Part shown: positions 1 through 64,000 of the stretch, one piece after another
How the letters are laid out: the number at the start of each line of letters is the position of its first letter
Position numbering within the stretch: position 1 is the first letter of the stretch
NCBI GenBank assembly: GCA_013368445.1
Contig: JAACJO010000006.1
Span: 124,001-188,000 of the forward strand
Direction: 5' to 3'
From: Leucocoprinus leucothites
Taxonomy: Eukaryota; Basidiomycota; Agaricomycetes; Agaricales; Agaricaceae
DNA length: 64,000 nt
The notes under the pieces: model-generated
What the model saw: only the letters and a program-made list of their open reading frames with translations
Told to the model about the DNA's origin: nothing
Database searches by the model: none
Translations under genes and position numbers: made by a program

Positions 1-375
1 ATGGGTGCAATGCGCTTTTCCTCAGTACGAGTTCCTTGTCGAGTTCTTGAAGAAGAACCCGGCCGCTTTTGCTTTTACCAATCATGACACGCGTTCACCG
101 CCGCCTCAAGCTCCTGTGCCCGCCGAACCAAATGAAGGTGAACTATATTCTTTCATCTCTTCTCTTTTCTTTTCCTTTGAGACCGATCTCTGTGTATGAC
201 ACCTCGTTCTATAGTCTCCTTCGAGTCTTATCTATGTTGCTAGACTAATCGTGTATAGTCTCTGTCTTAAGCGGTCTCCGACCGCTTCGTATACCCCAGC
301 TTGCTGTAGTGTACCGTCTGTTTGTAATATTTAGTTGAAAGCGGACTGCGATCGAGCACCGCTATATAAATTCAT

Positions 376-411
<36 letters not shown>
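1..411 (+). mobile_element. LINE-B 3' end (left palindrome arm)
   Basis: The last 66 codons of ORF2, then a 3'UTR of about 180 nt, the terminal stem-loop, the ATAAATTCATTGATTT end and a poly(A) at 382-411. It is the mirror of the 3' end of the full LINE-B at 20222-27204. The rest of this copy lies outside the window. The tail abuts an antisense copia fragment at 412. Confidence 0.9.
2..199 (+). CDS. LINE-B ORF2 C-terminus, partial
   Basis: C-terminal tail of the LINE-B ORF2 polyprotein, ending in the family-typical residues FSFETDLCV before TGA at 197-199. This segment follows the C-terminal Cys/His motif seen in complete copies and carries no catalytic residues. The 5' part is cut by the window edge, so nothing can be said about the enzyme domains of this copy. 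Identical to the tail of the ORF2 at 20434-24387. Confidence 0.85.
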   Translation, partial: WVQCAFPQYEFLVEFLKKNPAAFAFTNHDTRSPPPQAPVPAEPNEGELYSFISSLFFSFETDLCV

Positions 412-413
<2 letters not shown>

Positions 414-939
414 AATAAAAACGTATTTTTTGACATGAGGCTGTAAGGAATTGCGCTTATCTCACTGTATATGCACATAGGCAGTGCACCCCCATACCCT
501 GAGGTGGGAAATGTCTGGTTTGCGCTTGAAAAATGCCTGGAAGGGTGTAGTGTTGGGGAGAGGAGCTGTAGGAAGTCTATTCCACACATGGACCATAGAA
601 GCAATACAGTGGCCCCAGAATGAGGGAGGGAGTCCAGACTCTGCTAACATGGCTGTAATGCATTCCCCCATAGTCCTGTTGGCTCTCTCAGCTAGGCCAT
701 TCTGCTGGGGCTTGTTGTAAGTGGAATGACACCTCTCAATGCCACAGTCTTTGGTAAACTGCAAAAATGCATTGGACATGTATTCACCACCTTTATCATC
801 CTGTAGAGTGCGAATTTTCGCTCCTAGCTGGTTCTCTGCCCAAGCCTTGTACTCCTTGAATGCTTTAAAGGCTTCTGACTTGGCCCTAAGCAGGTAGACA
901 GCTCGAAAATGCGTAGAATCATCAATAAATGTCATCCAG

Positions 940-942
<3 letters not shown>
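412..942 (-). pseudogene. copia integrase fragment (left arm, antisense)
   Basis: Minus-strand translation gives the Ty1/copia integrase core from KYWMTFIDD onward, with the DDKGGEY aspartate and the GLAERANRT glutamate spaced 35 residues apart. An in-frame TGA at 462-464 replaces an arginine codon (CGA to TGA); reading continues to VKKYVFIG at the edge. The fragment sits between two converging LINE tails: poly(A) on its left and poly(T) at 943-971 on its right. Mirror of 19691-20221. Confidence 0.9.
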
Positions 943-976
<34 letters not shown>

Positions 977-1268
977 TCAATGAATTTATAACGCGGTGCG
1001 CGATAGCAGTCTGCGCCCGACTATCTACTACAGGGAACCGATACTGCTACCGACTACGCAAAAGTAAACAACCAGGAATATATAATAGTCCTGTCCGAGA
1101 CAATACAGGAATTGACAACAGAAGGGGGGCTAGGCATGTAACAAAGTACAAAGAAATGAGACATATACCGATATCACTGCATCTGATGGCAGGCCTTGTG
1201 GTTGGTGAGAGCCCATCCGGCAACCGGTGATGGATGGGGGATGATGCGTTGACACTAGGGAGCTCCCC

Positions 1269-2822
1269 CTAGGCCCGGGGCTGACCAGTAGAACCAGAAT
1301 GACTTTGCAGCCAATCCTGATCAAACTGGTGGTGCCAGAACGCGCACTTGCGGTCAGTAGCAGCATGTTCCTTGCCGCAATTGACGCACTTTATATGGGG
1401 ACAGGGATCCCCAGCGGGTGTGGGCTGGATGGGAGGGTTGGCCTTCGGCGATCTCTTGCAGCAGGAGGAGGTGGTGCGGTGATTCTCAGACCGATGTGGC
1501 CCACCACATTGTGAGCACCTGAGCGCACGGTTGCGACAGGTGGTGGTAGTGTGGCCCCAGCGCCAGCATCGTTGACACTGGGGGGTCCCGGGGTGAGTGC
1601 ACGCGGCCTTGATCATGGACTGCATGCCGTCGAAGTTGAGGTATTTGCCAACCAGGCGCTTAGCGTTAGCACCGGACTGAGAATCCCAAAGGTCGACCCA
1701 AACGGTGGCGGTGTCGGCTTTGGTGGAGTTGCACATGATGCGCACAGAGGATACGTTAGCGAATGTCTCCTTGAAGGGAGACAGATGCATGCGGTTGGTG
1801 ACGTGTTGCGGAGTGGTGCGAATACCACTTGTGTAGTAAGGGACATCCAGGATCTTGAGGTAAGACCTGGACCTGGGGCGTTTGGTCTTCAGCTCAAATG
1901 GGGCAGTGAAGGCTGAAGAGAGGGAGGATTCGATCACCGACGCATCAGCATCGGTGGCGACAGAGTTGGTGTACAACGAGATGGTGTTGTACACCCGAGC
2001 AATGTTCTCGACGCGAAGTGAGCTCTTTGCGTGAGTGAGGGAATCGTTGAGAAGGCGCATGGCCTTGTGGTGGAGGTAGGTGATGTCACTGGAACTGCCA
2101 GTGAAATCGAGGAAGAGTTGGCGTCGGGTGGGGCCCGACATGGTCATGCAGGGCTTCTTCACAGAAGGCGCATCAGCGAGGGTGGCCTGATGCATCACAG
2201 CGACGTGATCGGGCTCGAGAGTGGGGTGGGACTGGGCTAGCTTGATAAGCACTGCCGCAGACGCTGGGGTACGGGCTACCTCAGCAAAAGACTTCTTAGC
2301 CACTGAGGGTGGGATGGGCCCTCGCCGGGCTTGGCCATCAGACCTAACCTTAGGAGCGGGGGGCACTTGAATGGGCGCTTTGCCACTAGCGCGGGCCTTT
2401 GCAGGCGCCAGCTTGGGCGGTAGGGAGGGACGGGCCGGGGCGGGCCGACGATCTGGGGGGGTAAAGTGGGCGCCTTGGGGGAGCCCATGTCGATGTCATG
2501 TGGACCCGCTGAGTCAGCGGATCCATGGGTCGCCTCGTGGATGACGCGTGTTGCTTTAGGGGAGGCCTCGGCTGAGAACCTATGACCGAAGTCCCCCAGA
2601 AAATCTCCAAATATCTCCCAGCCCTTGGCATTGAGAGAGTTTGAGGTGATCAGCATGCTGCTCATCTTCAGCTCGCTGGCTACGCATCAACAGGGTAGAA
2701 GGTGGTTCCACCAGCTGTGAAGGGTTTGAGTGGCAACAGAATGTCAGCCACTGGGGGAGCAACCGACAGCGACGAAATGTCAGCAGTTGGTTGGGAGGGG
2801 CCAGGCGACAGAACATCAGCCT
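1269..2822 (-). pseudogene. hL-A ORF1, C-terminal part (left arm)
   Basis: Gag-like ORF1. The 1269-2366 stretch encodes the proline-rich linker end, the conserved domain from RRQLFLDF to LWDSQSGA, and three C-terminal Cys/His motifs (CQRCWRWGH, CSQCGGPH, CVNCGKEH). Expected role: RNA binding and RNP formation. The frame breaks at the G-run 2455-2461 (7 bases); the mirror copy and the intact copy at 30478-32382 have 8. A deletion of about 210 bp near 2685, shared with the mirror copy, removes the middle helical region. Confidence 0.85.
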
Positions 2823-2911
2823 AGCATCCCTCCTTGACCTCTTACCACCACCATCTATTCATTGGTTTGTTTTAAGACGTCTAGTTTACATTGTATCTCT
2901 GCCTATTCTAC

Positions 2912-4798
2912 ATGGGCAAGCGAAAGTCTAAATCTAAGGGCCCCTCCCACCAATCTACTGAGTCCACCGAGGCCTCCGCCGACGAGCTCAACATCGCTGA
3001 GATGTCCGAGGATGAACATCTTGACCCCTACGACGACCCCCACAATGTTCGCGGGTTCTTTGGACCTCCCCAGGCTGACGTTTCGTCACCTGGTCCCTCT
3101 TCCCTGCCTGCCGCTGACGTTCCGTCGTGGTCGGTGGTCGCTCCCGCGGCTGACATTCTGTCGCCATCCCCAAAACCCTTCACTGCCGGTGGACAGACGT
3201 TCTACCCCATAAAGGCCCTCCCCCCCCCAGCACCGCCATCCGCTGTCTCCTCCGGGTCAACTGAGGAGTCTGTTGAGACCCAGGCTCTTGCTGGGATCCG
3301 TTTCTTCTCCCGCTTCATTGGGAGCGTTCCCTCAGGCCCTCTTCCAGAGGCCACCACCGCCGTGATCATCCCGACTCTTGTTGGACTGGTTGCGGAAGTT
3401 TTTAACTGGGGCCAAGGCGACACGGCCCTCACCAGCAAGCAAATGCGAGCCCAGGGATGGGACACATTTGCGGATTTCATTCGGGACTGTGCTACCAAAG
3501 TTGAGGAGGCCTACCCTAAACGTATGCGTGTTGCCCATGGGGCAATCCATGGATCCGCTGACAAAGCGGAACCACGTGACATTGCCATGGGCTCCCCTGA
3601 AGCGCCCAAGCAGACTCCCTCAGATTGTTGGCCCGCCCCGGCCCGTCCCACCTTACCGCCCAAGCAAGCGCCTGCTAAAGTGCGCGCTAGTGGCCCCCCC
3701 CAAGCTAGGGTTAGGTCTGATGGCCAAGCTCAGTGAGCGCCCACCAAAGCGCCCCCTCCTCCCACCTCAGTCAAGAAGTCCTTTGCCAAGGCGGCCCACC
3801 CCGCCAGGGTTGCGTCACTCATTAAGTTGGCGCAATCCCATCCCGATCTCGACCCTGATCGCATCACCGCTATGCATCAGGCTGCCCAAGCCGCCGCTCC
3901 CGCCACCCGGAAGCCGCGCATAACAACCGCGGGCCCTACCCGCCGCCAACTTTTCCTCGACTTTATCAGCAGTGCTGATGAGGTCACCTATCTCCATCAC
4001 AAGGCCATGCGCCTTCTCAACGACTCCCTCTCCTGCGCCAAGTCGATCTTGCATGTGGAGAACATCACCAAGGCGTACAGCATGATCACGCTGCACACCT
4101 CCTCCGTTCCCTCTGACGCCGACTGTGACGTCATTGAGTCCTCCATCCCCTCCGTCTTCACCGCTCCCTTTGCAATCAAGACGCGCTGCCCCAGGTCGAG
4201 GTCCTACCTCAAGGTCCTTGACATCCCCTACTTCGTGAACGGTGTCTGCATCACGCCGACTCATGTGACTGACCGCATGCAATTGTCCGCCTTCAAGGAC
4301 ATTTTCGCAGATGTTTCCTCCATGCGCATTATGCGCAACTCCACCAGAGCCGACACCGCCACCATCTGGTTTGACCTCTGGGACTCTCAATCAGGAGCAA
4401 GCGCCAAGAAGCTCCTGGGCAAGTACCTCCACTTTGAGGGTGTTCAGTCCATCATCCGGGCTGCACGCGCTCACCCAGGCAGTCCACAGTGTCAGCATTG
4501 CTGGCGCTGGGGTCACTCTATCTCATCGTGCCACACCCATGCGTTACAATGCACTGCCTGCAGCAGTCCTCATCGTACTGAGAACCACCGCTCCCACTCG
4601 AGCTGTTGTAAGGGGAGTCCGAAGGCCAATCCCCCTATTCCGCCCACCCCCACCGAGGATCCCTGTCCTCATATCAAGTGCGTCAACTGCGCCAAGTCGC
4701 ATGCAGCTGACGATCGCAAGTGCCCATTCTGGCAACACCAGTTTGACCGGCTTTGGCTTGAAAACCATCGCCGTGATGCCGCTCGGTCGTGTCTGTAG
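2912..4798 (+). pseudogene. hL-C ORF1, gag-like zinc-knuckle protein, one in-frame stop
   Basis: About 628 codons from the ATG of MGKRKSKSKG; that ATG was chosen because every A, C and D copy starts with this basic MG(K/R)RKSK motif just after the leader. Order: acidic/Pro-rich N-terminus (DELNIAEMSEDEHLDPYDDP, then FFGPP), family-specific helical middle domain (about 110-200), Pro/Ala-rich linker, conserved domain from RRQLFLDF to LWDSQSGA, three Cys/His motifs. TGA at 3734-3736 replaces the CGA of QRAP. Likely an RNA-binding nucleocapsid-like protein; no enzyme motif is visible. Confidence 0.88.
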
Positions 4799-5055
4799 GG
4801 TTCTCTTCCCTGCAGGTTGCATTGTCCGCCCCCACGCTGTGCATGGTGGGTCATCAAGACCCATGCCGTGCAATTCCCATCCGCCGGTAAATCAGAACAA
4901 CCCGACTTGTATTGTACTATGCTTTCATTTTGAACTATGTACCACTGCGTGAAGATATCGTTTGTACTAGGTGGACTTCGGACTCGTATATGTATACCTA
5001 GCTATGTAGATGTGTAGTTGGTAGCGGTACTTTCTGCATGTTGTAGTAGTTGGGC

Positions 5056-5077
5056 GCGGACTGCTATCGCGCACCGC
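5056..5077 (+). promoter_or_regulatory. 3'-terminal bulged stem-loop (hL-C example)
   Basis: GCGG-AC-TGC-TATCGC-GCA-CCGC: a 4-bp and a 3-bp helix separated by a two-base bulge, just upstream of TATAAATT and the poly(A). The same fold with a different loop (GATCGA) is present in LINE-B (20271-20292, antisense) and with TATCGC in hL-A (32636-32657). Likely the 3' recognition element for the reverse transcriptase (inference from known LINE 3'-end recognition). Confidence 0.65.
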
Positions 5078-5088
5078 ATTATAAATTT

Positions 5089-5107
5089 GCGACCCCTCCA
5101 GGGTCGC
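5089..5107 (+). promoter_or_regulatory. Optional second 3' hairpin
   Basis: GCGACCC-CTCCA-GGGTCGC inserted between TATAAATT and ATTGATTT. Present in hL-C, hL-D and some hL-A copies, absent from LINE-B, hL-E and the youngest-looking hL-A. The stem is kept while its sequence changes elsewhere (TGGACCCC/GGGGTCCA at 33169-33187). Confidence 0.6.
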
Positions 5108-5109
5108 AT

Positions 5110-5147
<38 letters not shown>

Positions 5148-5148
<1 letters not shown>

Positions 5149-5322
5149 AACATCAGCCTGGGGGGAGCCAAAGAACCCATGCACATTGAGTGGGTTGTCA
5201 TAGGGGTCGAGGTGGTTGTCTTCGGTCATCTTGGCAATGTTGAGCTCGTCATTGGAGATGGCGGACTTGGATTTGAATGGGGCAAACTGATTTGCGGTAG
5301 CTTTAGACTTGTGCCTACCCAT
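5148..5322 (-). pseudogene. hL-A ORF1 N-terminus (left arm)
   Basis: Start of the interrupted hL-A ORF1 (ATG at 5322), reading MGRHKSKATANQ and ending at QADVP where the hL-C entered. N-terminal basic motif, acidic DELNIAKM segment and FFGSPQAD motif are visible. It differs from the mirror copy at 15310 by one transition (His versus Arg at codon 4). Leader from 5323 to 5404 shows the CACCA/TGGTG hairpin. Confidence 0.85.
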
Positions 5323-5404
5323 AGTAATGTAGATAGACGATGTGAGAATGCCTCAGAACAAACACCAACTTTCGATGGTGGTGGTAAGAGGACAAGGAGG
5401 GATG

Positions 5405-6777
5405 TCTCCCAGGCCCCTCCTCCACCTCCCAATCACGTGACTCCAAGGAACGGGAATGGAAACTTCGAGCATTCAGTTGGGCACCCTTCTTCTGATGGCC
5501 AGGCTCAGCCATCAAAACCTAACCCTAAAAGCACCTCTAATATGCTGCCCCCCATTCACCCTCCTGACCATAAGACATCCACCAAACCCCTTATAGAACA
5601 CTTCAACAAGAAGAATGTGTCGTTTGCTGATGCCACCCGATGGGGTGTCCAGCCGGCAACTTCCTCTTCTAACTCCTCCAACATTGACGGGGTTAAAATG
5701 CGAGAAATGATACTCGCCTTCCCTGAATTACCTTACAACAAAGTCCTTGCTATGTACAAGGCAGGTTTTGGGAACGCCCAACCTCAGGGCCCTGAACCAA
5801 CAAACACAAGCGCTCAATGCATCAAACCCAAAATAACAACACACGGGCCCACCCATCATCAAGTTCTCATCCCCTTTGAGGGAAACATCATCGCTAACTG
5901 AATCAAAGATTTCAATAAAGCAGCTGAATTCTGCAACTGTGGTCTTACCACTGCCCAGTCCAAACTTTGTGTTGAATCTGTCCGCAAATCGTACAACAGC
6001 ATTTCCATCGCCACATCGGGAGTTGCCACTCCCACCAATCTCAATACTATTAAGTCTTGGCTGAAAAAAGCCTGGCAATTAGGAGACGCCATTCCTATTG
6101 AGCCTCGTCTCCCACAATTCAAATCCTTCCTTAAAATCATTGGCATCCCCTACTGGGTAGCCAATTCCTCCAACCCTCTCTCCCCCGTTTTTGTCGAGCA
6201 GGCACTTGGCCAATCAATGCTCTTCGAAGATATTATCCTTGCTTCTCCCCCTTGCGTTATGAAATCTTCCCCCAAGTCAGACACTGCTGTTGTGTGGTTT
6301 GACATCTGGGATTCCCAAAACGGTACCAAGGCCAAGACGTTGGTCAACCGAACTATCAACTTCAGACGCCATATCAGTACCATCCGTGCAACCAGTATGC
6401 ACCTGGGTGTAGCACAGTGTAGGAATTGTTGGTGGTGGGGTCACCCCACTCATGCGTGCCGCGCCCTTGGCACTTGCTGTCAAATATGTGGTGGCCCTCA
6501 TTGCATTGAGAACCACTGATCCATGGCCTGGTGCTGTAAGGCCAATCCAAAATCAAACCCCCCTCGTGACGCCACTCCTGATGGCACCCCATGTCCTCAC
6601 CTTGAGAACTTCAAATACCTTAATTGCAAAGGCGATCATCATGCTAACGACACCAAATGTCCATTTTGGAGAAACAGGTTTGACCGGACCTGGTACTCTA
6701 ACAAAGCTGCTGAATCACACACTGCACGTGCTGTCTGCACTAATTCCAATCGCTCCGGTGGTGGAGTTGCGGTTTAA
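5405..6777 (+). pseudogene. LINE-B ORF1 C-terminal part with two TGA stops
   Basis: About 457 codons of the gag-like ORF1: a KMREMILAFPEL helix motif, the conserved domain to FDIWDSQNGTKAK, and the Cys/His cluster (CRNCWWWGH, CQICGGPH, CLNCKGDHH-like). In-frame stops at 5899-5901 and 6517-6519 both sit where complete copies have CGN arginine codons. The frame is otherwise open. Not functional as it stands. Confidence 0.87.
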
Positions 6778-6779
6778 AT

Positions 6780-7291
6780 ATGTCTGGTAAGAACAATCCA
6801 ATTCAGCACATTTATATCATGGCGGACAACAAGTTTCCCATGCAAAACAAGCTAGCAGTCGGGTGTCTTCTACTGATGTCGAACTCTACTCCATTTGCAT
6901 TGGAATTGCAAAAGCCATCTCCCTTCAATGTGACCACATCATCCTCATCACCAATTGTCTTCCAGTAGCCAAGCTGGTGGTCAATCCCTCTATTCATTTG
7001 AGCCAGTCTCATTCTATCCAAGTCTGCCGACTCTTATCAGAATGGCTCACTGCTAAGCCTTCTCGAACCATCGACTTCTGGGATGTTCCTTCCAAATGGT
7101 GTTGGAAGCCCCATCTCAAAGTCCACAATGACATCACTTCCACTCACATCCATGCCCCTCCTCATTCAGGCACTACTCTTGACTTCTTGCGACGAAAAGT
7201 TACCAATGACTGCCAGAAATCCTGGGAATCCACATTCTGGAAGAAGTACCATGGCAACAGTTTCCTTCTTTCAAAAAAGAACTGCAAGTTG
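6780..7291 (+). pseudogene. LINE-B ORF2, deleted to start codon plus RNase H
   Basis: Reads MSGKNNPI, then joins sequence corresponding to the middle of RNase H (AHLYHGG... SSTDVELYS... HIILITNCLP... FWDVPSKW). The join lies near a short TTC shared by both sides. The normal ITD aspartate of RNase H reads ITN here. No endonuclease or RT remains. Interrupted at 7291 by the next LINE-B. Confidence 0.85.
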
Positions 7292-7369
7292 ACCCTCCTT
7301 TCCCTCTTACCACCATCATCGATTTCTTTGACGGTGTCTACATACACATTGACTACGAATTCTATCGAT

Positions 7370-10126
7370 ATGACTGCACCATCACATTGGGTGGACCTCA
7401 AGGATACACCTCCACCATCTTCGGACCCCATCAACATCGTTGACACTGAAACAGGTGTCTCAACCTACAAGCGTGACCGCTCTATTTCACCCGCACTTTC
7501 TATCAAATCAACCAAATATTCCACTCGCGATGACGCCAAGTCGGCCGCCTCATCCAGAGCAGGATCGGACATCGAAGAAAGCAGTGAGAGTGATTCTGAT
7601 TCGTCTGGATCTTCAACCCCTTCCTCCCCCATAAACGTACATGCTGCACTTTCCTGTGCAGCCTCACACTCCTCCCTCAGAACTCCCCCTCCTCCATCGT
7701 CGCGTTCCAAACGGGCCCGTGCTCATGATGTCCATAGAGGATTGGAGTCTACACCCAAAGCTGCCTCAAGAACCACGTCGATGAGCGCATATGACGGTTT
7801 CAAGTCACCCATCCCCTTCCGTCCATTCGGCGAGGGATTCCTTGGTGAGCTCAATAAACCTGACCCTCTGAACTTGGACTCTCGCGGGGACGCGTGGAGC
7901 GACCAAGAGGATGGGATTATCACGAATGGGGAGCCTACCACTCGGTTCTTTGGACCCCCACCCACCTCAAGGCTGCCTCATGCGATCCACAGATCCGCTA
8001 AGTCAGCAAATGCTGTGCCTACCGGCACTCCGGCTACCTTCTTTGCCAGTTCATCTAATACTAATGACGTCACACCTGATGTCACACATAATGTCACTGG
8101 TGACATCATTGCACAGCCACAGGAGCCTAGGCCTGCACAGCCACATCTACTGGATCTTAAGGATCCATCAAACACTGCCACCGAAGAGACTGTCATTGTC
8201 GGTGAAGCCACTTTCAAAGCGCTCGAGGCGCTTAAATATGCTACAAATTTCTTTAAGCACCGTGCTGCGCTGGGTTTACAGCCTGGAAGGAAAGATCCAA
8301 GGGTTCCCCAAATGGGGGAACCAATCTATTGCCTACTCACAACTATGTTTGAAATAGGCTGGGACCGGCTCCCCATTAATGGTGAAAGCGGTCTCACCAT
8401 CGTAGATGCATTGCGGCACTACTACGGCCCACCTCCTGATATTCCCATGACGGACTCGTCCCCCCCTCCCAAAGGTAAAGGGAAGGGAAAAAAGGCACAT
8501 AATCCTTATCCGTCTTCCATCCCTACCCCCCTATTCCCGCCCGGCATTGTCGTTGGGCAAACTAACCCTACAGCGCGCATGGACGATGATCGCATGAACA
8601 TTGACCAAGCCCCTCCCACTGAGGGCACCATTCCTCTCCCCCAGAATGACTTCACGTCTTCTGGTAAGGCACGTGACATTTCGTCCGTGTCAGGCTCCCT
8701 GAAGGCAAAGAATGACTTTGTGTCTTCCAAGCCCTCCGGTCCTATTTGTGTCTCCCGGGCCCCCCCTCCACCTTCCAATCATGTGACTCCAAGGAACGGG
8801 AATGGAAACTTTGAGTGCTCAGTTGGGCATCCCTCCTCTGATGGCCAGGCTCAGCCATCAAAACCTAACCCCAAGGGCGCCTCTGACATGCCGCCTCCCA
8901 TTCCCCCTCCTGACCGTAAGGCATCCACCAAACCCCTTACGGAACATTTCAACAAGAAGAATGTGTCGTTCGCTGATGCCGCCCGATGGGGTGTCCAGCC
9001 GGCGACTTCCTCTTCCAACTCTTCTTCCAACATTGATGGGGTTAAGATGCGAGAAATGATACTCGCCTTCCCTGAATTATCATATGACAAAGTCCTTGCT
9101 ATGTACAAGGCAGGCTTTGGAGGCACCCAACCTCAAGTGCCCGAACCTTCAACTGCAAGCGCCCCACGCGCTAAACCTAAAATGACTACGCATGGACCCA
9201 CCCGTCATCAAGTCCTCATCCCGTTTGAAGGAAACATCATTGCTGACCGTATCAAAGACTTCAACAAGGCAGCCGAGTTCTGTAACCGTGGCCTTACTGC
9301 CACTCAATCCAAACTTCGTGTCGAATCAGTCCGTGAATCATATAATGGCATTTCTATTGCCACCTCAGGTGTTGCGTCCCCCGCTGACCTGGAAACCATT
9401 AAATCCTGGCTTAAAAAAGCCTGGCAACTAGGAGACGCCATCCCCGTTGAGCCTCGTCTCCCACAATCTAAATCGTTCCTGAAAATCGTCGGCGTCCCTT
9501 ATTGGGTAGCCAATTCCTCCAACCCCCTTTCCCCTGCATTTGTTGAACAAGCCCTCAGACAATCTACTTTGTTCGAAAATGTTATTCTTGCTGCCCGCCC
9601 TTGTGTTATGAAAGCCTCCCCAAAATCGGACACGGCTGTCGTGTGGTTTGATATCTGGGATTCCCAAAACGGTACTAAGGCCAAGACGTTGGTCAACCGT
9701 ACTATCAACTTCGGCCGACATGTCGGAACCATCCGGGCTACTAGTATGCACCCCGGCATTGCACAATGTAGGAACTGCTGGCGTTGGGGTCATCCCACTC
9801 ATGCGTGTCGCGCTCTCGGTGCACGTTGCCAAATCTGTGGCGGTCCTCACCATATTGAAAACCACCGAACCATGGCCTGGTGTTGTAAGGCCAACCCCAA
9901 ATCCAATCCCCCACGCGATGCCACCCCTGAGGGCATCCCATGTCCTCACCTAGAGAACTTCAAATGCCTGAACTGCAAAGGCGATCATCACGCAAATGAC
10001 ATCAAATGTCCATTCTGGAGGAACAGGTTCGACCGAACCTGGCATTCCAATAAAGCCGCCGAATCACGCACCGCACGTGCAGTTCATGCCAATTCCAATC
10101 GCTCCGGTGGCAGAGTTGCTGTTTAA
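7370..10126 (+). CDS. LINE-B ORF1, gag-like protein
   Basis: 918 aa, uninterrupted. Start chosen at MTAPSHWVDLK because the other LINE-B copies share this ATG; the frame is open upstream only by chance across the leader. Order: Ser/acidic N-terminus, Pro-rich segment with an RFFGPP motif (about 190), middle helical block LEALKYATNFFKHRAALGL, Lys-rich GKGKGKK, KMREMILAFPEL motif, conserved RNA-binding-like domain ending WFDIWDSQNGTKAK, then CRNCWRWGH, CQICGGPHH and CLNCKGDHH Cys/His motifs. The product would coat the element RNA and accompany ORF2. The stop TAA is two bases before the ORF2 ATG. Confidence 0.92.
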   Translation: MTAPSHWVDLKDTPPPSSDPINIVDTETGVSTYKRDRSISPALSIKSTKYSTRDDAKSAASSRAGSDIEESSESDSDSSGSSTPSSPINVHAALSCAASHSSLRTPPPPSSRSKRARAHDVHRGLESTPKAASRTTSMSAYDGFKSPIPFRPFGEGFLGELNKPDPLNLDSRGDAWSDQEDGIITNGEPTTRFFGPPPTSRLPHAIHRSAKSANAVPTGTPATFFASSSNTNDVTPDVTHNVTGDIIAQPQEPRPAQPHLLDLKDPSNTATEETVIVGEATFKALEALKYATNFFKHRAALGLQPGRKDPRVPQMGEPIYCLLTTMFEIGWDRLPINGESGLTIVDALRHYYGPPPDIPMTDSSPPPKGKGKGKKAHNPYPSSIPTPLFPPGIVVGQTNPTARMDDDRMNIDQAPPTEGTIPLPQNDFTSSGKARDISSVSGSLKAKNDFVSSKPSGPICVSRAPPPPSNHVTPRNGNGNFECSVGHPSSDGQAQPSKPNPKGASDMPPPIPPPDRKASTKPLTEHFNKKNVSFADAARWGVQPATSSSNSSSNIDGVKMREMILAFPELSYDKVLAMYKAGFGGTQPQVPEPSTASAPRAKPKMTTHGPTRHQVLIPFEGNIIADRIKDFNKAAEFCNRGLTATQSKLRVESVRESYNGISIATSGVASPADLETIKSWLKKAWQLGDAIPVEPRLPQSKSFLKIVGVPYWVANSSNPLSPAFVEQALRQSTLFENVILAARPCVMKASPKSDTAVVWFDIWDSQNGTKAKTLVNRTINFGRHVGTIRATSMHPGIAQCRNCWRWGHPTHACRALGARCQICGGPHHIENHRTMAWCCKANPKSNPPRDATPEGIPCPHLENFKCLNCKGDHHANDIKCPFWRNRFDRTWHSNKAAESRTARAVHANSNRSGGRVAV

Positions 10127-10131
10127 ATATG
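10124..10131 (+). promoter_or_regulatory. ORF1 stop / ORF2 start junction TAAATATG
   Basis: ORF1 TAA at 10124-10126 and ORF2 ATG at 10129-10131 are two bases apart and in different frames. The same TAAATATG occurs at 6775-6782, 56022-56029 and, antisense, 24385-24392. Such tight coupling suggests ORF2 is translated by termination-reinitiation (known for several other LINEs; inferred here). Confidence 0.7.
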
Positions 10132-13100
10132 TCTGGTAAGAACAAACCCATCTCTTCTGTTCGTATCTATTCGCAAAACGTGGGACGCTCTTATGCCCTG
10201 GTTGATATTATACTTGAGTCCAAAAGCTGGACTACGATATCATTTTTCTACAGGAACCTCCATGGAATCACATTCGAAAAGCACCTTCTATGACTAACCC
10301 TGAAGGGGATGATGTCATAGGTGCTCCTATTCACCCTGAGTGGCTGTGTATGGTTTGCCCTACCAAGCCTAACGACCCCCGACCCCGTACTCTGACTTAC
10401 GTTCACAGACGCCTACTTCGCATGAGACCCATTCTTCGACAAGAGTGGATCAACCACCGCGACATACAAATCTTGGGACTGTTCAACCAGGGTAACTATA
10501 TTCATTTACTTAACATATACTCTGACTCGTCTTCGTTGGCGATCAATTTTCTTTCAACAAACTTCATCAACATCCCTAACATTATTTATATGGGTGGAGA
10601 CTTTAATTGTCGATCTCCAGAATGGGACCCTCTAACTACTTACGTCCCAATGTCAGCTATAACTCTAACGGAGTTGGTGGACAGCTTCAATCTCACAAGG
10701 TCCTCGCCAACCTCACCATCCCCCACTCATTTCTCTTCCATTGAAAGTCATGACAACTCGGTTATTGACCTCATTTTTTGCGCTAACAATTCCACTCCCC
10801 ATATTATCGATGTGAGCTTGAGGCTTCCAATGGACCATGCACCTTTAATTATGGACCTTCCAATCCATCCCGATTATATTAATTATAAAAAGCGCATACT
10901 ACCGAAAGACAGCGATGAAGAGGCAGCTTTCATTTCTCAAGCCTCTGAGCATCTAGCGGCTCTTGACTGCTCGGATATCCACTCTACTTCCTGTCTGAAC
11001 GATATCTCCAACTCCATTTCTCGAATCTTTAATGAATCTTGGAACACGAACTCTAAAACTGTATGGATCACTAACCGGTCAAAGGAATGGTGGAACCCCC
11101 ATTGTTCTGAGACTCTTCTTACCTACAGAAGAACAAAGGATCGAAAAGACTGGCAAGCATTCAGAGCGGCAACCAAAACCGCCAAACGCTCTTTTTTCGA
11201 TACACGAATTCACAAAATCGCATTGATCAACAAACGACCCTGGGATCTCATGGAATGGGTCAAACAATGCAAACTTCCTGCCATTGAGGGAATCCATTAT
11301 GAAGGGCGACCTTGCAACGACCTCCCAGACTTATGGAACGCACTCCATTCATCATATAACACAGCATCCGGCAGACCGGTAAGCTCTAACATTTTGAATG
11401 AAATGAAATCCCTTCCCCCTCGTTCCTAGGCAAACTTCTCTGCCCTTGAACTCACCGAATCCCTTTCTTCATGTGCTAACTCTTCAGCACCCGGACCTGA
11501 TCACGTCTTGTGGAAACATTTAAAGTCCATTGTCGCCCACAATGAATGCCTCAAAAATATAATACTCATTGCTAACGCATGCGTACGTCTCTCTTACTGG
11601 CTGAGTCACTTCAAGGACTCAGTCTCTATCATCATTCCCAAGCCAAATAAACCGGCCTATGATACACTGAAAGCGTTTCATCCCATTGTTCTACTAAACA
11701 CTTTAGGTAAATTGATCAAGAAGATGATCGCTCGCCGCATGCAGTATGAAGCGGTGTCTCTAGATGTTCTCCACCCTAATCAAATGGGCGGAGTTATCCA
11801 ACGATCCACTGAAGATGCAGGAGTATTCCTCACCCATATCATTTGGGCTGGATGGGCCAAAGGTATGGTTACAAGCATCTGTGCTTTCGATATCGCCCAA
11901 TTCTTCCCTTCCCTAAATCATGAGATCCTCACTAACATTCTACGGCGTCAGGGATTTGCCCCAGAGCTTGTTAATTTCTTTTCACATTACCTCATAGGTA
12001 GATCCACTCAATTCATGTGGAATACTTTCCTATCCAATGCCCATGACGCAGATGTTGGCATTGGGCAAGGTTCTGCTCTATCACCCATTCTATCCGCGCT
12101 TTATCTAGCGCCCCTCATGTTCATGTTCGACCAGCGTGCTCGCTTACAGTCTATCCCTTCTTCCCTTCTATCATTTGTCGATGATGGGCTTTGTATATCT
12201 CAAGTGAAGAATTATACTGACACTATTTCTTCCCTCAAATCAGCTTATTCCATCATTAACTCCATCTGCACCGATCTCGGACTTGTCGTTGAACACGATA
12301 AATCTGAGGTCTTTCACTTCTCCCGATGTCATAACGATTCTAATCCCCCCCTCGATTTATCTGACGTTGGCGGCCCTCTACTACATCCTAAGCATGTATG
12401 GCGGTACTTAGGTTTCTACTTTGACCGTCGACTATCATTTCAAGAACACGTTCGGTATTACTCTACCAAAGCATTATCCACAGTGAAAGCTATGGGTATA
12501 CTAGGCAATTCCACCCGAGGCCTCCTCCCTCTACAAAAACGTCTGCTCTATAGGTCATGCGTCGTCCCCGTGGCCATGTATGGATTCCGACTCTGGTACT
12601 TTGAAGGCGCTTGTAACAAGGCGCTCCTCAAGTCCCTTTCATCTATGCAAAGACGTGCTGCCCTCTGGATCACAGGCACCTTCCGTACTTCCCCATCAGG
12701 TGGTGCTGAAAGCATTGCTGGACTCGTTCCAATTCACCTCCATCTTTGTAAATTAGCTAATCGTTCCTCCTATCGAATCTCTACTTTACCCTCTAATCAT
12801 GCGTTATGTTCTCTCCTATCTGATAGTTTCTCTCTTAACTCCTCCCCTCATCCCCAATCGCTTTGCCTTCTCACTCCGGCCAAAAAAGCTAAAGTCAAAG
12901 GCCCTATTATCGATGTAGATAGTTCTCTTTCTCATCTTTCTGAGTCCTTTTCTCCATTTGCTCCCGAATCAAAACCTGGATCTCGTCTAATGGACATCTT
13001 TCCTGATTCCATTCACTTCCACCCTTGCAATCGCTCGGATAAACATGAAATGTATAAACATGTATCATCTCTCGATTCAATTTTTTCATCTTCTTCTTCC

Positions 13101-14081
13101 GATCGTAACTGTATTTCGGTTGTTACTGATGCTTCTGTTCCACTTGTAGGTTCCCTTCAGGCGGTTTCGGCAGCACATTTATATCGCGGCGGATGGCAAG
13201 TGTCCCATGCAAAACAGGCTAGTGGTCGAGCGTCGTCTACTGATGCCGAACTCTACTCCATTCGTATTGGCATCGCCAAGGCCATTTCCCTTCAATGCGA
13301 TCACATCATCCTCATCACCGACTGTCTCCCAGCAGCCAAGCTGGCAGTCGATCCCTCTATACATTCGAGCCAATCACACTCCATCCAAGTCTGCCGACTT
13401 TTATCCGACTGGCTCGCAGCCAAACCTTCTCGTTCTATTGACTTCTGGGATGTCCCTTCCAAATGGCGATGGAAGCCCCACCTTAAAGTCCATAAAGACG
13501 TCACTTCCACACGCATTCACGCCCCCCCTCGATTAAGTGCTACTCTCGATTTCTTGCGATGCAAAATTACCAACGACTGCCAGAAATCCTGGGAGTCCAC
13601 TTTCTGGAAGAAGAAATACTGCGGCAGTGGTTTCCTTCTTTCAAAAAAGAATCGCAAGTTCCTCATCCCCACTTATGTCAAGGGGGGCACCTGGCTTCCC
13701 TTAGCCAATGAATCGCCATCATTATGTGCGCGCATGTCCCGCGCCATCCTCAATCATGCTCCTATTGGAGCTTATCGTGAGAGGTTCTTCCCCCTCGAGC
13801 CCAAATCCTGTCGTTGTGGCCATTGCCTGGAAACACAACATCATATCCTGTGCTACTGCCCTCTCTATCCCTTCCGCACTCAATGGGTGCAATGCACTTT
13901 CCCTCAGTATGAGTTCCTTGTCAAGTTCTTGAAAAAGAACCCAGCTGCTTTTGCCTTCACTAATCATGACATGCGTCCACCGTTGCCTCAAGCTCCTGTG
14001 CCCACTGAACCAAATAAAGGTGAACTATATTCTTTCATTTCATCTCTTCTCTTTTCCTTTGAGTCCAATCTCTGTGTATGA
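10129..14081 (+). pseudogene. LINE-B ORF2 polyprotein, one frameshift and one stop
   Basis: About 1317 codons when read through. Endonuclease part: QNV, QEP, GGDFN and DHAP are visible, but the residue before DH is Met where the copy at 20434-24387 has Ser. RT: FDIAQFFPSLNH, GQGSALSP, FVDDG. RNase H: TDAS, STDAELYS, ITDCLP. A Cys/His motif (CRCGH...HHILCYC) lies near the C-terminus. One A is missing from the A-run at about 10221, shifting frame after codon 31, and TAG at 11427-11429 replaces the Trp of PRSWANFS. From 11430 to the stop it is open. This protein would nick the target and reverse transcribe element RNA there. Confidence 0.9.
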
Positions 14082-14283
14082 CACCTTGTTCAATAGTCTC
14101 TATCGAGTCTTTTCTATGTTGCTGAACTAATTGTGTATAGTCTCTGTCTTAAGTGGTCTCCGACCACTTCATGTACCCCCAGCTTGCTGTAGTGTACTGT
14201 CTGTTTGTAATATTTAGTTGAAAGCAGACTGTGATCAAGTACTGCTATATAAATTCATTGATTTTTTTTAAAAAAAAAAAAAA

Positions 14284-14304
14284 GAACAATCCGATTTCTT
14301 CTAA
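14284..14304 (+). repeat. Short LINE-B ORF2-start fragment
   Basis: About 21 bases matching codons 4-10 of ORF2 (KNNPISS), lying between the poly(A) of the LINE-B and copia sequence. Too short to be an insertion in itself; probably a scar of rearrangement. Confidence 0.6.
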
Positions 14305-14672
14305 AGACTCTCTTCACTGCCTCCATTGATTCCACCAACTCTGCTGTCCTCAATGGCACTACCATTGCTTCTGAGACCGCTTTTAGCATCTCCACACTCG
14401 CTGCTGACCTCTCACTCTGGCACCGTCGCTTTGCACACCATAATTATGCTGATGTGAAGAAGATGATACAGCAGGAACTGGTTACTGGGCTTAAAATCAA
14501 CTCCTCAGCTCAGCCTGATGCAGTTTGCAAGCCCTGCCTTGCTGGAAAGATGCACTCCCTTCCTTTCCTGCCCTCAGCCAACCACAATCATTCCCCACTC
14601 GAGTTGGTGCACTCAGACCTCCATGGACTGCTCCCAGTGCCTGCCCACAGTGGCTACAAGTACTGGATGACA
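14305..14672 (+). pseudogene. copia GAG-pre-integrase and start of integrase
   Basis: Frame around 14400-14672 reads LWHRRFAHHNYADVKKM, then CKPCLAGKMHSLPF (zinc-binding Cys residues) and LELVHSDLHG with the first integrase aspartate, ending KYWMT. This is the GAG-pre-integrase domain entering the integrase core of a Ty1/copia polyprotein. It resumes in the same orientation at 19691, the two edges sharing the duplication AAGTACTGGATGACA. The gag and protease parts and the 5' LTR are not in the window. Confidence 0.88.
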
Positions 14673-15021
14673 CCTCCTTGTCCTCTTACCACCACCATCG
14701 AAAGTTGGTGTTTGTTCTGAGGCATTCCTACATCGTCTATCTACAGTAATATGGGTAGGTGCAAGTCTAAAGCTACTGCCAACCAGTTTGCCACGTTCGA
14801 ATCCGAGTCCGCCGTCTCTGACGACAAGCTCAACATCACCAAGATGGCTGAAGATGACCACCTCGACCCCTATGACAACCCACTCAACGTGTGTGGGTTC
14901 TTCGGTCCCCCCCAGGCTGACATTCCGTCGCCTGGCCCCTCCCAACTGACCGCTGACATTCCGTCGCCGTCGGTTGCTCCTCCAGTGGCTGATGTTCCAT
15001 CGCCACTCAAACCCTTCACAG
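14673..15021 (+). mobile_element. hL-A 5' fragment at copia insertion site
   Basis: Starts CCTCCTTGTCCTCTTACC, the hL-A leader, immediately after the copia target duplication (14658-14672; partner 19689-19703). ORF1 ATG at 14751 reads MGRCKSKATANQ to SPLKPFTA, then joins inverted LINE-B at 15022. It differs from the hL-A head at 15310 by many transitions, so it is a separate copy. Together with 15022-19690 it forms one composite insertion bounded by a single duplication. Confidence 0.85.
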
Positions 15022-15029
15022 CTTGTTGA
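14751..15029 (+). pseudogene. hL-A ORF1 N-terminal fragment
   Basis: 90 codons of the N-terminal region (basic start, DDKLNITKM acidic segment, FFGPPQAD, two PSPG/ADIPSP repeats), ended by a stop just past the junction at 15022. Compared with the intact copy, changes such as Arg to Cys, Ala to Thr and Glu to Lys all fit C-to-T or G-to-A mutation. Confidence 0.82.
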
Positions 15030-15227
15030 AGTGTTCTGTAAGGGGTTTGGTGGATGCCTTATGGTCAGGAGGGTGAATGGGGGGCAGCATATTAGAGGTG
15101 CTTTTAGGGTTAGGTTTTGATGGCTGAGCCTGGCCATCAGAAGAAGGGTGCCCAACTGAATGCTCGAAGTTTCCATTCCCGTTCCTTGGAGTCACGTGAT
15201 TGGGAGGTGGAGGAGGGGCCTGGGAGA
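15022..15227 (-). mobile_element. LINE-B ORF1 fragment (inner end of right arm)
   Basis: About 206 bases of LINE-B ORF1 in antisense, matching SQAPPPPPNHVTPRNGNG through EHFNK. Mirror of 5405-5610. No leader or tail; bounded by an hL-A 3' cut on the left and an hL-A 5' end on the right. Confidence 0.88.
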
Positions 15228-15309
15228 CATCCCTCCTTGTCCTCTTACCACCACCATCGAAAGTTGGTGTTTGTTCTGAGGCATTCTCACATCGTCTATC
15301 TACATTACT

Positions 15310-15483
15310 ATGGGTAGGCGCAAGTCTAAAGCTACCGCAAATCAGTTTGCCCCATTCAAATCCAAGTCCGCCATCTCCAATGACGAGCTCAACATTGCCA
15401 AGATGACCGAAGACAACCACCTCGACCCCTATGACAACCCACTCAATGTGCATGGGTTCTTTGGCTCCCCCCAGGCTGATGTT

Positions 15484-15484
<1 letters not shown>
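15310..15484 (+). pseudogene. hL-A ORF1 N-terminus (right arm)
   Basis: Reads MGRRKSKATANQ through the DELNIAKM acidic segment and FFGSPQADVP, then runs into the T-run of the nested hL-C. It is the upstream part of the ORF1 resuming at 17810. Mirror of 5148-5322 apart from one transition. Confidence 0.85.
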
Positions 15485-15522
<38 letters not shown>

Positions 15523-17809
15523 ATGCGACCCTGGAGGGGTCGCAAATTTATAATGCGGTGCGCGATAGCAGTCCGCGCCCAACTACTACAACATGCAGAA
15601 AGTACCGCTACCAACTACACATCTACATAGCTAGGTATACATATACGAGTCCGAAGTCCACCTAGTACAAACGATATCTTCACGCAGTGGTACATAGTTC
15701 AAAATGAAAGCATAGTACAATACAAGTCGGGTTGTTCTGATTTACCGGCGGATGGGAATTGCACGGCATGGGTCTTGATGACCCACCATGCACAGCGTGG
15801 GGGCGGACAATGCAACCTGCAGGGAAGAGAACCCTACAGACACGACCGAGCGGCATCACGGCGATGGTTTTCAAGCCAAAGCCGGTCAAACTGGTGTTGC
15901 CAGAATGGGCACTTGCGATCGTCAGCTGCATGCGACTTGGCGCAGTTGACGCACTTGATATGAGGACAGGGATCCTCGGTGGGGGTGGGCGGAATAGGGG
16001 GATTGGCCTTCGGACTCCCCTTACAACAGCTCGAGTGGGAGCGGTGGTTCTCAGTACGATGAGGACTGCTGCAGGCAGTGCATTGTAACGCATGGGTGTG
16101 GCACGATGAGATAGAGTGACCCCAGCGCCAGCAATGCTGACACTGTGGACTGCCTGGGTGAGCGCGTGCAGCCCGGATGATGGACTGAACACCCTCAAAG
16201 TGGAGGTACTTGCCCAGGAGCTTCTTGGCGCTTGCTCCTGATTGAGAGTCCCAGAGGTCAAACCAGATGGTGGCGGTGTCGGCTCTGGTGGAGTTGCGCA
16301 TAATGCGCATGGAGGAAACATCTGCGAAAATGTCCTTGAAGGCGGACAATTGCATGCGGTCAGTCACATGAGTCGGCGTGATGCAGACACCGTTCACGAA
16401 GTAGGGGATGTCAAGGACCTTGAGGTAGGACCTCGACCTGGGGCAGCGCGTCTTGATTGCAAAGGGAGCGGTGAAGACGGAGGGGATGGAGGACTCAATG
16501 ACGTCACAGTCGGCGTCAGAGGGAACGGAGGAGGTGTGCAGCGTGATCATGCTGTACGCCTTGGTGATGTTCTCCACATGCAAGATCGACTTGGCGCAGG
16601 AGAGGGAGTCGTTGAGAAGGCGCATGGCCTTGTGATGGAGATAGGTGACCTCATCAGCACTGCTGATAAAGTCGAGGAAAAGTTGGCGGCGGGTAGGGCC
16701 CGCGGTTGTTATGCGCGGCTTCCGGGTGGCGGGAGCGGCGGCTTGGGCAGCCTGATGCATAGCGGTGATGCGATCAGGGTCGAGATCGGGATGGGATTGC
16801 GCCAACTTAATGAGTGACGCAACCCTGGCGGGGTGGGCCGCCTTGGCAAAGGACTTCTTGACTGAGGTGGGAGGAGGGGGCGCTTTGGTGGGCGCTCACT
16901 GAGCTTGGCCATCAGACCTAACCCTAGCTTGGGGGGGGCCACTAGCGCGCACTTTAGCAGGCGCTTGCTTGGGCGGTAAGGTGGGACGGGCCGGGGCGGG
17001 CCAACAATCTGAGGGAGTCTGCTTGGGCGCTTCAGGGGAGCCCATGGCAATGTCACGTGGTTCCGCTTTGTCAGCGGATCCATGGATTGCCCCATGGGCA
17101 ACACGCATACGTTTAGGGTAGGCCTCCTCAACTTTGGTAGCACAGTCCCGAATGAAATCCGCAAATGTGTCCCATCCCTGGGCTCGCATTTGCTTGCTGG
17201 TGAGGGCCGTGTCGCCTTGGCCCCAGTTAAAAACTTCCGCAACCAGTCCAACAAGAGTCGGGATGATCACGGCGGTGGTGGCCTCTGGAAGAGGGCCTGA
17301 GGGAACGCTCCCAATGAAGCGGGAGAAGAAACGGATCCCAGCAAGAGCCTGGGTCTCAACAGACTCCTCAGTTGACCCGGAGGAGACAGCGGATGGCGGT
17401 GCTGGGGGGGGGAGGGCCTTTATGGGGTAGAACGTCTGTCCACCGGCAGTGAAGGGTTTTGGGGATGGCGACAGAATGTCAGCCGCGGGAGCGACCACCG
17501 ACCACGACGGAACGTCAGCGGCAGGCAGGGAAGAGGGACCAGGTGACGAAACGTCAGCCTGGGGAGGTCCAAAGAACCCGCGAACATTGTGGGGGTCGTC
17601 GTAGGGGTCAAGATGTTCATCCTCGGACATCTCAGCGATGTTGAGCTCGTCGGCGGAGGCCTCGGTGGACTCAGTAGATTGGTGGGAGGGGCCCTTAGAT
17701 TTAGACTTTCGCTTGCCCATGTAGAATAGGCAGAGATACAATGTAAACTAGACGTCTTAAAACAAACCAATGAATAGATGGTGGTGGTAAGAGGTCAAGG
17801 AGGGATGCT
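15485..17809 (-). mobile_element. hL-C half-LINE (right arm)
   Basis: Minus-strand mirror of 2823-5147: T-run 15486-15515, hairpin GCGACCC/GGGTCGC, bulged stem-loop, ORF1 17720-15834, leader ending GGGATG near 17808. Flanked by the 12-bp duplication AGGCTGATGTTC. Confidence 0.92.
15834..17720 (-). pseudogene. hL-C ORF1 (right arm), one in-frame stop
   Basis: Same protein as 2912-4798, including the TGA (here 16896-16898) that interrupts QRAP. Sharing this inactivating stop means the mutation predates the duplication of the arms. Upstream part 281 codons in the annotated frame, downstream part 323 aa with the conserved domain and three Cys/His motifs (CQHCWRWGH, CTACSSPH, CVNCAKSH). Confidence 0.88.
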
Positions 17810-19364
17810 AGGCTGATGTTCTGTCGCCTGGCCCCTCCCAACCAACTGCTGACATTTCGTCGCTGTCGGTTGCTCCCCCAGTGGCTGACATTCTGTTGCC
17901 ACTCAAACCCTTCACAGCTGGTGGAACCACCTTCTACCCTGTTGATGCGTAGCCAGCGAGCTGAAGATGAGCAGCATGCTGATCACCTCAAACTCTCTCA
18001 ATGCCAAGGGCTGGGAGATATTTGGAGATTTTCTGGGGGACTTCGGTCATAGGTTCTCAGCCGAGGCCTCCCCTAAAGCAACACGCGTCATCCACGAGGC
18101 GACCCATGGATCCGCTGACTCAGCGGGTCCACATGACATCGACATGGGCTCCCCCAAGGCGCCCACTTTACCCCCCCCAGATCGTCGGCCCGCCCCGGCC
18201 CGTCCCTCCCTACCGCCCAAGCTGGCGCCTGCAAAGGCCCGCGCTAGTGGCAAAGCGCCCATTCAAGTGCCCCCCGCTCCTAAGGTTAGGTCTGATGGCC
18301 AAGCCCGGCGAGGGCCCATCCCACCCTCAGTGGCTAAGAAGTCTTTTGCTGAGGTAGCCCGTACCCCAGCGTCTGCGGCAGTGCTTATCAAGCTAGCCCA
18401 GTCCCACCCCACTCTCGAGCCCGATCACGTCGCTGTGATGCATCAGGCCACCCTCGCTGATGCGCCTTCTGTGAAGAAGCCCTGCATGACCATGTCGGGC
18501 CCCACCCGACGCCAACTCTTCCTCGATTTCACTGGCAGTTCCAGTGACATCACCTACCTCCACCACAAGGCCATGCGCCTTCTCAACGATTCCCTCACTC
18601 ACGCAAAGAGCTCACTTCGCGTCGAGAACATTGCTCGGGTGTACAACACCATCTCGTTGTACACCAACTCTGTCGCCACCGATGCTGATGCGTCGGTGAT
18701 CGAATCCTCCCTCTCTTCAGCCTTCACTGCCCCATTTGAGCTGAAGACCAAACGCCCCAGGTCCAGGTCTTACCTCAAGATCCTGGATGTCCCTTACTAC
18801 ACAAGTGGTATTCGCACCACTCCGCAACACGTCACCAACCGCATGCATCTGTCTCCCTTCAAGGAGACATTCGCTAACGTATCCTCTGTGCGCATCATGT
18901 GCAACTCCACCAAAGCCGACACCGCCACCGTTTGGGTCGACCTTTGGGATTCTCAGTCCGGTGCTAACGCTAAGCGCCTGGTTGGCAAATACCTCAACTT
19001 CGACGGCATGCAGTCCATGATCAAGGCCGCGTGCACTCACCCCGGGACCCCCCAGTGTCAACGATGCTGGCGCTGGGGCCACACTACCACCACCTGTCGC
19101 AACCGTGCGCTCAGGTGCTCACAATGTGGTGGGCCACATCGGTCTGAGAATCACCGCACCACCTCCTCCTGCTGCAAGAGATCGCCGAAGGCCAACCCTC
19201 CCATCCAGCCCACACCCGCTGGGGATCCCTGTCCCCATATAAAGTGCGTCAATTGCGGCAAGGAACATGCTGCTACTGACCGCAAGTGCGCGTTCTGGCA
19301 CCACCAGTTTGATCAGGATTGGCTGCAAAGTCATTCTGGTTCTACTGGTCAGCCCCGGGCCTAG
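17810..19364 (+). pseudogene. hL-A ORF1, main part (right arm)
   Basis: After ADVLSPGPSQP... FYPVDA a deletion of about 210 bp joins to VASELKMSSM, shifting frame near 17948. From 17967 the frame is open for 465 codons to TAG at 19362-19364: ITSNSLNAKGW helix region, Pro/Ala linker, AKKSFAEVA, conserved domain, three Cys/His motifs, ending GQPRA. The run of 8 C at 18171-18178 keeps the frame here, whereas the left arm has 7. Confidence 0.86.
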
Positions 19365-19656
19365 GGGGAGCTCCCTAGTGTCAACGCATCATCCCCCATC
19401 CATCACCGGTTGCCGGATGGGCTCTCACCAACCACAAGGCCTGCCATCAGATGCAGTGATATCGGTATATGTCTCATTTCTTTGTACTTTGTTACATGCC
19501 TAGCCCCCCTTCTGTTGTCAATTCCTGTATTGTCTCGGACAGGACTATTATATATTCCTGGTTGTTTACTTTTGCGTAGTCGGTAGCAGTATCGGTTCCC
19601 TGTAGTAGATAGTCGGGCGCAGACTGCTATCGCGCACCGCGTTATAAATTCATTGA

Positions 19657-19690
<34 letters not shown>

Positions 19691-19693
<3 letters not shown>

Positions 19694-20219
19694 CTGGATG
19701 ACATTTATTGATGATTCTACGCATTTTCGAGCTGTCTACCTGCTTAGGGCCAAGTCAGAAGCCTTTAAAGCATTCAAGGAGTACAAGGCTTGGGCAGAGA
19801 ACCAGCTAGGAGCGAAAATTCGCACTCTACAGGATGATAAAGGTGGTGAATACATGTCCAATGCATTTTTGCAGTTTACCAAAGACTGTGGCATTGAGAG
19901 GTGTCATTCCACTTACAACAAGCCCCAGCAGAATGGCCTAGCTGAGAGAGCCAACAGGACTATGGGGGAATGCATTACAGCCATGTTAGCAGAGTCTGGA
20001 CTCCCTCCCTCATTCTGGGGCCACTGTATTGCTTCTATGGTCCATGTGTGGAATAGACTTCCTACAGCTCCTCTCCCCAACACTACACCCTTCCAGGCAT
20101 TTTTCAAGCGCAAACCAGACATTTCCCACCTCAGGGTATGGGGGTGCACTGCCTATGTGCATATACAGTGAGATAAGCGCAATTCCTTACAGCCTCATGT
20201 CAAAAAATACGTTTTTATT

Positions 20220-20221
<2 letters not shown>
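19691..20221 (+). pseudogene. copia integrase core
   Basis: Continues the copia frame from 14672: KYWMTFIDDSTHFRAVYLL, then QDDKGGEY and GLAERANRT, giving the D-35-E pair of a retroviral-type integrase; the first Asp is in VHSDLHG upstream. TGA at 20169-20171 replaces the Arg of QRDKRNSL; reading continues to KKYVFIG. The 3' edge is the LINE-B insertion point, with CGTTTTTATTGG at 20210-20221 repeated at 27220-27231. Catalytic residues are all kept, but the gene is broken by two insertions. Confidence 0.92.
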
Positions 20222-20257
<36 letters not shown>

Positions 20258-20270
20258 ATGAATTTATATA

Positions 20271-20292
20271 GCGGTGCTCGATCGCAGTCCGC
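20271..20292 (-). promoter_or_regulatory. 3'-terminal bulged stem-loop (LINE-B)
   Basis: In element sense GCGG-AC-TGC-GATCGA-GCA-CCGC. Same helices and AC bulge as the half-LINEs, different loop. Lies about 20 nt before the poly(A). Confidence 0.65.
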
Positions 20293-20433
20293 TTTCAACT
20301 AAATATTACAAACAGACGGTACACTACAGCAAGCTGGGGTACACGAAGCGGTCGGAGACCGCTTAAGACAGAGACTATACACGATTAGTCTAGCAACATA
20401 GATAAGACTCGAAGGAGACTATAGAACGAGGTG

Positions 20434-23400
20434 TCATACACAGAGATCGGTCTCAAAGGAAAAGAAAAGAGAAGAGATGAAAGAATATAGTTCACCTTCA
20501 TTTGGTTCGGCGGGCACAGGAGCTTGAGGCGGCGGTGAACGCGTGTCATGATTGGTAAAAGCAAAAGCGGCCGGGTTCTTCTTCAAGAACTCGACAAGGA
20601 ACTCGTACTGAGGAAAAGCGCATTGCACCCATTGGGTGCGGAAGGGATATAGGGGGCAATAGCACAGGATGTGATGTCGTGTTTCCAGACGATGGCCACA
20701 ACGACAGGATTTGGGCTCGAGGGGGAAGAACCTCTCGCGATAAGCTCCGATAGGAGCATGATTGAGGATGGCGCGAGACATTCGCATGCATAATGATGGC
20801 GATTCATTGGCTAAGGGAAGCCAGGTGCCCCCCTTTACGTAGGTAGGGGTGAGGAACTTGCGATTCTTTTTTGAGAGAAGGAAACCACTGCCGCGGTACT
20901 TCTTCTTCCAGAAAGTTGACTCCCAGGACTTCTGACAGTCATTGGTGATTTTGCGTCGCAGGAAATCGAGAGTGGCGCCTACTCGAGGGGGGGCATGTAT
21001 GCGTGTGGAGGTGACGTCTTTGTGAACTTTAAGATGGGGCTTCCACCGCCATTTGGAAGGGACGTCCCAGAAGTCGATAGACTGGGAGGGTTTAGCCGTG
21101 AGCCAGTCAGAAAGGAGTTGGCAGACTTGGATGGAATGTGATTGACTCGAATGTATAGAGGGGTCGACTGCCAGTTTGGCTGCTGGGAGGCAATCGGTGA
21201 TGAGGATAATGTGGTCGCACTGGAGAGAAATGGCTTTGGCGATGCCAATGCGAATGGAATAAAGTTCGGCATCAGTGGACGATGCTCGACTGCTAGCTTG
21301 TTTTGCATGGGACACTTGTTGCCCGCCGCGATATAAGTGTGCCGCCGAAACTGCCTGAAGGGAACCTACGAGAGGAACAGAGGCATCAGTAACAACTGAA
21401 ATACAATTTCGATCGGAAGAAGAAGAGGAAAAAGTTGAATCGAGAGATGATACATGTTTATACATTTCGTGTTTATCCGAGCGATTGCAGGGGTGAAAAT
21501 GAATAGAGTCAGGAAAGATGTCCATAAGACGAGATCCAGGCTTTGATTCGGGGGCGAATGGAGAGAAGGATTCAGAGAGATGAGAAAGAGAGCTATCTAC
21601 ATCAATAAGAGGGCCTTTGACTTTAGCTTTTTTGGCCGGGGTGAGAAGGCGAAGCAATTGAGGATGAGGGGAGGAGTTAAGAGAGAATTCCTTAGATAAA
21701 AGAGACCGTAAAGCATGATTGGAGGGTAAAGTAGAGACTCGATACGACGAGCGAATAGCTAATTTACAAAGATGGAGGTGAATTGGAATAAGTCCAGCAA
21801 TGCTTTCAGCACCGCCTGATGGGGAAGTACGGAAGGCGCCTGTGATCCAAAGAGCCGCGCGTCTTTGCATGGCTGATAGAGACTTGAGTAGTGCCTTGTT
21901 ACGAGCGCCTTCAAAGTACCAGAGTCGGAAACCATACGTAGCCACGGGGACAACGCACGATCTATAGAGTAGTCGTTTTTGTAGAGGGAGGAGGCCTCAG
22001 GTGGAATTGCCTAGCATATTCATAGCTTTCACTGTGGATAATGCTTTGGTGGAGTAATACCAAACGTGCTCCTGGAACAAAAGTTGGCGGTCGAAGTAAA
22101 AACCCAAGTATCGCCAGTAACGTTTGGGATAGAGTAGAGGGCCGCCAACATCGGATAGATCAAGGGGGGGATTTAAATCGTTGTGACGTCGGGAGAAGTG
22201 AAAGACCTCAGATTTATCGTGTTCAACGACAAGTCCGAGATCGGTGCAAATGGAGTTGATGATGGAATAAGCTGATTTGAGGGAAGAAATAGTGTCAGTA
22301 TAATTCTTCGCTTGTGATATACAAAGCCCGTCATCAACAAATGATAAGAGGGAAGAGGGGATAGACTGTAAGCGAGCGCGTTGGTCGAACATGAACATGA
22401 GGGGCGCTAAATAGAGCGCGGATAGAATGGGTGATAGAGCGGAGCCTTGCCCAACGCCAACATCCGCGTCATGGGCGTCAGATAGAAAGGTGTTCCACAT
22501 GAACTGAGTGGATCGACCTATGAGATAGTGTGAAAAGAAATTAACTAGTTCTGGGGCAAACCCCTGTTGCTGTAGGATGTTAGTGAGGATTTCGTGGTTT
22601 AGGGATGGGAAAAATTGGGCGATATCAAAAGCACAGACACTAGTAACCATACCTTTAGCCCATCCGGTCCGAATGATGTGAGTGAGGAATACTCCTGCAT
22701 CCTCAGTGGATCGTTGGATAACTCCGCCCATCTGGTTGGGGTGGAGAACATCTAGGGATACCGCTTCAAACTGCATGCGGCGAGCAATCATCTTCTCGAT
22801 TAATTTACCTAGAGTGTTTAGTAGAACAATGGGGTGAAACGCTTTAGGTGTATCATATGCCGGTTTATTTGGCTTGGGAATGATGATAGAAACCGAGTCC
22901 TTGAAGTGACTCGGCCAATGAGAGAGACGTACGCACGCGTTAGCAATGAGTAGAATGTTTTTAAGGCATTCATTATGGGCGACGATGGACTTTAGGTGTT
23001 TCCAGGAGACGTGATCTGGTCCGGGTGCTGAAAAATTAGCGCATGACAAGAGGGATTCGGTGAGTTCAAGGACGGAAAAATTTGTCCAGGAACGGGGGGG
23101 AAGATATTTCATTTCATTTAGAATATTAGAGCTTACCGGACGACCAGATGCTGAGTTGTACGAAGAATGGAGTGCGTTCCATAGGTCCGGAAGGTCATTA
23201 CAAGGTCGTCCTTGATGGTGGATTCCTTCAACGGCGGGAAGCTTTCACTGTTTTACCCAATCCATGAGGTCCCAGGGTCGTTTGTTAGTCGATGCAATTT
23301 CATGAATGCGCGCATCGAAGAAGGAGCGTTTGGCGGCTCTGGTAGCCGCTCTGAATGCTCGCCAATCCTTACGATCTTTTGTTCTTCTGTAAGTGAGAAG

Positions 23401-24387
23401 AGTCTCAGAACAGTGGGGGTTCCACCATTCCTTTGACCGGTTAGTAATCCATACAGTTTTAGAGTTCGTATTCCAAGATTCATGAAAGATTCGAGAAATG
23501 GAGTTGGAAATATCGTCCAGGCAGGAAGTGGATCGAATGTCCGAACAGTCAAGGGCCGCCAGATGCTCAGAGACTTGGGAAATAAAAGCCGTCTCCTCAT
23601 CACTATCTTTCGGTAGTACTCGTTTTTTATAATTAATATAATCAGGTCGGATTGGAAGATCCATAATCAAGGGTGCATGATCCGATGGGAGTCTCGAATT
23701 GACATCGATGATGTGGGAGGTGGAATTGTTAGCACAAAAAATAAGATCGATAACCGAATCATCATGACTTTCAATGGAAGAGAAATGAGTAGGAGATAAT
23801 GAGGTAGGTGAGGACCTTGTGAGATTGAGGCTATCCGCTAACTCCGTTAGAGTTATAGCCGACATAGGGACGTAAGTGGCTGAGGGGTCCCATTCTGGAG
23901 ATCGACAATTGAAGTCTCCTCCCATATATATAACATTAGGGATGTTGATGAAGTTCGTTGAAAGAAAATTGATCGCCGATGAAGACGAGTCCGAGTATAT
24001 GTTAAGTAAATGGATATAGTTACCCTGGTTAAATAAGCCCAAGATTTGTATATCGCGGTGGTTAACCCACTCTTGACGAAGAATGGGCCTCATGCGAAGT
24101 AATCGTCTGTGAACATAAGTCAGAGTACGGGGTCGGGGATCGTTAGGCTTGGTAGGGCGGACCATACACAGCCATTCCGGGTGAATAGGGGCACCAATGA
24201 CATCATCCCCTTCAGGGTTGGTAGTAGAAGGTGCTTTCCGAATGTGGTTCCATAGGGGTTCCTGTAGAAAGATGATTTCGAAATCCAACTTTTTGGACTC
24301 GAGTATGGTATCAACCAGGGCATAAGAGCGTCCCACGTTTTGCGAATAGATACGAACAGAAGAGATGGGTTTGTTCTTACCAGACAT
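20434..24387 (-). pseudogene. LINE-B ORF2 polyprotein with two stop codons
   Basis: 1317 codons with no frameshift. Endonuclease 1-240: QNV (16-18), QEP (E43), GGDFN (156-160), VIDLIF (D214), SDH (235-237), so all APE-type catalytic positions are present. RT: FDIAQFF (587-593), GQGSALSP (646-653), FVDD (683-686; Val where most LINEs have Ala). Basic PAKKAKVKG at about 917-925 could act in nuclear import. RNase H: D1001, E1041, D1065. C-terminal CRCGHRLETRHHILCYC. TGA at 23245-23247 replaces Cys of VKQCKL and TGA at 21997-21999 replaces the Arg after GNST. A trans-acting source enzyme for the half-LINEs is expected to resemble this. Confidence 0.93.
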
Positions 24388-24392
24388 ATTTA
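24385..24392 (-). promoter_or_regulatory. ORF1 stop / ORF2 start TAAATATG
   Basis: Antisense copy of the coupled stop/start seen at 10124-10131; stop codon and ATG two bases apart. Confidence 0.7.
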
Positions 24393-27135
24393 AACAGCAA
24401 CTCCACCACCAGAGCGATTGGAGTTAGCGTGAACAGCACGTGCGGTGCGTGATTCGGCGGCTTTATTGGAATGCCAGGTTCGATCGAATCTGTTTCTCCA
24501 GAATGGACATTTGGTGTCGTTAGCGTGATGATCGCCTTTGCAGTTCAGGCATTTGAAATTCTCCAGGTGAGGACATGGAATGCCCTCAGGAGTGGCGTCA
24601 CGGGGGGGGGTTTGATTTGGGATTGGCCTTGCAGCACCAGGCCATGGATCGATGGTTTTCAATGCGATGAGGACCACCACAGATTTGACAACGTGCGCCA
24701 AGGGCGCGACACGCATGAGTGGGATGTCCCCAACGCCAGCAATTCCTGCATTGCGCAATGCCGGGGTGCATACTAGTAGCCCGGATGGTTCCGACATGTC
24801 GGCCGAAGTTGATAGTACGGTTAACCAACGTCTTGGCCTTAGTACCGTTTTGGGAATCCCAAATATCAAACCACACAACGGCCGTGTCTGACTTTGGGGA
24901 AGCTTTCATAACGCGAGGGCGGGCGGCAAGAATAACATTTTCGAACAGAGTAGATTGTCCGAGGGCTTGTTCAACAAATGCAGGGGACAGAGGGTTGGAG
25001 GAATTGGCTACCCAATAAGGGATGCCGATGATTTTCAGGAATGATTTAGATTGTGGGAGACGAGGCTCAACGGGGATGGCGTCTCCTAGTTGCCAGGCTT
25101 TTTTGAGCCAGGATTTGATGGTTTCCAGGTCAGCAGTGGAAGCGACACCTGAGGTGGCAATTGATATGCCGTTATATGATTCGCGAACTGATTCAACGCG
25201 AAGTTTGGATTGAGCGGCGGTGAGACCACGGTTACAGAATTTGGCTGCCTTGTTAAAGTCTTTAATGCGGTCAGCGATGATGTTCCCTTCAAATGGGATG
25301 AGGACTTGACGACGGGTAGGTCCGTGCATGGTCATTTTAGGTTTAGCGCGTGGGGCGCTTGTGGTGGAATGTTCGGGCGCTTGAGGTTGGGTGCCTCCAA
25401 AACCTGCCTTGTACATGGCAAGGACTTTGTTGTATGATAGATCAGGGAAAGCGAGTATCATTTCTCGCATCTTAACCCCGTCAATGTTGGGAGAAGAGCT
25501 GGAAGAGGGAGTCGCCGGCTGGACACCCCGTCGGGCGGCATCAGCGAACGATACGTTCTTCTTATTAAAGTGTTCCGTAAGGGGTTTGGTGGATGCCTTA
25601 CGATCAGGAGGGGGAATAGGAGGCGGCATATCAGAGGCGCCCTTAGGTTTAGGTTTTGATGACTGAGCCTGGCCATCAAAAGAGGGGCGCCCAACTGAGC
25701 ACTCAAAGTTTCCATTCCCGTTCCTTGGGGTCACGTGATTGGAAGGAGGAGGGGGGGCCCGGGAGACACGAATAGGACCGGAAGGCTTGGAAGACGTAAC
25801 GTCATTCTTTGCCTTCAGGGAGCCTGACACGGACGAAACGTCACGTGCCTTACCAGAAGACGTAATATCATTCTGGAGGGGAGAAATGGTGCCCTCAGCG
25901 AGAGGGGCTTGGTCGATGTTCATGTGATCATTGTCGATGCGCGCTATAGAGTTAGCTTGTCCGACGACAATACCAGGTGGGAATAGAGGGGTAGGAATGG
26001 TAGAAGGATGAGGGTTGCGTACCTTTTTTCCCTTCCCTTTACCTTTGGGAGGGGGAGAGGAGTCTGTCATGGGAATATCGGGAGGCGGGCCGTAGTAGTG
26101 CCTTAACGCATCTACAATGGTAAGACCGCTTTCTCCATTGATGGGAAGACGGTCCCAGCCTGTTTCAAACATAGTAGTAAGAAGACAATATATTGGTTCC
26201 CCCATCTGGGGAACTCTTGGGTCTTTTCTGCCGGGTTGTAGCCCTAACGCAGCGCGATGCTTGAAGAAATTAGTAGCGTATTTAAGCGCCTCCAGCGCTT
26301 TAAAAGTAGCTTCACCAACAACAACGGTCTCTTCGGTGGCAGTGTTCAATGGATCCTTAAGATCCGGTAATTGTGGCTGTGCAGGCCTAGACTCCTGCGG
26401 CTGTGCAGTGATGTCACCAGTGACATCATGTGTGACGTCATTAGTATTGGATGAACCGGCAAGGAAGGTAGCCGGGGTGCCGGTTGGCACAGCATTTGCT
26501 GACTCAGCGGATCCGTGGATCGCATGAGGCAACCTTGAGGTGGGTGGGGGTCCAAAGAACCGATTGGTAGGTTCCCCATTCGTGAATACCCCATCCTCTT
26601 GGTCACTCCATGCGTCCCCGCGAGAGTTCAGGTTCAAAGGATCAGGTGTTTTGAGCTCACCAATGAAACCCTCACTGAATGGACGGAAGGGAATGGGTGA
26701 CTTGAAGCCATCATATGCGCTCATCGACGCGGTTTTCGAGATGGCTTTGGGTGTAGAATCCAATCTTTTACGGACTTCACGAGCACGGGCCCGTTTGGAA
26801 TGCGACGATGGAGGGGGAGGAGTTCTGAGGGAGGAGTGTGAGGCCGCACGGGAAAGTGCGGCATGTGCATTTATGGGGGAGGAAGGGGTGGACGAGTCAG
26901 ACGAGTCATAGTCGCTCTCACCGCTTTCTTCTTCATCCGAACCAGCTCTGGATGGAGCAGCCGACTTGGCATCATCGCTAACTGAATGTTTAAACGATTT
27001 GATAGAGAGCGCGGGCGAGTGAGAGCGGTCGCGCTTGGAAGTTGAGACACGTGTTTCAGTGTCGGCAATGTTCATGGGGTCCGAAGACGGCGGAGGGGTA
27101 CCTTTAAGGTCTACCCAATGCGATGGTGCAGTCAT
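24390..27135 (-). pseudogene. LINE-B ORF1 with a homopolymer frameshift
   Basis: ATG at 27135 (MTAPSHWVDLK). Open to about 24610, covering the N-terminal Ser/acidic region, RFFGPP motif, LEALKYATNFFKH block, KMREMILAFPDL motif, conserved domain and first two Cys/His motifs. The G-run at 24602-24610 (9 bases, one net base more than other copies) shifts the frame; the last part (CLNCKGDHHANDTKCPFW to GGGVAV) continues in the other frame to the stop at 24390-24392. One extra base is the only inactivating change. Confidence 0.9.
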
Positions 27136-27219
27136 GATGGTATAATTCGTAGTCAGTCTGTATGTAGACACCGTCAAAGAAATCGATGATGGTGGTAAGA
27201 GGGAGTGTCTCACATATTG

Positions 27220-27930
27220 CGTTTTTATTGGTTATCCAACTGGCTACAAGGGCTGGCTCTTTTACATCCCCACCACTCGCCAAATTCGCATTTCTGAGTG
27301 AGCTGACTTTGATGAGAGGTACTTCCCATGTCTCACAGGCTCCAAACACGACAATGTGCCATCTTTTGCGCCCCCTGGACCTCCAGCACCTCCTCAATCT
27401 TCAAGTAGCTCTTCTCCACCTTTTCCTCCACTTCCTCCATCCTCTGGCTTTCCACCATTCTCAGATGAAGGGGGTGATGTTGACCAGCCTCCAGAACATC
27501 GATCTGAGCCTCCTGAGCCACCTAGAGCGCCAGCTCGGCCCCAGCAGCCTCCAGAGTCTCCCAGTCATGCTCCCATGTCTGAGGAGCAATCTCTGCCTCC
27601 CAGTCCATCTGTAGAGCCCTCTGATGCTCCAGAGACTCCCAAGGCTGGTCCTAGTGTTCCTCTTTGATCTGGTGACTCCCCATCGGACTCTGATGATTCT
27701 AACATCTCCTATGCCACTCCTATTGGTCCAGCACCTCCCAGAATGCCTCCTCAGGTTCCTACACCGCTTGTGCAGCCCCCACGGCCTCAGCGACACTCCA
27801 CATGATGACCTCCAGCACCCAGGACAGCCTACTGGCTACTGGGGAAACCTCTGCTCTTCCCTCCAAAGGACCAGGAGCGAGGAAACTATGTTGATGCTAA
27901 CTATGAGGTTGTAGAGTTTGCTGGAAGTGT
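27220..27930 (+). pseudogene. copia polyprotein: integrase C-terminus and Pro-rich linker
   Basis: Resumes at VFIGYPTGYKGWLFYIPTTRQIRISE, then TGA at 27299-27301, then ADFDERYFPCL and a long Pro/Ser-rich linker (27356-27660), which typically separates integrase and RT in fungal copia elements. Further stops at 27665-27667 (TGA) and in PQRHST followed by TGATGA. The frame is otherwise kept to EVVEFAGSVS, where a solo LTR is inserted. Confidence 0.85.
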
Positions 27931-27935
27931 TTCTG

Positions 27936-28161
27936 TGTTAGATTATGACCAGCTTCAGCCTCACCCCCTTTGTCTAAATGGGGATAGTTGTAGTCACATG
28001 ACCATACTGCACACAGACCATGTAGCTAGGTATATAAGGAGGGCCTCAGCCTCCCAATTGATCATCTTCTTCCCCACTTTTGTGTGTGTGTCAGTGTCAG
28101 TGTCTGAGCTTTCCTCTACTCTCTTATCATCCTCTACTCTCTATCATTTTACATTCTAACA
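27936..28161 (+). mobile_element. Solo LTR of another LTR retrotransposon
   Basis: 226 bp, starting TGTTAGA and ending TCTAACA (perfect 7-bp terminal inverted repeats), flanked by the 5-bp duplication TTCTG at 27931-27935 and 28162-28166. Removing it and one TTCTG restores the copia reading GSVSGPDPRNYKVAM. A TATATAAGG box at 28031-28039 fits an LTR promoter. It differs from the host copia LTR at 29786-30086 except for similar terminal repeats. Confidence 0.92.
28031..28039 (+). promoter_or_regulatory. TATA box of solo LTR
   Basis: TATATAAGG, about 95 bp into the LTR, followed by a pyrimidine-rich stretch. Position and sequence fit an LTR promoter; activity cannot be judged. Confidence 0.55.
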
Positions 28162-28162
28162 T

Positions 28163-29041
28163 TCTGGGCCTGATCCTCGCAACTACAAGGTTGCTATGAA
28201 GGCCCCAGATGCTGACAAGTGGAGAGAAGCCTGCAACACTGAAATTTCGACTCTAATCGCAAATGGGACCTGGGAGCTTGTTGAGCTACTTCCTGGGGCC
28301 AAAATCATCAAGTCTGGCTGGGTTTTCAAGTTGAAACTCAACCCAGACCAGTCTATTGAGCGCTATCGCTCTAGGCTTGTTGCAAAGGGCTATTTCCAGT
28401 GTCCTGGCTATGACTACACCGAGGTTTTTGCCCCTACATCTCGTCCTGCATCCCTGCGCCTTATTATAGCTTTGGCAGCCAAGGAAGGCTTTAAAATGCA
28501 ATCTGTGGATATCTCCTCTGCATTCACCTATGGAGAGCTGTATGAGGACATCTACATGAGGCAGCCTGAAGGATATCACCAGGGAGGCCCAAATGTTGTT
28601 TGCAAGCTGCACAAATTGCTCTATGGCCTCAAACAGTCAGCCAGGCAGTGGAACAAGAAGCTACACACTGTGCTTGATTCCCTGGGCTTTAAACAACTCC
28701 AGAGCAACAGTTCCATCTACATCTACTCCAAGGGTGAAGTCAAGGTCATAGTGCCTGTTTTCATTGATGATATTACCCTTGTCTCAAAGAATGATGCTGC
28801 CATGGATGCTACAGTGCTGGAGCTGCAGAAACACTTCAAATTGCATGATTTGGGAGCCACTACATTCCTCCTCTCTGTCCAGGTCAAGCAGGACCTTGAA
28901 GCCCACACTATTTCGCTTTCCCAGTCCCACTATGTCCAGGAGCTCCTCAACAGATTCAACATGTCTGACTGCAATTCTGTGAAGACTCCGCTCTCTCCTG
29001 GCACAGAACTTTCCACACTTGTTCCCACTCCTTCCCAGTAA
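28163..29041 (+). pseudogene. copia reverse transcriptase domain
   Basis: RVT_2-type RT: MKAPDADKWREACNTEI, WELVELLPGAKIIKSGWVFKLK, RLVAKGYFQCPGYDYTEVFAPTSR, VDISSAFTYGEL (first catalytic Asp), KLLYGLKQSARQWNKKL, and VFIDDITLVSK (FIDD, equivalent to YVDD). The uninterrupted frame from 28196 is 281 codons and ends at TAA 29039-29041, where a one-base shift separates it from the RNase H part. In a live element it would copy genomic RNA in the particle. Confidence 0.92.
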
Positions 29042-29723
29042 GGAAATGCGATCCATTCCCTACCTCTCTGCTGTAGGCTCCCTGCAGCATCTAGCCACCA
29101 TGACTCACCCAGATATCACTTATGTGGTCTCCTACCTTGGGAGATTCAACCACAACCCTCATCCTGAGCACTGGGCTGCTGTGAAGCATCTCCTGCGCTA
29201 TCTGAAGGGCACAAGCAATTACAAGCTTGTTTACAAGGGCTGTGAAGCTGAGGAGCTCTTTCTGACCTACACAGATGCTTCCCATGGTGGTTGTAAGCAA
29301 ACTGGTCACTCTACAGGTGGATATGTGACTCTGGTGTGTGGTGGAGCTGTGGGATGGTCCTCCAAGCATCAGCCCTTTGTTACTCTCTCTTCTACAGAGG
29401 CTGAGTATGTGGCTGCAGTTGAGGCTGGCAAGGAGATCATGTGGATGAGGAACATCCTGACGGAGTTTGGCTATTCCCCTTCCTATGCTTCCACTCTCCT
29501 GATTGACAACAAGTCTGGGATTGATGTTTCCAAGAATCCTGAGCATCATGGTCGCATGAAGCACCTGGATCTGCAGTTCTACTGGCTCCGGGATGCTGTA
29601 CAGTCCGCTTTCATTGCTCCAGAGTACATCCCCACCAGCCAGAATGTGGCAGACTTGTTTACCAAGGCTGTTCAGCCCAAGATGGTGGAGTTTGCAGTTC
29701 CCATGCTAGGATTGACTTGCTAG
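29042..29723 (+). pseudogene. copia RNase H domain
   Basis: Frame from 29019 reads PSKEMRSIPYLSAVGSLQHLATMTHPDITYVVSYLGRF, then FLTYTDASHGG, GAVGWSSKHQPFVTLSSTEAEYVAA and LLIDNKSGIDVSKNPEHHGRMKHLDLQFYWLRD, with the Asp, Glu and Asp residues of Ty1/copia RNase H, ending GLTC at TAG 29721-29723. It is one base out of frame with the RT block. Confidence 0.92.
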
Positions 29724-29774
29724 AGGGTGTAGGTGTCAATTTTGGTGTTTCCGACAACTTGTGGACTTGTCAGA

Positions 29775-29785
29775 TCAAGGGGGTG
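29775..29785 (+). promoter_or_regulatory. copia polypurine tract
   Basis: ATCAAGGGGG-type purine run immediately before the TGTCAGA LTR start, where plus-strand DNA synthesis would be primed. Confidence 0.6.
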
Positions 29786-30086
29786 TGTCAGATGTGCTCT
29801 GGACAGTCTACAAGTATTTGTGATTGATTTGTTGATGTGTGAAGTTAGAGTTGATGCAGAGGTTGCTTAGTCAGTTGTAGATCACCTGACTGCATGTTCA
29901 ACTCTCCTGTGGATGCTTTCTTGACTCTCAGTCATTTACAGTTGTCCACAGGTGAGTACAAGTCTCTATTTTGTTAATATAGTCATTTACAGTTCTCCAC
30001 AGATTCCTGTGTGAGTTGTGAGCTCCCTGGGCAATTTCTCTGGTTTCTAGAACTCCTACATGTCCCCTGTGCATCACCTTCTAACA
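29786..30086 (+). mobile_element. copia 3' LTR
   Basis: About 301 bp from TGTCAGA to TCTAACA, directly after the polypurine tract and about 60 bp after the RNase H stop. The next base begins hL-A ORF1 in antisense (CAGACCTAACC), so the copia element was inserted into an hL-A. The 5' LTR is not in the window and a matching 5-bp duplication (CAGAC expected) cannot be checked. Confidence 0.85.
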
Positions 30087-30395
30087 CAGACCTAACCTTA
30101 GGAGCGGGGGGGGTGCTTGAGTGGGTGCTTTGCCACTAGCACGGCCCTTTGCAGGTGCCAGCTTGGGCAGTAAAGAGGGATGGGCCAGGGCGGGCTGGCG
30201 ATCCATGGGTGGTAAAGTGGGCACCTTGGGGGAACCCATGTTGATGTCACATGGACCCGCTGAGTCAGTGGATCCATGGGTCACCTCATGGATGACGCAT
30301 GTTGCTTTAGGGCCAGACTCAGGCAGTCCACACTTGTGCCCAAAGTCATACATTACATCCCCAAAATCGATCAGCCCACGAGAGCTGAGTGAGTG
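30087..30395 (-). pseudogene. hL-A (copy 2) ORF1 fragment, middle region
   Basis: Antisense hL-A ORF1, reading SSRGLIDFGDVMYDFGHKCGLPESGPKATC... Pro-rich linker... to about RLGL, cut by copia at 30086. It carries the 'beta' middle module (GLIDFGDVMYD) rather than the 'alpha' module (ITSNSLNAKGW). Continues at 32703 beyond the nested hL-A; duplication GAGCTGAG[T/C]GAGTG at 30382-30395 and 32703-32716. Confidence 0.85.
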
Positions 30396-30416
30396 CATCC
30401 CTCCTTGTCCTCTTAC

Positions 30417-30437
30417 CACCACCATCGAAAGTTGGTG
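30417..30437 (+). promoter_or_regulatory. 5' leader hairpin of half-LINE
   Basis: CACCA-(CCATCGAAAGT)-TGGTG just downstream of CCTCCTTGTCCTCTTAC. The pairing is kept in hL-H (loop CCATCTCTTAGT, 50073-50101 region, antisense), in shorter form in hL-C (ACCA...TGGT near 2849), and as CACC/GGTG in LINE-B (7315-7340). It could act in the RNA (packaging, translation) or mark an internal promoter; function is not known. Confidence 0.45.
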
Positions 30438-30477
30438 TTTGTTCTGAGGCATTCTTACATCGTCTATCTACGTTACT

Positions 30478-32382
30478 ATGGGTAGGCGCAAGTCTAAAGC
30501 TACTGCAAACCAGTTTGCCGCGTTTGAATCCGAGTCCACTGTCTCTGACGATGAGCTCAACATCGCCGAGATGGCCGAAGATGACCACCTCGACCCCTAC
30601 GACAACCCACTCAACGTGCATGGGTTCTTCAGTCCCCCCCAGGCTGACATCTCGTCGCCTGGCCCCTCCCAACCGACCGCTGACGTTCTGTCGCCGTCGG
30701 TTGCTCCTCCAGTGGCAGACGTTCTGTCGCCACTCAAACCCTTCACAGCTGGTGGAACCACCTTCTACCCTGTCGACGCTCCCCCTGCCATGCCCGAGTC
30801 GGTGACCTCCTCCAAGGGAAAGAAGAAGAAGGAGCTCACCCCAAAGCGTGCCCTCAAAGACCTCATATCCTTCCTCAAGTGGTTGGATACCATCAAAGAC
30901 CCTGCCGACATCGCGGAACAAGACGCACAGTCCATGGTTACCTGTCTAGCCAAGGCCTCGTACGCTGTAGCCAGCGAGCTGAACATGAGCAGCACGCTGA
31001 TCACCTCCAACTCTCTCAATGCCTCTGGCTGGGAGACGTATAGAGATTTCCTGGGGGGCTTCGGTTATAGGTTCTCAGCCGAGGCCTCCCCTAAAGCAAC
31101 GCGCGTCGTCCATGAGGCGACCCATGGATCCACTGACTCAGCAGGTCCATGTGACATCGACATGGGTTCCCCCAAGGCGCCCACCCTACCCCCCCCGGAT
31201 AGTTGGCCCGCCCCGGCCCGTCCCTCCCTACGGCCCAAGCTGGCGCCTGCAAAGGCCCGCACTAGTGGCAAAGCGCCCACCCAAGCGCCCCCCACTCCTA
31301 AGGTTAGGTTTGATGGCCAAGCCCGGCGAGCGCCCATCCCTCCCTCGGCGGCTAAGAAGTCGTTTGCTGAGGTAGCCCGTACCCCGGCGTCTGCGGCAGC
31401 GCTTATCAAGCTAGCCCAGTCCCATCCCACTCTTGAGCCTGATCGCGTCGCCACGATGCATCAGGCCGCCCTCGCCAATGCGCCTTCTACAAAGAAGCCC
31501 CGCATGACCACGTCGGGCCCCACCCGACGCCAACTCTTCCTCGATTTCACTGGCAGTTCCAGTGACATCACCTACCTCCATCACAAGGCCATGCGCCTTC
31601 TCAACAATTCCCTCACTCGCGCGAAGAGCTCACTCCGTGTCGAGAACATTGCTCGGGCGTACGACACCATCTCGTTGTACACCAACTCCGTCGCCACTGA
31701 TGCTGATGCATTAGTGATCGAATCTTTCCTCTCTTCAGCCTTCACTGCCCCGTTTGAGCTGAAGACCAAACGCCCCAGGTCCAGGTCTTATCTCAAGATC
31801 CTGGACGTACCTTACTACACGAGTGGCATACGCACCACTCCGCAACACGTCACCGACCGTATGCGTCTGTCTCCCTTCAAGGAGACATTCGCTAATGTAT
31901 CCTCCGTGCGCATCATGCGCAACTCTGCCAAAGCTGACACCGCCACCATTTGGGTCGACCTTTGGGATTCTCAGTCCGGCGCTAACGCTAAGCGCCTGGT
32001 TGGCAAATACCTCAACTTCGACGGCGTGCAGTCCATGATCAAGGTCGCGCGCGCTCACCCCGGGACCCCCCAGTGTCAACGATGCTGGTGTTGGGGCCAC
32101 ACTACCACCACCTGTCGCAACCGCGCGCTCAGGTGCTCACAATGCAGTGGGCCACATCGGTCTGAGAATCACCGCACCACCTCCTCCTGCTGTAAGGGAT
32201 CGCCAAAGGCCAACCCCCCCATCCAGCCCACACCCGCCGGGGAACCCTGTCCCCATATCAAGTGTGTCAATTGTGGCAAGGAACATGCTGCTACTGACTG
32301 TAAGTGCGCGTTCTGGCACCACCGGTTTGATCAGGATTGGCTGCAAAGTCATTCTGGTTCTGCTGGTCGGCCCCGGGCCTAG
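30478..32382 (+). CDS. hL-A ORF1, intact gag-like zinc-knuckle protein
   Basis: 634 aa, open from ATG to TAG. Order: basic start MGRRKSKATANQ, acidic DELNIAEMAEDD, FFSPPQAD and Pro/Ser repeats (1-90), KGKKKKELTPKRAL, helical 'alpha' middle module (about 125-195), Pro/Ala-rich linker (225-275), AKKSFAEVARTP, conserved domain from RRQLFLDF to LWDSQSGANAKR (about 340-520, probably an RRM-like gag fold), Cys/His motifs at about 533, 553 and 596. In the first motif one Arg is Cys (CQRCWCWGH). No RT, endonuclease or protease. Likely binds its own RNA and relies on LINE-B ORF2 in trans. Uninterrupted frame suggests a young or recently selected copy. Confidence 0.93.
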   Translation: MGRRKSKATANQFAAFESESTVSDDELNIAEMAEDDHLDPYDNPLNVHGFFSPPQADISSPGPSQPTADVLSPSVAPPVADVLSPLKPFTAGGTTFYPVDAPPAMPESVTSSKGKKKKELTPKRALKDLISFLKWLDTIKDPADIAEQDAQSMVTCLAKASYAVASELNMSSTLITSNSLNASGWETYRDFLGGFGYRFSAEASPKATRVVHEATHGSTDSAGPCDIDMGSPKAPTLPPPDSWPAPARPSLRPKLAPAKARTSGKAPTQAPPTPKVRFDGQARRAPIPPSAAKKSFAEVARTPASAAALIKLAQSHPTLEPDRVATMHQAALANAPSTKKPRMTTSGPTRRQLFLDFTGSSSDITYLHHKAMRLLNNSLTRAKSSLRVENIARAYDTISLYTNSVATDADALVIESFLSSAFTAPFELKTKRPRSRSYLKILDVPYYTSGIRTTPQHVTDRMRLSPFKETFANVSSVRIMRNSAKADTATIWVDLWDSQSGANAKRLVGKYLNFDGVQSMIKVARAHPGTPQCQRCWCWGHTTTTCRNRALRCSQCSGPHRSENHRTTSSCCKGSPKANPPIQPTPAGEPCPHIKCVNCGKEHAATDCKCAFWHHRFDQDWLQSHSGSAGRPRA

Positions 32383-32635
32383 GGGGAGCTCCCTAGTGTC
32401 AACGCATCGTCCCCCACCCATCGCCGGTCGCCGGGTGGGCTCCTACCAACCACAAGGCCTGCCTTCAGATGCAGTGATATCAGTATATGTTTCTTTCCTT
32501 TGTATTTCGTTACATGCCTAGCCCCCTTCTGCTGTTGACTCGTGTATTGTCTTGGACAGGACTTGTATATATTCCCGGTTGTTTACTTGTGTGTAGTCGG
32601 TAGCGGTATCGGTTCCATGTAGTAGATAGTTGGGC

Positions 32636-32657
32636 GCGGACTGCTATCGCGCACCGC
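32636..32657 (+). promoter_or_regulatory. 3'-terminal bulged stem-loop (hL-A)
   Basis: GCGG-AC-TGC-TATCGC-GCA-CCGC, followed by GTTATAAATTCATTGATTT and the poly(A). This copy lacks the optional second hairpin. Confidence 0.65.
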
Positions 32658-32670
32658 GTTATAAATTCAT

Positions 32671-32702
<32 letters not shown>

Positions 32703-32705
<3 letters not shown>

Positions 32706-33144
32706 CTGAGCGAGTGCAAGGTGAGGGGGGCGCTGTCAAGTTCAAGGTTGTTGACGATGATAATGGCCACCTTAGCAAGGCATGTGACGGCCACAGAAGC
32801 ATCTTCCTCTGTGATAGAGGAGTAGGAGTTGGAGCATTCCTCTAACCACTTGAGGAATGTCTGGAGGTTGGTGAGAGTGCGCTTTGGGGTGAGCTCCTTC
32901 TTCTTTCCCTTGGAGGAGGTCACTGACTCAGGCACAGCAGGGGGAGCATCGACAGGGTAGAAGGTCATTCCACCAGCTGTGAAGGGTTTGAGTGGCAATG
33001 AAATGTCAGCCACGGGAGGAGCAACCAACAGTGATGGAACATCAGTGGTCGGTTGGGAGGGGCCAGGCAATGGAGCATCAGCCTGGGGGGAGCTGAAGAA
33101 CCCACACATGTTGAGTGGGTTGTCATAGGGGTCGAGGTGGTCAT
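32703..33144 (-). pseudogene. hL-A (copy 2) ORF1, beta-module and linker part
   Basis: Antisense continuation of copy 2: DHLDPYDNPLNMCGFF, Pro/Ser repeats, KPFTAGGMTFYPVDAP, KGKKKELTPKRTL, LQTFLKWLEECSNSYSSITEEDASVAVTCLAKVAIIIVNN. At 33144 it is cut by another hL-A, whose far side is at 45226 (duplication GTCGAGGTGGTCAT at 33131-33144 and 45226-45239). Confidence 0.85.
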
Positions 33145-33168
33145 TTTTTTTTTTTTTTTGTTTGTCAG

Positions 33169-33187
33169 TGGACCCCAAAGGGGTCCA
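33169..33187 (-). promoter_or_regulatory. Variant second 3' hairpin with compensatory stem
   Basis: Element-sense TGGACCCC-TTT-GGGGTCCA: 8 bp with a 3-nt loop. Relative to GCGACCCC/GGGGTCGC of hL-D the outer pairs have changed together. A similar form, TGGACCCC-TTC-AGGGTCCA, lies at about 61842-61861. Confidence 0.6.
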
Positions 33188-33484
33188 AATTTATAATGTT
33201 GTGTGCGATAGCAGTCTGCGCCCAACTATCTACTACAGGGAACTGATACTGCTACTGACTACATAAGAGTAAACAACTGGGAATATATAATAGTCCTGTC
33301 CGAGACAATATACAAATCGACAACAGAAGGGAGGCTAGGCATGTAACAAAATGCAAAGAAATGAGACATATACTGATATCACTGCATCAGATGGCAGGCC
33401 TTCATCCCTCCTTGTCCTCTTACCACCACCATCGAAAGTTGGTGTTTGTTCTGAGGCATTTCTACATCGTCTATCTACAGTAAT

Positions 33485-34568
33485 ATGGGTAGGCGCAAGT
33501 CTAAAGCTACTGCCAACCAGTTTGCCGCGTTCGAATCTGAGTCCGCTGTCTCTGACGACGAGCTCAACATTGCTGAGATGGCCGACGACGACCACATCGA
33601 CCCCTACGACAACCCTCTCAACGTGCGAGGGTTCTTCGGCTCCCCCAAGGCTGACGTCCCGTCACCTGGCCCCTCCCAACCGACCGCTGATGTCCCGTCG
33701 CCATCGGTTGCTCCTCCAGTGGCAGACGTTCTGTCGCCACTCAAACCCTTCACAGCCGGTGGAACCACCTTCTACCCTGTCGACGCTCCCCCTGCCATGC
33801 CCAAATCAGTGACCTCCTCCAAGGGAAAGAAGAAGGAGCTCACCCCAAAGCGCGCTCTCTCAAGCCTCCGGACATTCCTCAAGTGGTTAGAGGACTGTGC
33901 TGAATCCCACTCCTCCATCGCAGAGGAGGATGCTTCTGCGGCCGTCACCTGCCTCGCCAAGGCGGCCTTTGTCATCGTCGACGAGCTGGAACTCGACGGC
34001 GCCCCTCTCTCCTCGCACTTGCTCAGCTCTTGCGGGCTGATCGATTTCGGGGATGTAATGTACGACCTCGGGCGCAAGTGTGGGCTGCCCGAGACCGGCC
34101 CTAAAGCAACGCGCGTCGTCCATGAGGCGACCCATGGATCTGCTGACTCAGCGGGTCCACGTGACATCAACATGGGTTCCCCCAAGGCGCCCACCCTGCC
34201 CCCTCCGGATCGTCGGCCTACCCCGGCCTGTCCCCCCCTACCGCCCAAGCCGGCACCTGCAAAGGCCCACGCTAGTGGCAAAGTGCCCACTCAAGTGCCC
34301 CCCGCTCCTAAGGGTAGGTCTGATGGCCAAGCCCGGCAAGCGCCCATCCCTCCCTCGGCGGCTAAGAAGTCATTCGCTGAGGTAGCTCATACCCCGGTGT
34401 CTGCGGCAGCGCTTATCAAGCTAGCCCAGTCCCACCCTACCCTAGAGCCCGATCGCGTCGCTGTGATGCATCAGGCCGCCCTCGCTGATGCGCCTTCTGC
34501 GAAGAAGCCCCGCATGACCACGTTGGGCCCCACCTGACGCCAACTCTTCCTCGATTTCACTGGCAACT

Positions 34569-34570
<2 letters not shown>
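33485..34570 (+). pseudogene. hL-A (copy 5) ORF1, N-terminal part
   Basis: MGRRKSKATANQ, DDELNIAEMADDD, FFGSPKAD, Pro/Ser repeats, KGKKKELTPKRAL, beta middle module (LRTFLKWLEDCAESHSS... GLIDFGDVMYDLGRKCGLPE), Pro/Ala linker, AKKSFAEVAHTP. TGA at 34535-34537 sits where copy 3 has CGA (PTRRQLF). Continues after the hL-D insertion at 36884. Confidence 0.88.
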
Positions 34571-34605
<35 letters not shown>

Positions 34606-36869
34606 AGTGCGACCCCAGAGGGGTCGCCAATTTATAACGCGGTGCGCGATAGCAGTCCGCGCCCAACTACTACAACATGCAGAAAGTACTGCTACCAACT
34701 ACACATCTACATAGCTAGGTATAAATACGAGTCCGAAGTCTGCTTAGTACAAACGAAATCTTCACGCAGTGGTACATAGTTCGAAATGAAAGCATACTAC
34801 AATACAAGTCGGGTTGTTCTGATTTACCGGCGGATGGAAGATGCACGGCATGGACCTCGATGACCCACCACGCACAGCGCGGGGGTGGACAATGCGACCT
34901 GCAGGGAAGAGAACCCTACAGACGCGACCGAGCGGCATCACGGCGATGGTTTTCAAGCCAAAGCCGGTCAAACCGGTGTCGCCAGAATGGGCACTTGCGA
35001 TCGTCAGCTGCATGGGACTTGGCGCAGTTGACGCACTTGATGTGAGGACAGGGATCCTCGGCGGCGGTGGGCAGGATAGGGGGATTGGCCTTCCGACTCC
35101 CCTTACAACAGCTCGAGTGGGAGCGGTGGTTCTCAGTACAATGAGGACCGCCGCAGGCGGCGCATTGTAACGCACGGGCGCGGCACGATGAGGTAGAGTG
35201 ACCCCAGCGCCAGCAACGCTGACACTGAGGACTGCCTGGATGAGCGCGCGCAGCCCGGATTACGGACTGAACACCCTCGAAGTGGAGGTACTTGCCCAGG
35301 AGCTTCTTGGCGCTCGCTCCTGATTGAGAGTCCCAGAGGTCGAACCAGACGGTGGCGGTGTCGGCTCTGGTGGAGTTGCGCATGATGCGCACGGAGGAAA
35401 CATCTGCGAAAATGTCCTTGAAGGCAGACAGTCGCATGCGATCGGTCACGTGATTCGGTGTGATGCGGACACCGTTCACGAAGTAAGGGACGTCGAGGAT
35501 CTTAAGGTAGGACCTCGACCTGGGGCGGTGCGTCTTGATCGCAAAGGGGGCGGTGAAGACGGAGGGGATGGAGGACTCGATGACGTCACAGTCAGCGTCA
35601 GAGGGAACGGAGGAGGTGTGCAGCACGATTGTGCTGTACGCCTTGGTGATGTTCTCAACATGCAAGATCGACTTGGCGCGGGAGAGGGAGTCGTTGAGAA
35701 GGCGCATGGCCTTGTGATGGAGATAAGTGACCTCATCGGCACTGCCGACGAAGTCAAGGAAAAGTTGGTGGCGGGTGGGGCCCGCGGTTGTCATGCGCGG
35801 CTTCCAAGTGGCGGGAGCGGCGGCTTGGGCGGCCTGATGCATAGCGGTGATGCGATCAGGGTCGAGATCGGGGTGGGATTGCGCCAACTTGATGAGTGAC
35901 GCAACCCCGGCGGGGCGGGCCGCCTCGGCGAAGGATTTCTTGACCGAGGCGGGAGGAGGGGGCGCTTTGGCGGGCGCTCGCTGAGCTTGGCCATCAGACC
36001 TAACCCTAGCTTGGGGAGGGCCACTAGCGCGCGCTTTAGCAGGTGCTTGCTTGGGCGGTAGAGTGGGACGGGCCGGGGCGGGCCGATGAACCGGGGGCGT
36101 TTGTTTGGGCGCTTCAGGGTCACCCATACTAATGTCACGTGGACCCGCTTTGTCAGCAGATCCGCGGGACGACTCATGGTCACCGTGTGGTTGATTAGGG
36201 CCGGTCGAAATGGCCCCAGAGTGAAGGAAGGAGTCGACAGTGTGCCACCCCTGCTTCTGAAACATCGGAGTGAGCTGGGTGTCGTCCCAGCCCCTCTTCC
36301 TGAATTCCCACATGCTCCCACAGACGTAGAGAGCAAACGAGCGTCGGGCCGTGTCAGTCATGACAGCAGCGGGATCAAGATTTGAGAACCATCGCCCAAA
36401 TCGACGAAGACCTTCGTAGGCGGCAGTGGCCTCCTCCTCCAAGTCAGGTCCGACAGAAGAGGGGGCAGAGGGGCCAGCCCGGGGTGCGATAGAGCCGCTG
36501 GGGGCGGCGGTGGAAGGACCTGCGGGGCTCAAAGCCACCGGAGGTTGAGAAGTAGGCGCGAGGGACGGAACGTCACCAGGCACCGGGCGAGGAGGCGACT
36601 CAAGGTCAGCCTCTGGGATGGAGGACCGAGGTCCAGAGAAGCCGCGGATGTTGCGCGGGTCGTCGTATGGGTCGAGATGTTCGTCCTCGGACATCTCGGC
36701 GATGTTGAGCTCGTCGTTGGAAGCGTTGACGGACTCAGTGGAGCGAGGCGGTGGCCGGTTGGCTTTAGACTTTCGTTTACCCATGTAAAACAGGTAGAAT
36801 ACGATGTAAAACTAGACGTCTAATCAAACACCAACTTTCGATGGTGGTGGTAAGAGGTCAAGGGCTGTG
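34571..36869 (-). mobile_element. Complete hL-D half-LINE, intact ORF1
   Basis: T-run 34571-34598, second hairpin GCGACCCC-TCT-GGGGTCGC, bulged stem-loop, 3'UTR, ORF1 36784-34916, leader with the AAAGTTGGTGTTTG segment to about 36865. 14-bp duplication TCACTGGCAACTCC on both sides. Confidence 0.94.
34916..36784 (-). CDS. hL-D ORF1, intact gag-like zinc-knuckle protein
   Basis: 622 aa, uninterrupted. Starts MGKRKSKANRPPPRSTESVNASNDELNIAEMSEDEHLDPYDDP, then FSGPRSS in place of FFGPPQAD, a Pro-rich stretch, an hL-D-specific helical module (EEEATAAYEGLRRFGRWFSNLDPAA... GSMWEFRKRGWDDTQL), Pro/Ala linker, VKKSFAEAARPAG, conserved domain RHQLFLDF to WFDLWDSQSGASAKK, then CQRCWRWGH, CAACGGPH, CVNCAKSH. 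The C-terminal half is closest to hL-C, the middle module is unique. No enzyme domain. Role inferred as RNA-binding gag. Confidence 0.93.
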   Translation of the reverse strand: MGKRKSKANRPPPRSTESVNASNDELNIAEMSEDEHLDPYDDPRNIRGFSGPRSSIPEADLESPPRPVPGDVPSLAPTSQPPVALSPAGPSTAAPSGSIAPRAGPSAPSSVGPDLEEEATAAYEGLRRFGRWFSNLDPAAVMTDTARRSFALYVCGSMWEFRKRGWDDTQLTPMFQKQGWHTVDSFLHSGAISTGPNQPHGDHESSRGSADKAGPRDISMGDPEAPKQTPPVHRPAPARPTLPPKQAPAKARASGPPQARVRSDGQAQRAPAKAPPPPASVKKSFAEAARPAGVASLIKLAQSHPDLDPDRITAMHQAAQAAAPATWKPRMTTAGPTRHQLFLDFVGSADEVTYLHHKAMRLLNDSLSRAKSILHVENITKAYSTIVLHTSSVPSDADCDVIESSIPSVFTAPFAIKTHRPRSRSYLKILDVPYFVNGVRITPNHVTDRMRLSAFKDIFADVSSVRIMRNSTRADTATVWFDLWDSQSGASAKKLLGKYLHFEGVQSVIRAARAHPGSPQCQRCWRWGHSTSSCRARALQCAACGGPHCTENHRSHSSCCKGSRKANPPILPTAAEDPCPHIKCVNCAKSHAADDRKCPFWRHRFDRLWLENHRRDAARSRL

Positions 36870-36883
36870 TCACTGGCAACTCC

Positions 36884-37705
36884 AGTGACATCACTTATCT
36901 CCACCACAAGGCCATGTGCCTTCTTAATGACTCCCTCACTCGCGTGAAGAGCTCACTTCGCGTCGAGAACATTGCTCGGGCGTACGACACCATATCGTTG
37001 TACACCAATTCCGTCGCCACTGATGCCGATGCATTGGTGATCGAATCCTCCCTCTCTTCAGCCTTCACTGCCCCGTTCGAGCTGAAGACCAAGCGCCCCA
37101 GGTCCAGGTCTTATCTCAAGATCCTGGACATCCCTTTCTACACGAGTGGCATACGCACCACTCCGCAACACGTCACCGACTGTATGCGTCTGTCTCCCTT
37201 CAAGGAGACATTCGCTAACGTATCCTCCGTGCGCATCATGCGCAACTCCGCCAAAGCCAACACCGCCACCATTTGGGTCGACCTTTGGGATTCTCAGTCC
37301 GGCGCTAATGCTAAGCGCCTGGTTGGCAAATACCTCAACTTCGACGGCGTGCAGTCCATGATCAAGGCCGCGCGCACTCACCCCGGGACCCGCCAGTGTC
37401 AACGATGCTGGCGATGGGGCCACACTACCACCACCTGTCGCAACCGTGCGCTCAGGTGCTCACAATGCGGTGGGCCACATCGGTCTGAGAATCACCGCAC
37501 CACCTCCTCCTGCTGTAAGGGGTCGCCGAAGGCCAACCCCCCCATTCAGCCCACACCCGCTGGGGATCCCTGTCCCCATATCAAGTGCGTCAATTGCGGC
37601 AAGGAACATGCTGCTACTGACCGCAAGTGCGCGTTCTGGCACCACCGGTTTGATCGGGATTGGCTGCAAAGTCATTCTGGTTCTGCTGGCCGGCCCCAGG
37701 CCTAG
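36884..37705 (+). pseudogene. hL-A (copy 5) ORF1, C-terminal part
   Basis: Resumes at SDITYLHHKAMCLLNDSL and runs open to TAG at 37703-37705, covering the conserved domain and the three Cys/His motifs, ending GRPQA. Apart from the upstream TGA and the hL-D insertion this ORF1 would be intact. The 3'UTR follows to 37961. Confidence 0.88.
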
Positions 37706-37971
37706 GGGGAGCTCCCTAGTGTCAACGCATCATCCCCCATCCATCACCGGTTGCCGGATGGGCTCTCACCAACCACAAGGCCTGCTGTCAGATGCAGTGA
37801 TATCGGTATATGTCTCACTTCTTTGTATTTTGTTACATGCCTAGCCCCCTTCTGCTGTCGATTCGTGTATTGTCTCGGACAGGACTTTTATATATTCCCG
37901 GTTGTTTACTCTTGTGTAGTTGGTAGCGGTATCGGTTCCCTGTAGTAGATAGTCGGGTGCACAATGATATG

Positions 37972-40246
37972 CATCCCTCCTTGACCTCTTACCACCACCA
38001 TCGAAAGTTGGTGTTTGATTAGACGTCTAGTTACACATCGTATTCTACCTGTTTTACATGGGTAAACGAAAGTCTAAAGCCAACCGGCCACCGCCTTGCT
38101 CCACCGAGTCCGTCAATGCTTCTGACAACGAGCTCAACATCACCGAGATGTCCGAGGACGAACATCTCAACCTATACGACGACCCGCGCAACGTCCCCGG
38201 CTTCTCTGGACCTCGGTCCTCCATCTCAGAGGCTGACCTTGAGTTGCCTCCTCGCCCAGCGCCTGGTGACGTTTCATCCCTCGTGCCTACTACTCAACCT
38301 CCGGTGGCTTTGAGCCCCGCAGGTCCTCCCCCTGCTGCTGCTGCCCTCAGCGGCTCTATCGCACCCCGGGCTGGCCCCTCTGCTCCCTCTTCCGTTGGAC
38401 CTGACTTGGAGGAGGAGGCCACCGCCGCCTATGAAGGTCTTCGTCGATTCGGGAGATGGTTCTCGAATCTTGATCCCGCTGCTGTCATGACCGACACGGC
38501 CCGACGCTCATTTGCTCTCTACGTCTGTGGGAGCATGTGGGAATTCAGGAAGCGGGGCTGGGCCGATACCCAGCTCACTCCGATGTTTCAGAAGCAGGGG
38601 TGGCCTACGGTCGACTCCTTCCTTTGCTCTGGGGCCCTTTCAACCGGCCCTAATCAACCACACAGCAACCATGAGTCGTTCCGCGGATCTGCTGACAAAG
38701 CAGGTCCATGTGACATTAGTATGGGTGACCCTGAAGTGCCCAAACAACCGCCCCCAGATCATCGGTCCACCCCGGCCCGTCCCACCTTACCGCCCAAGCA
38801 AGCGCCTGCTAAAGCGCGCGCTAGTGGCCCCCCCCAAGCTAGAGTTAGGTCTGATGGCCAAGCTCAGCGAGCGCCCGCCAAAGCGCCCCCTTCTCCCACC
38901 TCGGTCAAGAAGTCCTTCGCCGAGGCGGCCCGCCCCGCCGGGGTTGCGTCACTCATTAAGCTTGCGCAATCCCACCCTGATCTCGACCCTGATCGCATCA
39001 CTGCTATGCATCAGGCCACCCAAGCTGCCGCTCCCGCCACTCGGAAGCCGCGCATAACAACTGCGGGCCCTACCCACCGCCAACTTTTCCTTGACTTCGT
39101 CGGCAATACCAATGAAGTCACCTATCTCCATCACAAGGCCATGCGCCTTCTTAATGACTCCCTCTCCCGCGCCAAGTCGATCTTGCGTGTGGAGAACATC
39201 ACCAAGGCGTACAGCACGATTGTGCTGCACACCTCCTCCGTTCCCTCTGACACCGACTGTGACGTCATTGAGTCCTCCATCCCCTCCATCTTCACCGCCC
39301 CCTTTGCGATCAAGACGCGCCGCCGCAGGTCGAGGTCCTACCTCAAGGTCCTCGACGTCCCTTACTTTGTGAACGGTGTCCGCATCACACCGAATCACGT
39401 GACCGACCGCATGCGACTGTCCGCCTTCAAGGACATTTTCGCAGATGTTTCCTCCGTGCGCATCATGCGTAACTCCACCAGAGCCGACACCGCCACCGTC
39501 TGGTTCGACCTCTGGGACTCTCAATCAGGAGCGAGCACCAAGAAGCTCCTGGGCAAGTACCTCCACTTCGAGGGTGTTCAGTCCGTGATCCAGGCTGCGC
39601 GCGCTCATCCCGGCAGTCCTCAGTGTCAGCGTTGCTGGCACTGGGGTCACTCTACCTCATCGTGCCGCGCTCGTGCGCTACGGTGCGCCGCCTGCGGCAG
39701 TCCTCATCGTACTGAGAACCACCGCTCCCACTCGAGCTGTTGTAAGGGGAGTCCAAAGGCCAATCCCCCTATCCTGCCCACCGCCGCCGAGGATCCCTGT
39801 CCTCACATCAAGTGCATCAACTGCGCCAAGTCGCATGCAGCTGACGATCGCAAGTGCCTATTCTGGCAACACCAGTTTGACCGGCTTTGGCTTGAAAACC
39901 ATCACTGTGATGCCGCTCAGTCGCGTCTGTAGGGTTCTCTTCCCTGCAGGTCGCATTGTCCGCCCCCACGCTGTGCGTGGTGGGTCATCGAGGTCCATGC
40001 CGTGCATTTTCCATCCGCCGGTAAATCAGAACAACCCGACTTGTATTGTAGTATGCTTTCATTTCGAACTATGTACCACTGCGTGAAGATATCATTTGTA
40101 CTAGGCGGACTTCGGACTCGTATATGTATTCCTAGCTATGTAGATATGTAGTTGGTAGCGGTACTTTCTGCATGTTGTAGTAGTCGGGTGCAGACTGCTA
40201 TTGCGCACCGCGTTATAAATTGGCGACCCCTCCAGGGTCACACTTG

Positions 40247-40277
<31 letters not shown>
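37972..40277 (+). mobile_element. Complete hL-D half-LINE, downstream half of heterodimer
   Basis: Leader CATCCCTCCTTGACCTC from about 37972, ORF1 38058-39932, 3'UTR, stem-loop, second hairpin (GCGACCC/GGGTCAC, one pair lost), poly(A) 40247-40277. Its own 5' side has no duplication; the duplication after its tail pairs with that in front of the hL-A at 33403. Confidence 0.92.
38058..39932 (+). CDS. hL-D ORF1, intact gag-like zinc-knuckle protein
   Basis: 624 aa, uninterrupted. Same architecture as 34916-36784: basic MGKRKSKANRPPP start, acidic segment, FSGPRSS, Pro/Ala-rich region, LEEEATAAYEGLRRFGRWFSNL module, linker, VKKSFAEAARPAG, conserved domain, CQRCWHWGH, CAACGSPH, CINCAKSH motifs, C-terminus DRLWLENHH. 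Two intact hL-D ORF1s in one window point to recent activity of this family. Confidence 0.93.
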   Translation: MGKRKSKANRPPPCSTESVNASDNELNITEMSEDEHLNLYDDPRNVPGFSGPRSSISEADLELPPRPAPGDVSSLVPTTQPPVALSPAGPPPAAAALSGSIAPRAGPSAPSSVGPDLEEEATAAYEGLRRFGRWFSNLDPAAVMTDTARRSFALYVCGSMWEFRKRGWADTQLTPMFQKQGWPTVDSFLCSGALSTGPNQPHSNHESFRGSADKAGPCDISMGDPEVPKQPPPDHRSTPARPTLPPKQAPAKARASGPPQARVRSDGQAQRAPAKAPPSPTSVKKSFAEAARPAGVASLIKLAQSHPDLDPDRITAMHQATQAAAPATRKPRITTAGPTHRQLFLDFVGNTNEVTYLHHKAMRLLNDSLSRAKSILRVENITKAYSTIVLHTSSVPSDTDCDVIESSIPSIFTAPFAIKTRRRRSRSYLKVLDVPYFVNGVRITPNHVTDRMRLSAFKDIFADVSSVRIMRNSTRADTATVWFDLWDSQSGASTKKLLGKYLHFEGVQSVIQAARAHPGSPQCQRCWHWGHSTSSCRARALRCAACGSPHRTENHRSHSSCCKGSPKANPPILPTAAEDPCPHIKCINCAKSHAADDRKCLFWQHQFDRLWLENHHCDAAQSRL

Positions 40278-40278
<1 letters not shown>

Positions 40279-40882
40279 ATGGCAGGCCTTGTGGTTGGTG
40301 GGAGCCCATCTGGTGACCGGCAATGGATGGGGGATGATGTGTTGACACTAGGGAGCTCCCCCTAGGCCTGGGGCCGACCAGCAGAACCAGAATGACTTTG
40401 TAGCCAATCCCAATCAAACTGGTGGCGCCATATCGTGCACTTGTGGTCAGTAGCAGCATGTTCCTTGCCGCAATTGATGCACTTGATATGGGGACAGGGT
40501 TCCCCAGCAAGTGTGGGCTGAATGGGGGGGTTTGCCTTTGGCAATTCCTTACAGCAGGAGGAGGTGGTGCGGTGATTCTCAGACCGATGTGGCCCACCGC
40601 ATTGTGAGTACCTGAGCACACGGTTGCAACAGGTGGTGGTAGTGTGGCCCCAGCACCAGCATCATTGACACTGGGGGGTCCCAGGGTGAGTGCATGCAGC
40701 CTTGATCATAGACTGGACACCGTCAAAGTTGAGGTATTTGCCAACCAGGCGCTTAGTGTTAGCGCTGGACTGAGAATCCCAAAGGTCAACCCAAATGGTG
40801 GCGGTGTTGGCTTTGGCAGAGTTGCGCATGATGCACACAGAGGATATGTTAGTGAATGTCTCCTTGAAGGGAGACAGATGTA
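40278..40882 (-). pseudogene. hL-A (copy 4) ORF1 C-terminus
   Basis: Antisense 3'UTR then ORF1 from the stop at 40362 back through CINCGKEH, YSQCGGPH, the CQ.C motif region and LWDSQSS to HLSPFKETF at 40882. Stops and changes such as CCWHWH-type losses disrupt the first Cys/His motif. Interrupted by a LINE-B 3' fragment. Confidence 0.82.
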
Positions 40883-41121
40883 TACTATACTCTTTCATCT
40901 CATCTCTTTTCTTTTCCTTTGAGTCTGATCTCTGTGTATAACACCTTGTTCTATAGTCTCTCTCAAGTCTTTTCTATTTCACTGGACTAATTGTATATAG
41001 TCTTTGTCTTAAGCAGTCTTCAACCACTTTGTATACCCCAGCTTGCTGTAGTGTACTGTCTGTTTGTAATATTTAGTTGAAAGCAGACTGCGATCAAGTA
41101 CTGCTATATAAATTCATTTAT

Positions 41122-41152
<31 letters not shown>
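40883..41152 (+). mobile_element. 5'-truncated LINE-B (3' end only)
   Basis: Begins in the last ORF2 codons (LYSFISSLFFSFESDLCV), then 3'UTR, ATAAATTCATTTATTTT end and poly(A) to 41152. The flanking hL-A pieces do not overlap; about 59 codons of ORF1 are missing between them, so this insertion was accompanied by a target deletion rather than a duplication. Confidence 0.85.
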
Positions 41153-41913
41153 GAATTGGTGTACAACGAGATGGTGTTGTATGCCTGAGCAATGTTCTCG
41201 ACCCGAAGTGAACTCTTTGCGCGAGTGAGGGAGTCATTGAGGAGGCACATGGTCTTGTGGTGGAGATAAGTGATGTCACTGGCACTACCAGTGAAATCGA
41301 GGAAAAGTTGGTGACCAGTGGGGCCCGACGTGGTCATGCGGGGCTTCTTTGCAGAAGGCGCATCAGCGAGGGCAGCCTGATGCATTGCAGCGACGCGATC
41401 AGGCTCGAGGGTGGGGTGGGACTGGGCTAGCTTGATAAGCGCTGCCGCAGATGCTGGGGTATGGACTACCTCAGCAAACAACTTATTAGCCACCAAGGGT
41501 AGGATGGGTGCTCGCTGGGCTTGGCCATCAGACCTTACCTTAGGAGTGGGGGGCACTTGAATGGGTGCTTTGCCACTAGCGCAGGCCTTCACAGGCGCCG
41601 GCTTGGGCAGTAGGGGGGGATGGGCCAGGGCGGGCCAATGATCCAGGGGCGGAAAAAGGGGCGCCTTGGGGGAACCCATGTCAATGTCACGTGGACCTGC
41701 TAAGTCAGCAGATCTATGGGTCGCCTCAAGGATGATGCGTGTTGCTTTAGGGAAGGCCTCGGTCGAGAACCTATGACTGAAGTCCCCCAGAAAATCTCCA
41801 AATGTCTCCCAGCCCTTGGTGTTGAGGGAGTTAGAGGTGATCAGCGTGCTGTTCATCTTCAGCTCACTGGCTATGGTGTGCGATGCCTTGGCTAAACAGG
41901 TAACCATGGACTG
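41153..41913 (-). pseudogene. hL-A (copy 4) ORF1, central part
   Basis: Antisense frame 41104-41907: MVTCLAKASHTIASELKMNSTLITSNSLNTKGW (alpha module), Pro/Ala linker, FAEVVHTPASAAALIKLAQ, start of the conserved domain to ISLYTNS. Open throughout. Cut on the right by an hL-C with duplication GGTAACCATGGACTG (41899-41913 and 44225-44239). Confidence 0.85.
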
Positions 41914-44223
41914 TTTTTTTTTTTTTTTTTTTTTTAAGTCAACACGACCCCGGAGGGGTCACAAATTTATAATGTGGTGCATGATAGCAGTCCGTGCCCA
42001 ACTACTACAACATGCAGAAAGTACCGCTACCAACTACACATCTACATAGCTAGGTATAAATACGAGTCCGAAGTCCGCCTAGTACAAACGACATCTTCAC
42101 ACAGTGGTACATAGTTCGAAATGAAAGCATACTACAATACAAATTGGGCTGTTCTGTTTTGCTGGCGGATGGACGTGCACGGCATGGATCTCCAGGGCCC
42201 ACCACATACAGCACAGGGGCGGACAATACGACCTATAGGGAAGAGAACCCTACAGACGCGACCAAGCAGCATCGTGATGATGGTTTTCAAGCCAAAGCCG
42301 GTCAAACCGGTGTCGCCAGAATGGGCACTTGTGATCATCAGCTGCATGCGACTTGGCGCAGTTGACGCACTTGATATGAGGACAGGGATCCTCGGCGGGG
42401 GTGGGCGGAATTGGGGGATTGGCCTTCGGACTCCCCTTACAACAGCTCGAGTGGGAGCGGTGGTTCTCAGTACAATGAGGACCGCCGCAGGCGGCACATC
42501 GTAGTGCACGGGCGCGGCACGATGAGGTAGAATGCCCCCAGCGCCAGCAATGCTGACACTGAGGACTGCCTGGATGAGCGCGTGCGGCCCGGATGACGGA
42601 CTGCACACCCTCGAAGTGAAGGTACTTGCCCAGGAGCTTCTTGGCGCTCGCTCCTGATTGAGAGTCCCAGAGGTCGAACCAGACGGTGGCGGTGTCGGCT
42701 CTGGTGGAGTTGCGCATAATGCGCATGGAGGAAACATCTGCAAAAATGTCCTTGAAGGTGGACAGTCACATGTGGTCAGTCACGTGATTCGGTGTGATGC
42801 GGACACCGTTCACGAAGTAAGGGACGTCGAGGACCTTGAGGTAGGACCTCAACCTGCGGCGGCGCGTCTTGATTGCAAAGGGAGCAGTGAAGACGGAGGG
42901 GATGGAGGACTCAATGACGTCACAGTTGGCGTCAGAGGGAACGGAGGAGGTGTGCAGCGCGATCATGCTGTACGCCTTGGTGATGTTCTCCACATGCAAG
43001 ATCGACTTGGCGCGGGAGAGGGAGTCGTTGAGAAGGCGCATGGCCTTGTGATGGAGATAGGTGACTTCATCGGCACTGCTGACGAAGTCGAGGAAAAGTT
43101 GGCGGCGGGTAGGGCCCACGGTTGTCATGCGCGGCTTCCGAGTGGCGGGAGCGGCGGCTTGGGCGGCCTGATGCATAGTGGTGATGCGATCAGGGTCGAG
43201 ATCGGGGTGGGATTGCACCAACTTAATGAGTGACGCAACTCCGGCGGGGCAGGCCGCCTCGGCGAAGGACTTCTTGACCGAGGTGGGAGGAGGGGGCGCT
43301 TTGGTGGGCACTCGCTGAGCTTGGCCATCAGACCTAACCCTAGCTTGGGGGGGGCCACTAGCACGCGCTTTAGCAGGCACCTGCTTGGGCGGTAAGGTGG
43401 GACAGGCCGGGGCAGGCCGACGATCCGAGGGGGTCTGCTTGGGTGCTTTGGGGGAGCCCATGTTAATGTCACGTGGTTCTGCTTTGTCAGCGGATCCATG
43501 GATCGCCTCATGGGCGACGCGCGTATGTTTAGGGTAGGCCCCCTCCACTCTGGTGGCACAGTCCCGAATGAAATCCGCAAATGTGTCCCATCCCTGGGCT
43601 TGCATCCGCTCGTTGGTGAGGGCCATGTCGCCTTGGCCTCGGTTAAGAACTTCCGCAACCAGTCCAACAAGAGTCGGGATGATCACGGCGGTGGTGGCCT
43701 CTGGAAGAGGGCCTGAGGGAATGTTCCCGACGAAGCGGGTGAAGAAACGAATCCCAGCAAGAGCCCGGGTCTCAACAGACTCCTCAGTTGACCCGGAGGA
43801 GACAGTGGACGGCGGTGCTGGGGGGGGGAGGTTCTTCACGGGGTAGAACGTCTGTCCGCCGGCAGTGAAGGGTTTTGGGGACGACGACGGAACGTCAGCT
43901 GTGGGAGCCACCACTGACCGCGACGGAATGTCAGCGGCAGGCAGGGAAGAGGGTCCAGGCGACAAAACGTCAGCCTGGGGAGGTCCGAAGAACCCGCGAA
44001 CGTTGCAGGGGTCGTCGTAGGGGTCGAGATGTTCATCCTCGGACATCTCGGCAATGTTGAGCTCGTTGGCGGAGGCCTCGGTGGACTCGGTAGATTGGCG
44101 GAGGGTGCCTTTAGACTTAGACTTTCGCTTGCCCATGTAGAATAGGCAGAGATATGATGTAAACTAGACGTCTTAAAACACACCAACAAATAGATGGTGG
44201 TGGTAAGAGGTCAAGGAGAGATG
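41914..44223 (-). mobile_element. Complete hL-C half-LINE (second locus)
   Basis: T-run to about 41935, second hairpin GTGACCCC-TCC-GGGGTCGT (maintained by two G-U type pairs), stem-loop, ORF1 44136-42250, leader ending GAGAGATG at 44223. Duplication of about 15 bp flanks it. Confidence 0.92.
42250..44136 (-). pseudogene. hL-C ORF1, one in-frame stop
   Basis: About 628 codons: MGKRKSKSKGTLRQ, acidic segment, FFGPPQAD, Pro/Ser repeats, hL-C middle module (LAGIRFFTRFVGNIPSGPLPEA... MQAQGWDTFADFIRDCA), linker, VKKSFAEAACPAG, conserved domain, CQHCWRWGH, CAACGGPH, CVNCAKSH. The only lesion is TGA at 42766-42768 where other copies have a CGN arginine after DRM. Likely gag-like RNA-binding protein. 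Confidence 0.9.
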
Positions 44224-44584
44224 AGGTAACCATGGACTGTACGTCTTGAACTGTGATATTAGTGGCATCTTCGATGGTATCTAACAACTTAAGGAAGGAT
44301 ATGAGGTTGTTGAGGGCGCACTTTGGGGTGAGCTCCTTCTTCTTTCCCTTGGAGGAGGTCACTGATGCAGGCACAACAGGGGGAGCATCAACAGGGTAGA
44401 AGGTCATTCCACCAGCTGTGAAGGGTTTGAGTGGCAATGAAACATCAGCCATTGGAGGAGCAACCAACAGTGATGGAATATCAGCAGTTGGCTTGGAAGG
44501 GCCAGACGACAAAACGTCAGGCTAGGGGGGGCCAAAGAACCCATGCATATTGAGTGGGTTGTTGTAGGGGTCGAGGTGGTCATC
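44224..44584 (-). pseudogene. hL-A (copy 4) ORF1, N-terminal part
   Basis: Antisense LDPYNNPLNMHGFFGPP, TAG-type stop in the PP-ADV region, Pro/Ser repeats, KPFTAGGMTFYPVDAPP, KGKKKELTPKCALNNLISFLKLLDTIEDATNITVQDVQSMVT. Cut at 44584 by a LINE-B fragment; duplication GGGTC[G/A]AGGTGGTCATC at 44568-44584 and 45025-45041. Confidence 0.83.
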
Positions 44585-45024
44585 ATATCTTGTGCTATTG
44601 CCCCCTATATCCCTTCCACACTCAATGGGTACAATGCGCTTTCCCTCAGTACGAGTTCTTCGTCAAGTTCTTGAAAAAGAACCTGGCCGCTTTTGCCTTC
44701 ACCAATCACAACATACGTCCACCACCGCCTCAAGCTCCTGTGCCCGCCGAACCAAATGAAGGTGAACTATACTCTTTCATTTCATCTCTTCTCTTTTCTT
44801 TTGAGTCTGATCTCTGTGTATAACACCTTGTTCAATAGTCTCTTTCAAGTCTTTTCTATGTTGCTGGACTAATTATGTATAGTCTCTGTCTTAAGCAGTC
44901 GAAGACCGCTTCGTGTACCCCAGCTTGCTGTAGTGTACCATCTGTTTGTAATATTTAGTTGAAAGCGGACTGCGATTGAGCACTGCTATATAAATTCATT
45001 GATTAATAAAAAAAAAAAAAAAAA
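44585..45024 (+). mobile_element. 5'-truncated LINE-B (3' end only)
   Basis: Starts inside the C-terminal Cys/His motif (HHILCYCPLYPFHTQW), runs through the ORF2 stop at 44821-44823 and 3'UTR to poly(A) 45007-45024. Flanked by a 17-bp duplication with one mismatch in hL-A copy 4. Confidence 0.88.
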
Positions 45025-45225
45025 GGGTCAAGGTGGTCATCTTCAGCCATCTCAGCAATGTTGAGCTTGTCGTCGGATACAGCAGACTCAGATTCGAACA
45101 CGGCAAACTGGTTGGCAGTAGCTTTAGACTTGCACCTACCCATATTACTGTAGATAGACGATATAAGGATGCCTCAGAACAAACACCAACTTTTGATGGT
45201 GGTGGTAAGAGGACAAGGAGGGATG
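45025..45225 (-). pseudogene. hL-A (copy 4) ORF1 start and leader
   Basis: Antisense: leader CATCCCTCCTTGTCC at 45225 and below, ATG at 45143, MGRCKSKATANQFAVFESESAVSDDKLNIAEMAEDDHLD. This is the 5' end of copy 4; the similar block 45226-45427 belongs to copy 2, its host. Confidence 0.83.
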
Positions 45226-45427
45226 GTCGAGGTGGTCATCTTTGGCCATCTCAGTGATGTTGAGCTTGTCGTCGGACATGGTGGACTCAGATTCGAACAC
45301 GGCAAACTGGTTGGCAGTAGCTTTAGACTTGTGTCTACCTATAGTAACATAGATAGACAATGTAAGGATGCCTCAGAACAAACACCAACTTTCAATGGTG
45401 GTGGTAAGAGGACAAGGAGGGATGCTT
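45226..45427 (-). pseudogene. hL-A (copy 2) ORF1 start and leader
   Basis: Antisense leader and N-terminus GRHKSKATANQFAVFESESTMSDDKLNITEMAKDDHLD. The initiation codon reads ATA instead of ATG. It completes copy 2, whose other parts are 30087-30395 and 32703-33144. Its 5' edge meets antisense LINE-B 3'UTR at about 45425. Confidence 0.83.
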
Positions 45428-45980
45428 GATTGCAGTCTGCTTTCAACTAAATATTACAAACAAACGGTACACTACAGCAAGCTGGGGTATATGAAGCAGT
45501 CTAAGACCACTTAAGACAAAGACTATACACGATTAGTCCAGTAAAATAGAAGAGACTTGAGAGAGACTATAGAACAGGGTGTTATACACAGAGATCGGAC
45601 TCAAAGGAAAAGAAAAGAGATGAGATGAAAGAATATAGTTCACCTTCATTTGGTTCAGTGGGCACATGAGCTTGAAGCAGCAGTGGACGGGTGTCTTGAT
45701 TGGTAAAGGCAAAAGTGGCTAGGTTCTTTTTTAAAAACTCGACGAGGAACTCGTACTGAGGGAAGGCACATTGCACCCATTGAGTGCAGAAGGGATAGAG
45801 GGGGCAATAGCATAGGATATGATGTCATGTTTCAAGGTGATGACCACAGCGACAGGATTTGGGCTCAAGGGGGAAGAACCTCTCGCAATAGACTCCAATT
45901 GGAGCATGGTTGAGAATGGCATGGGTCATGTGTGCACATAGTGATGGTGACTTGTTAGCTAGTGGAAGCCAGGTGCCCCC
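45428..45980 (-). mobile_element. LINE-B 3' fragment (antisense)
   Basis: 3'UTR truncated inside the terminal stem-loop (no poly(A)), ORF2 end with stop at 45582-45584, and ORF2 C-terminus up to GGTWLPLANKSPSLCAHMTHAILNHAP including the CRCGHHLE motif region. A stop interrupts the Cys/His motif. Diverged copy. Confidence 0.8.
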
Positions 45981-46335
45981 TAGAATATAGTTCACCTTCA
46001 TTTGGTTTAGTGGGCACAGGAGTTTGAGGTGGCAGTGGATGTGTGTCTTGATTAGTGAAGGCAACAGCAGCCGGATTCTTTTTCAAGAATTTGATGAGGA
46101 ACTCATATTGAGGGAAAGCGCATTGCACCCATTGAGTGCAGATGGGGTAAAGTGGGCAATAGCATAGGATATGATATCATGTTTCCAGGTGATGTCCACA
46201 ACGACATGACTTGGGCTCGAGGGGAAAGAACCTTTCGCAATAAGCTTCAATAGGAGCATGATTGAGGATGGCATGGGTCATGCATGCGCGTAGTGATGGC
46301 AACTCATTGGCTAAGGGAAGCCAGGTGCCCCCTTT
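45981..46335 (-). mobile_element. Second LINE-B ORF2 fragment (antisense)
   Basis: Covers the same ORF2 C-terminal segment as 45633-45980 (from EPNEGELYS back to GGTWLPLANE) but with many differences, roughly one base in eight by eye, so it is more likely a separate copy than a recent tandem duplicate. No tail or 5' end. Confidence 0.75.
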
Positions 46336-46576
46336 TCATGCAGGGCTTTGCTCAGTTCAATGAGCCTGAAGCCTCCCCTAAAGACATGTGTGTTGTCCAC
46401 GAGGTGACCCATGGATTCACTGACAAAGTGGAACCATGTGACATCAACATGGGCTCCCCCAAGGTGCCCAAGCAAACACCCAAGGCACCGTGGCCTGCCC
46501 CAGCCCATCCCCCCATACCACCCAAGCAAGTGCCCCCTAAGGTACATGCTAGTGCCCACAAAGGCACCCATCCCCA
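46336..46576 (+). pseudogene. hL-E ORF1 fragment, linker region
   Basis: GFAQFNEPEASPKDMCVVHEVTHGFTDKVEPCDINMGSPKVPKQTP... Pro-rich linker... ASAHKGTHPQ. Related to hL-C/hL-A linkers but distinct. It is the left part of the oldest element in this nest and resumes at 61891; duplication AAAGGCACCCAT[C/T]CCCA at 46560-46576 and 61891-61907. Confidence 0.8.
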
Positions 46577-46660
46577 GACATCCCTCCTTGTCCTCTTACC
46601 ACCACCATCAAAAGTTGGTGTTTGTTCTGAGGCATTCTTACATTATCTATCTATGTTACT

Positions 46661-47189
46661 ATAGGTAGATGCAAGTCTAAAGCTACTGCCAACCAGTTTG
46701 CCACATTCGAATCTGAGTCCACTGTGTCCGATGACAAGCTCAACATTGCTGAGATGGCCGAAGATGACCACCTCGACCCCTACGACAACCCACTCAATGT
46801 GCGTGGGTTCTTCGGCCCCCCCTAGGCTGATGTTTCGTTGCCTGGCCCCTCCAAGCCAACTGCTGATGTTCCATTGCTGTCGGTTGCTCCTCCAATGGCT
46901 GATGTTTCATCGCCACTCAAACCCTTTACAGCTGGTGGAACCACCTTCTACCTGATGCTCCCCCTGTCATGCCTGCATCAATGACCTCCTCCAAGGGAAA
47001 GAAGAAGGAGCTCACCCCAAAGCGCGCCCTTAACAACCTCATATCCTTCCTTAAGTTGTTGGATACCATCGAAGACGCCACTAATATCACAGTTCAAGAC
47101 GCACAGTCCATGGTTACCTGTTTAGCCAAGGCATCGCATGCCATAGCCAGTGAGCTGAAGATGGCCAGTATGCTGATCACCTCTAACTC
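46661..47189 (+). pseudogene. hL-A (copy 9) ORF1, N-terminal part
   Basis: The initiation codon is ATA (46661-46663). Reads GRCKSKATANQFATFESESTVSDDKLNIAEM, FFGPP, in-frame TAG at 46823-46825 (CAG to TAG), Pro/Ser repeats, frame slip near FYL/DAPP, then KGKKKELTPKRALNNLISFLKLLDTIEDATNITVQDAQSMVTCLAKASHAIASELKMASMLITSNS. Alpha module type. Confidence 0.83.
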
Positions 47190-47257
47190 CAGATCCTCCT
47201 TTCCCTCTTACCACCATCATCGATTTCTTTGACAGTGCTTTATACTACATTGACTAC

Positions 47258-47813
47258 AAACCTCTCCTACACCCTAAATGCATCTGGCGGTACCTGGGTT
47301 TCTATTTTGATCGTCGACTCTCATTCCAAGAACATGTCCAATACTATTCTACCAAAGCATTGTCCACAGTGAAAGCTATGGGTATGCTAGGTAATTCCAC
47401 CCAAGGCCTCCTCCCTCTCCAGAAACGACTTCTCTATAGGTCATGCATCGTCCCTGTGGCAACATATGGCTTCTGTTTGTGGTACTTTGAAGGTGCTCGT
47501 AACAAGGCGCTCCTCAAGTCCTTATCATCTATGCAGAGGCGCACGGCTCTTTGGATCACAGGCTCCTTCCGCACTTCTCCTTCAGGTGGTGCCAAAAGTA
47601 TTGCTGGGCTTATCCCAATCCACCTCCATCTTTGTAAATTAGCTATTTGTTCATCGTACTAAGTTTCTACTTTACCTTCTAATCATGCGTTATGTTCCCT
47701 CCTATCTGATCGTTTCTCTCTTAATTCCTCCCCTCATCTCCAATCGCTTCGCTTTCTCAATCCAGCCAAAAAAGCTAAAGTCAAAGGCCCTCTTATTGAT
47801 GTAGATAGTTCTC
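47258..47813 (+). pseudogene. LINE-B ORF2 fragment, thumb to linker
   Basis: In-frame from KPLLHPKCIWRYLGFYFDRRLSFQEHV through LLPLQKRLLYRSC, ATYGFCLWYFEGARNKALLKSL, MQRRTALWITG to a TAA at 47660-47662, then on to PAKKAKVKGPLIDVDSSL. Cut by the hybrid half-LINE; duplication TGTAGATAGTTCTC at 47800-47813 and 50128-50141. Confidence 0.85.
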
Positions 47814-50127
47814 TTTTTTTTTTTTTTTTTTTTCTCAAGTGCGACCCCAGAGGGGTCACCAATTTATAATGCAGTGTGCAATAGCAGTCCGCGCCTGACT
47901 ATCTACTACAGGGAACCGATACCACTACCGACTATGCAAGAGCAAACAACCGGGAATACATAAAAGTCCTGTCCGAGACAATATGCGAATCAACAGCAGA
48001 AGGGGGCTAGGCATGTAACGAAATACAAAGAAGTGAGACATTTACCAATATCACTGCATCTGACAGCAGGCCTTGTGGTTGGTGGGGGCCCATCCAGCAA
48101 CCGGTGATGGATGGGGGACAATGCATTGACACTAGGGAGCTCCCCCTAGGCCTGGGGCCGACCAGCAGAACCAGAATGACTTTGCAGCCAATCCCGATCA
48201 AACCGGTGGTGCCAGAACGCGCACTTGCGGTCAGTAGCAGCATGTTCCTTGCCGCAATTGACACACTTGATATGGGGACAGGGTTCCCTGGCGGGTGTGG
48301 GCTGGATGGGGGGGTTGGCCTTTGGCGATCCCTTACAGCAGGAGGAGGTGGTGCGGTGATTCTCGGACCAATGTGGCCCACCGCATTGTGAGCACCTGAG
48401 CACACGGTTGCGACAGGTGGTGGTAGTGTGGCCCCATCGCCAGCATCGTTGACACTGGCGGGTCCCGGGGTGAGCGCGCGCGGCCTTGATCATGGACTGC
48501 ACGCCGTCGAAGTTGAGGTATTTGCCAACCAGGCGCTTAGCATTAGCGCCAGACTGAGAATCCCAAAGGTCGACCCAAATGGTGGCAGTGTTGGCTTTGG
48601 CGGAGTTGCGCATGATGCGCACAGAGGATACATTAGTGAATGTCTCCTTGAAGGGAGACAGGCGCATATGGTCGGTGATGTGTTGTGGAGTGGTGCGGAT
48701 GCCACTCATGTAGTAAGGGATGTCCAGGATCTTAAGGTAAGACCTGGACCTGGGGTGCTTGGTCTTCAGCTCAAACAGGGCAGTGAAGGCTGAAGAGAGG
48801 GAGGATTCGATCACTGATGCATCAGCATTGGTGGCGACGGAGTTGGTGTACAACGCAATGGTGTTGTACACCCGAGCGATGTTCTCGACGCAAAGTGAGC
48901 TCTTTGCGCGAGTGAGGGAGTCGTTGAGAAGGCGCATGGCCTTGTGGTGGAGGTAGGTGATATCACCGGCACTGCCAGTGAAATCGAGGAAGAGTTGGTG
49001 TTGGGTGGGACCCGACGTGGTCATACAGGGCTTCTTTGCAGAAGGCACATCAGCAAGAGCAGCCTGATGCATCGCAGCGACGCGATCGGGCTCAAGGGTG
49101 GGGTGGGACTGGGCTAGCTTGATAAGTGCTGCTGCAGATGCCGGGGTATGGGCTACCTCAGCAAACGACTTCTTAGCTGCTGAGGGTGGGATGGGCGCTT
49201 GCCGGGCTTGGCCATCAGACCTAACCTTAGGAGCGGGGGGTGCTTGAATGGGCGCTTTGCCACTAGCATGGGCCTTTGCAGGCACTGGCTTGGGCAGTAG
49301 GGAGGGACGGGCTGGGGTGGGCCCGCGATTCGAGGGCGTTTGTTTGGGCGCTTTAGGGGAGCCCATGGCAATGTCACATGGTTCCGCTTTGTCAGCAGAT
49401 CCATGGATTGCCTCATGGGCAATGCGCATACGATTAGGGTAGGCCTCTTCAACTTTGGTGGCACAGTCCCAAATGAAATCTGCAAATGTGGCCCATCCCT
49501 GGGCTCGCATTCGCTCGTTGACGAGGGCCGTGTCGCCTTGGCCCCGGTTGAGAACTTCTGCAACCAACCCAACAAGAGTCGGGATGATCACGGCAGTGGT
49601 GGCCTCTGGAAGAGGGCCTGAGGGAACACTCCCAATGAAGCGGGAGAAGAAATGGATCCCAGCAAGAGCCTGGGTCTCAACAGACTCCTCAGTTGACCCG
49701 GAGGAGACAGCGGACGGCGGTGCTGGGGGAGGAAGGTCCTTCACAGGGTAGAATGTCTGTCCACCGGCAGTGAAGGGTTTTGGGGATGGGGACGGGATGT
49801 CAGCCGAGGGAGCGACTGCCACCTACAATGGAACGTCAGCGGCAGGCAGGGAGGAAGGTCCAGGCGACAAAACGTCAGCCTGGGGAGGTCCAAAGAACCC
49901 ACGAACGTTGCGGGGGTCATCGTAGGGGTCAAGATGTTCATCCTTGGACATCTCGGCGATGTTGAGCTCGTCGGCGGAGGCTTCGGCGGACTTGGTTGTT
50001 TGGCGGGGAGGCTTGTTAGACTTAGATTTACATCTGCCCATGTAGCTACAAGTAGACGCAGTAGTATTGAACTCTAATCGTGACACACCAACTAAGAGAT
50101 GGTGGTGGTAAGAGGTCAAGAAGGGAT
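47814..50127 (-). mobile_element. Hybrid half-LINE (C-type front, A-type back)
   Basis: T-run 47814-47833, second hairpin with stem GTGACCCC/GGGGTCGC, hL-A-type 3'UTR, ORF1 50041-48146, leader TGACCTCTTACCACCACCATC with hairpin to 50127. 14-bp duplication TGTAGATAGTTCTC. Confidence 0.92.
48146..50041 (-). pseudogene. Hybrid half-LINE ORF1 (hL-C N-half, hL-A C-half), one stop
   Basis: About 631 codons from MGRCKSKSNKPPRQTTKSAEASADELN. The first part up to KQTPSNRGP has the hL-C middle module (LAGIHFFSRFIGSVPSGPLPEA... MRAQGWATFADFIWDCA). From the linker PSLLPKPVPAKAHASGKAP onward it is hL-A (AKKSFAEVAHTPASAAALIKLAQ, SDITYLHHKAM-like block, CQRCWRWGHTTTTC, CSQCGGPH, CVNCGKEH, end GRPQA). The only lesion is TAG at 49823-49825. 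The switch falls in the GC-rich Pro/Ala linker. Likely gag-like; arose by template switching or recombination. Confidence 0.88.
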
Positions 50128-51216
50128 TGTAGATAGTTCTCTCTCTCATCTTTCTGATTCCTTTTCTCCATTCGCTTCCAAATCCAAGCCTGGGTCTCGT
50201 CTCATGGACATATTTTCTGATTCTATTCACTTTCATCCTTGTAATCGCTCAGACAAACACAAGATGTATAAACATGTATTGACTCTTGATTCTGTTTTCT
50301 CATCCTCTTCTTCTGATCGTAATTGTATTTTGGTTGTCACTGATGCTTCTGTTCCACTGGTAGGTTCCCTTCAGGCGGTTTCGGCGGCACATATATATCG
50401 TGGCAGACAACAAGTGTCCCATGCAAAACAGGCAAGCAGTCAGGCGTCGTCGACTGATGCCGAGCTCTATTCTATTCGCATTGGCATCACCAAGGCCATC
50501 TCCCTCCAGTGCGATCACATCATTCTCATCACCGACTGTCTTCCAGCAGCCAAGCTGGCAGTCAATCCCTCTATCCATTCGAGCCAATCACACTCCATCC
50601 AAGTCTGCCAACTTTTATCCGATTGGATCACGGCCAAACCTTCTTGCTCCATCGACTTCTGGGACGTCCCTTCCAAGTGGCACTGGAAGCCCCACCTCAA
50701 AGTCCACAATGATGTTACCACCACATGCATACACGCCCCTCCTCATTCAGGTGCTACTCTTAACTTCTTGAGATGCAAAGCCACCAATGACTGTCAGAAA
50801 TCCTGGGAGTCCACATTCTGGAAGAAGAAGTACTGCGGTAGCAGTTTCCTTCTCTCAAAAAAGAACTGCAAGTTTCTTATCCCCACTTATGTCAAAGGAG
50901 GTCCCTGGATTCCCCTAGCCAATGAGTCACCATCACTATGCGCACACATGACCCGTGCCATCCTCAATCATGCTCCTATTGGAGCTTATCATGAGAGGTT
51001 CTTCCCCCTCAAGCACAAGTCCTGTCATTGTGGCCATCACCTGGAAACACGACATCATATCCTGTGTTACTGCCCCCTCTATCCTATTCACACTCAATGG
51101 GTACTATGCACCTTTCCTCAGTATGAGTTCCTCATCAAGTTCTTGAAAAAGAACCCGGCTGCCTTTGCCTTCACCAATCATGACACGCGTCCACTGCTGC
51201 CTCAAGCTCCTGTGCC
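50128..51216 (+). pseudogene. LINE-B ORF2 fragment, RNase H to C-terminus
   Basis: In-frame SSLSHLSDSFSPFAS..., RNase H with VTDASVPLVGS, SSTDAELYS, ITDCLPAAKLAV, then FWDVPSKWHWKPH, FLLSKKNCKFLIPTYVKGG and the Cys/His region (CHCGHHLETRHHILCYC), to PQAPVP. Interrupted at 51216 by a LINE-B in the other direction; duplication CTCAAGCTCCTGTGCC at 51201-51216 and 52958-52973. Remainder of ORF2 is at 52974-53052. Confidence 0.87.
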
Positions 51217-52957
51217 TTTTTTTTTTTTTTTTTTTTAATTAATGAATTTATATAGTGGTGCTCAATTGCAGTCCGCTTTCAACTAAATATTACAGGCAGA
51301 CAGTACGCTACAGCAAGCTGGGGTACACGAAGCGGTCTTCGACTGCTTAAGACAGAGACTATACATGATTAGTCCAGCAACATAAGAAAGACTTGAAAGA
51401 GACTATTGAACAAGGTGTCATACACAGAGATCGGACTCAAAGGAAAAGAGAAGAGATGAAATGAAAGAGTATAGTTCACCTTCATTTGGTTCGGCAGGCA
51501 CAGGAGCTTGAGGTGGCGGTGGGCGCATGTCATGATTGGTGAAGGCAAAAGTGGCTGGGTTCTTTTTCAAGAACTCAACAAGGAACTTGTACTGAGGGAA
51601 GGTGCATTGTACCCATTGAGTGCGGAATGGATATAGGGGGCAATAACACAAGATATGATGTTGTGATTCCAAGCGATGGCCACAACGACAAGATTTGAGT
51701 TCGAGAGGGAAAAACCTCTCACAATAAGTTCCAATAGGGGCATGATTGAGGATGGCACGGGTCATGCATGCGCATAGTGATAGAGATTCATTGGCTAAAG
51801 GAAGCCAGGTGCCCCCTTTAACATAAGTGGGGATGAGGAACTTGCGATTCTTTTTTGAAAGAAGGAAACTGCTGCCATGGTACTTCTTCTTCCAGAATGT
51901 GGACTCCCAGGATTTTTGGCAGTCGTTGGTGGCTTTGCATCGCAAGAAATCAAGAGCAGCACCTAATTGAGGAGGGCCATGAATACGTGTATTGGTAACG
52001 TCATTGTGGACTTTAAGGTGGGGCTTCCAGCGCCATTTGGAAGGGATGTCCCAGAAGTCGATAGAGTGAGAAGGTTTGGCAGCGAGCCAATCGGATAAAA
52101 GTCGGTAGACTTGGATGGAGTGTGATTGGCTTGAGTGAATAGAGGGATCGACTGCCAGCTTGGCTGCTGGAAGGCAGTCGGTGATGAGGATGATGTGATC
52201 GCACTGGAGGGAAATGGCCTTGGCGATGCCAATTCGAATGGAATAGAGCTCGGCGTCAGTAGATGATGCCCGACTGCCAGCCTGTTTTGCATGGGACACT
52301 TGTCATCCACCGCGATATATATGTGCCGCCGAAACTGCCTGAAGGGAACCTACAAGTGGGACAGAAGCATCAGTAACAACTGAAATACAGTTACGATCAG
52401 ATGAGGAAGAGGAGAAGACAGAATCAAGAGTCGATACATGTTTGTACATTTTGTGTTTGTCCAAACGATTACAAGGATGGAAGTGAATGGAATCAGGAAA
52501 GATGTCCATGAGACAGGATCCAGGCTTGGATTCAGGAGCAAATGGAGAGAAAGAATCAGAAAGATGAGAAAGAGAATTATCTACATCAATAAGGGGGCCT
52601 TTGACTTTAGCTTTTTTGGCCGGAGTGAGAAATCGAAGCGATTGGGGATGAGGGGGAACATTAAAAGAGAAACGATCAGATAAGAGGGTGCATAATGCAT
52701 GATTAGAAGGTAAAGTAGAAACTTGGTATGATGAATGAATAGCTAATTTACAAAGATGAAGGTAGATTGGGATGAGTCCAGCAATACTTTCAATGCCACC
52801 TGAAGGGGAAGTGCGGAAAGCACCTGTGATCCAAAGAGCCGCGCGCCTCTGCATAGATGATAGGGACTTGAGAAGCGCTTTGTTACGAGCGCCTTCAAAA
52901 TACCACAGACGGAAGCCATACGTTGCCACAGGGACGACATAGGACCTATAGAGAAGG
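51217..52957 (-). mobile_element. 5'-truncated LINE-B (antisense)
   Basis: T-run 51217-51236, 3'UTR, ORF2 C-terminal half, truncated at LLYRSYVVPV (52957). 16-bp duplication. About 1.74 kb. Confidence 0.9.
51418..52957 (-). pseudogene. LINE-B ORF2 C-terminal half, one stop
   Basis: In-frame from SLLYRSYVVPVATYGF through MQRRAALWITG, PAKKAKVKG, RNase H (VTDASVPL, STDAELYS, ITDCLP) and Cys/His motif CRCGHRLESQHHILCYC to the stop at 51418-51420. TGA at about 52300-52302 replaces the residue between GG and QVSHAKQ. RNase H residues are all present. Confidence 0.87.
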
Positions 52958-53250
52958 CTCAAGCTCCTGTGCCCACCGAACCAAATGAAGGTGAACTATA
53001 TTCTTTCATTTCATCTCTTCTCTTTTCCTTTGAGTCCGATCTCTGTGTATGACACCTTGTTCAATAGTCTCTATTGAGTCTTCTCTATGTTGCTGGACTA
53101 ATCGTGTATAGTCTTTGTTTTAAGCAGTCTTCAACTACTTTGTGTACCCCAGCTTGCTGTAGCATATCATCTGTTTGTAATATTTAGTTAAAAGTGGACT
53201 GTGATCGAGCACCGCTATATAAATTCATTGATTTAAAAAAAAAAAAAAAA
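52958..53250 (+). mobile_element. End of truncated LINE-B: last ORF2 codons, 3'UTR, poly(A)
   Basis: PVPTEPNEGELYSFISSLLFSFESDLCV with TGA at 53050-53052, 3'UTR, stem-loop with changes (GTGG...CCGC), ATAAATTCATTGATTT and poly(A) 53235-53250. Completes the element begun at 47258. Confidence 0.85.
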
Positions 53251-53273
53251 CATTGACTACGAATTCTACCAAT

Positions 53274-56024
53274 ATGACTGCACCATTGCATTGGGTGGAC
53301 CTTAAGGGTACTCCACTGCCGTCTTCGGACCCTATGAACATCGCAGACACCGAAACATGTGTCTCATTCAGCAAGCGCGACCACTCTCCATCACCAGTGC
53401 TCTCTATCAAATCATCCAGGCATTCTGTCCATGATGATGCCAAGTCCGCCACCTCGTCTAGAGCTGGCTCTGATGAAGAAGAAAGTGGTGAGAGTGACTC
53501 TGATTCATCTAATGCCTCAACCCCACCCTCCCCTACTATTGCTCCTGTTGTGCTTTCACATGCAGCATTGCACTCTTCCCTTAGAACTCCCCCTCCACCG
53601 TCATCATGTGCTAAGCGAGCTCGTGCTTGTAATGCTCGCTGACTGGACACTACACCTAAAGCCATATCAAGAACAGCGTCAATGAGTGCATATGATGGCT
53701 TCAAATTGCCTATTCCCTTCCGTTCCTTTGGTGAGGGATTCCTAGGTGAGTTAAATCTCCCTGATCCCCTCAATCTGAACTCTCATGGGGATGCATGGAG
53801 CGACCAAGAGGATGGGATTCTCAGAAATGGGGAACCTACCACTCGGTTCTTTGGATCCCCACTCACCTCAAGGCTGCCTCATGTGATCTATGGATCCGAT
53901 GAGTCAGCGAATGCTGTGCCAACCAGCACTCCGGCTACCTTCTTTGCTGGATCTTCTAACCCTAATGACGTCACACCTGACATCACACATGATATCACTG
54001 GTGACATCACTACACATCCACAGGAGCCTAGGCCTGCACAGCCACATCTTCTGGATCTTAAGGATCCATCAAACACTGCCACTGAAGAAACTATTATTGT
54101 CGGTGAAGCTACCTATAAAGTGCTTGAGGCGCTTAAATATGCTACAAATTTCTTTAAACATCGTGCTGCACTGGGCTTACGGCCAGGCATGAAAGATCCA
54201 AGGGTTCCCCAAATGGGGGAACTGATTTATTGCTTACTCACCACTATGTTTGAGACAGGCTGGGACTGCTTACCTATTAACAGTGAAAGTGGACTTACCA
54301 TTGTTGAAGCGTTAAGGCAATATTATGGCCCTCCTTCCGATATCCCCATGACGGACTCTTCCCCCTCCTAAGGGCAAAGGGAAGGGAAAAAAGGCACGTA
54401 AACCTTCTCCGTCTCTCATCCCTACCCTTCTATTTCCACCTGGCATTGTCATTGGGCAAACTAAACCCACAGCTTGTATCAACGACGACCAAATGAATGT
54501 CGATCAAGCCCCTCCCGTTGAGGGCACCCTTCCTCTCCCCCAGAAAGACATTTTGTCTTCTGGTAAGGCATGAGATGTTTCATCTGTGTCAGGCTCCTGG
54601 AAGGCAAAAAATGATGTTGCATCTTCTAAACCTGCTAGTCCTATTCACGTCTCCTGGGCCCCTCCTCCACCTCCCAATTACGTGACTCCAAGGAATGGGA
54701 ATGGAAATTTTGAGTGCTCAGTTGGGTGCCCTTCTTCTGATGGCCAGGCTCAGCCATCAAAACCTAACCCCAAAGGCGCCTCTGATATGCCGCCCCCCAT
54801 TCCCCCTCCTAACTGTAAGGCATCCACCAAACCCCTTACGGAACACTTTAACAAGAAGAATGTGTTGTTTGCTGATGCTGCCCGATGGGGTGCACAGCCA
54901 GCAACTTCCTCTTCCAACCCTCCCAATATCAACGGGGTTAAGATGTGAGAAATGATACTTGCCTTCCCCAAGCTACCATATGACAAAGTCCTTGCCATAT
55001 ACAAGGCAGGCTTCAGTAACACCCAACCTCAGGCGCCTGAATCTCCACCCACAAGCGCTCAATGCGCTAAACCCAAGATGACAACACATGGATCTATGCA
55101 TCATCAAGTCCTTATCCCGTTCGAGGGAAATATTATTGCAGATCACATTAAAGATTTCAACAAAGCGACTGAATTCTGCAACTGTGGTCTCACTGCTGCC
55201 CAGTCCAAACTTCACATCAAATCTGTCCGCAAATCATACAACGGCATCTCCATTGCCACCTCAGGAGTTGCCACTCCCCACTGACCTCAATACCATTAAG
55301 TCTTGGCTAAAAAAAAACCTGGCAATTAGGAGACACCATTCCTATTGAGCCCTGTCTCCCACAATCCAAATCCTTCCTTAAAATTGTCAGCATCCCCTAT
55401 TGGGTAGCCAATTCCTCCAACCCTCTCTCCCCTGCTGTTGTTGAGCAGGCCCTTGGCCAATCACCACTTTTTGAGAATGTTATCCTTGCTGCTTGTCCTT
55501 GCATCATGAAAGCTTCCTCTAAGTCAGACATGGCTGTTGTGTGGTTTGACATCTGGGATTCCCAAAACAGTACCAAGGCCAAGATGTTGGTCAACTGAAC
55601 TATCAATTTTGGTCATCATATTGGCACCATCTGTGGAACCAGTATGCATCTAGGTGTGGCACAGTGTAGAAATTGTTGGTGGTGGGGTCACCCCACCCAT
55701 GCATGCTGTGGCCTTGGTGCGCGCTGTCAAATCTGTGGTGGCCCTCATTGTGTTAAAAACCACTGATCCATGGCCTGGTGTTGCAAGGCCAATCCTAAAT
55801 CAAACCCCCCTCGCGATGCCACTCCTGATGGCATCCCATGTCCTCACCTTGAGAACTTCAAGTGCCTTAATTGCAAAGGCGATCATCATGCTAATGACAC
55901 CAAATGTCCATTTTGGAGAAACAGGTTCAACTGGACCTGGCACTCTAACAAAGCTGCTGAGTCATGCACTGCATGTGCTGTCCGCACTAATTCCAATTGC
56001 TCCAGTGGTGGAGTTGCAGTTTAA
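53274..56024 (+). pseudogene. LINE-B ORF1, decayed
   Basis: Starts MTAPLHWVDLKG. Stops at 53640-53642 (TGA), a two-base loss near 54365 that shifts frame, TGA at 54946-54948 in KMREM (CGA to TGA), a further frame break near 55280 and TGAs in the Cys/His region. All the family landmarks remain recognisable: FFGSPLTSR, LEALKYATNFFKHRAALGL, FADAARWG, WFDIWDSQN, CLNCKGDHHANDTKCPFW, ending GGVAV. The stop at 56022-56024 is two bases before the ORF2 ATG. Confidence 0.88.
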
Positions 56025-56026
56025 AT

Positions 56027-59000
56027 ATGTCTGGTAAGAACAATCCTATTTCTTCTGTTCGTATCTATTCACAAAACATGGGACAATCTTATGCCCTGGT
56101 TGACACCATTCTCAAGTCCAAAAAGCTGGACTTCGACATCTTTTTTCTACAGGAACCTCCATGGAATCATATCCGAAAAGCACCCTCTATGACTAGCCCT
56201 GAAGGGGATGATGTCATAGGTGCTCCTATTCACCCTGAGTGGCTGTGTATGGTCTGCCCTACTAAGCCTAACAACCCTCAACCCCATACTCTGACTTATG
56301 TTCACAGACAGTTACTTCGCATGAGACCCATCCTTTGACAAGAGTGGGTTAACCATCATGACATACAAATCTTGGGATTATTCAACCAGGGTAACTATAT
56401 CCATCTGCTCAACATATATTCTGACTCATCCTCATCAGCAATCAACTTTCTTTCAATGAACTTCATTGACATCCCTAATATTGTATATATGGGAGGCGAC
56501 TTTAATTGTCGCTCTCCAGAGTGGGACCCCTCAGTCTCCCATACCCCTCATTCCGCCATAACTCTAATGGAGCTAGTGGACTGCTTCAATCTCACAAGGT
56601 CTCCACCGACCAATTTCTCCCCAACCCATTTTTCTCCCATAAGAGATCATGACAATTTGGTTATTGATCTAATGTTCTGTGCCAATAACTCTATTCCCCA
56701 TATTATTGACATGAATTCGAGACTACCCTTGGATCATGCACCTTTGATTATTGATCTTCCAATTCATCCAGATTATATTAATTATAAAAAATGTGTACTA
56801 CCAAAAGATAGCGATGAAGAGACTGCTTTCATTTCCCAGGTCTCAGAGCATCTAGCAGCTCTTGATTGTTTGAACATCCATTCTACTGCCTGTCTGAACA
56901 ATATCTCTGACTCTATTTCTCGAACACTCTCTAAATTGTGGAATACGAACTCTAAAACTGTATGGATTACTAACAGGTTGAAGGAATGGTGGTCCCCCCA
57001 CTGCTCTGAGACTCTTCTCATTTACAGAAAGACAAAGGATCGAAAAGACTGGTGGGCTTTCAGAGTGGCTACTCGAGCCACCAAATGATCTTTCTTCGAC
57101 AAACACATTCATGAGATAGCATCAACCAACAAATGACCCTGGGATCTCATGGAATGGGTCAAACAATGCAAACTCCCTGCCATCAAGGGCATCCATTATC
57201 AAGGGCGACCTTGTAATGATCTCCCAGACTTGTGGAATGCACTCCATTCATCATATAACTCAGCATCCAGTCAACCGGTAAGCCCTAGCATTTTAAACGA
57301 AATGAAATCCCTCCCTCCCCGCTCCTGGGCTAACTTCTCTGCCCTCGAACTCACTGAATTTCTCTCTTCATGTACTAACTCCTCAGCTCCCGGGCCCAAT
57401 TACATCTCCTGGAGACATCTGAAATCTATCATTGCTCACAACGATTGCCTCAAGAACATATTACTCATTGCTAATGCATGCATATGTCTCTCTCACTAGC
57501 CAAGTCACTTTAAAGACTCGGTCTCTATCATCATCCCCAAGCCGAATAAACTGGCCTATGATACCCCTAAAGCATTTCGTCCCATTGTGCTACTAAACAC
57601 TCTAGGAAAACTAATCGAGAAGATGATTGCGCAATGCATGCAGTACGAGGTGGTATCTCTAGAAGTCCTTCACCCCAACCAAATGGGTGGAGTGATCCAA
57701 CGTTCTACCAAGGATGCAGGAGTATTTCTTACCCACATTATCCAGGCCAGATGGGCCAAAGGTATGATCACTAGTGTTTGTGCCTTCAACATTGCCCAAT
57801 TCTTCCCCTCCCTAAATCACGAAATTCTTACTGACATACTATAATGCCAGGGGTTCGCCCTAGAAATCGTTAATTTCTTTTCACACTACCTCATAGGTCG
57901 ATCCACACAATTCATGTGGAACACATTCTTGTCTGATGCCCATGATGCAGATGTTGGTGTAGGGCAAGGATCTGCTCTTTCACCTATTCTCTTGGCTCTA
58001 TATTTGGCGCCCCTTATGTTCATGTTTGACCAACGTGCTCGGCTACAATCCATCTCCTCCTCTCTTCTATCATTTGTTGACAATGGGCTTTGTATATCTC
58101 AAGCGAAGAACTACACTGACACTATTTCTTCTCTCAAAGCAGCCTACTCCATCATAAACTCTATCTGTACCGACCTCAGACTAGTTGTTGAACACAACAA
58201 ATCTGAGGTCTTCCATTTCTCTTGACATCACAACAACTCGAACCCCCCTCTTGACCTATCTGATATAGGTGGTCCCCTTCTCCATCCGAAATGTTTCTGG
58301 CAATATCTCGGCTTCTACTTTGATCATTGACTCTCATTCCAGGAGCATGTCCAATACTACTCTACCAAAGCATTATCCATGGTGAAAGCCATGGGCATGC
58401 TAGGCAATTCTACCCAAGGCCTCCTCCCTCTCCAGAAACGACTTCTCTATAGGTCATGCGTTGTCCCAGTGGCCACATATGGATTCCAACTCTGGTACTT
58501 TGAGGGCACTCGTAACAAGGCGCTTCTCAAGTCCCTATCATCTATGCAAAGACGTGCGGCTCTTTGGATTACAGGTGCCTTTCAAACTTCCCCTTCTGGT
58601 GGCACTGAAAGTATTGCTGGGTTTATCCCAATTCACTTACATATTCGTAAACTAGCTATTCGCTCATCATATCAAATCTCTACTTTACCCTCTAACCATG
58701 CATTACATTCCCTTTTATCCGATCATTTCTCTCTTAACTCATCCCCTCATCCCCAATCACTTTGTCTTCTAACTCTGGCCAAAAAAGCTAAAATCAAAGG
58801 CCCACTTGTTGATGTAGATAGTTCTCTCTCTCATCTTTCCAACTCTTTTTCCCCTTTCGCTCCCGAATCCAAGCCTGGCTCCCATCTCATGGACATCTTT
58901 TCCGATTCCATTCACTTTCATCCTTGTAATCGCTCGGACAAACACGAGATGTATAAACATGTATCGTCCCTCAATTCTGCTTGCTCTTCTTCCTCTTCTG

Positions 59001-59980
59001 ATTGTAATTGTATTTCGGTTGTTACTGATGCCTCTGTTCCACTTGTAGGTTCCCTTCAGGCGGTTTCGGTGGCACATCTATATTGCAGTGGACAACAAGT
59101 GTCCCATGCAAAACAGGCAAGCAGCTGGGCATCCTCTACTGATGCTGAACTCCATTCCATTCGCCTTGGAATCGCGAAAGCCATTTCTCTTCAATGTGAT
59201 CACATCATCCTCATCACCAACTGTCTTCCAGCAGCCAAGCTGGCAGTCAACCCTTCCATCCACTCGAGCCAGTCACACTCTATTCAAGTATGCCGACTCT
59301 TAACAGACTGGCTTGCTGCTAAACCATCTCGCTCCATTGACTTTTGGGACATCCCGTCTAAGTGGCGTTGGAAGCCCCATCTTAAAGTTCATAATGACAT
59401 CACCTCCACATGCATCCACGCCCCCCCCCATACGGGTGCCACTCTCGACTTCTTGCAATGCAAAGCCACCAACGATTGCCAGAAATCCTGGGAGTCCACA
59501 TTTTGGAAGAAGAAGTACCGTGGCAATGGTTTCCTTCTTTCTAAAAAGAATCGCAAGTTCCTCATACCCTCTTACATCAAAGGGGGCACCTGGCTTCCAC
59601 TAGCTAATGAGTCACCACCACTATGTGCATGCATGACCCATGCCATTCTCAACCACGCTCTGATCAGAGCTTATCACGAGAGGTTCTTCCCCCTCAAGCC
59701 CAAATCCTGTTGCTGTGGACATCACCTCAAAACACGACATCATATCCTGTGCTATTGCCCCCTCTATCCCTTCCACACTCAATGGGTACAATGCGCCTTC
59801 CCTCAGTATGAGTTCCTCGTTGAGTTCTTGAAAAAGAACCTGGCTGCTTTTGCCTTCACCAATCAAGACATGCATCCACTGCCGCTTCAAGCTCCTGTGC
59901 CTGCCGAACCAAATGAAGGTGAACTATATTCTTTCATTTTCTCCCTTCTCTTTTCATTTGAGTTCGATCTCTGTGTATAA
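56027..59980 (+). pseudogene. LINE-B ORF2, decayed by stops but not by frameshifts
   Basis: Full-length 1317-codon frame starting MSGKNNPISSVRIYSQNMG. Endonuclease QEPPW, GGDFN, DHAP; RT FNIAQFF (first Asp changed to Asn), GQGSALSP, FVDNG (second Asp of FVDD changed to Asn); RNase H VTDAS, STDAELHS, ITNCLP (Asp to Asn). Stops at 56336-56338, 57086-57088, about 57134, 57497-57499, 57842-57844, 58223-58225 and about 58328; several are TGA where intact copies have CGA. All the Asp-to-Asn changes are G-to-A. From 58379 to TAA at 59978-59980 it is open (533 codons). Confidence 0.9.
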
Positions 59981-60181
59981 CACCCCATTCTATAGTCTCT
60001 CTTGAGTCTTTTCTATTTTACTGGACTAATCATGTATAGTCTTTGTCTTAAGTGGTCTTTGACCACTTCATGTACCCCAGCTTGCTGTAGTGTACCATTT
60101 GTTTGTAATATTTAGTTGAAGTGGACTGCGATCGAGCACCGCTATATAAATTCATTGAGGAAAAAAAAAAAAAAAAAAAAA

Positions 60182-61564
60182 GATCACCTCTAACTCTCTC
60201 AACACCACTGGCTAGGAGACATTTGGAGATTTTCTGGGGGACTTCAGTCATAGATTCTCGACTGAGACCTCCCCTAAAGCCACGTGTGTCATCCACGAGG
60301 CAACCCATGGATCCGCTGACTCAGCAGGTCCATGTGATATTGACATGGGTTCTCCCAAGGCACCCACCTTACCACCCCCGGATCATTGGCCCGCCCCAGC
60401 CCATCCCTCCCTACCGCCCAAGCCAGTGCCTGCAAAGGCCCGCACTAGTGGCAAAGCACCCATTCAAGTGCACCCTGCTCCTAAGGTTAGGTCTGATGGC
60501 CAAGCCCGGCAAGCGCCCATCCCACCCTCAGCAGCTAAGAAGTCGTTTGCCGAGGTTGTCTGCACTCCAGCATCTGCGGCAGCACTTATCAAGCTTGCCC
60601 AGTCCCACCCCACCCTCAAGCCTAACCACGTTGCTGCAATACATCAGGCCACTCTTGCTGACATGCCTTCTGCAAAGAAGCCCTGCATGACCACGTTGGG
60701 CCCCACCCGGCATCAACTCTTCCTCAATTTCACTGGCGATGCCAGTGATATCACCTATCTCCATCATAAGGCCATGCACCTTCTTAACGACTCCCTCACT
60801 CATGTGAAGAGCTCGCTCTGCATCAAGAACATTGCCAAAGCATACAACACCATCTCGTTGTACACCAACTCCGTTGCCACTGATGCTGATGCATTGGTGA
60901 TTGAATCCTCCCTCTCTTCAGCCTTCACAGCCCCATTTGAGCTGAAGACCAAATGCCCCAGGTCCAGGTCTTACCTTAAGATCCTGGATGTCCCTTACTA
61001 TACAAGTGGTATTTGCACCACCCTGCAACATGTCTCCGACCATATGTGTTTGTCTCCCTTCAAGGAGATATTCGCTGATGTATCCTCTGTGTGCATCATG
61101 TGCAACTCTGCCAAAGCTGACACTGCCACCATTTGGGTCAACCTTTGGGATTCTCAGTCCGGCGCTAACGCTAAGCGCCTGGTCAGCAAATACCTCAACT
61201 TCAATGGCATGCAAACTATGATCAAGGCTGTGCACGCTCACCCCAGGACCCCCCAGTGTCAACAATGCTGGTGTTGGGGCCACACTACCACCACCTGTTG
61301 CAACTATGCACTCAGGTGCTCACAATGCGGTGGGCCACATTGGTCCGAGAATCACCGCACCACCTCCTCCTGCTGTAAGGGATCGCTGAAAGCCAACCCC
61401 CCATCCAGCCCACACCCGCTGGGGATCCCTGTCCCCATATCAAGTGTGTCAATTGCGGCAAGGAACATGCTGCTATTGACCACAAGTGTGCATTCTGGCA
61501 CCACCAGTTTGATCAGGATTGGCTGCAAAGTCATTCTGGTTCTGCTAGTCAGCCCCAGGCCTAG
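60182..61564 (+). pseudogene. hL-A (copy 9) ORF1, remaining part
   Basis: ITSNSLNTTG, in-frame TAG, FGDFLGDFSHRFSTETSPKATCVIHEATHGS, linker, AKKSFAEVVCTPASAAALIKLAQ, conserved domain, CQQCWCWGH, CSQCGGPH. One C is missing from the run near 61400 (NPPIQP), after which CVNCGKEHAAIDHKC continues in another frame to TAG at about 61562-61564. Decayed gag-like protein. Confidence 0.84.
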
Positions 61565-61861
61565 GGGGAGCTCCCTAGTGCCAATGCATTGTCCCCATCC
61601 ATTGCCAGTTGCCAGATGGGCTCCTACCAATCTCAAGGCCTGCCATTCCAGATGCAGTGATATCAGTTTGTTTCATCTCTTTGTATTTTGTCACATGCCT
61701 AGCCCCCTTCTGCTGTTGTTTCGCATATTGTCTCAGACAGGACTTTTATATATTCCCAGTTGTTTACTCTTGTGTAGTTGGTAGTGGTATTGGTTCCCTG
61801 TAGTTGGGTGTGGACTGCTATCATGCACGGTGTTATAAATTTGGACCCCTTCAGGGTCCAC

Positions 61862-61894
<33 letters not shown>

Positions 61895-61907
61895 GCACCC
61901 ATTCCCA

Positions 61908-62920
61908 CTTCCATTCTGGTGCTTTGGCGCTGCCTGTGTCACTCATCAAGCCAGCACAGGCAAACCCCTCCCTTGACTCTGATGCATTGCTGCAATGCAT
62001 TAGGCTACCATCGCCACTGCTGGCTCTGCCAAGAAGCCATGCATGACTACTGATGGGCCCACCTGCTGCCAATTGTTCCTTGATTTCACTGGGGATGCCA
62101 GTAAGATCACCTATCTCCACCACAAGGCCATGTGCCTTCTCAACAATGCCCTCTTCCATGCCAAGTCTTCTTTGTGCATCAAGAATATCACCAAAGCATA
62201 CAGCACTATTGCGCTGTACACCTCCACTATACCCTCAGACTCTGACATCACTGTCGTTGAGTCTGCTATCCCCTCCATCTTCACTGCCCCATTCGAGCTG
62301 AAGACACACCGCCCTAGCTCAAGGTCGTATCTCAAGATCCTCAATGTCCCCTTCCACATGAACGGTGTCTGTATTACACCAGTTCAGATCACCAATCGCA
62401 TGTGATTGTCTCTGTTCAAGGACACTTTTGCCAACATTTCATCTGTGCACATGATGTGCAACTCCCCCAAGGCCAACACTGCAACCATTTGGTTTGACCT
62501 ATGGGACTCTCAGTCAGGAGCCAGCACCAAGAAGCTCCTCAACAAGTACCTTGACTTCAACAGTATGCAGGCCATCATCAAGCCCACCCATGCCCACCCC
62601 AGTGTCCCTCAGTGCCAGTGCTGCTGGCACTTTGGTCACTCTACTCCCACCTGCTGCAACCATGCACTCAGGTATTCCCAGTGTGGTGGTCCTCACCATA
62701 GTGAGAATCATCACTCCACATCGTCATGCTGTAAGGGGAGTCCGAAGGCAAAGCCCCTATCTTGCCCATACCCACTGGGGAGCCCTGTCCCCACATCTCA
62801 TGTATCAACTACAAGGGTGACCATGCAGCTGATGATCAAAAGTGCCTGTTCTGGCACTACCAGTTTGACTGTGATTGGCTTAGCCATCACAAGGAGGACA
62901 ATAGGAGGCCCCAGTTGTAG
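61908..62920 (+). pseudogene. hL-E ORF1, C-terminal half
   Basis: Broken frames read ALPVSLIKPAQANPSLDSDALLQ, then from 62043 MTTDGPTCCQLFLDFTGDASKITYLHHKAM... SYLKILNVPFHMNGVCITPVQITNRM, TGA at 62403-62405, LSLFKDTFANISSV... WFDLWDSQSGASTKK, CQCCWHFGH, YSQCGGPHHSENH, a frame slip, then NYKGDHAADDQKCLFWHYQFDCDWLSHH and stop at about 62920. Same domain order as other half-LINEs. Confidence 0.82.
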
Positions 62921-63224
62921 GTTGTGTACCTGCTTCAACATATCTTCCAACCCTGTTGGTTCGTCGCTAGGGCCACATGCACTTGTAAGCTTACTGTTAG
63001 AGGTCTGCAAGTTGGACTTTAGTTTCATTTCATTTTGTTACTATGCCACGTCTCTTTGCCATTGAGTAGTGTACTATATTTGGACAGGACTTGATCTATT
63101 CTCATCTCTGTAGTGTTTGGCTTAGGTAGCAGTACTTAGGCCCTGTATTATGTTGGTGAGTGTGGACTGCAACCAGGCACCACATAATAAATCATTGATT
63201 TTTTTTTTTTAAAAAAAAAAAAAA
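61908..63224 (+). mobile_element. hL-E half-LINE, 3' part
   Basis: Right part of the oldest element of the nest: ORF1 to about 62920, 3'UTR, weak stem-loop (GTGGACTGCAACCAGGCACCAC), ATAAATCATTGATTT and poly(A) 63211-63224. No second hairpin. Shares the half-LINE plan but is clearly diverged from A, C and D. Confidence 0.83.
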
Positions 63225-63398
63225 GGAGGGGAAGTCCACCTCCTCACTATGGAACCTCTGACAAGAGGTTAAGATGTGCCAACAAGTTTCAAAGGTAAAC
63301 CCACAGGGACATGAGATGTCCTCTTGGACATGGAACTGGGCTCTGTAGGACCCGATAGGGGCATGATTGAGTATAGCCTAGCATACCCACACACAAAG
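63225..63398 (-). pseudogene. Diverged LINE ORF2 C-terminal fragment
   Basis: Antisense frame reads AILNHAPIGSYRAQFHVQEDISCPCGFTFETCWHILTSCQRF. It matches the LINE-B C-terminal motif pattern AILNHAPIGAYRERFF...CRCGH..ETRHHILCYC but at low identity, so it belongs to another LINE-B-like family. Fragment of about 170 bp, no tail. Confidence 0.72.
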
Positions 63399-63419
63399 CA
63401 TCAAAGATGCAAGTTTCAG

Positions 63420-63735
63420 CAGCCATGCTCTAGTACAGCACAATGGTGCTGTACACCTTGGTGATGTTCTCAATGCACAAGGATGACTTGGCACATGAGA
63501 GGGCATCGTTGAGGAGGTGCATGGCCTTGTAGTGGAGGTATGTGATCTCACCAGTATTACCAGTGAAATCCAGGAATAATTAGTGGCAGGTGGGCCTGGC
63601 AGTAGTCATGTGCAGCTTCTTGGTAGAGCTGGCAGTGGCAGTAGCAGCCTGATGCATCACAGTGACATGATCAGGGTCTAGAGAGGGGTTTGCCTGTACC
63701 AGCTTGATGAGCAACACAGGCAATGCTGAAGCTGT
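63420..63735 (-). pseudogene. hL-E-like ORF1 fragment (antisense)
   Basis: Antisense translation gives ALPVLLIKLVQANPSLDPDHVTVMHQAATATA, STKKLHMTTARPTCH, stop, LFLDFTGNTGEITYLHYKAMHLLNDALSCAKSSLCIENITKVYSTIVLY, i.e. the start of the conserved domain. Closest to hL-E. Bounds are approximate. Confidence 0.72.
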
Positions 63736-64000
63736 TCATCACTTTTTGATCTCATACCACCAACTGGAAGCTTTATTCCCACGCTTTTGATCACTGTCCT
63801 CAACATTCTTGAACAGCATCCACTGGTCTGATTAGTCTGTAATCTGGTATACAATGCCCCCACATCACACCCAAGGCCACAATGGGGCCCGATTGGCAGG
63901 ATCACCTATGGATCCTCCACCAACACTAACAGGAGGGGGGGGCTACTCATCCCTCTTCTCTCCTGATCCTCTCTCAGACACTCCCCAGGCTTCCCTGGAC
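63736..64000 (+). other. Possible hL-E 5' end, otherwise unassigned
   Basis: TTGATCTCATACCACCAACTGG near 63749-63770 resembles the half-LINE leader (GACCTCTTACCACCACCATC). No ORF with recognisable features follows before the window ends; a short frame from 63861 reads MPPHHTQGHNGARLAGSPMD. I can support nothing more here. Confidence 0.35.

What the first reader, a model, noticed from the sequence alone, without database searches (positions are those of the whole stretch)
30396..40277. ORF1-only 'half-LINE' families in a fungus, four of them, with intact gag-like ORFs
hL-A, hL-C, hL-D and hL-E run leader - one zinc-knuckle ORF1 - about 300 nt 3'UTR - poly(A), with no RT or endonuclease anywhere (e.g. 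30396-32702, 34571-36869, 37972-40277, 41914-44223). They have their own target duplications, so they are complete mobile units rather than truncations of LINE-B; LINE truncation removes the 5' end, not ORF2. This parallels mammalian HAL1, but here several distinct families coexist with an autonomous partner. Three ORF1s are uninterrupted over more than 620 codons.
Basis: partly seen in the sequence, partly recalled or inferred. Interest (0 to 1): 0.88.

Follow-up and report, generated by a model that had tools for sequence, protein, structure and literature searches.

The report
ORF1-only LINEs filling mushroom centromere candidates
In a gilled mushroom, mobile elements that carry only the RNA-binding (gag) gene and no copying enzyme seem to borrow the machinery of a neighbouring complete element, and together the two fill one block on each chromosome piece where they occur, probably the centromere.

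Summary
The half-LINEs are real, complete, non-autonomous non-LTR retrotransposons: about 2.3 kb, one 622-635-codon gag-like ORF1 (RRM-like core plus CCHC knuckle), about 300-nt 3'UTR, poly(A), no EN/RT. Of 47 starts tested, 33 have 12-17-nt target duplications (mispaired control 3 of 298). None of 143 ORF1 places has EN within 1390 nt downstream; 35 of 54 LINE-B ORF1 hits have it within 1 kb. ORF1 omega is 0.36; neutral simulations average 0.59-0.84. hL ORF1 is only 36-38% identical to LINE-B ORF1, so these are not LINE-B deletions, yet 5' end, 3' stem-loop and target duplications resemble LINE-B's: mobilisation in trans by LINE-B is likely. New beyond the finding: all 623 listed hit rows of nine own-genome searches fall in one block on each of 24 contigs. 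The genome matches Leucocoprinus leucothites, and the layout resembles the putative centromeres of Agaricus bisporus. HeT-A/TART of fly telomeres is as close a parallel as HAL1. Corrections: hL-C and hL-D are one family; hL-D has no target duplication; hL-E has one stop. Centromere identity and trans-mobilisation are inferred.

The parts
30396..32702 (+). hL-A, complete ORF1-only element; ORF1 from Met at 30478 to 32382; poly(A) 32677-32702; TSD 14/15
32635..32658 (+). 3' stem-loop of hL-A (8 bp), shared in form and largely in sequence with LINE-B
34571..36869 (-). hL-C, complete ORF1-only element; ORF1 34916-36784; TSD GGAGTTGCCAGTGA 14/14; inserted inside an hL-A-type copy
33403..34565 (+). 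left part of the hL-A-type copy split by hL-C (matches hL-A 1-1160)
36870..37957 (+). right part of that split copy (matches hL-A 1152-2239)
37972..40277 (+). hL-D, same family as hL-C (89.6% protein identity); ORF1 38058-39932; poly(A); no TSD
41914..44223 (-). hL-E, complete unit, ORF1 with one in-frame stop; TSD 17/17; inserted inside an inverted hL-A-type copy
2825..5146 (+). E-family copy, one stop, TSD 12/12
15486..17807 (-). inverted near-identical duplicate of 2825-5146
47814..50128 (-). mosaic hL: first third E-family, rest A-family; TSD 14/14; one stop
7301..14283 (+). LINE-B copy 1: ORF1 (within ORF 6791-10126), EN 10218-11429, RT+RNase H 11430-14081
20222..27204 (-). LINE-B copy 2 (88% identical), RT and RNase H
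53250..60181 (+). LINE-B copy 3 (82% identical), lacks about the first 45 nt

Best explanation
The half-LINEs are a group of related non-autonomous non-LTR retrotransposon families (at least three, with sub-lineages and mosaics) that encode only ORF1p, an RNA-binding gag-like protein. Inferred cycle: the hL RNA begins with a short 5' leader; ORF1p coats its own RNA through its RRM-like core and zinc knuckles; the LINE-B ORF2 protein (EN+RT) recognises the 3' stem-loop and poly(A) that hL shares with LINE-B, nicks a target and copies the hL RNA by target-primed reverse transcription, leaving a 12-17-nt duplication like those of LINE-B. hL keeps its own ORF1 because that protein works mainly on the RNA that encodes it (cis preference), which would explain purifying selection on ORF1 without ORF2. 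Insertions go into one block per chromosome piece, probably the centromere, so the elements nest in each other. SHOWN: anatomy, precise ends, TSDs, absence of EN/RT in the elements read, purifying selection, ends resembling LINE-B's, nesting, one block per contig among listed hits. INFERRED: trans-mobilisation by LINE-B, cis preference, centromere identity.
For: Complete units: 33 of 47 starts with TSD against 3 of 298 mispaired controls; TSDs differ between most copies. The 78 listed starts begin at the same point, though they were selected for a match reaching the first 8 nt. No ORF2: 0 of 143 hL ORF1 places with EN closer than 1393 nt downstream and 0 of 51 RT hits with hL ORF1 at the LINE spacing of ~1.52 kb, while 19 of 51 RT hits have LINE-B ORF1 there and 35 of 54 LINE-B ORF1 hits have EN within 1 kb, 34 of them at 305-312 nt; no EN/RT in the four window elements. 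Selection: omega 0.356, codon-position bias also at non-CpG sites, core domain 0.16-0.24, neutral simulation means 0.59-0.84; 19 of 51 ORF1s open over the full 622-635 codons. Resemblance to LINE-B: 5' ends CATCCCTCCTTGNCCTCTTACCACCACCATC (hL) and CATCCTCCTTTCCCTCTWACCACCATCATC (LINE-B); 3' stem-loop kept with some compensatory changes over 13 hand-chosen tails; the ten LINE-B copies whose ends I read have poly(A) and, by eye, TSDs of about 13-17 nt. Location: 623 listed rows, 24 contigs, one block each.
Against: No transcript, protein or retrotransposition data. Most hL tails carry an extra hairpin (GACCCC..GGGGTC) after the shared stem-loop that LINE-B lacks: 25 of 40 hairpin-tail hits have hL ORF1 ~230 nt upstream and 0 of 40 have RT, so a helper other than LINE-B is possible. 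14 of 47 starts have no TSD (two of them second starts sharing a tail with another copy). One hL (L023) lacks poly(A). Only the best-scoring candidates were scored (70 of 1273, 69 of 1295, 51 of 765, 103 of 411), so a rare hL ORF1+ORF2 element could be missed, and copies outside the blocks could be among those not scored. The stem-loop count had no shuffled control, and four of its eight pairs have some broken cells. The highest within-group omega, 0.51, overlaps the low tail of the neutral simulation (lowest run 0.39). No CENP-A data.
Confidence: 0.84

Rival explanations
1. The ORF1-only copies are deletion or truncation products of LINE-B or of another ORF1+ORF2 LINE in the genome.
For: Internal-deletion LINE-B derivatives do exist in the window: 5403-7290 joins the C-terminal part of ORF1 to RNase H.
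Against: hL ORF1 is 36-38% identical to LINE-B ORF1 over its C-terminal part only and about 40% to LINE-C ORF1 over 146 aa of one copy. About 240 nt of the hL-A 3'UTR has no blastn match to LINE-B. Copies share exact ends and have distinct TSDs.
Confidence: 0.05
2. The half-LINEs are mobilised by a LINE other than LINE-B: LINE-C or an unseen LINE carrying the hairpin tail.
For: Most hL tails carry a hairpin absent from LINE-B. LINE-C lies in the same blocks, and its 3' end was not found at the three places tried.
Against: hL-A itself ends like LINE-B without the hairpin. 5' end, stem-loop and TSD length resemble LINE-B. Four LINE-B copies on C28 have EN and RT matches without stops and a listed open frame of 1329 aa. 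0 of 40 hairpin-tail hits follow an RT hit.
Confidence: 0.15
3. The blocks are not centromeres but other heterochromatin that accumulates nested elements.
For: No CENP-A data exist here; nested elements can accumulate wherever recombination is low. On C6, C8 and C13 the block lies within about 0.2 Mb of a contig end, and only right-end telomere arrays were found (180 forward, 0 reverse), so the distance to the other chromosome end is unknown. 86 of 110 contigs, among them large ones such as C11 and C12, have no listed hit.
Against: One block of about 40-260 kb on each of C1-C10 and C13, more than 1 Mb from the listed telomere arrays on C2, C4 and C6. In Agaricus bisporus, same family, there is one 110-280-kb methylated cluster per chromosome, with four HaTad non-LTR families found only and always there (PMC7473861, section 8 and passages). 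Contigs without a block may be chromosome arms (inference).
Confidence: 0.14
4. The half-LINEs are dead relics whose ORFs look conserved only because they were copied recently from a few masters.
For: 31 of 51 ORF1 stretches carry stops as extracted (some upstream of the frame), and 22 of the 37 stops in the aligned set are TGA in columns whose commonest codon is CGA or CGC, as CpG decay would give.
Against: Omega medians are below the neutral means both within and between families, up to dS about 1. 24 of 33 TSDs are perfect although copies differ by dS about 0.2, so most divergence probably predates insertion and arose in active lineages; TSDs with many mismatches would escape detection, which weakens this.
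Confidence: 0.08

Closest known systems
HAL1 (half-L1) of mammals
   Same: Non-autonomous LINE encoding only ORF1p (PMC5753468, passages read); poly(A) and TSDs (recalled for HAL1).
   Different: HAL1 derives from L1, several times independently. Here hL ORF1 is a lineage of its own, 36-38% from the co-resident LINE-B ORF1, of RRM plus CCHC layout, with its own extra 3' hairpin, found in one chromosomal block per contig, in a fungus.
HeT-A with partner TART, Drosophila telomeres
   Same: Gag-encoding non-LTR element without RT living beside a Gag+Pol partner; gag under negative selection; telomere-specific (PMC5537684, passages read).
   Different: HeT-A joins chromosome ends in head-to-tail arrays. 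Half-LINEs insert internally in both orientations with 12-17-nt TSDs, in a probable centromere. Gag-directed targeting is reported for HeT-A and untested here.
Centromere-restricted HaTad non-LTR elements of Agaricus bisporus
   Same: Same fungal family; LINEs present only and always in one large repeat cluster per chromosome (PMC7473861, section 8).
   Different: That section describes no ORF1-only elements; two 'Unknown Repeats' found in all clusters, with only a few small fragments outside, are unexplained and are candidates.
Grem-LINE1 of Mucor and the centromere LINE of sunflower
   Same: LINEs at or beside centromeres (PMC7377519, passages; PMC4628103, title and start of abstract in a search listing).
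   Different: In what I saw they are described as LINEs, not as ORF1-only partners; distant hosts.

Membership tests
Half-LINE of the HAL1 kind | Encodes ORF1p only, no EN or RT | tested here: met
Half-LINE of the HAL1 kind | Propagates as a unit: poly(A), TSDs, many copies | tested here: met
   33 of 47 with TSD, control 3 of 298
Half-LINE of the HAL1 kind | Derived from its partner LINE (same ORF1) | tested here: not met
   ORF1 36-38% identical to LINE-B, C-terminal part only; it works like HAL1 but is not a LINE-B derivative
Half-LINE of the HAL1 kind | Trans-mobilised by the partner's ORF2p | not testable with these tools
   resemblance of 5' end, 3' stem-loop and TSDs only
HeT-A-like (domain-specific gag-only LINE) | Gag only, partner with Pol present | tested here: met
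HeT-A-like (domain-specific gag-only LINE) | Restricted to one chromosome domain | tested here: met
   623 listed rows, one block on each of 24 contigs; best-scoring hits only
HeT-A-like (domain-specific gag-only LINE) | Terminal addition at telomeres in head-to-tail arrays | tested here: not met
   internal insertions, both strands, TSDs; blocks away from the listed TTAGGG arrays on C2, C4, C6
HeT-A-like (domain-specific gag-only LINE) | Gag targets the element to its domain | not testable with these tools
   needs a localisation experiment
LINE ORF1 protein of RRM + CCHC type | RRM fold followed by CCHC knuckle(s) | tested here: met
Centromeric retroelement | Co-location with CENP-A | not testable with these tools
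   position argument only

The most novel reading that the evidence does not exclude
A centromeric counterpart of the HeT-A/TART pair: the hL Gag binds centromeric chromatin and carries both hL RNA and the LINE-B machinery there. The ORF1-only element would then be the targeting and structural partner rather than a mere parasite, and the two together would build and refresh the centromeres of this mushroom.
Probability: 0.2. Interest if true: 0.88.

Novelty: new variant of a known kind. Interest (0 to 1): 0.66.

Why it matters
ORF1-only LINEs that keep an intact, selected ORF1 are known to me only in mammals (HAL1) and flies (HeT-A). A group of three or more families in a fungus, living beside an autonomous LINE with open ORF2 copies and found in one block per chromosome piece, gives a natural test of cis preference (why keep ORF1 and lose ORF2?) and of how retroelements are aimed at centromeres. 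LINE-B and hL have similar ends but diverged ORF1s, so which part of the protein or RNA decides target choice can be asked directly.

Tried and rejected
Pfam named no domain in hL ORF1 above its cut-offs (weak zinc-ribbon matches). No relative by sequence in PDB. The viral-contig search found none. Two protein-database searches found the same two relatives: a chimeric gene model from this same genome and one ORF1 of unnamed source at 39%; so spread to other fungi is untested. LINE-C as the parent of hL: its ORF1 is no closer to hL than LINE-B's, over 146 aa of one copy. The LINE-C 3' end was sought in three places and not found. C28:258929, the closest hL-EN pair, is an hL inserted in LINE-B ORF1; C10:1424656, an hL 342 nt before an RT, ends in poly(A) directly beside a 5'-truncated RT fragment; C2:1839500 (EN at 1985 nt) and the other hL places with EN or RT between 2.6 and 3.4 kb downstream were not read in full. 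The strongest objection to the omega result (CpG decay) was simulated and rejected. No fold other than RRM is excluded by the structure comparison; HMG-CoA reductase chains reach similar Z and were taken as a common arrangement.

Paper searches for ORF1-only LINEs in fungi, or for centromeric LINE/ORF1-only pairs: searches returned none; others (20 of 24 listed; 20 of 783; 15 of 75; 23 of 23; 20 of 2,978) listed no paper whose title or abstract start describes such elements. The listed papers were not read except those cited, and the library holds open-licence papers only. The main HAL1 paper was not held.

Rows dropped: 8 of 51 ORF1s left out of the codon analysis for odd starts or frames, and 5 more left out of the group comparisons; identical copies counted once. 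The count of stop-free ORF1s (20 of 51) includes L008, which ends early at 601 codons; 19 are full. One search tabulated only 31 of the 150 rows; one search repeats the count with all 150. One search used 13 of the 76 tails, chosen by hand, without a shuffled control. The LINE-B TSDs were read by eye without a control.
Full report
WHAT IS THERE. The four named stretches are ORF1-only elements. Three start with CATCYCTCCTTG and hL-C with the variant CACAGCCCTTG, followed by (A/T)CCTCTTACCACCACCATC; each has one long ORF, about 300 nt of 3'UTR, and poly(A). The ORFs of hL-A, C and D are open (644, 631 and 633 codons stop to stop); hL-E has one stop. tblastn with LINE-B EN and RT finds nothing in the four elements at E <= 1. 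hL-C sits inside an hL-A-type copy and hL-E inside an inverted one, with TSDs of 14/14 and 17/17; hL-D has none. C and D are 89.6% identical in protein, so the four are three families. By best blastn assignment the window is 29,620 bp hL, 28,592 bp LINE-B and 5,788 bp other.

GENOME-WIDE RECURRENCE. The window is C6:124001-188000 of a 47.0-Mb, 110-contig assembly. A public gene model on a contig of 2,355,037 bases, the length of C7 here, is named as Leucocoprinus leucothites and matches C7 at 100%; this is an Agaricaceae mushroom. Searches with hL-D and hL-A ORF1 gave 73 and 71 matches, 143 distinct places (a few are two pieces of one copy). These are lower bounds because only 70 of 1273 and 69 of 1295 candidates were scored. 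Of 47 starts with a downstream poly(A) tested, 33 have a TSD, 24 of them perfect; mispaired flanks gave 3 of 298. The 14 without TSD include hL-D and two second starts that share a tail with another copy.

IS ORF2 EVER ATTACHED? Of 54 LINE-B ORF1 hits, 35 have EN within 1 kb downstream, 34 of them at 305-312 nt, and 19 of 51 RT hits have LINE-B ORF1 about 1.52 kb upstream. None of 143 hL places has EN closer than 1393 nt; five more have EN between 1985 and 3355 nt, and four have RT between 342 and 3383 nt. The 1393-nt case is an hL inserted in LINE-B ORF1; the one hL lying 342 nt before an RT ends in its own poly(A) beside an RT fragment. The others were not all read. EN and RT hits too are only the best-scored ones (103 of 411, 51 of 765), so a rare parent element is not excluded.

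SELECTION. Codon-model omega over 43 ORF1s (8 of 51 dropped) is 0.356, kappa 6.7. NG86 medians are 0.17-0.29 within five groups and 0.24-0.41 between them. Third-position changes are 0.56-0.62 of changes away from CpG within groups. Neutral simulations with CpG transitions raised 1-40 fold gave mean omega 0.59-0.84, lowest single run 0.39; the highest observed within-group pair, 0.51, overlaps that lower tail. The RRM-like core is most constrained in four of five groups (0.16-0.24), the N-terminal part less so (0.25-0.34). Of the 51 ORF1s, which come from the best-scoring hits, 19 are open over the full 622-635 codons. Of 37 stops in the aligned set, 22 are TGA where the commonest codon is CGA or CGC, as CpG decay would give. 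TSDs found are nearly perfect while copies differ by dS about 0.2, so I infer that most divergence arose in several active lineages before insertion.

THE LINK TO LINE-B. 5' ends: hL CATCCCTCCTTG(A/T)CCTCTTACCACCACCATC, LINE-B CATCCTCCTTTCCCTCT(A/T)ACCACCATCATC; the 78 hL starts were chosen by a match reaching the first 8 nt. 3' ends: hL GCGGACTGCTATCGCGCACCGCGTTATAAATT, LINE-B GCGGACTGCGATCGAGCACCGCTATATAAATT, with variants. This piece folds as one 8-bp stem-loop, with both-sided changes at two pairs and some broken cells at four pairs (13 of 76 tails, chosen by hand, no shuffled control). The ten LINE-B copies whose two ends I read all have poly(A) and, by eye, TSDs of about 13-17 nt. A LINE-B and an hL entered what looks like the same site of the hL ORF (GAGGC..GCGGAC). 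Most hL tails add a hairpin GACCCCTCYRGGGTC that LINE-B lacks. Of 40 hairpin-tail hits 25 follow an hL ORF1 hit and 0 an RT hit; of 41 hits with the hL-A tail 21 follow hL ORF1 and 2 RT (one a LINE-B tail, one an hL tail behind a LINE-B nested in it); of 40 LINE-B-tail hits 0 follow hL ORF1 and 10 RT. The hL copies ending at 32676 and 19661 in the window and L031 lack the hairpin and end like LINE-B. I therefore put LINE-B first as helper and keep another helper as a rival.

FAMILIES MIX. L023 and the copy at 47814-50128 have the first third of one family (C/D-type and E-type) and the rest of the A-type, with the switch in roughly the same place. Template switching or recombination between families is the likely cause (inference).

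WHERE THEY LIE. I tabulated all 623 listed rows of nine own-genome searches: hL ORF1, RT (27), LINE-B ORF1 (28), EN (36), three tails and the LINE-C EN piece (57). Many rows mark the same element. They fall on 24 contigs, one block on each, largest gap inside a block 46.7 kb, summed span 3.0 Mb or 6.4% of the assembly (an earlier count with 504 rows is). The other 86 contigs, some of them large, have no listed row. TTAGGG arrays lie at or near the right ends of C2, C4 and C6 and on C3, C11 and C19 in the listed part (100 of 180 places; none in reverse orientation). The blocks on C2, C4 and C6 are more than 1 Mb from these, but the C6, C8 and C13 blocks lie near a contig end. In Agaricus bisporus every chromosome has one 110-280-kb methylated repeat cluster taken as the centromere; four HaTad-type non-LTR families and one Copia are found only there and in all of them, and two Unknown Repeats nearly so (PMC7473861; section 8 and passages read). 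I infer that the blocks here are centromeres.

COMPARISON. HAL1 'encodes only ORF1p' and arose several times from L1 (PMC5753468, passages). HeT-A lacks an RT and depends on one from elsewhere, and its Gag targets telomeres (PMC5537684, passages). Half-LINEs work like both and are members of neither: their ORF1 is not that of the partner LINE, and they do not add to chromosome ends. The listings of seven searches show no paper on ORF1-only LINEs in fungi; long listings were cut and the library is open-licence only.

VERDICT. A real group of ORF1-only LINE families under selection on ORF1, most likely mobilised by LINE-B, and found in probable centromeres: a new variant of a known kind.

Noticed in passing
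window 1-5610 and 15022-20632: Near-100% identical inverted duplication of about 5.6 kb with about 9.4 kb between the arms; an assembly artefact is not excluded.
   Followed up: no
window 5403-7290: LINE-B internal-deletion derivative joining the C-terminal part of ORF1 to RNase H, next to the 5' end of LINE-B copy 1.
   Followed up: no
window 28160-29041: Copia-type reverse transcriptase fragment (Pfam RVT_2, E 1.8e-65), inside the longest stretch of the window without hL or LINE-B (27205-30086).
   Followed up: no
L053 (C10:1359215), L054 (C6:188793, just right of the window): A second LINE family (LINE-C), EN about 43% identical to LINE-B EN in L053, lying in the same blocks; the copies looked at are broken.
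   Followed up: partly
C7:1841218 (L052), public protein D9756_004290: A public gene model joins a LINE-C-type endonuclease piece to an hL-A-type ORF1 piece and carries an endonuclease name; it looks like a chimera of nested elements.
   Followed up: yes
hL TSDs of L003, L029, L049: Three of 33 TSDs are nearly the same target sequence (AAGRGGGCCTTTGA or close), so insertion sites inside repeats are re-used.
   Followed up: no
C28:87881-346104: The block with the most listed rows (82), with four LINE-B copies whose EN and RT matches have no stops.
   Followed up: no
whole genome G000: TTAGGG arrays were found in one orientation only (180 forward, 0 reverse), which is odd for contigs of either strand.
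   Followed up: no
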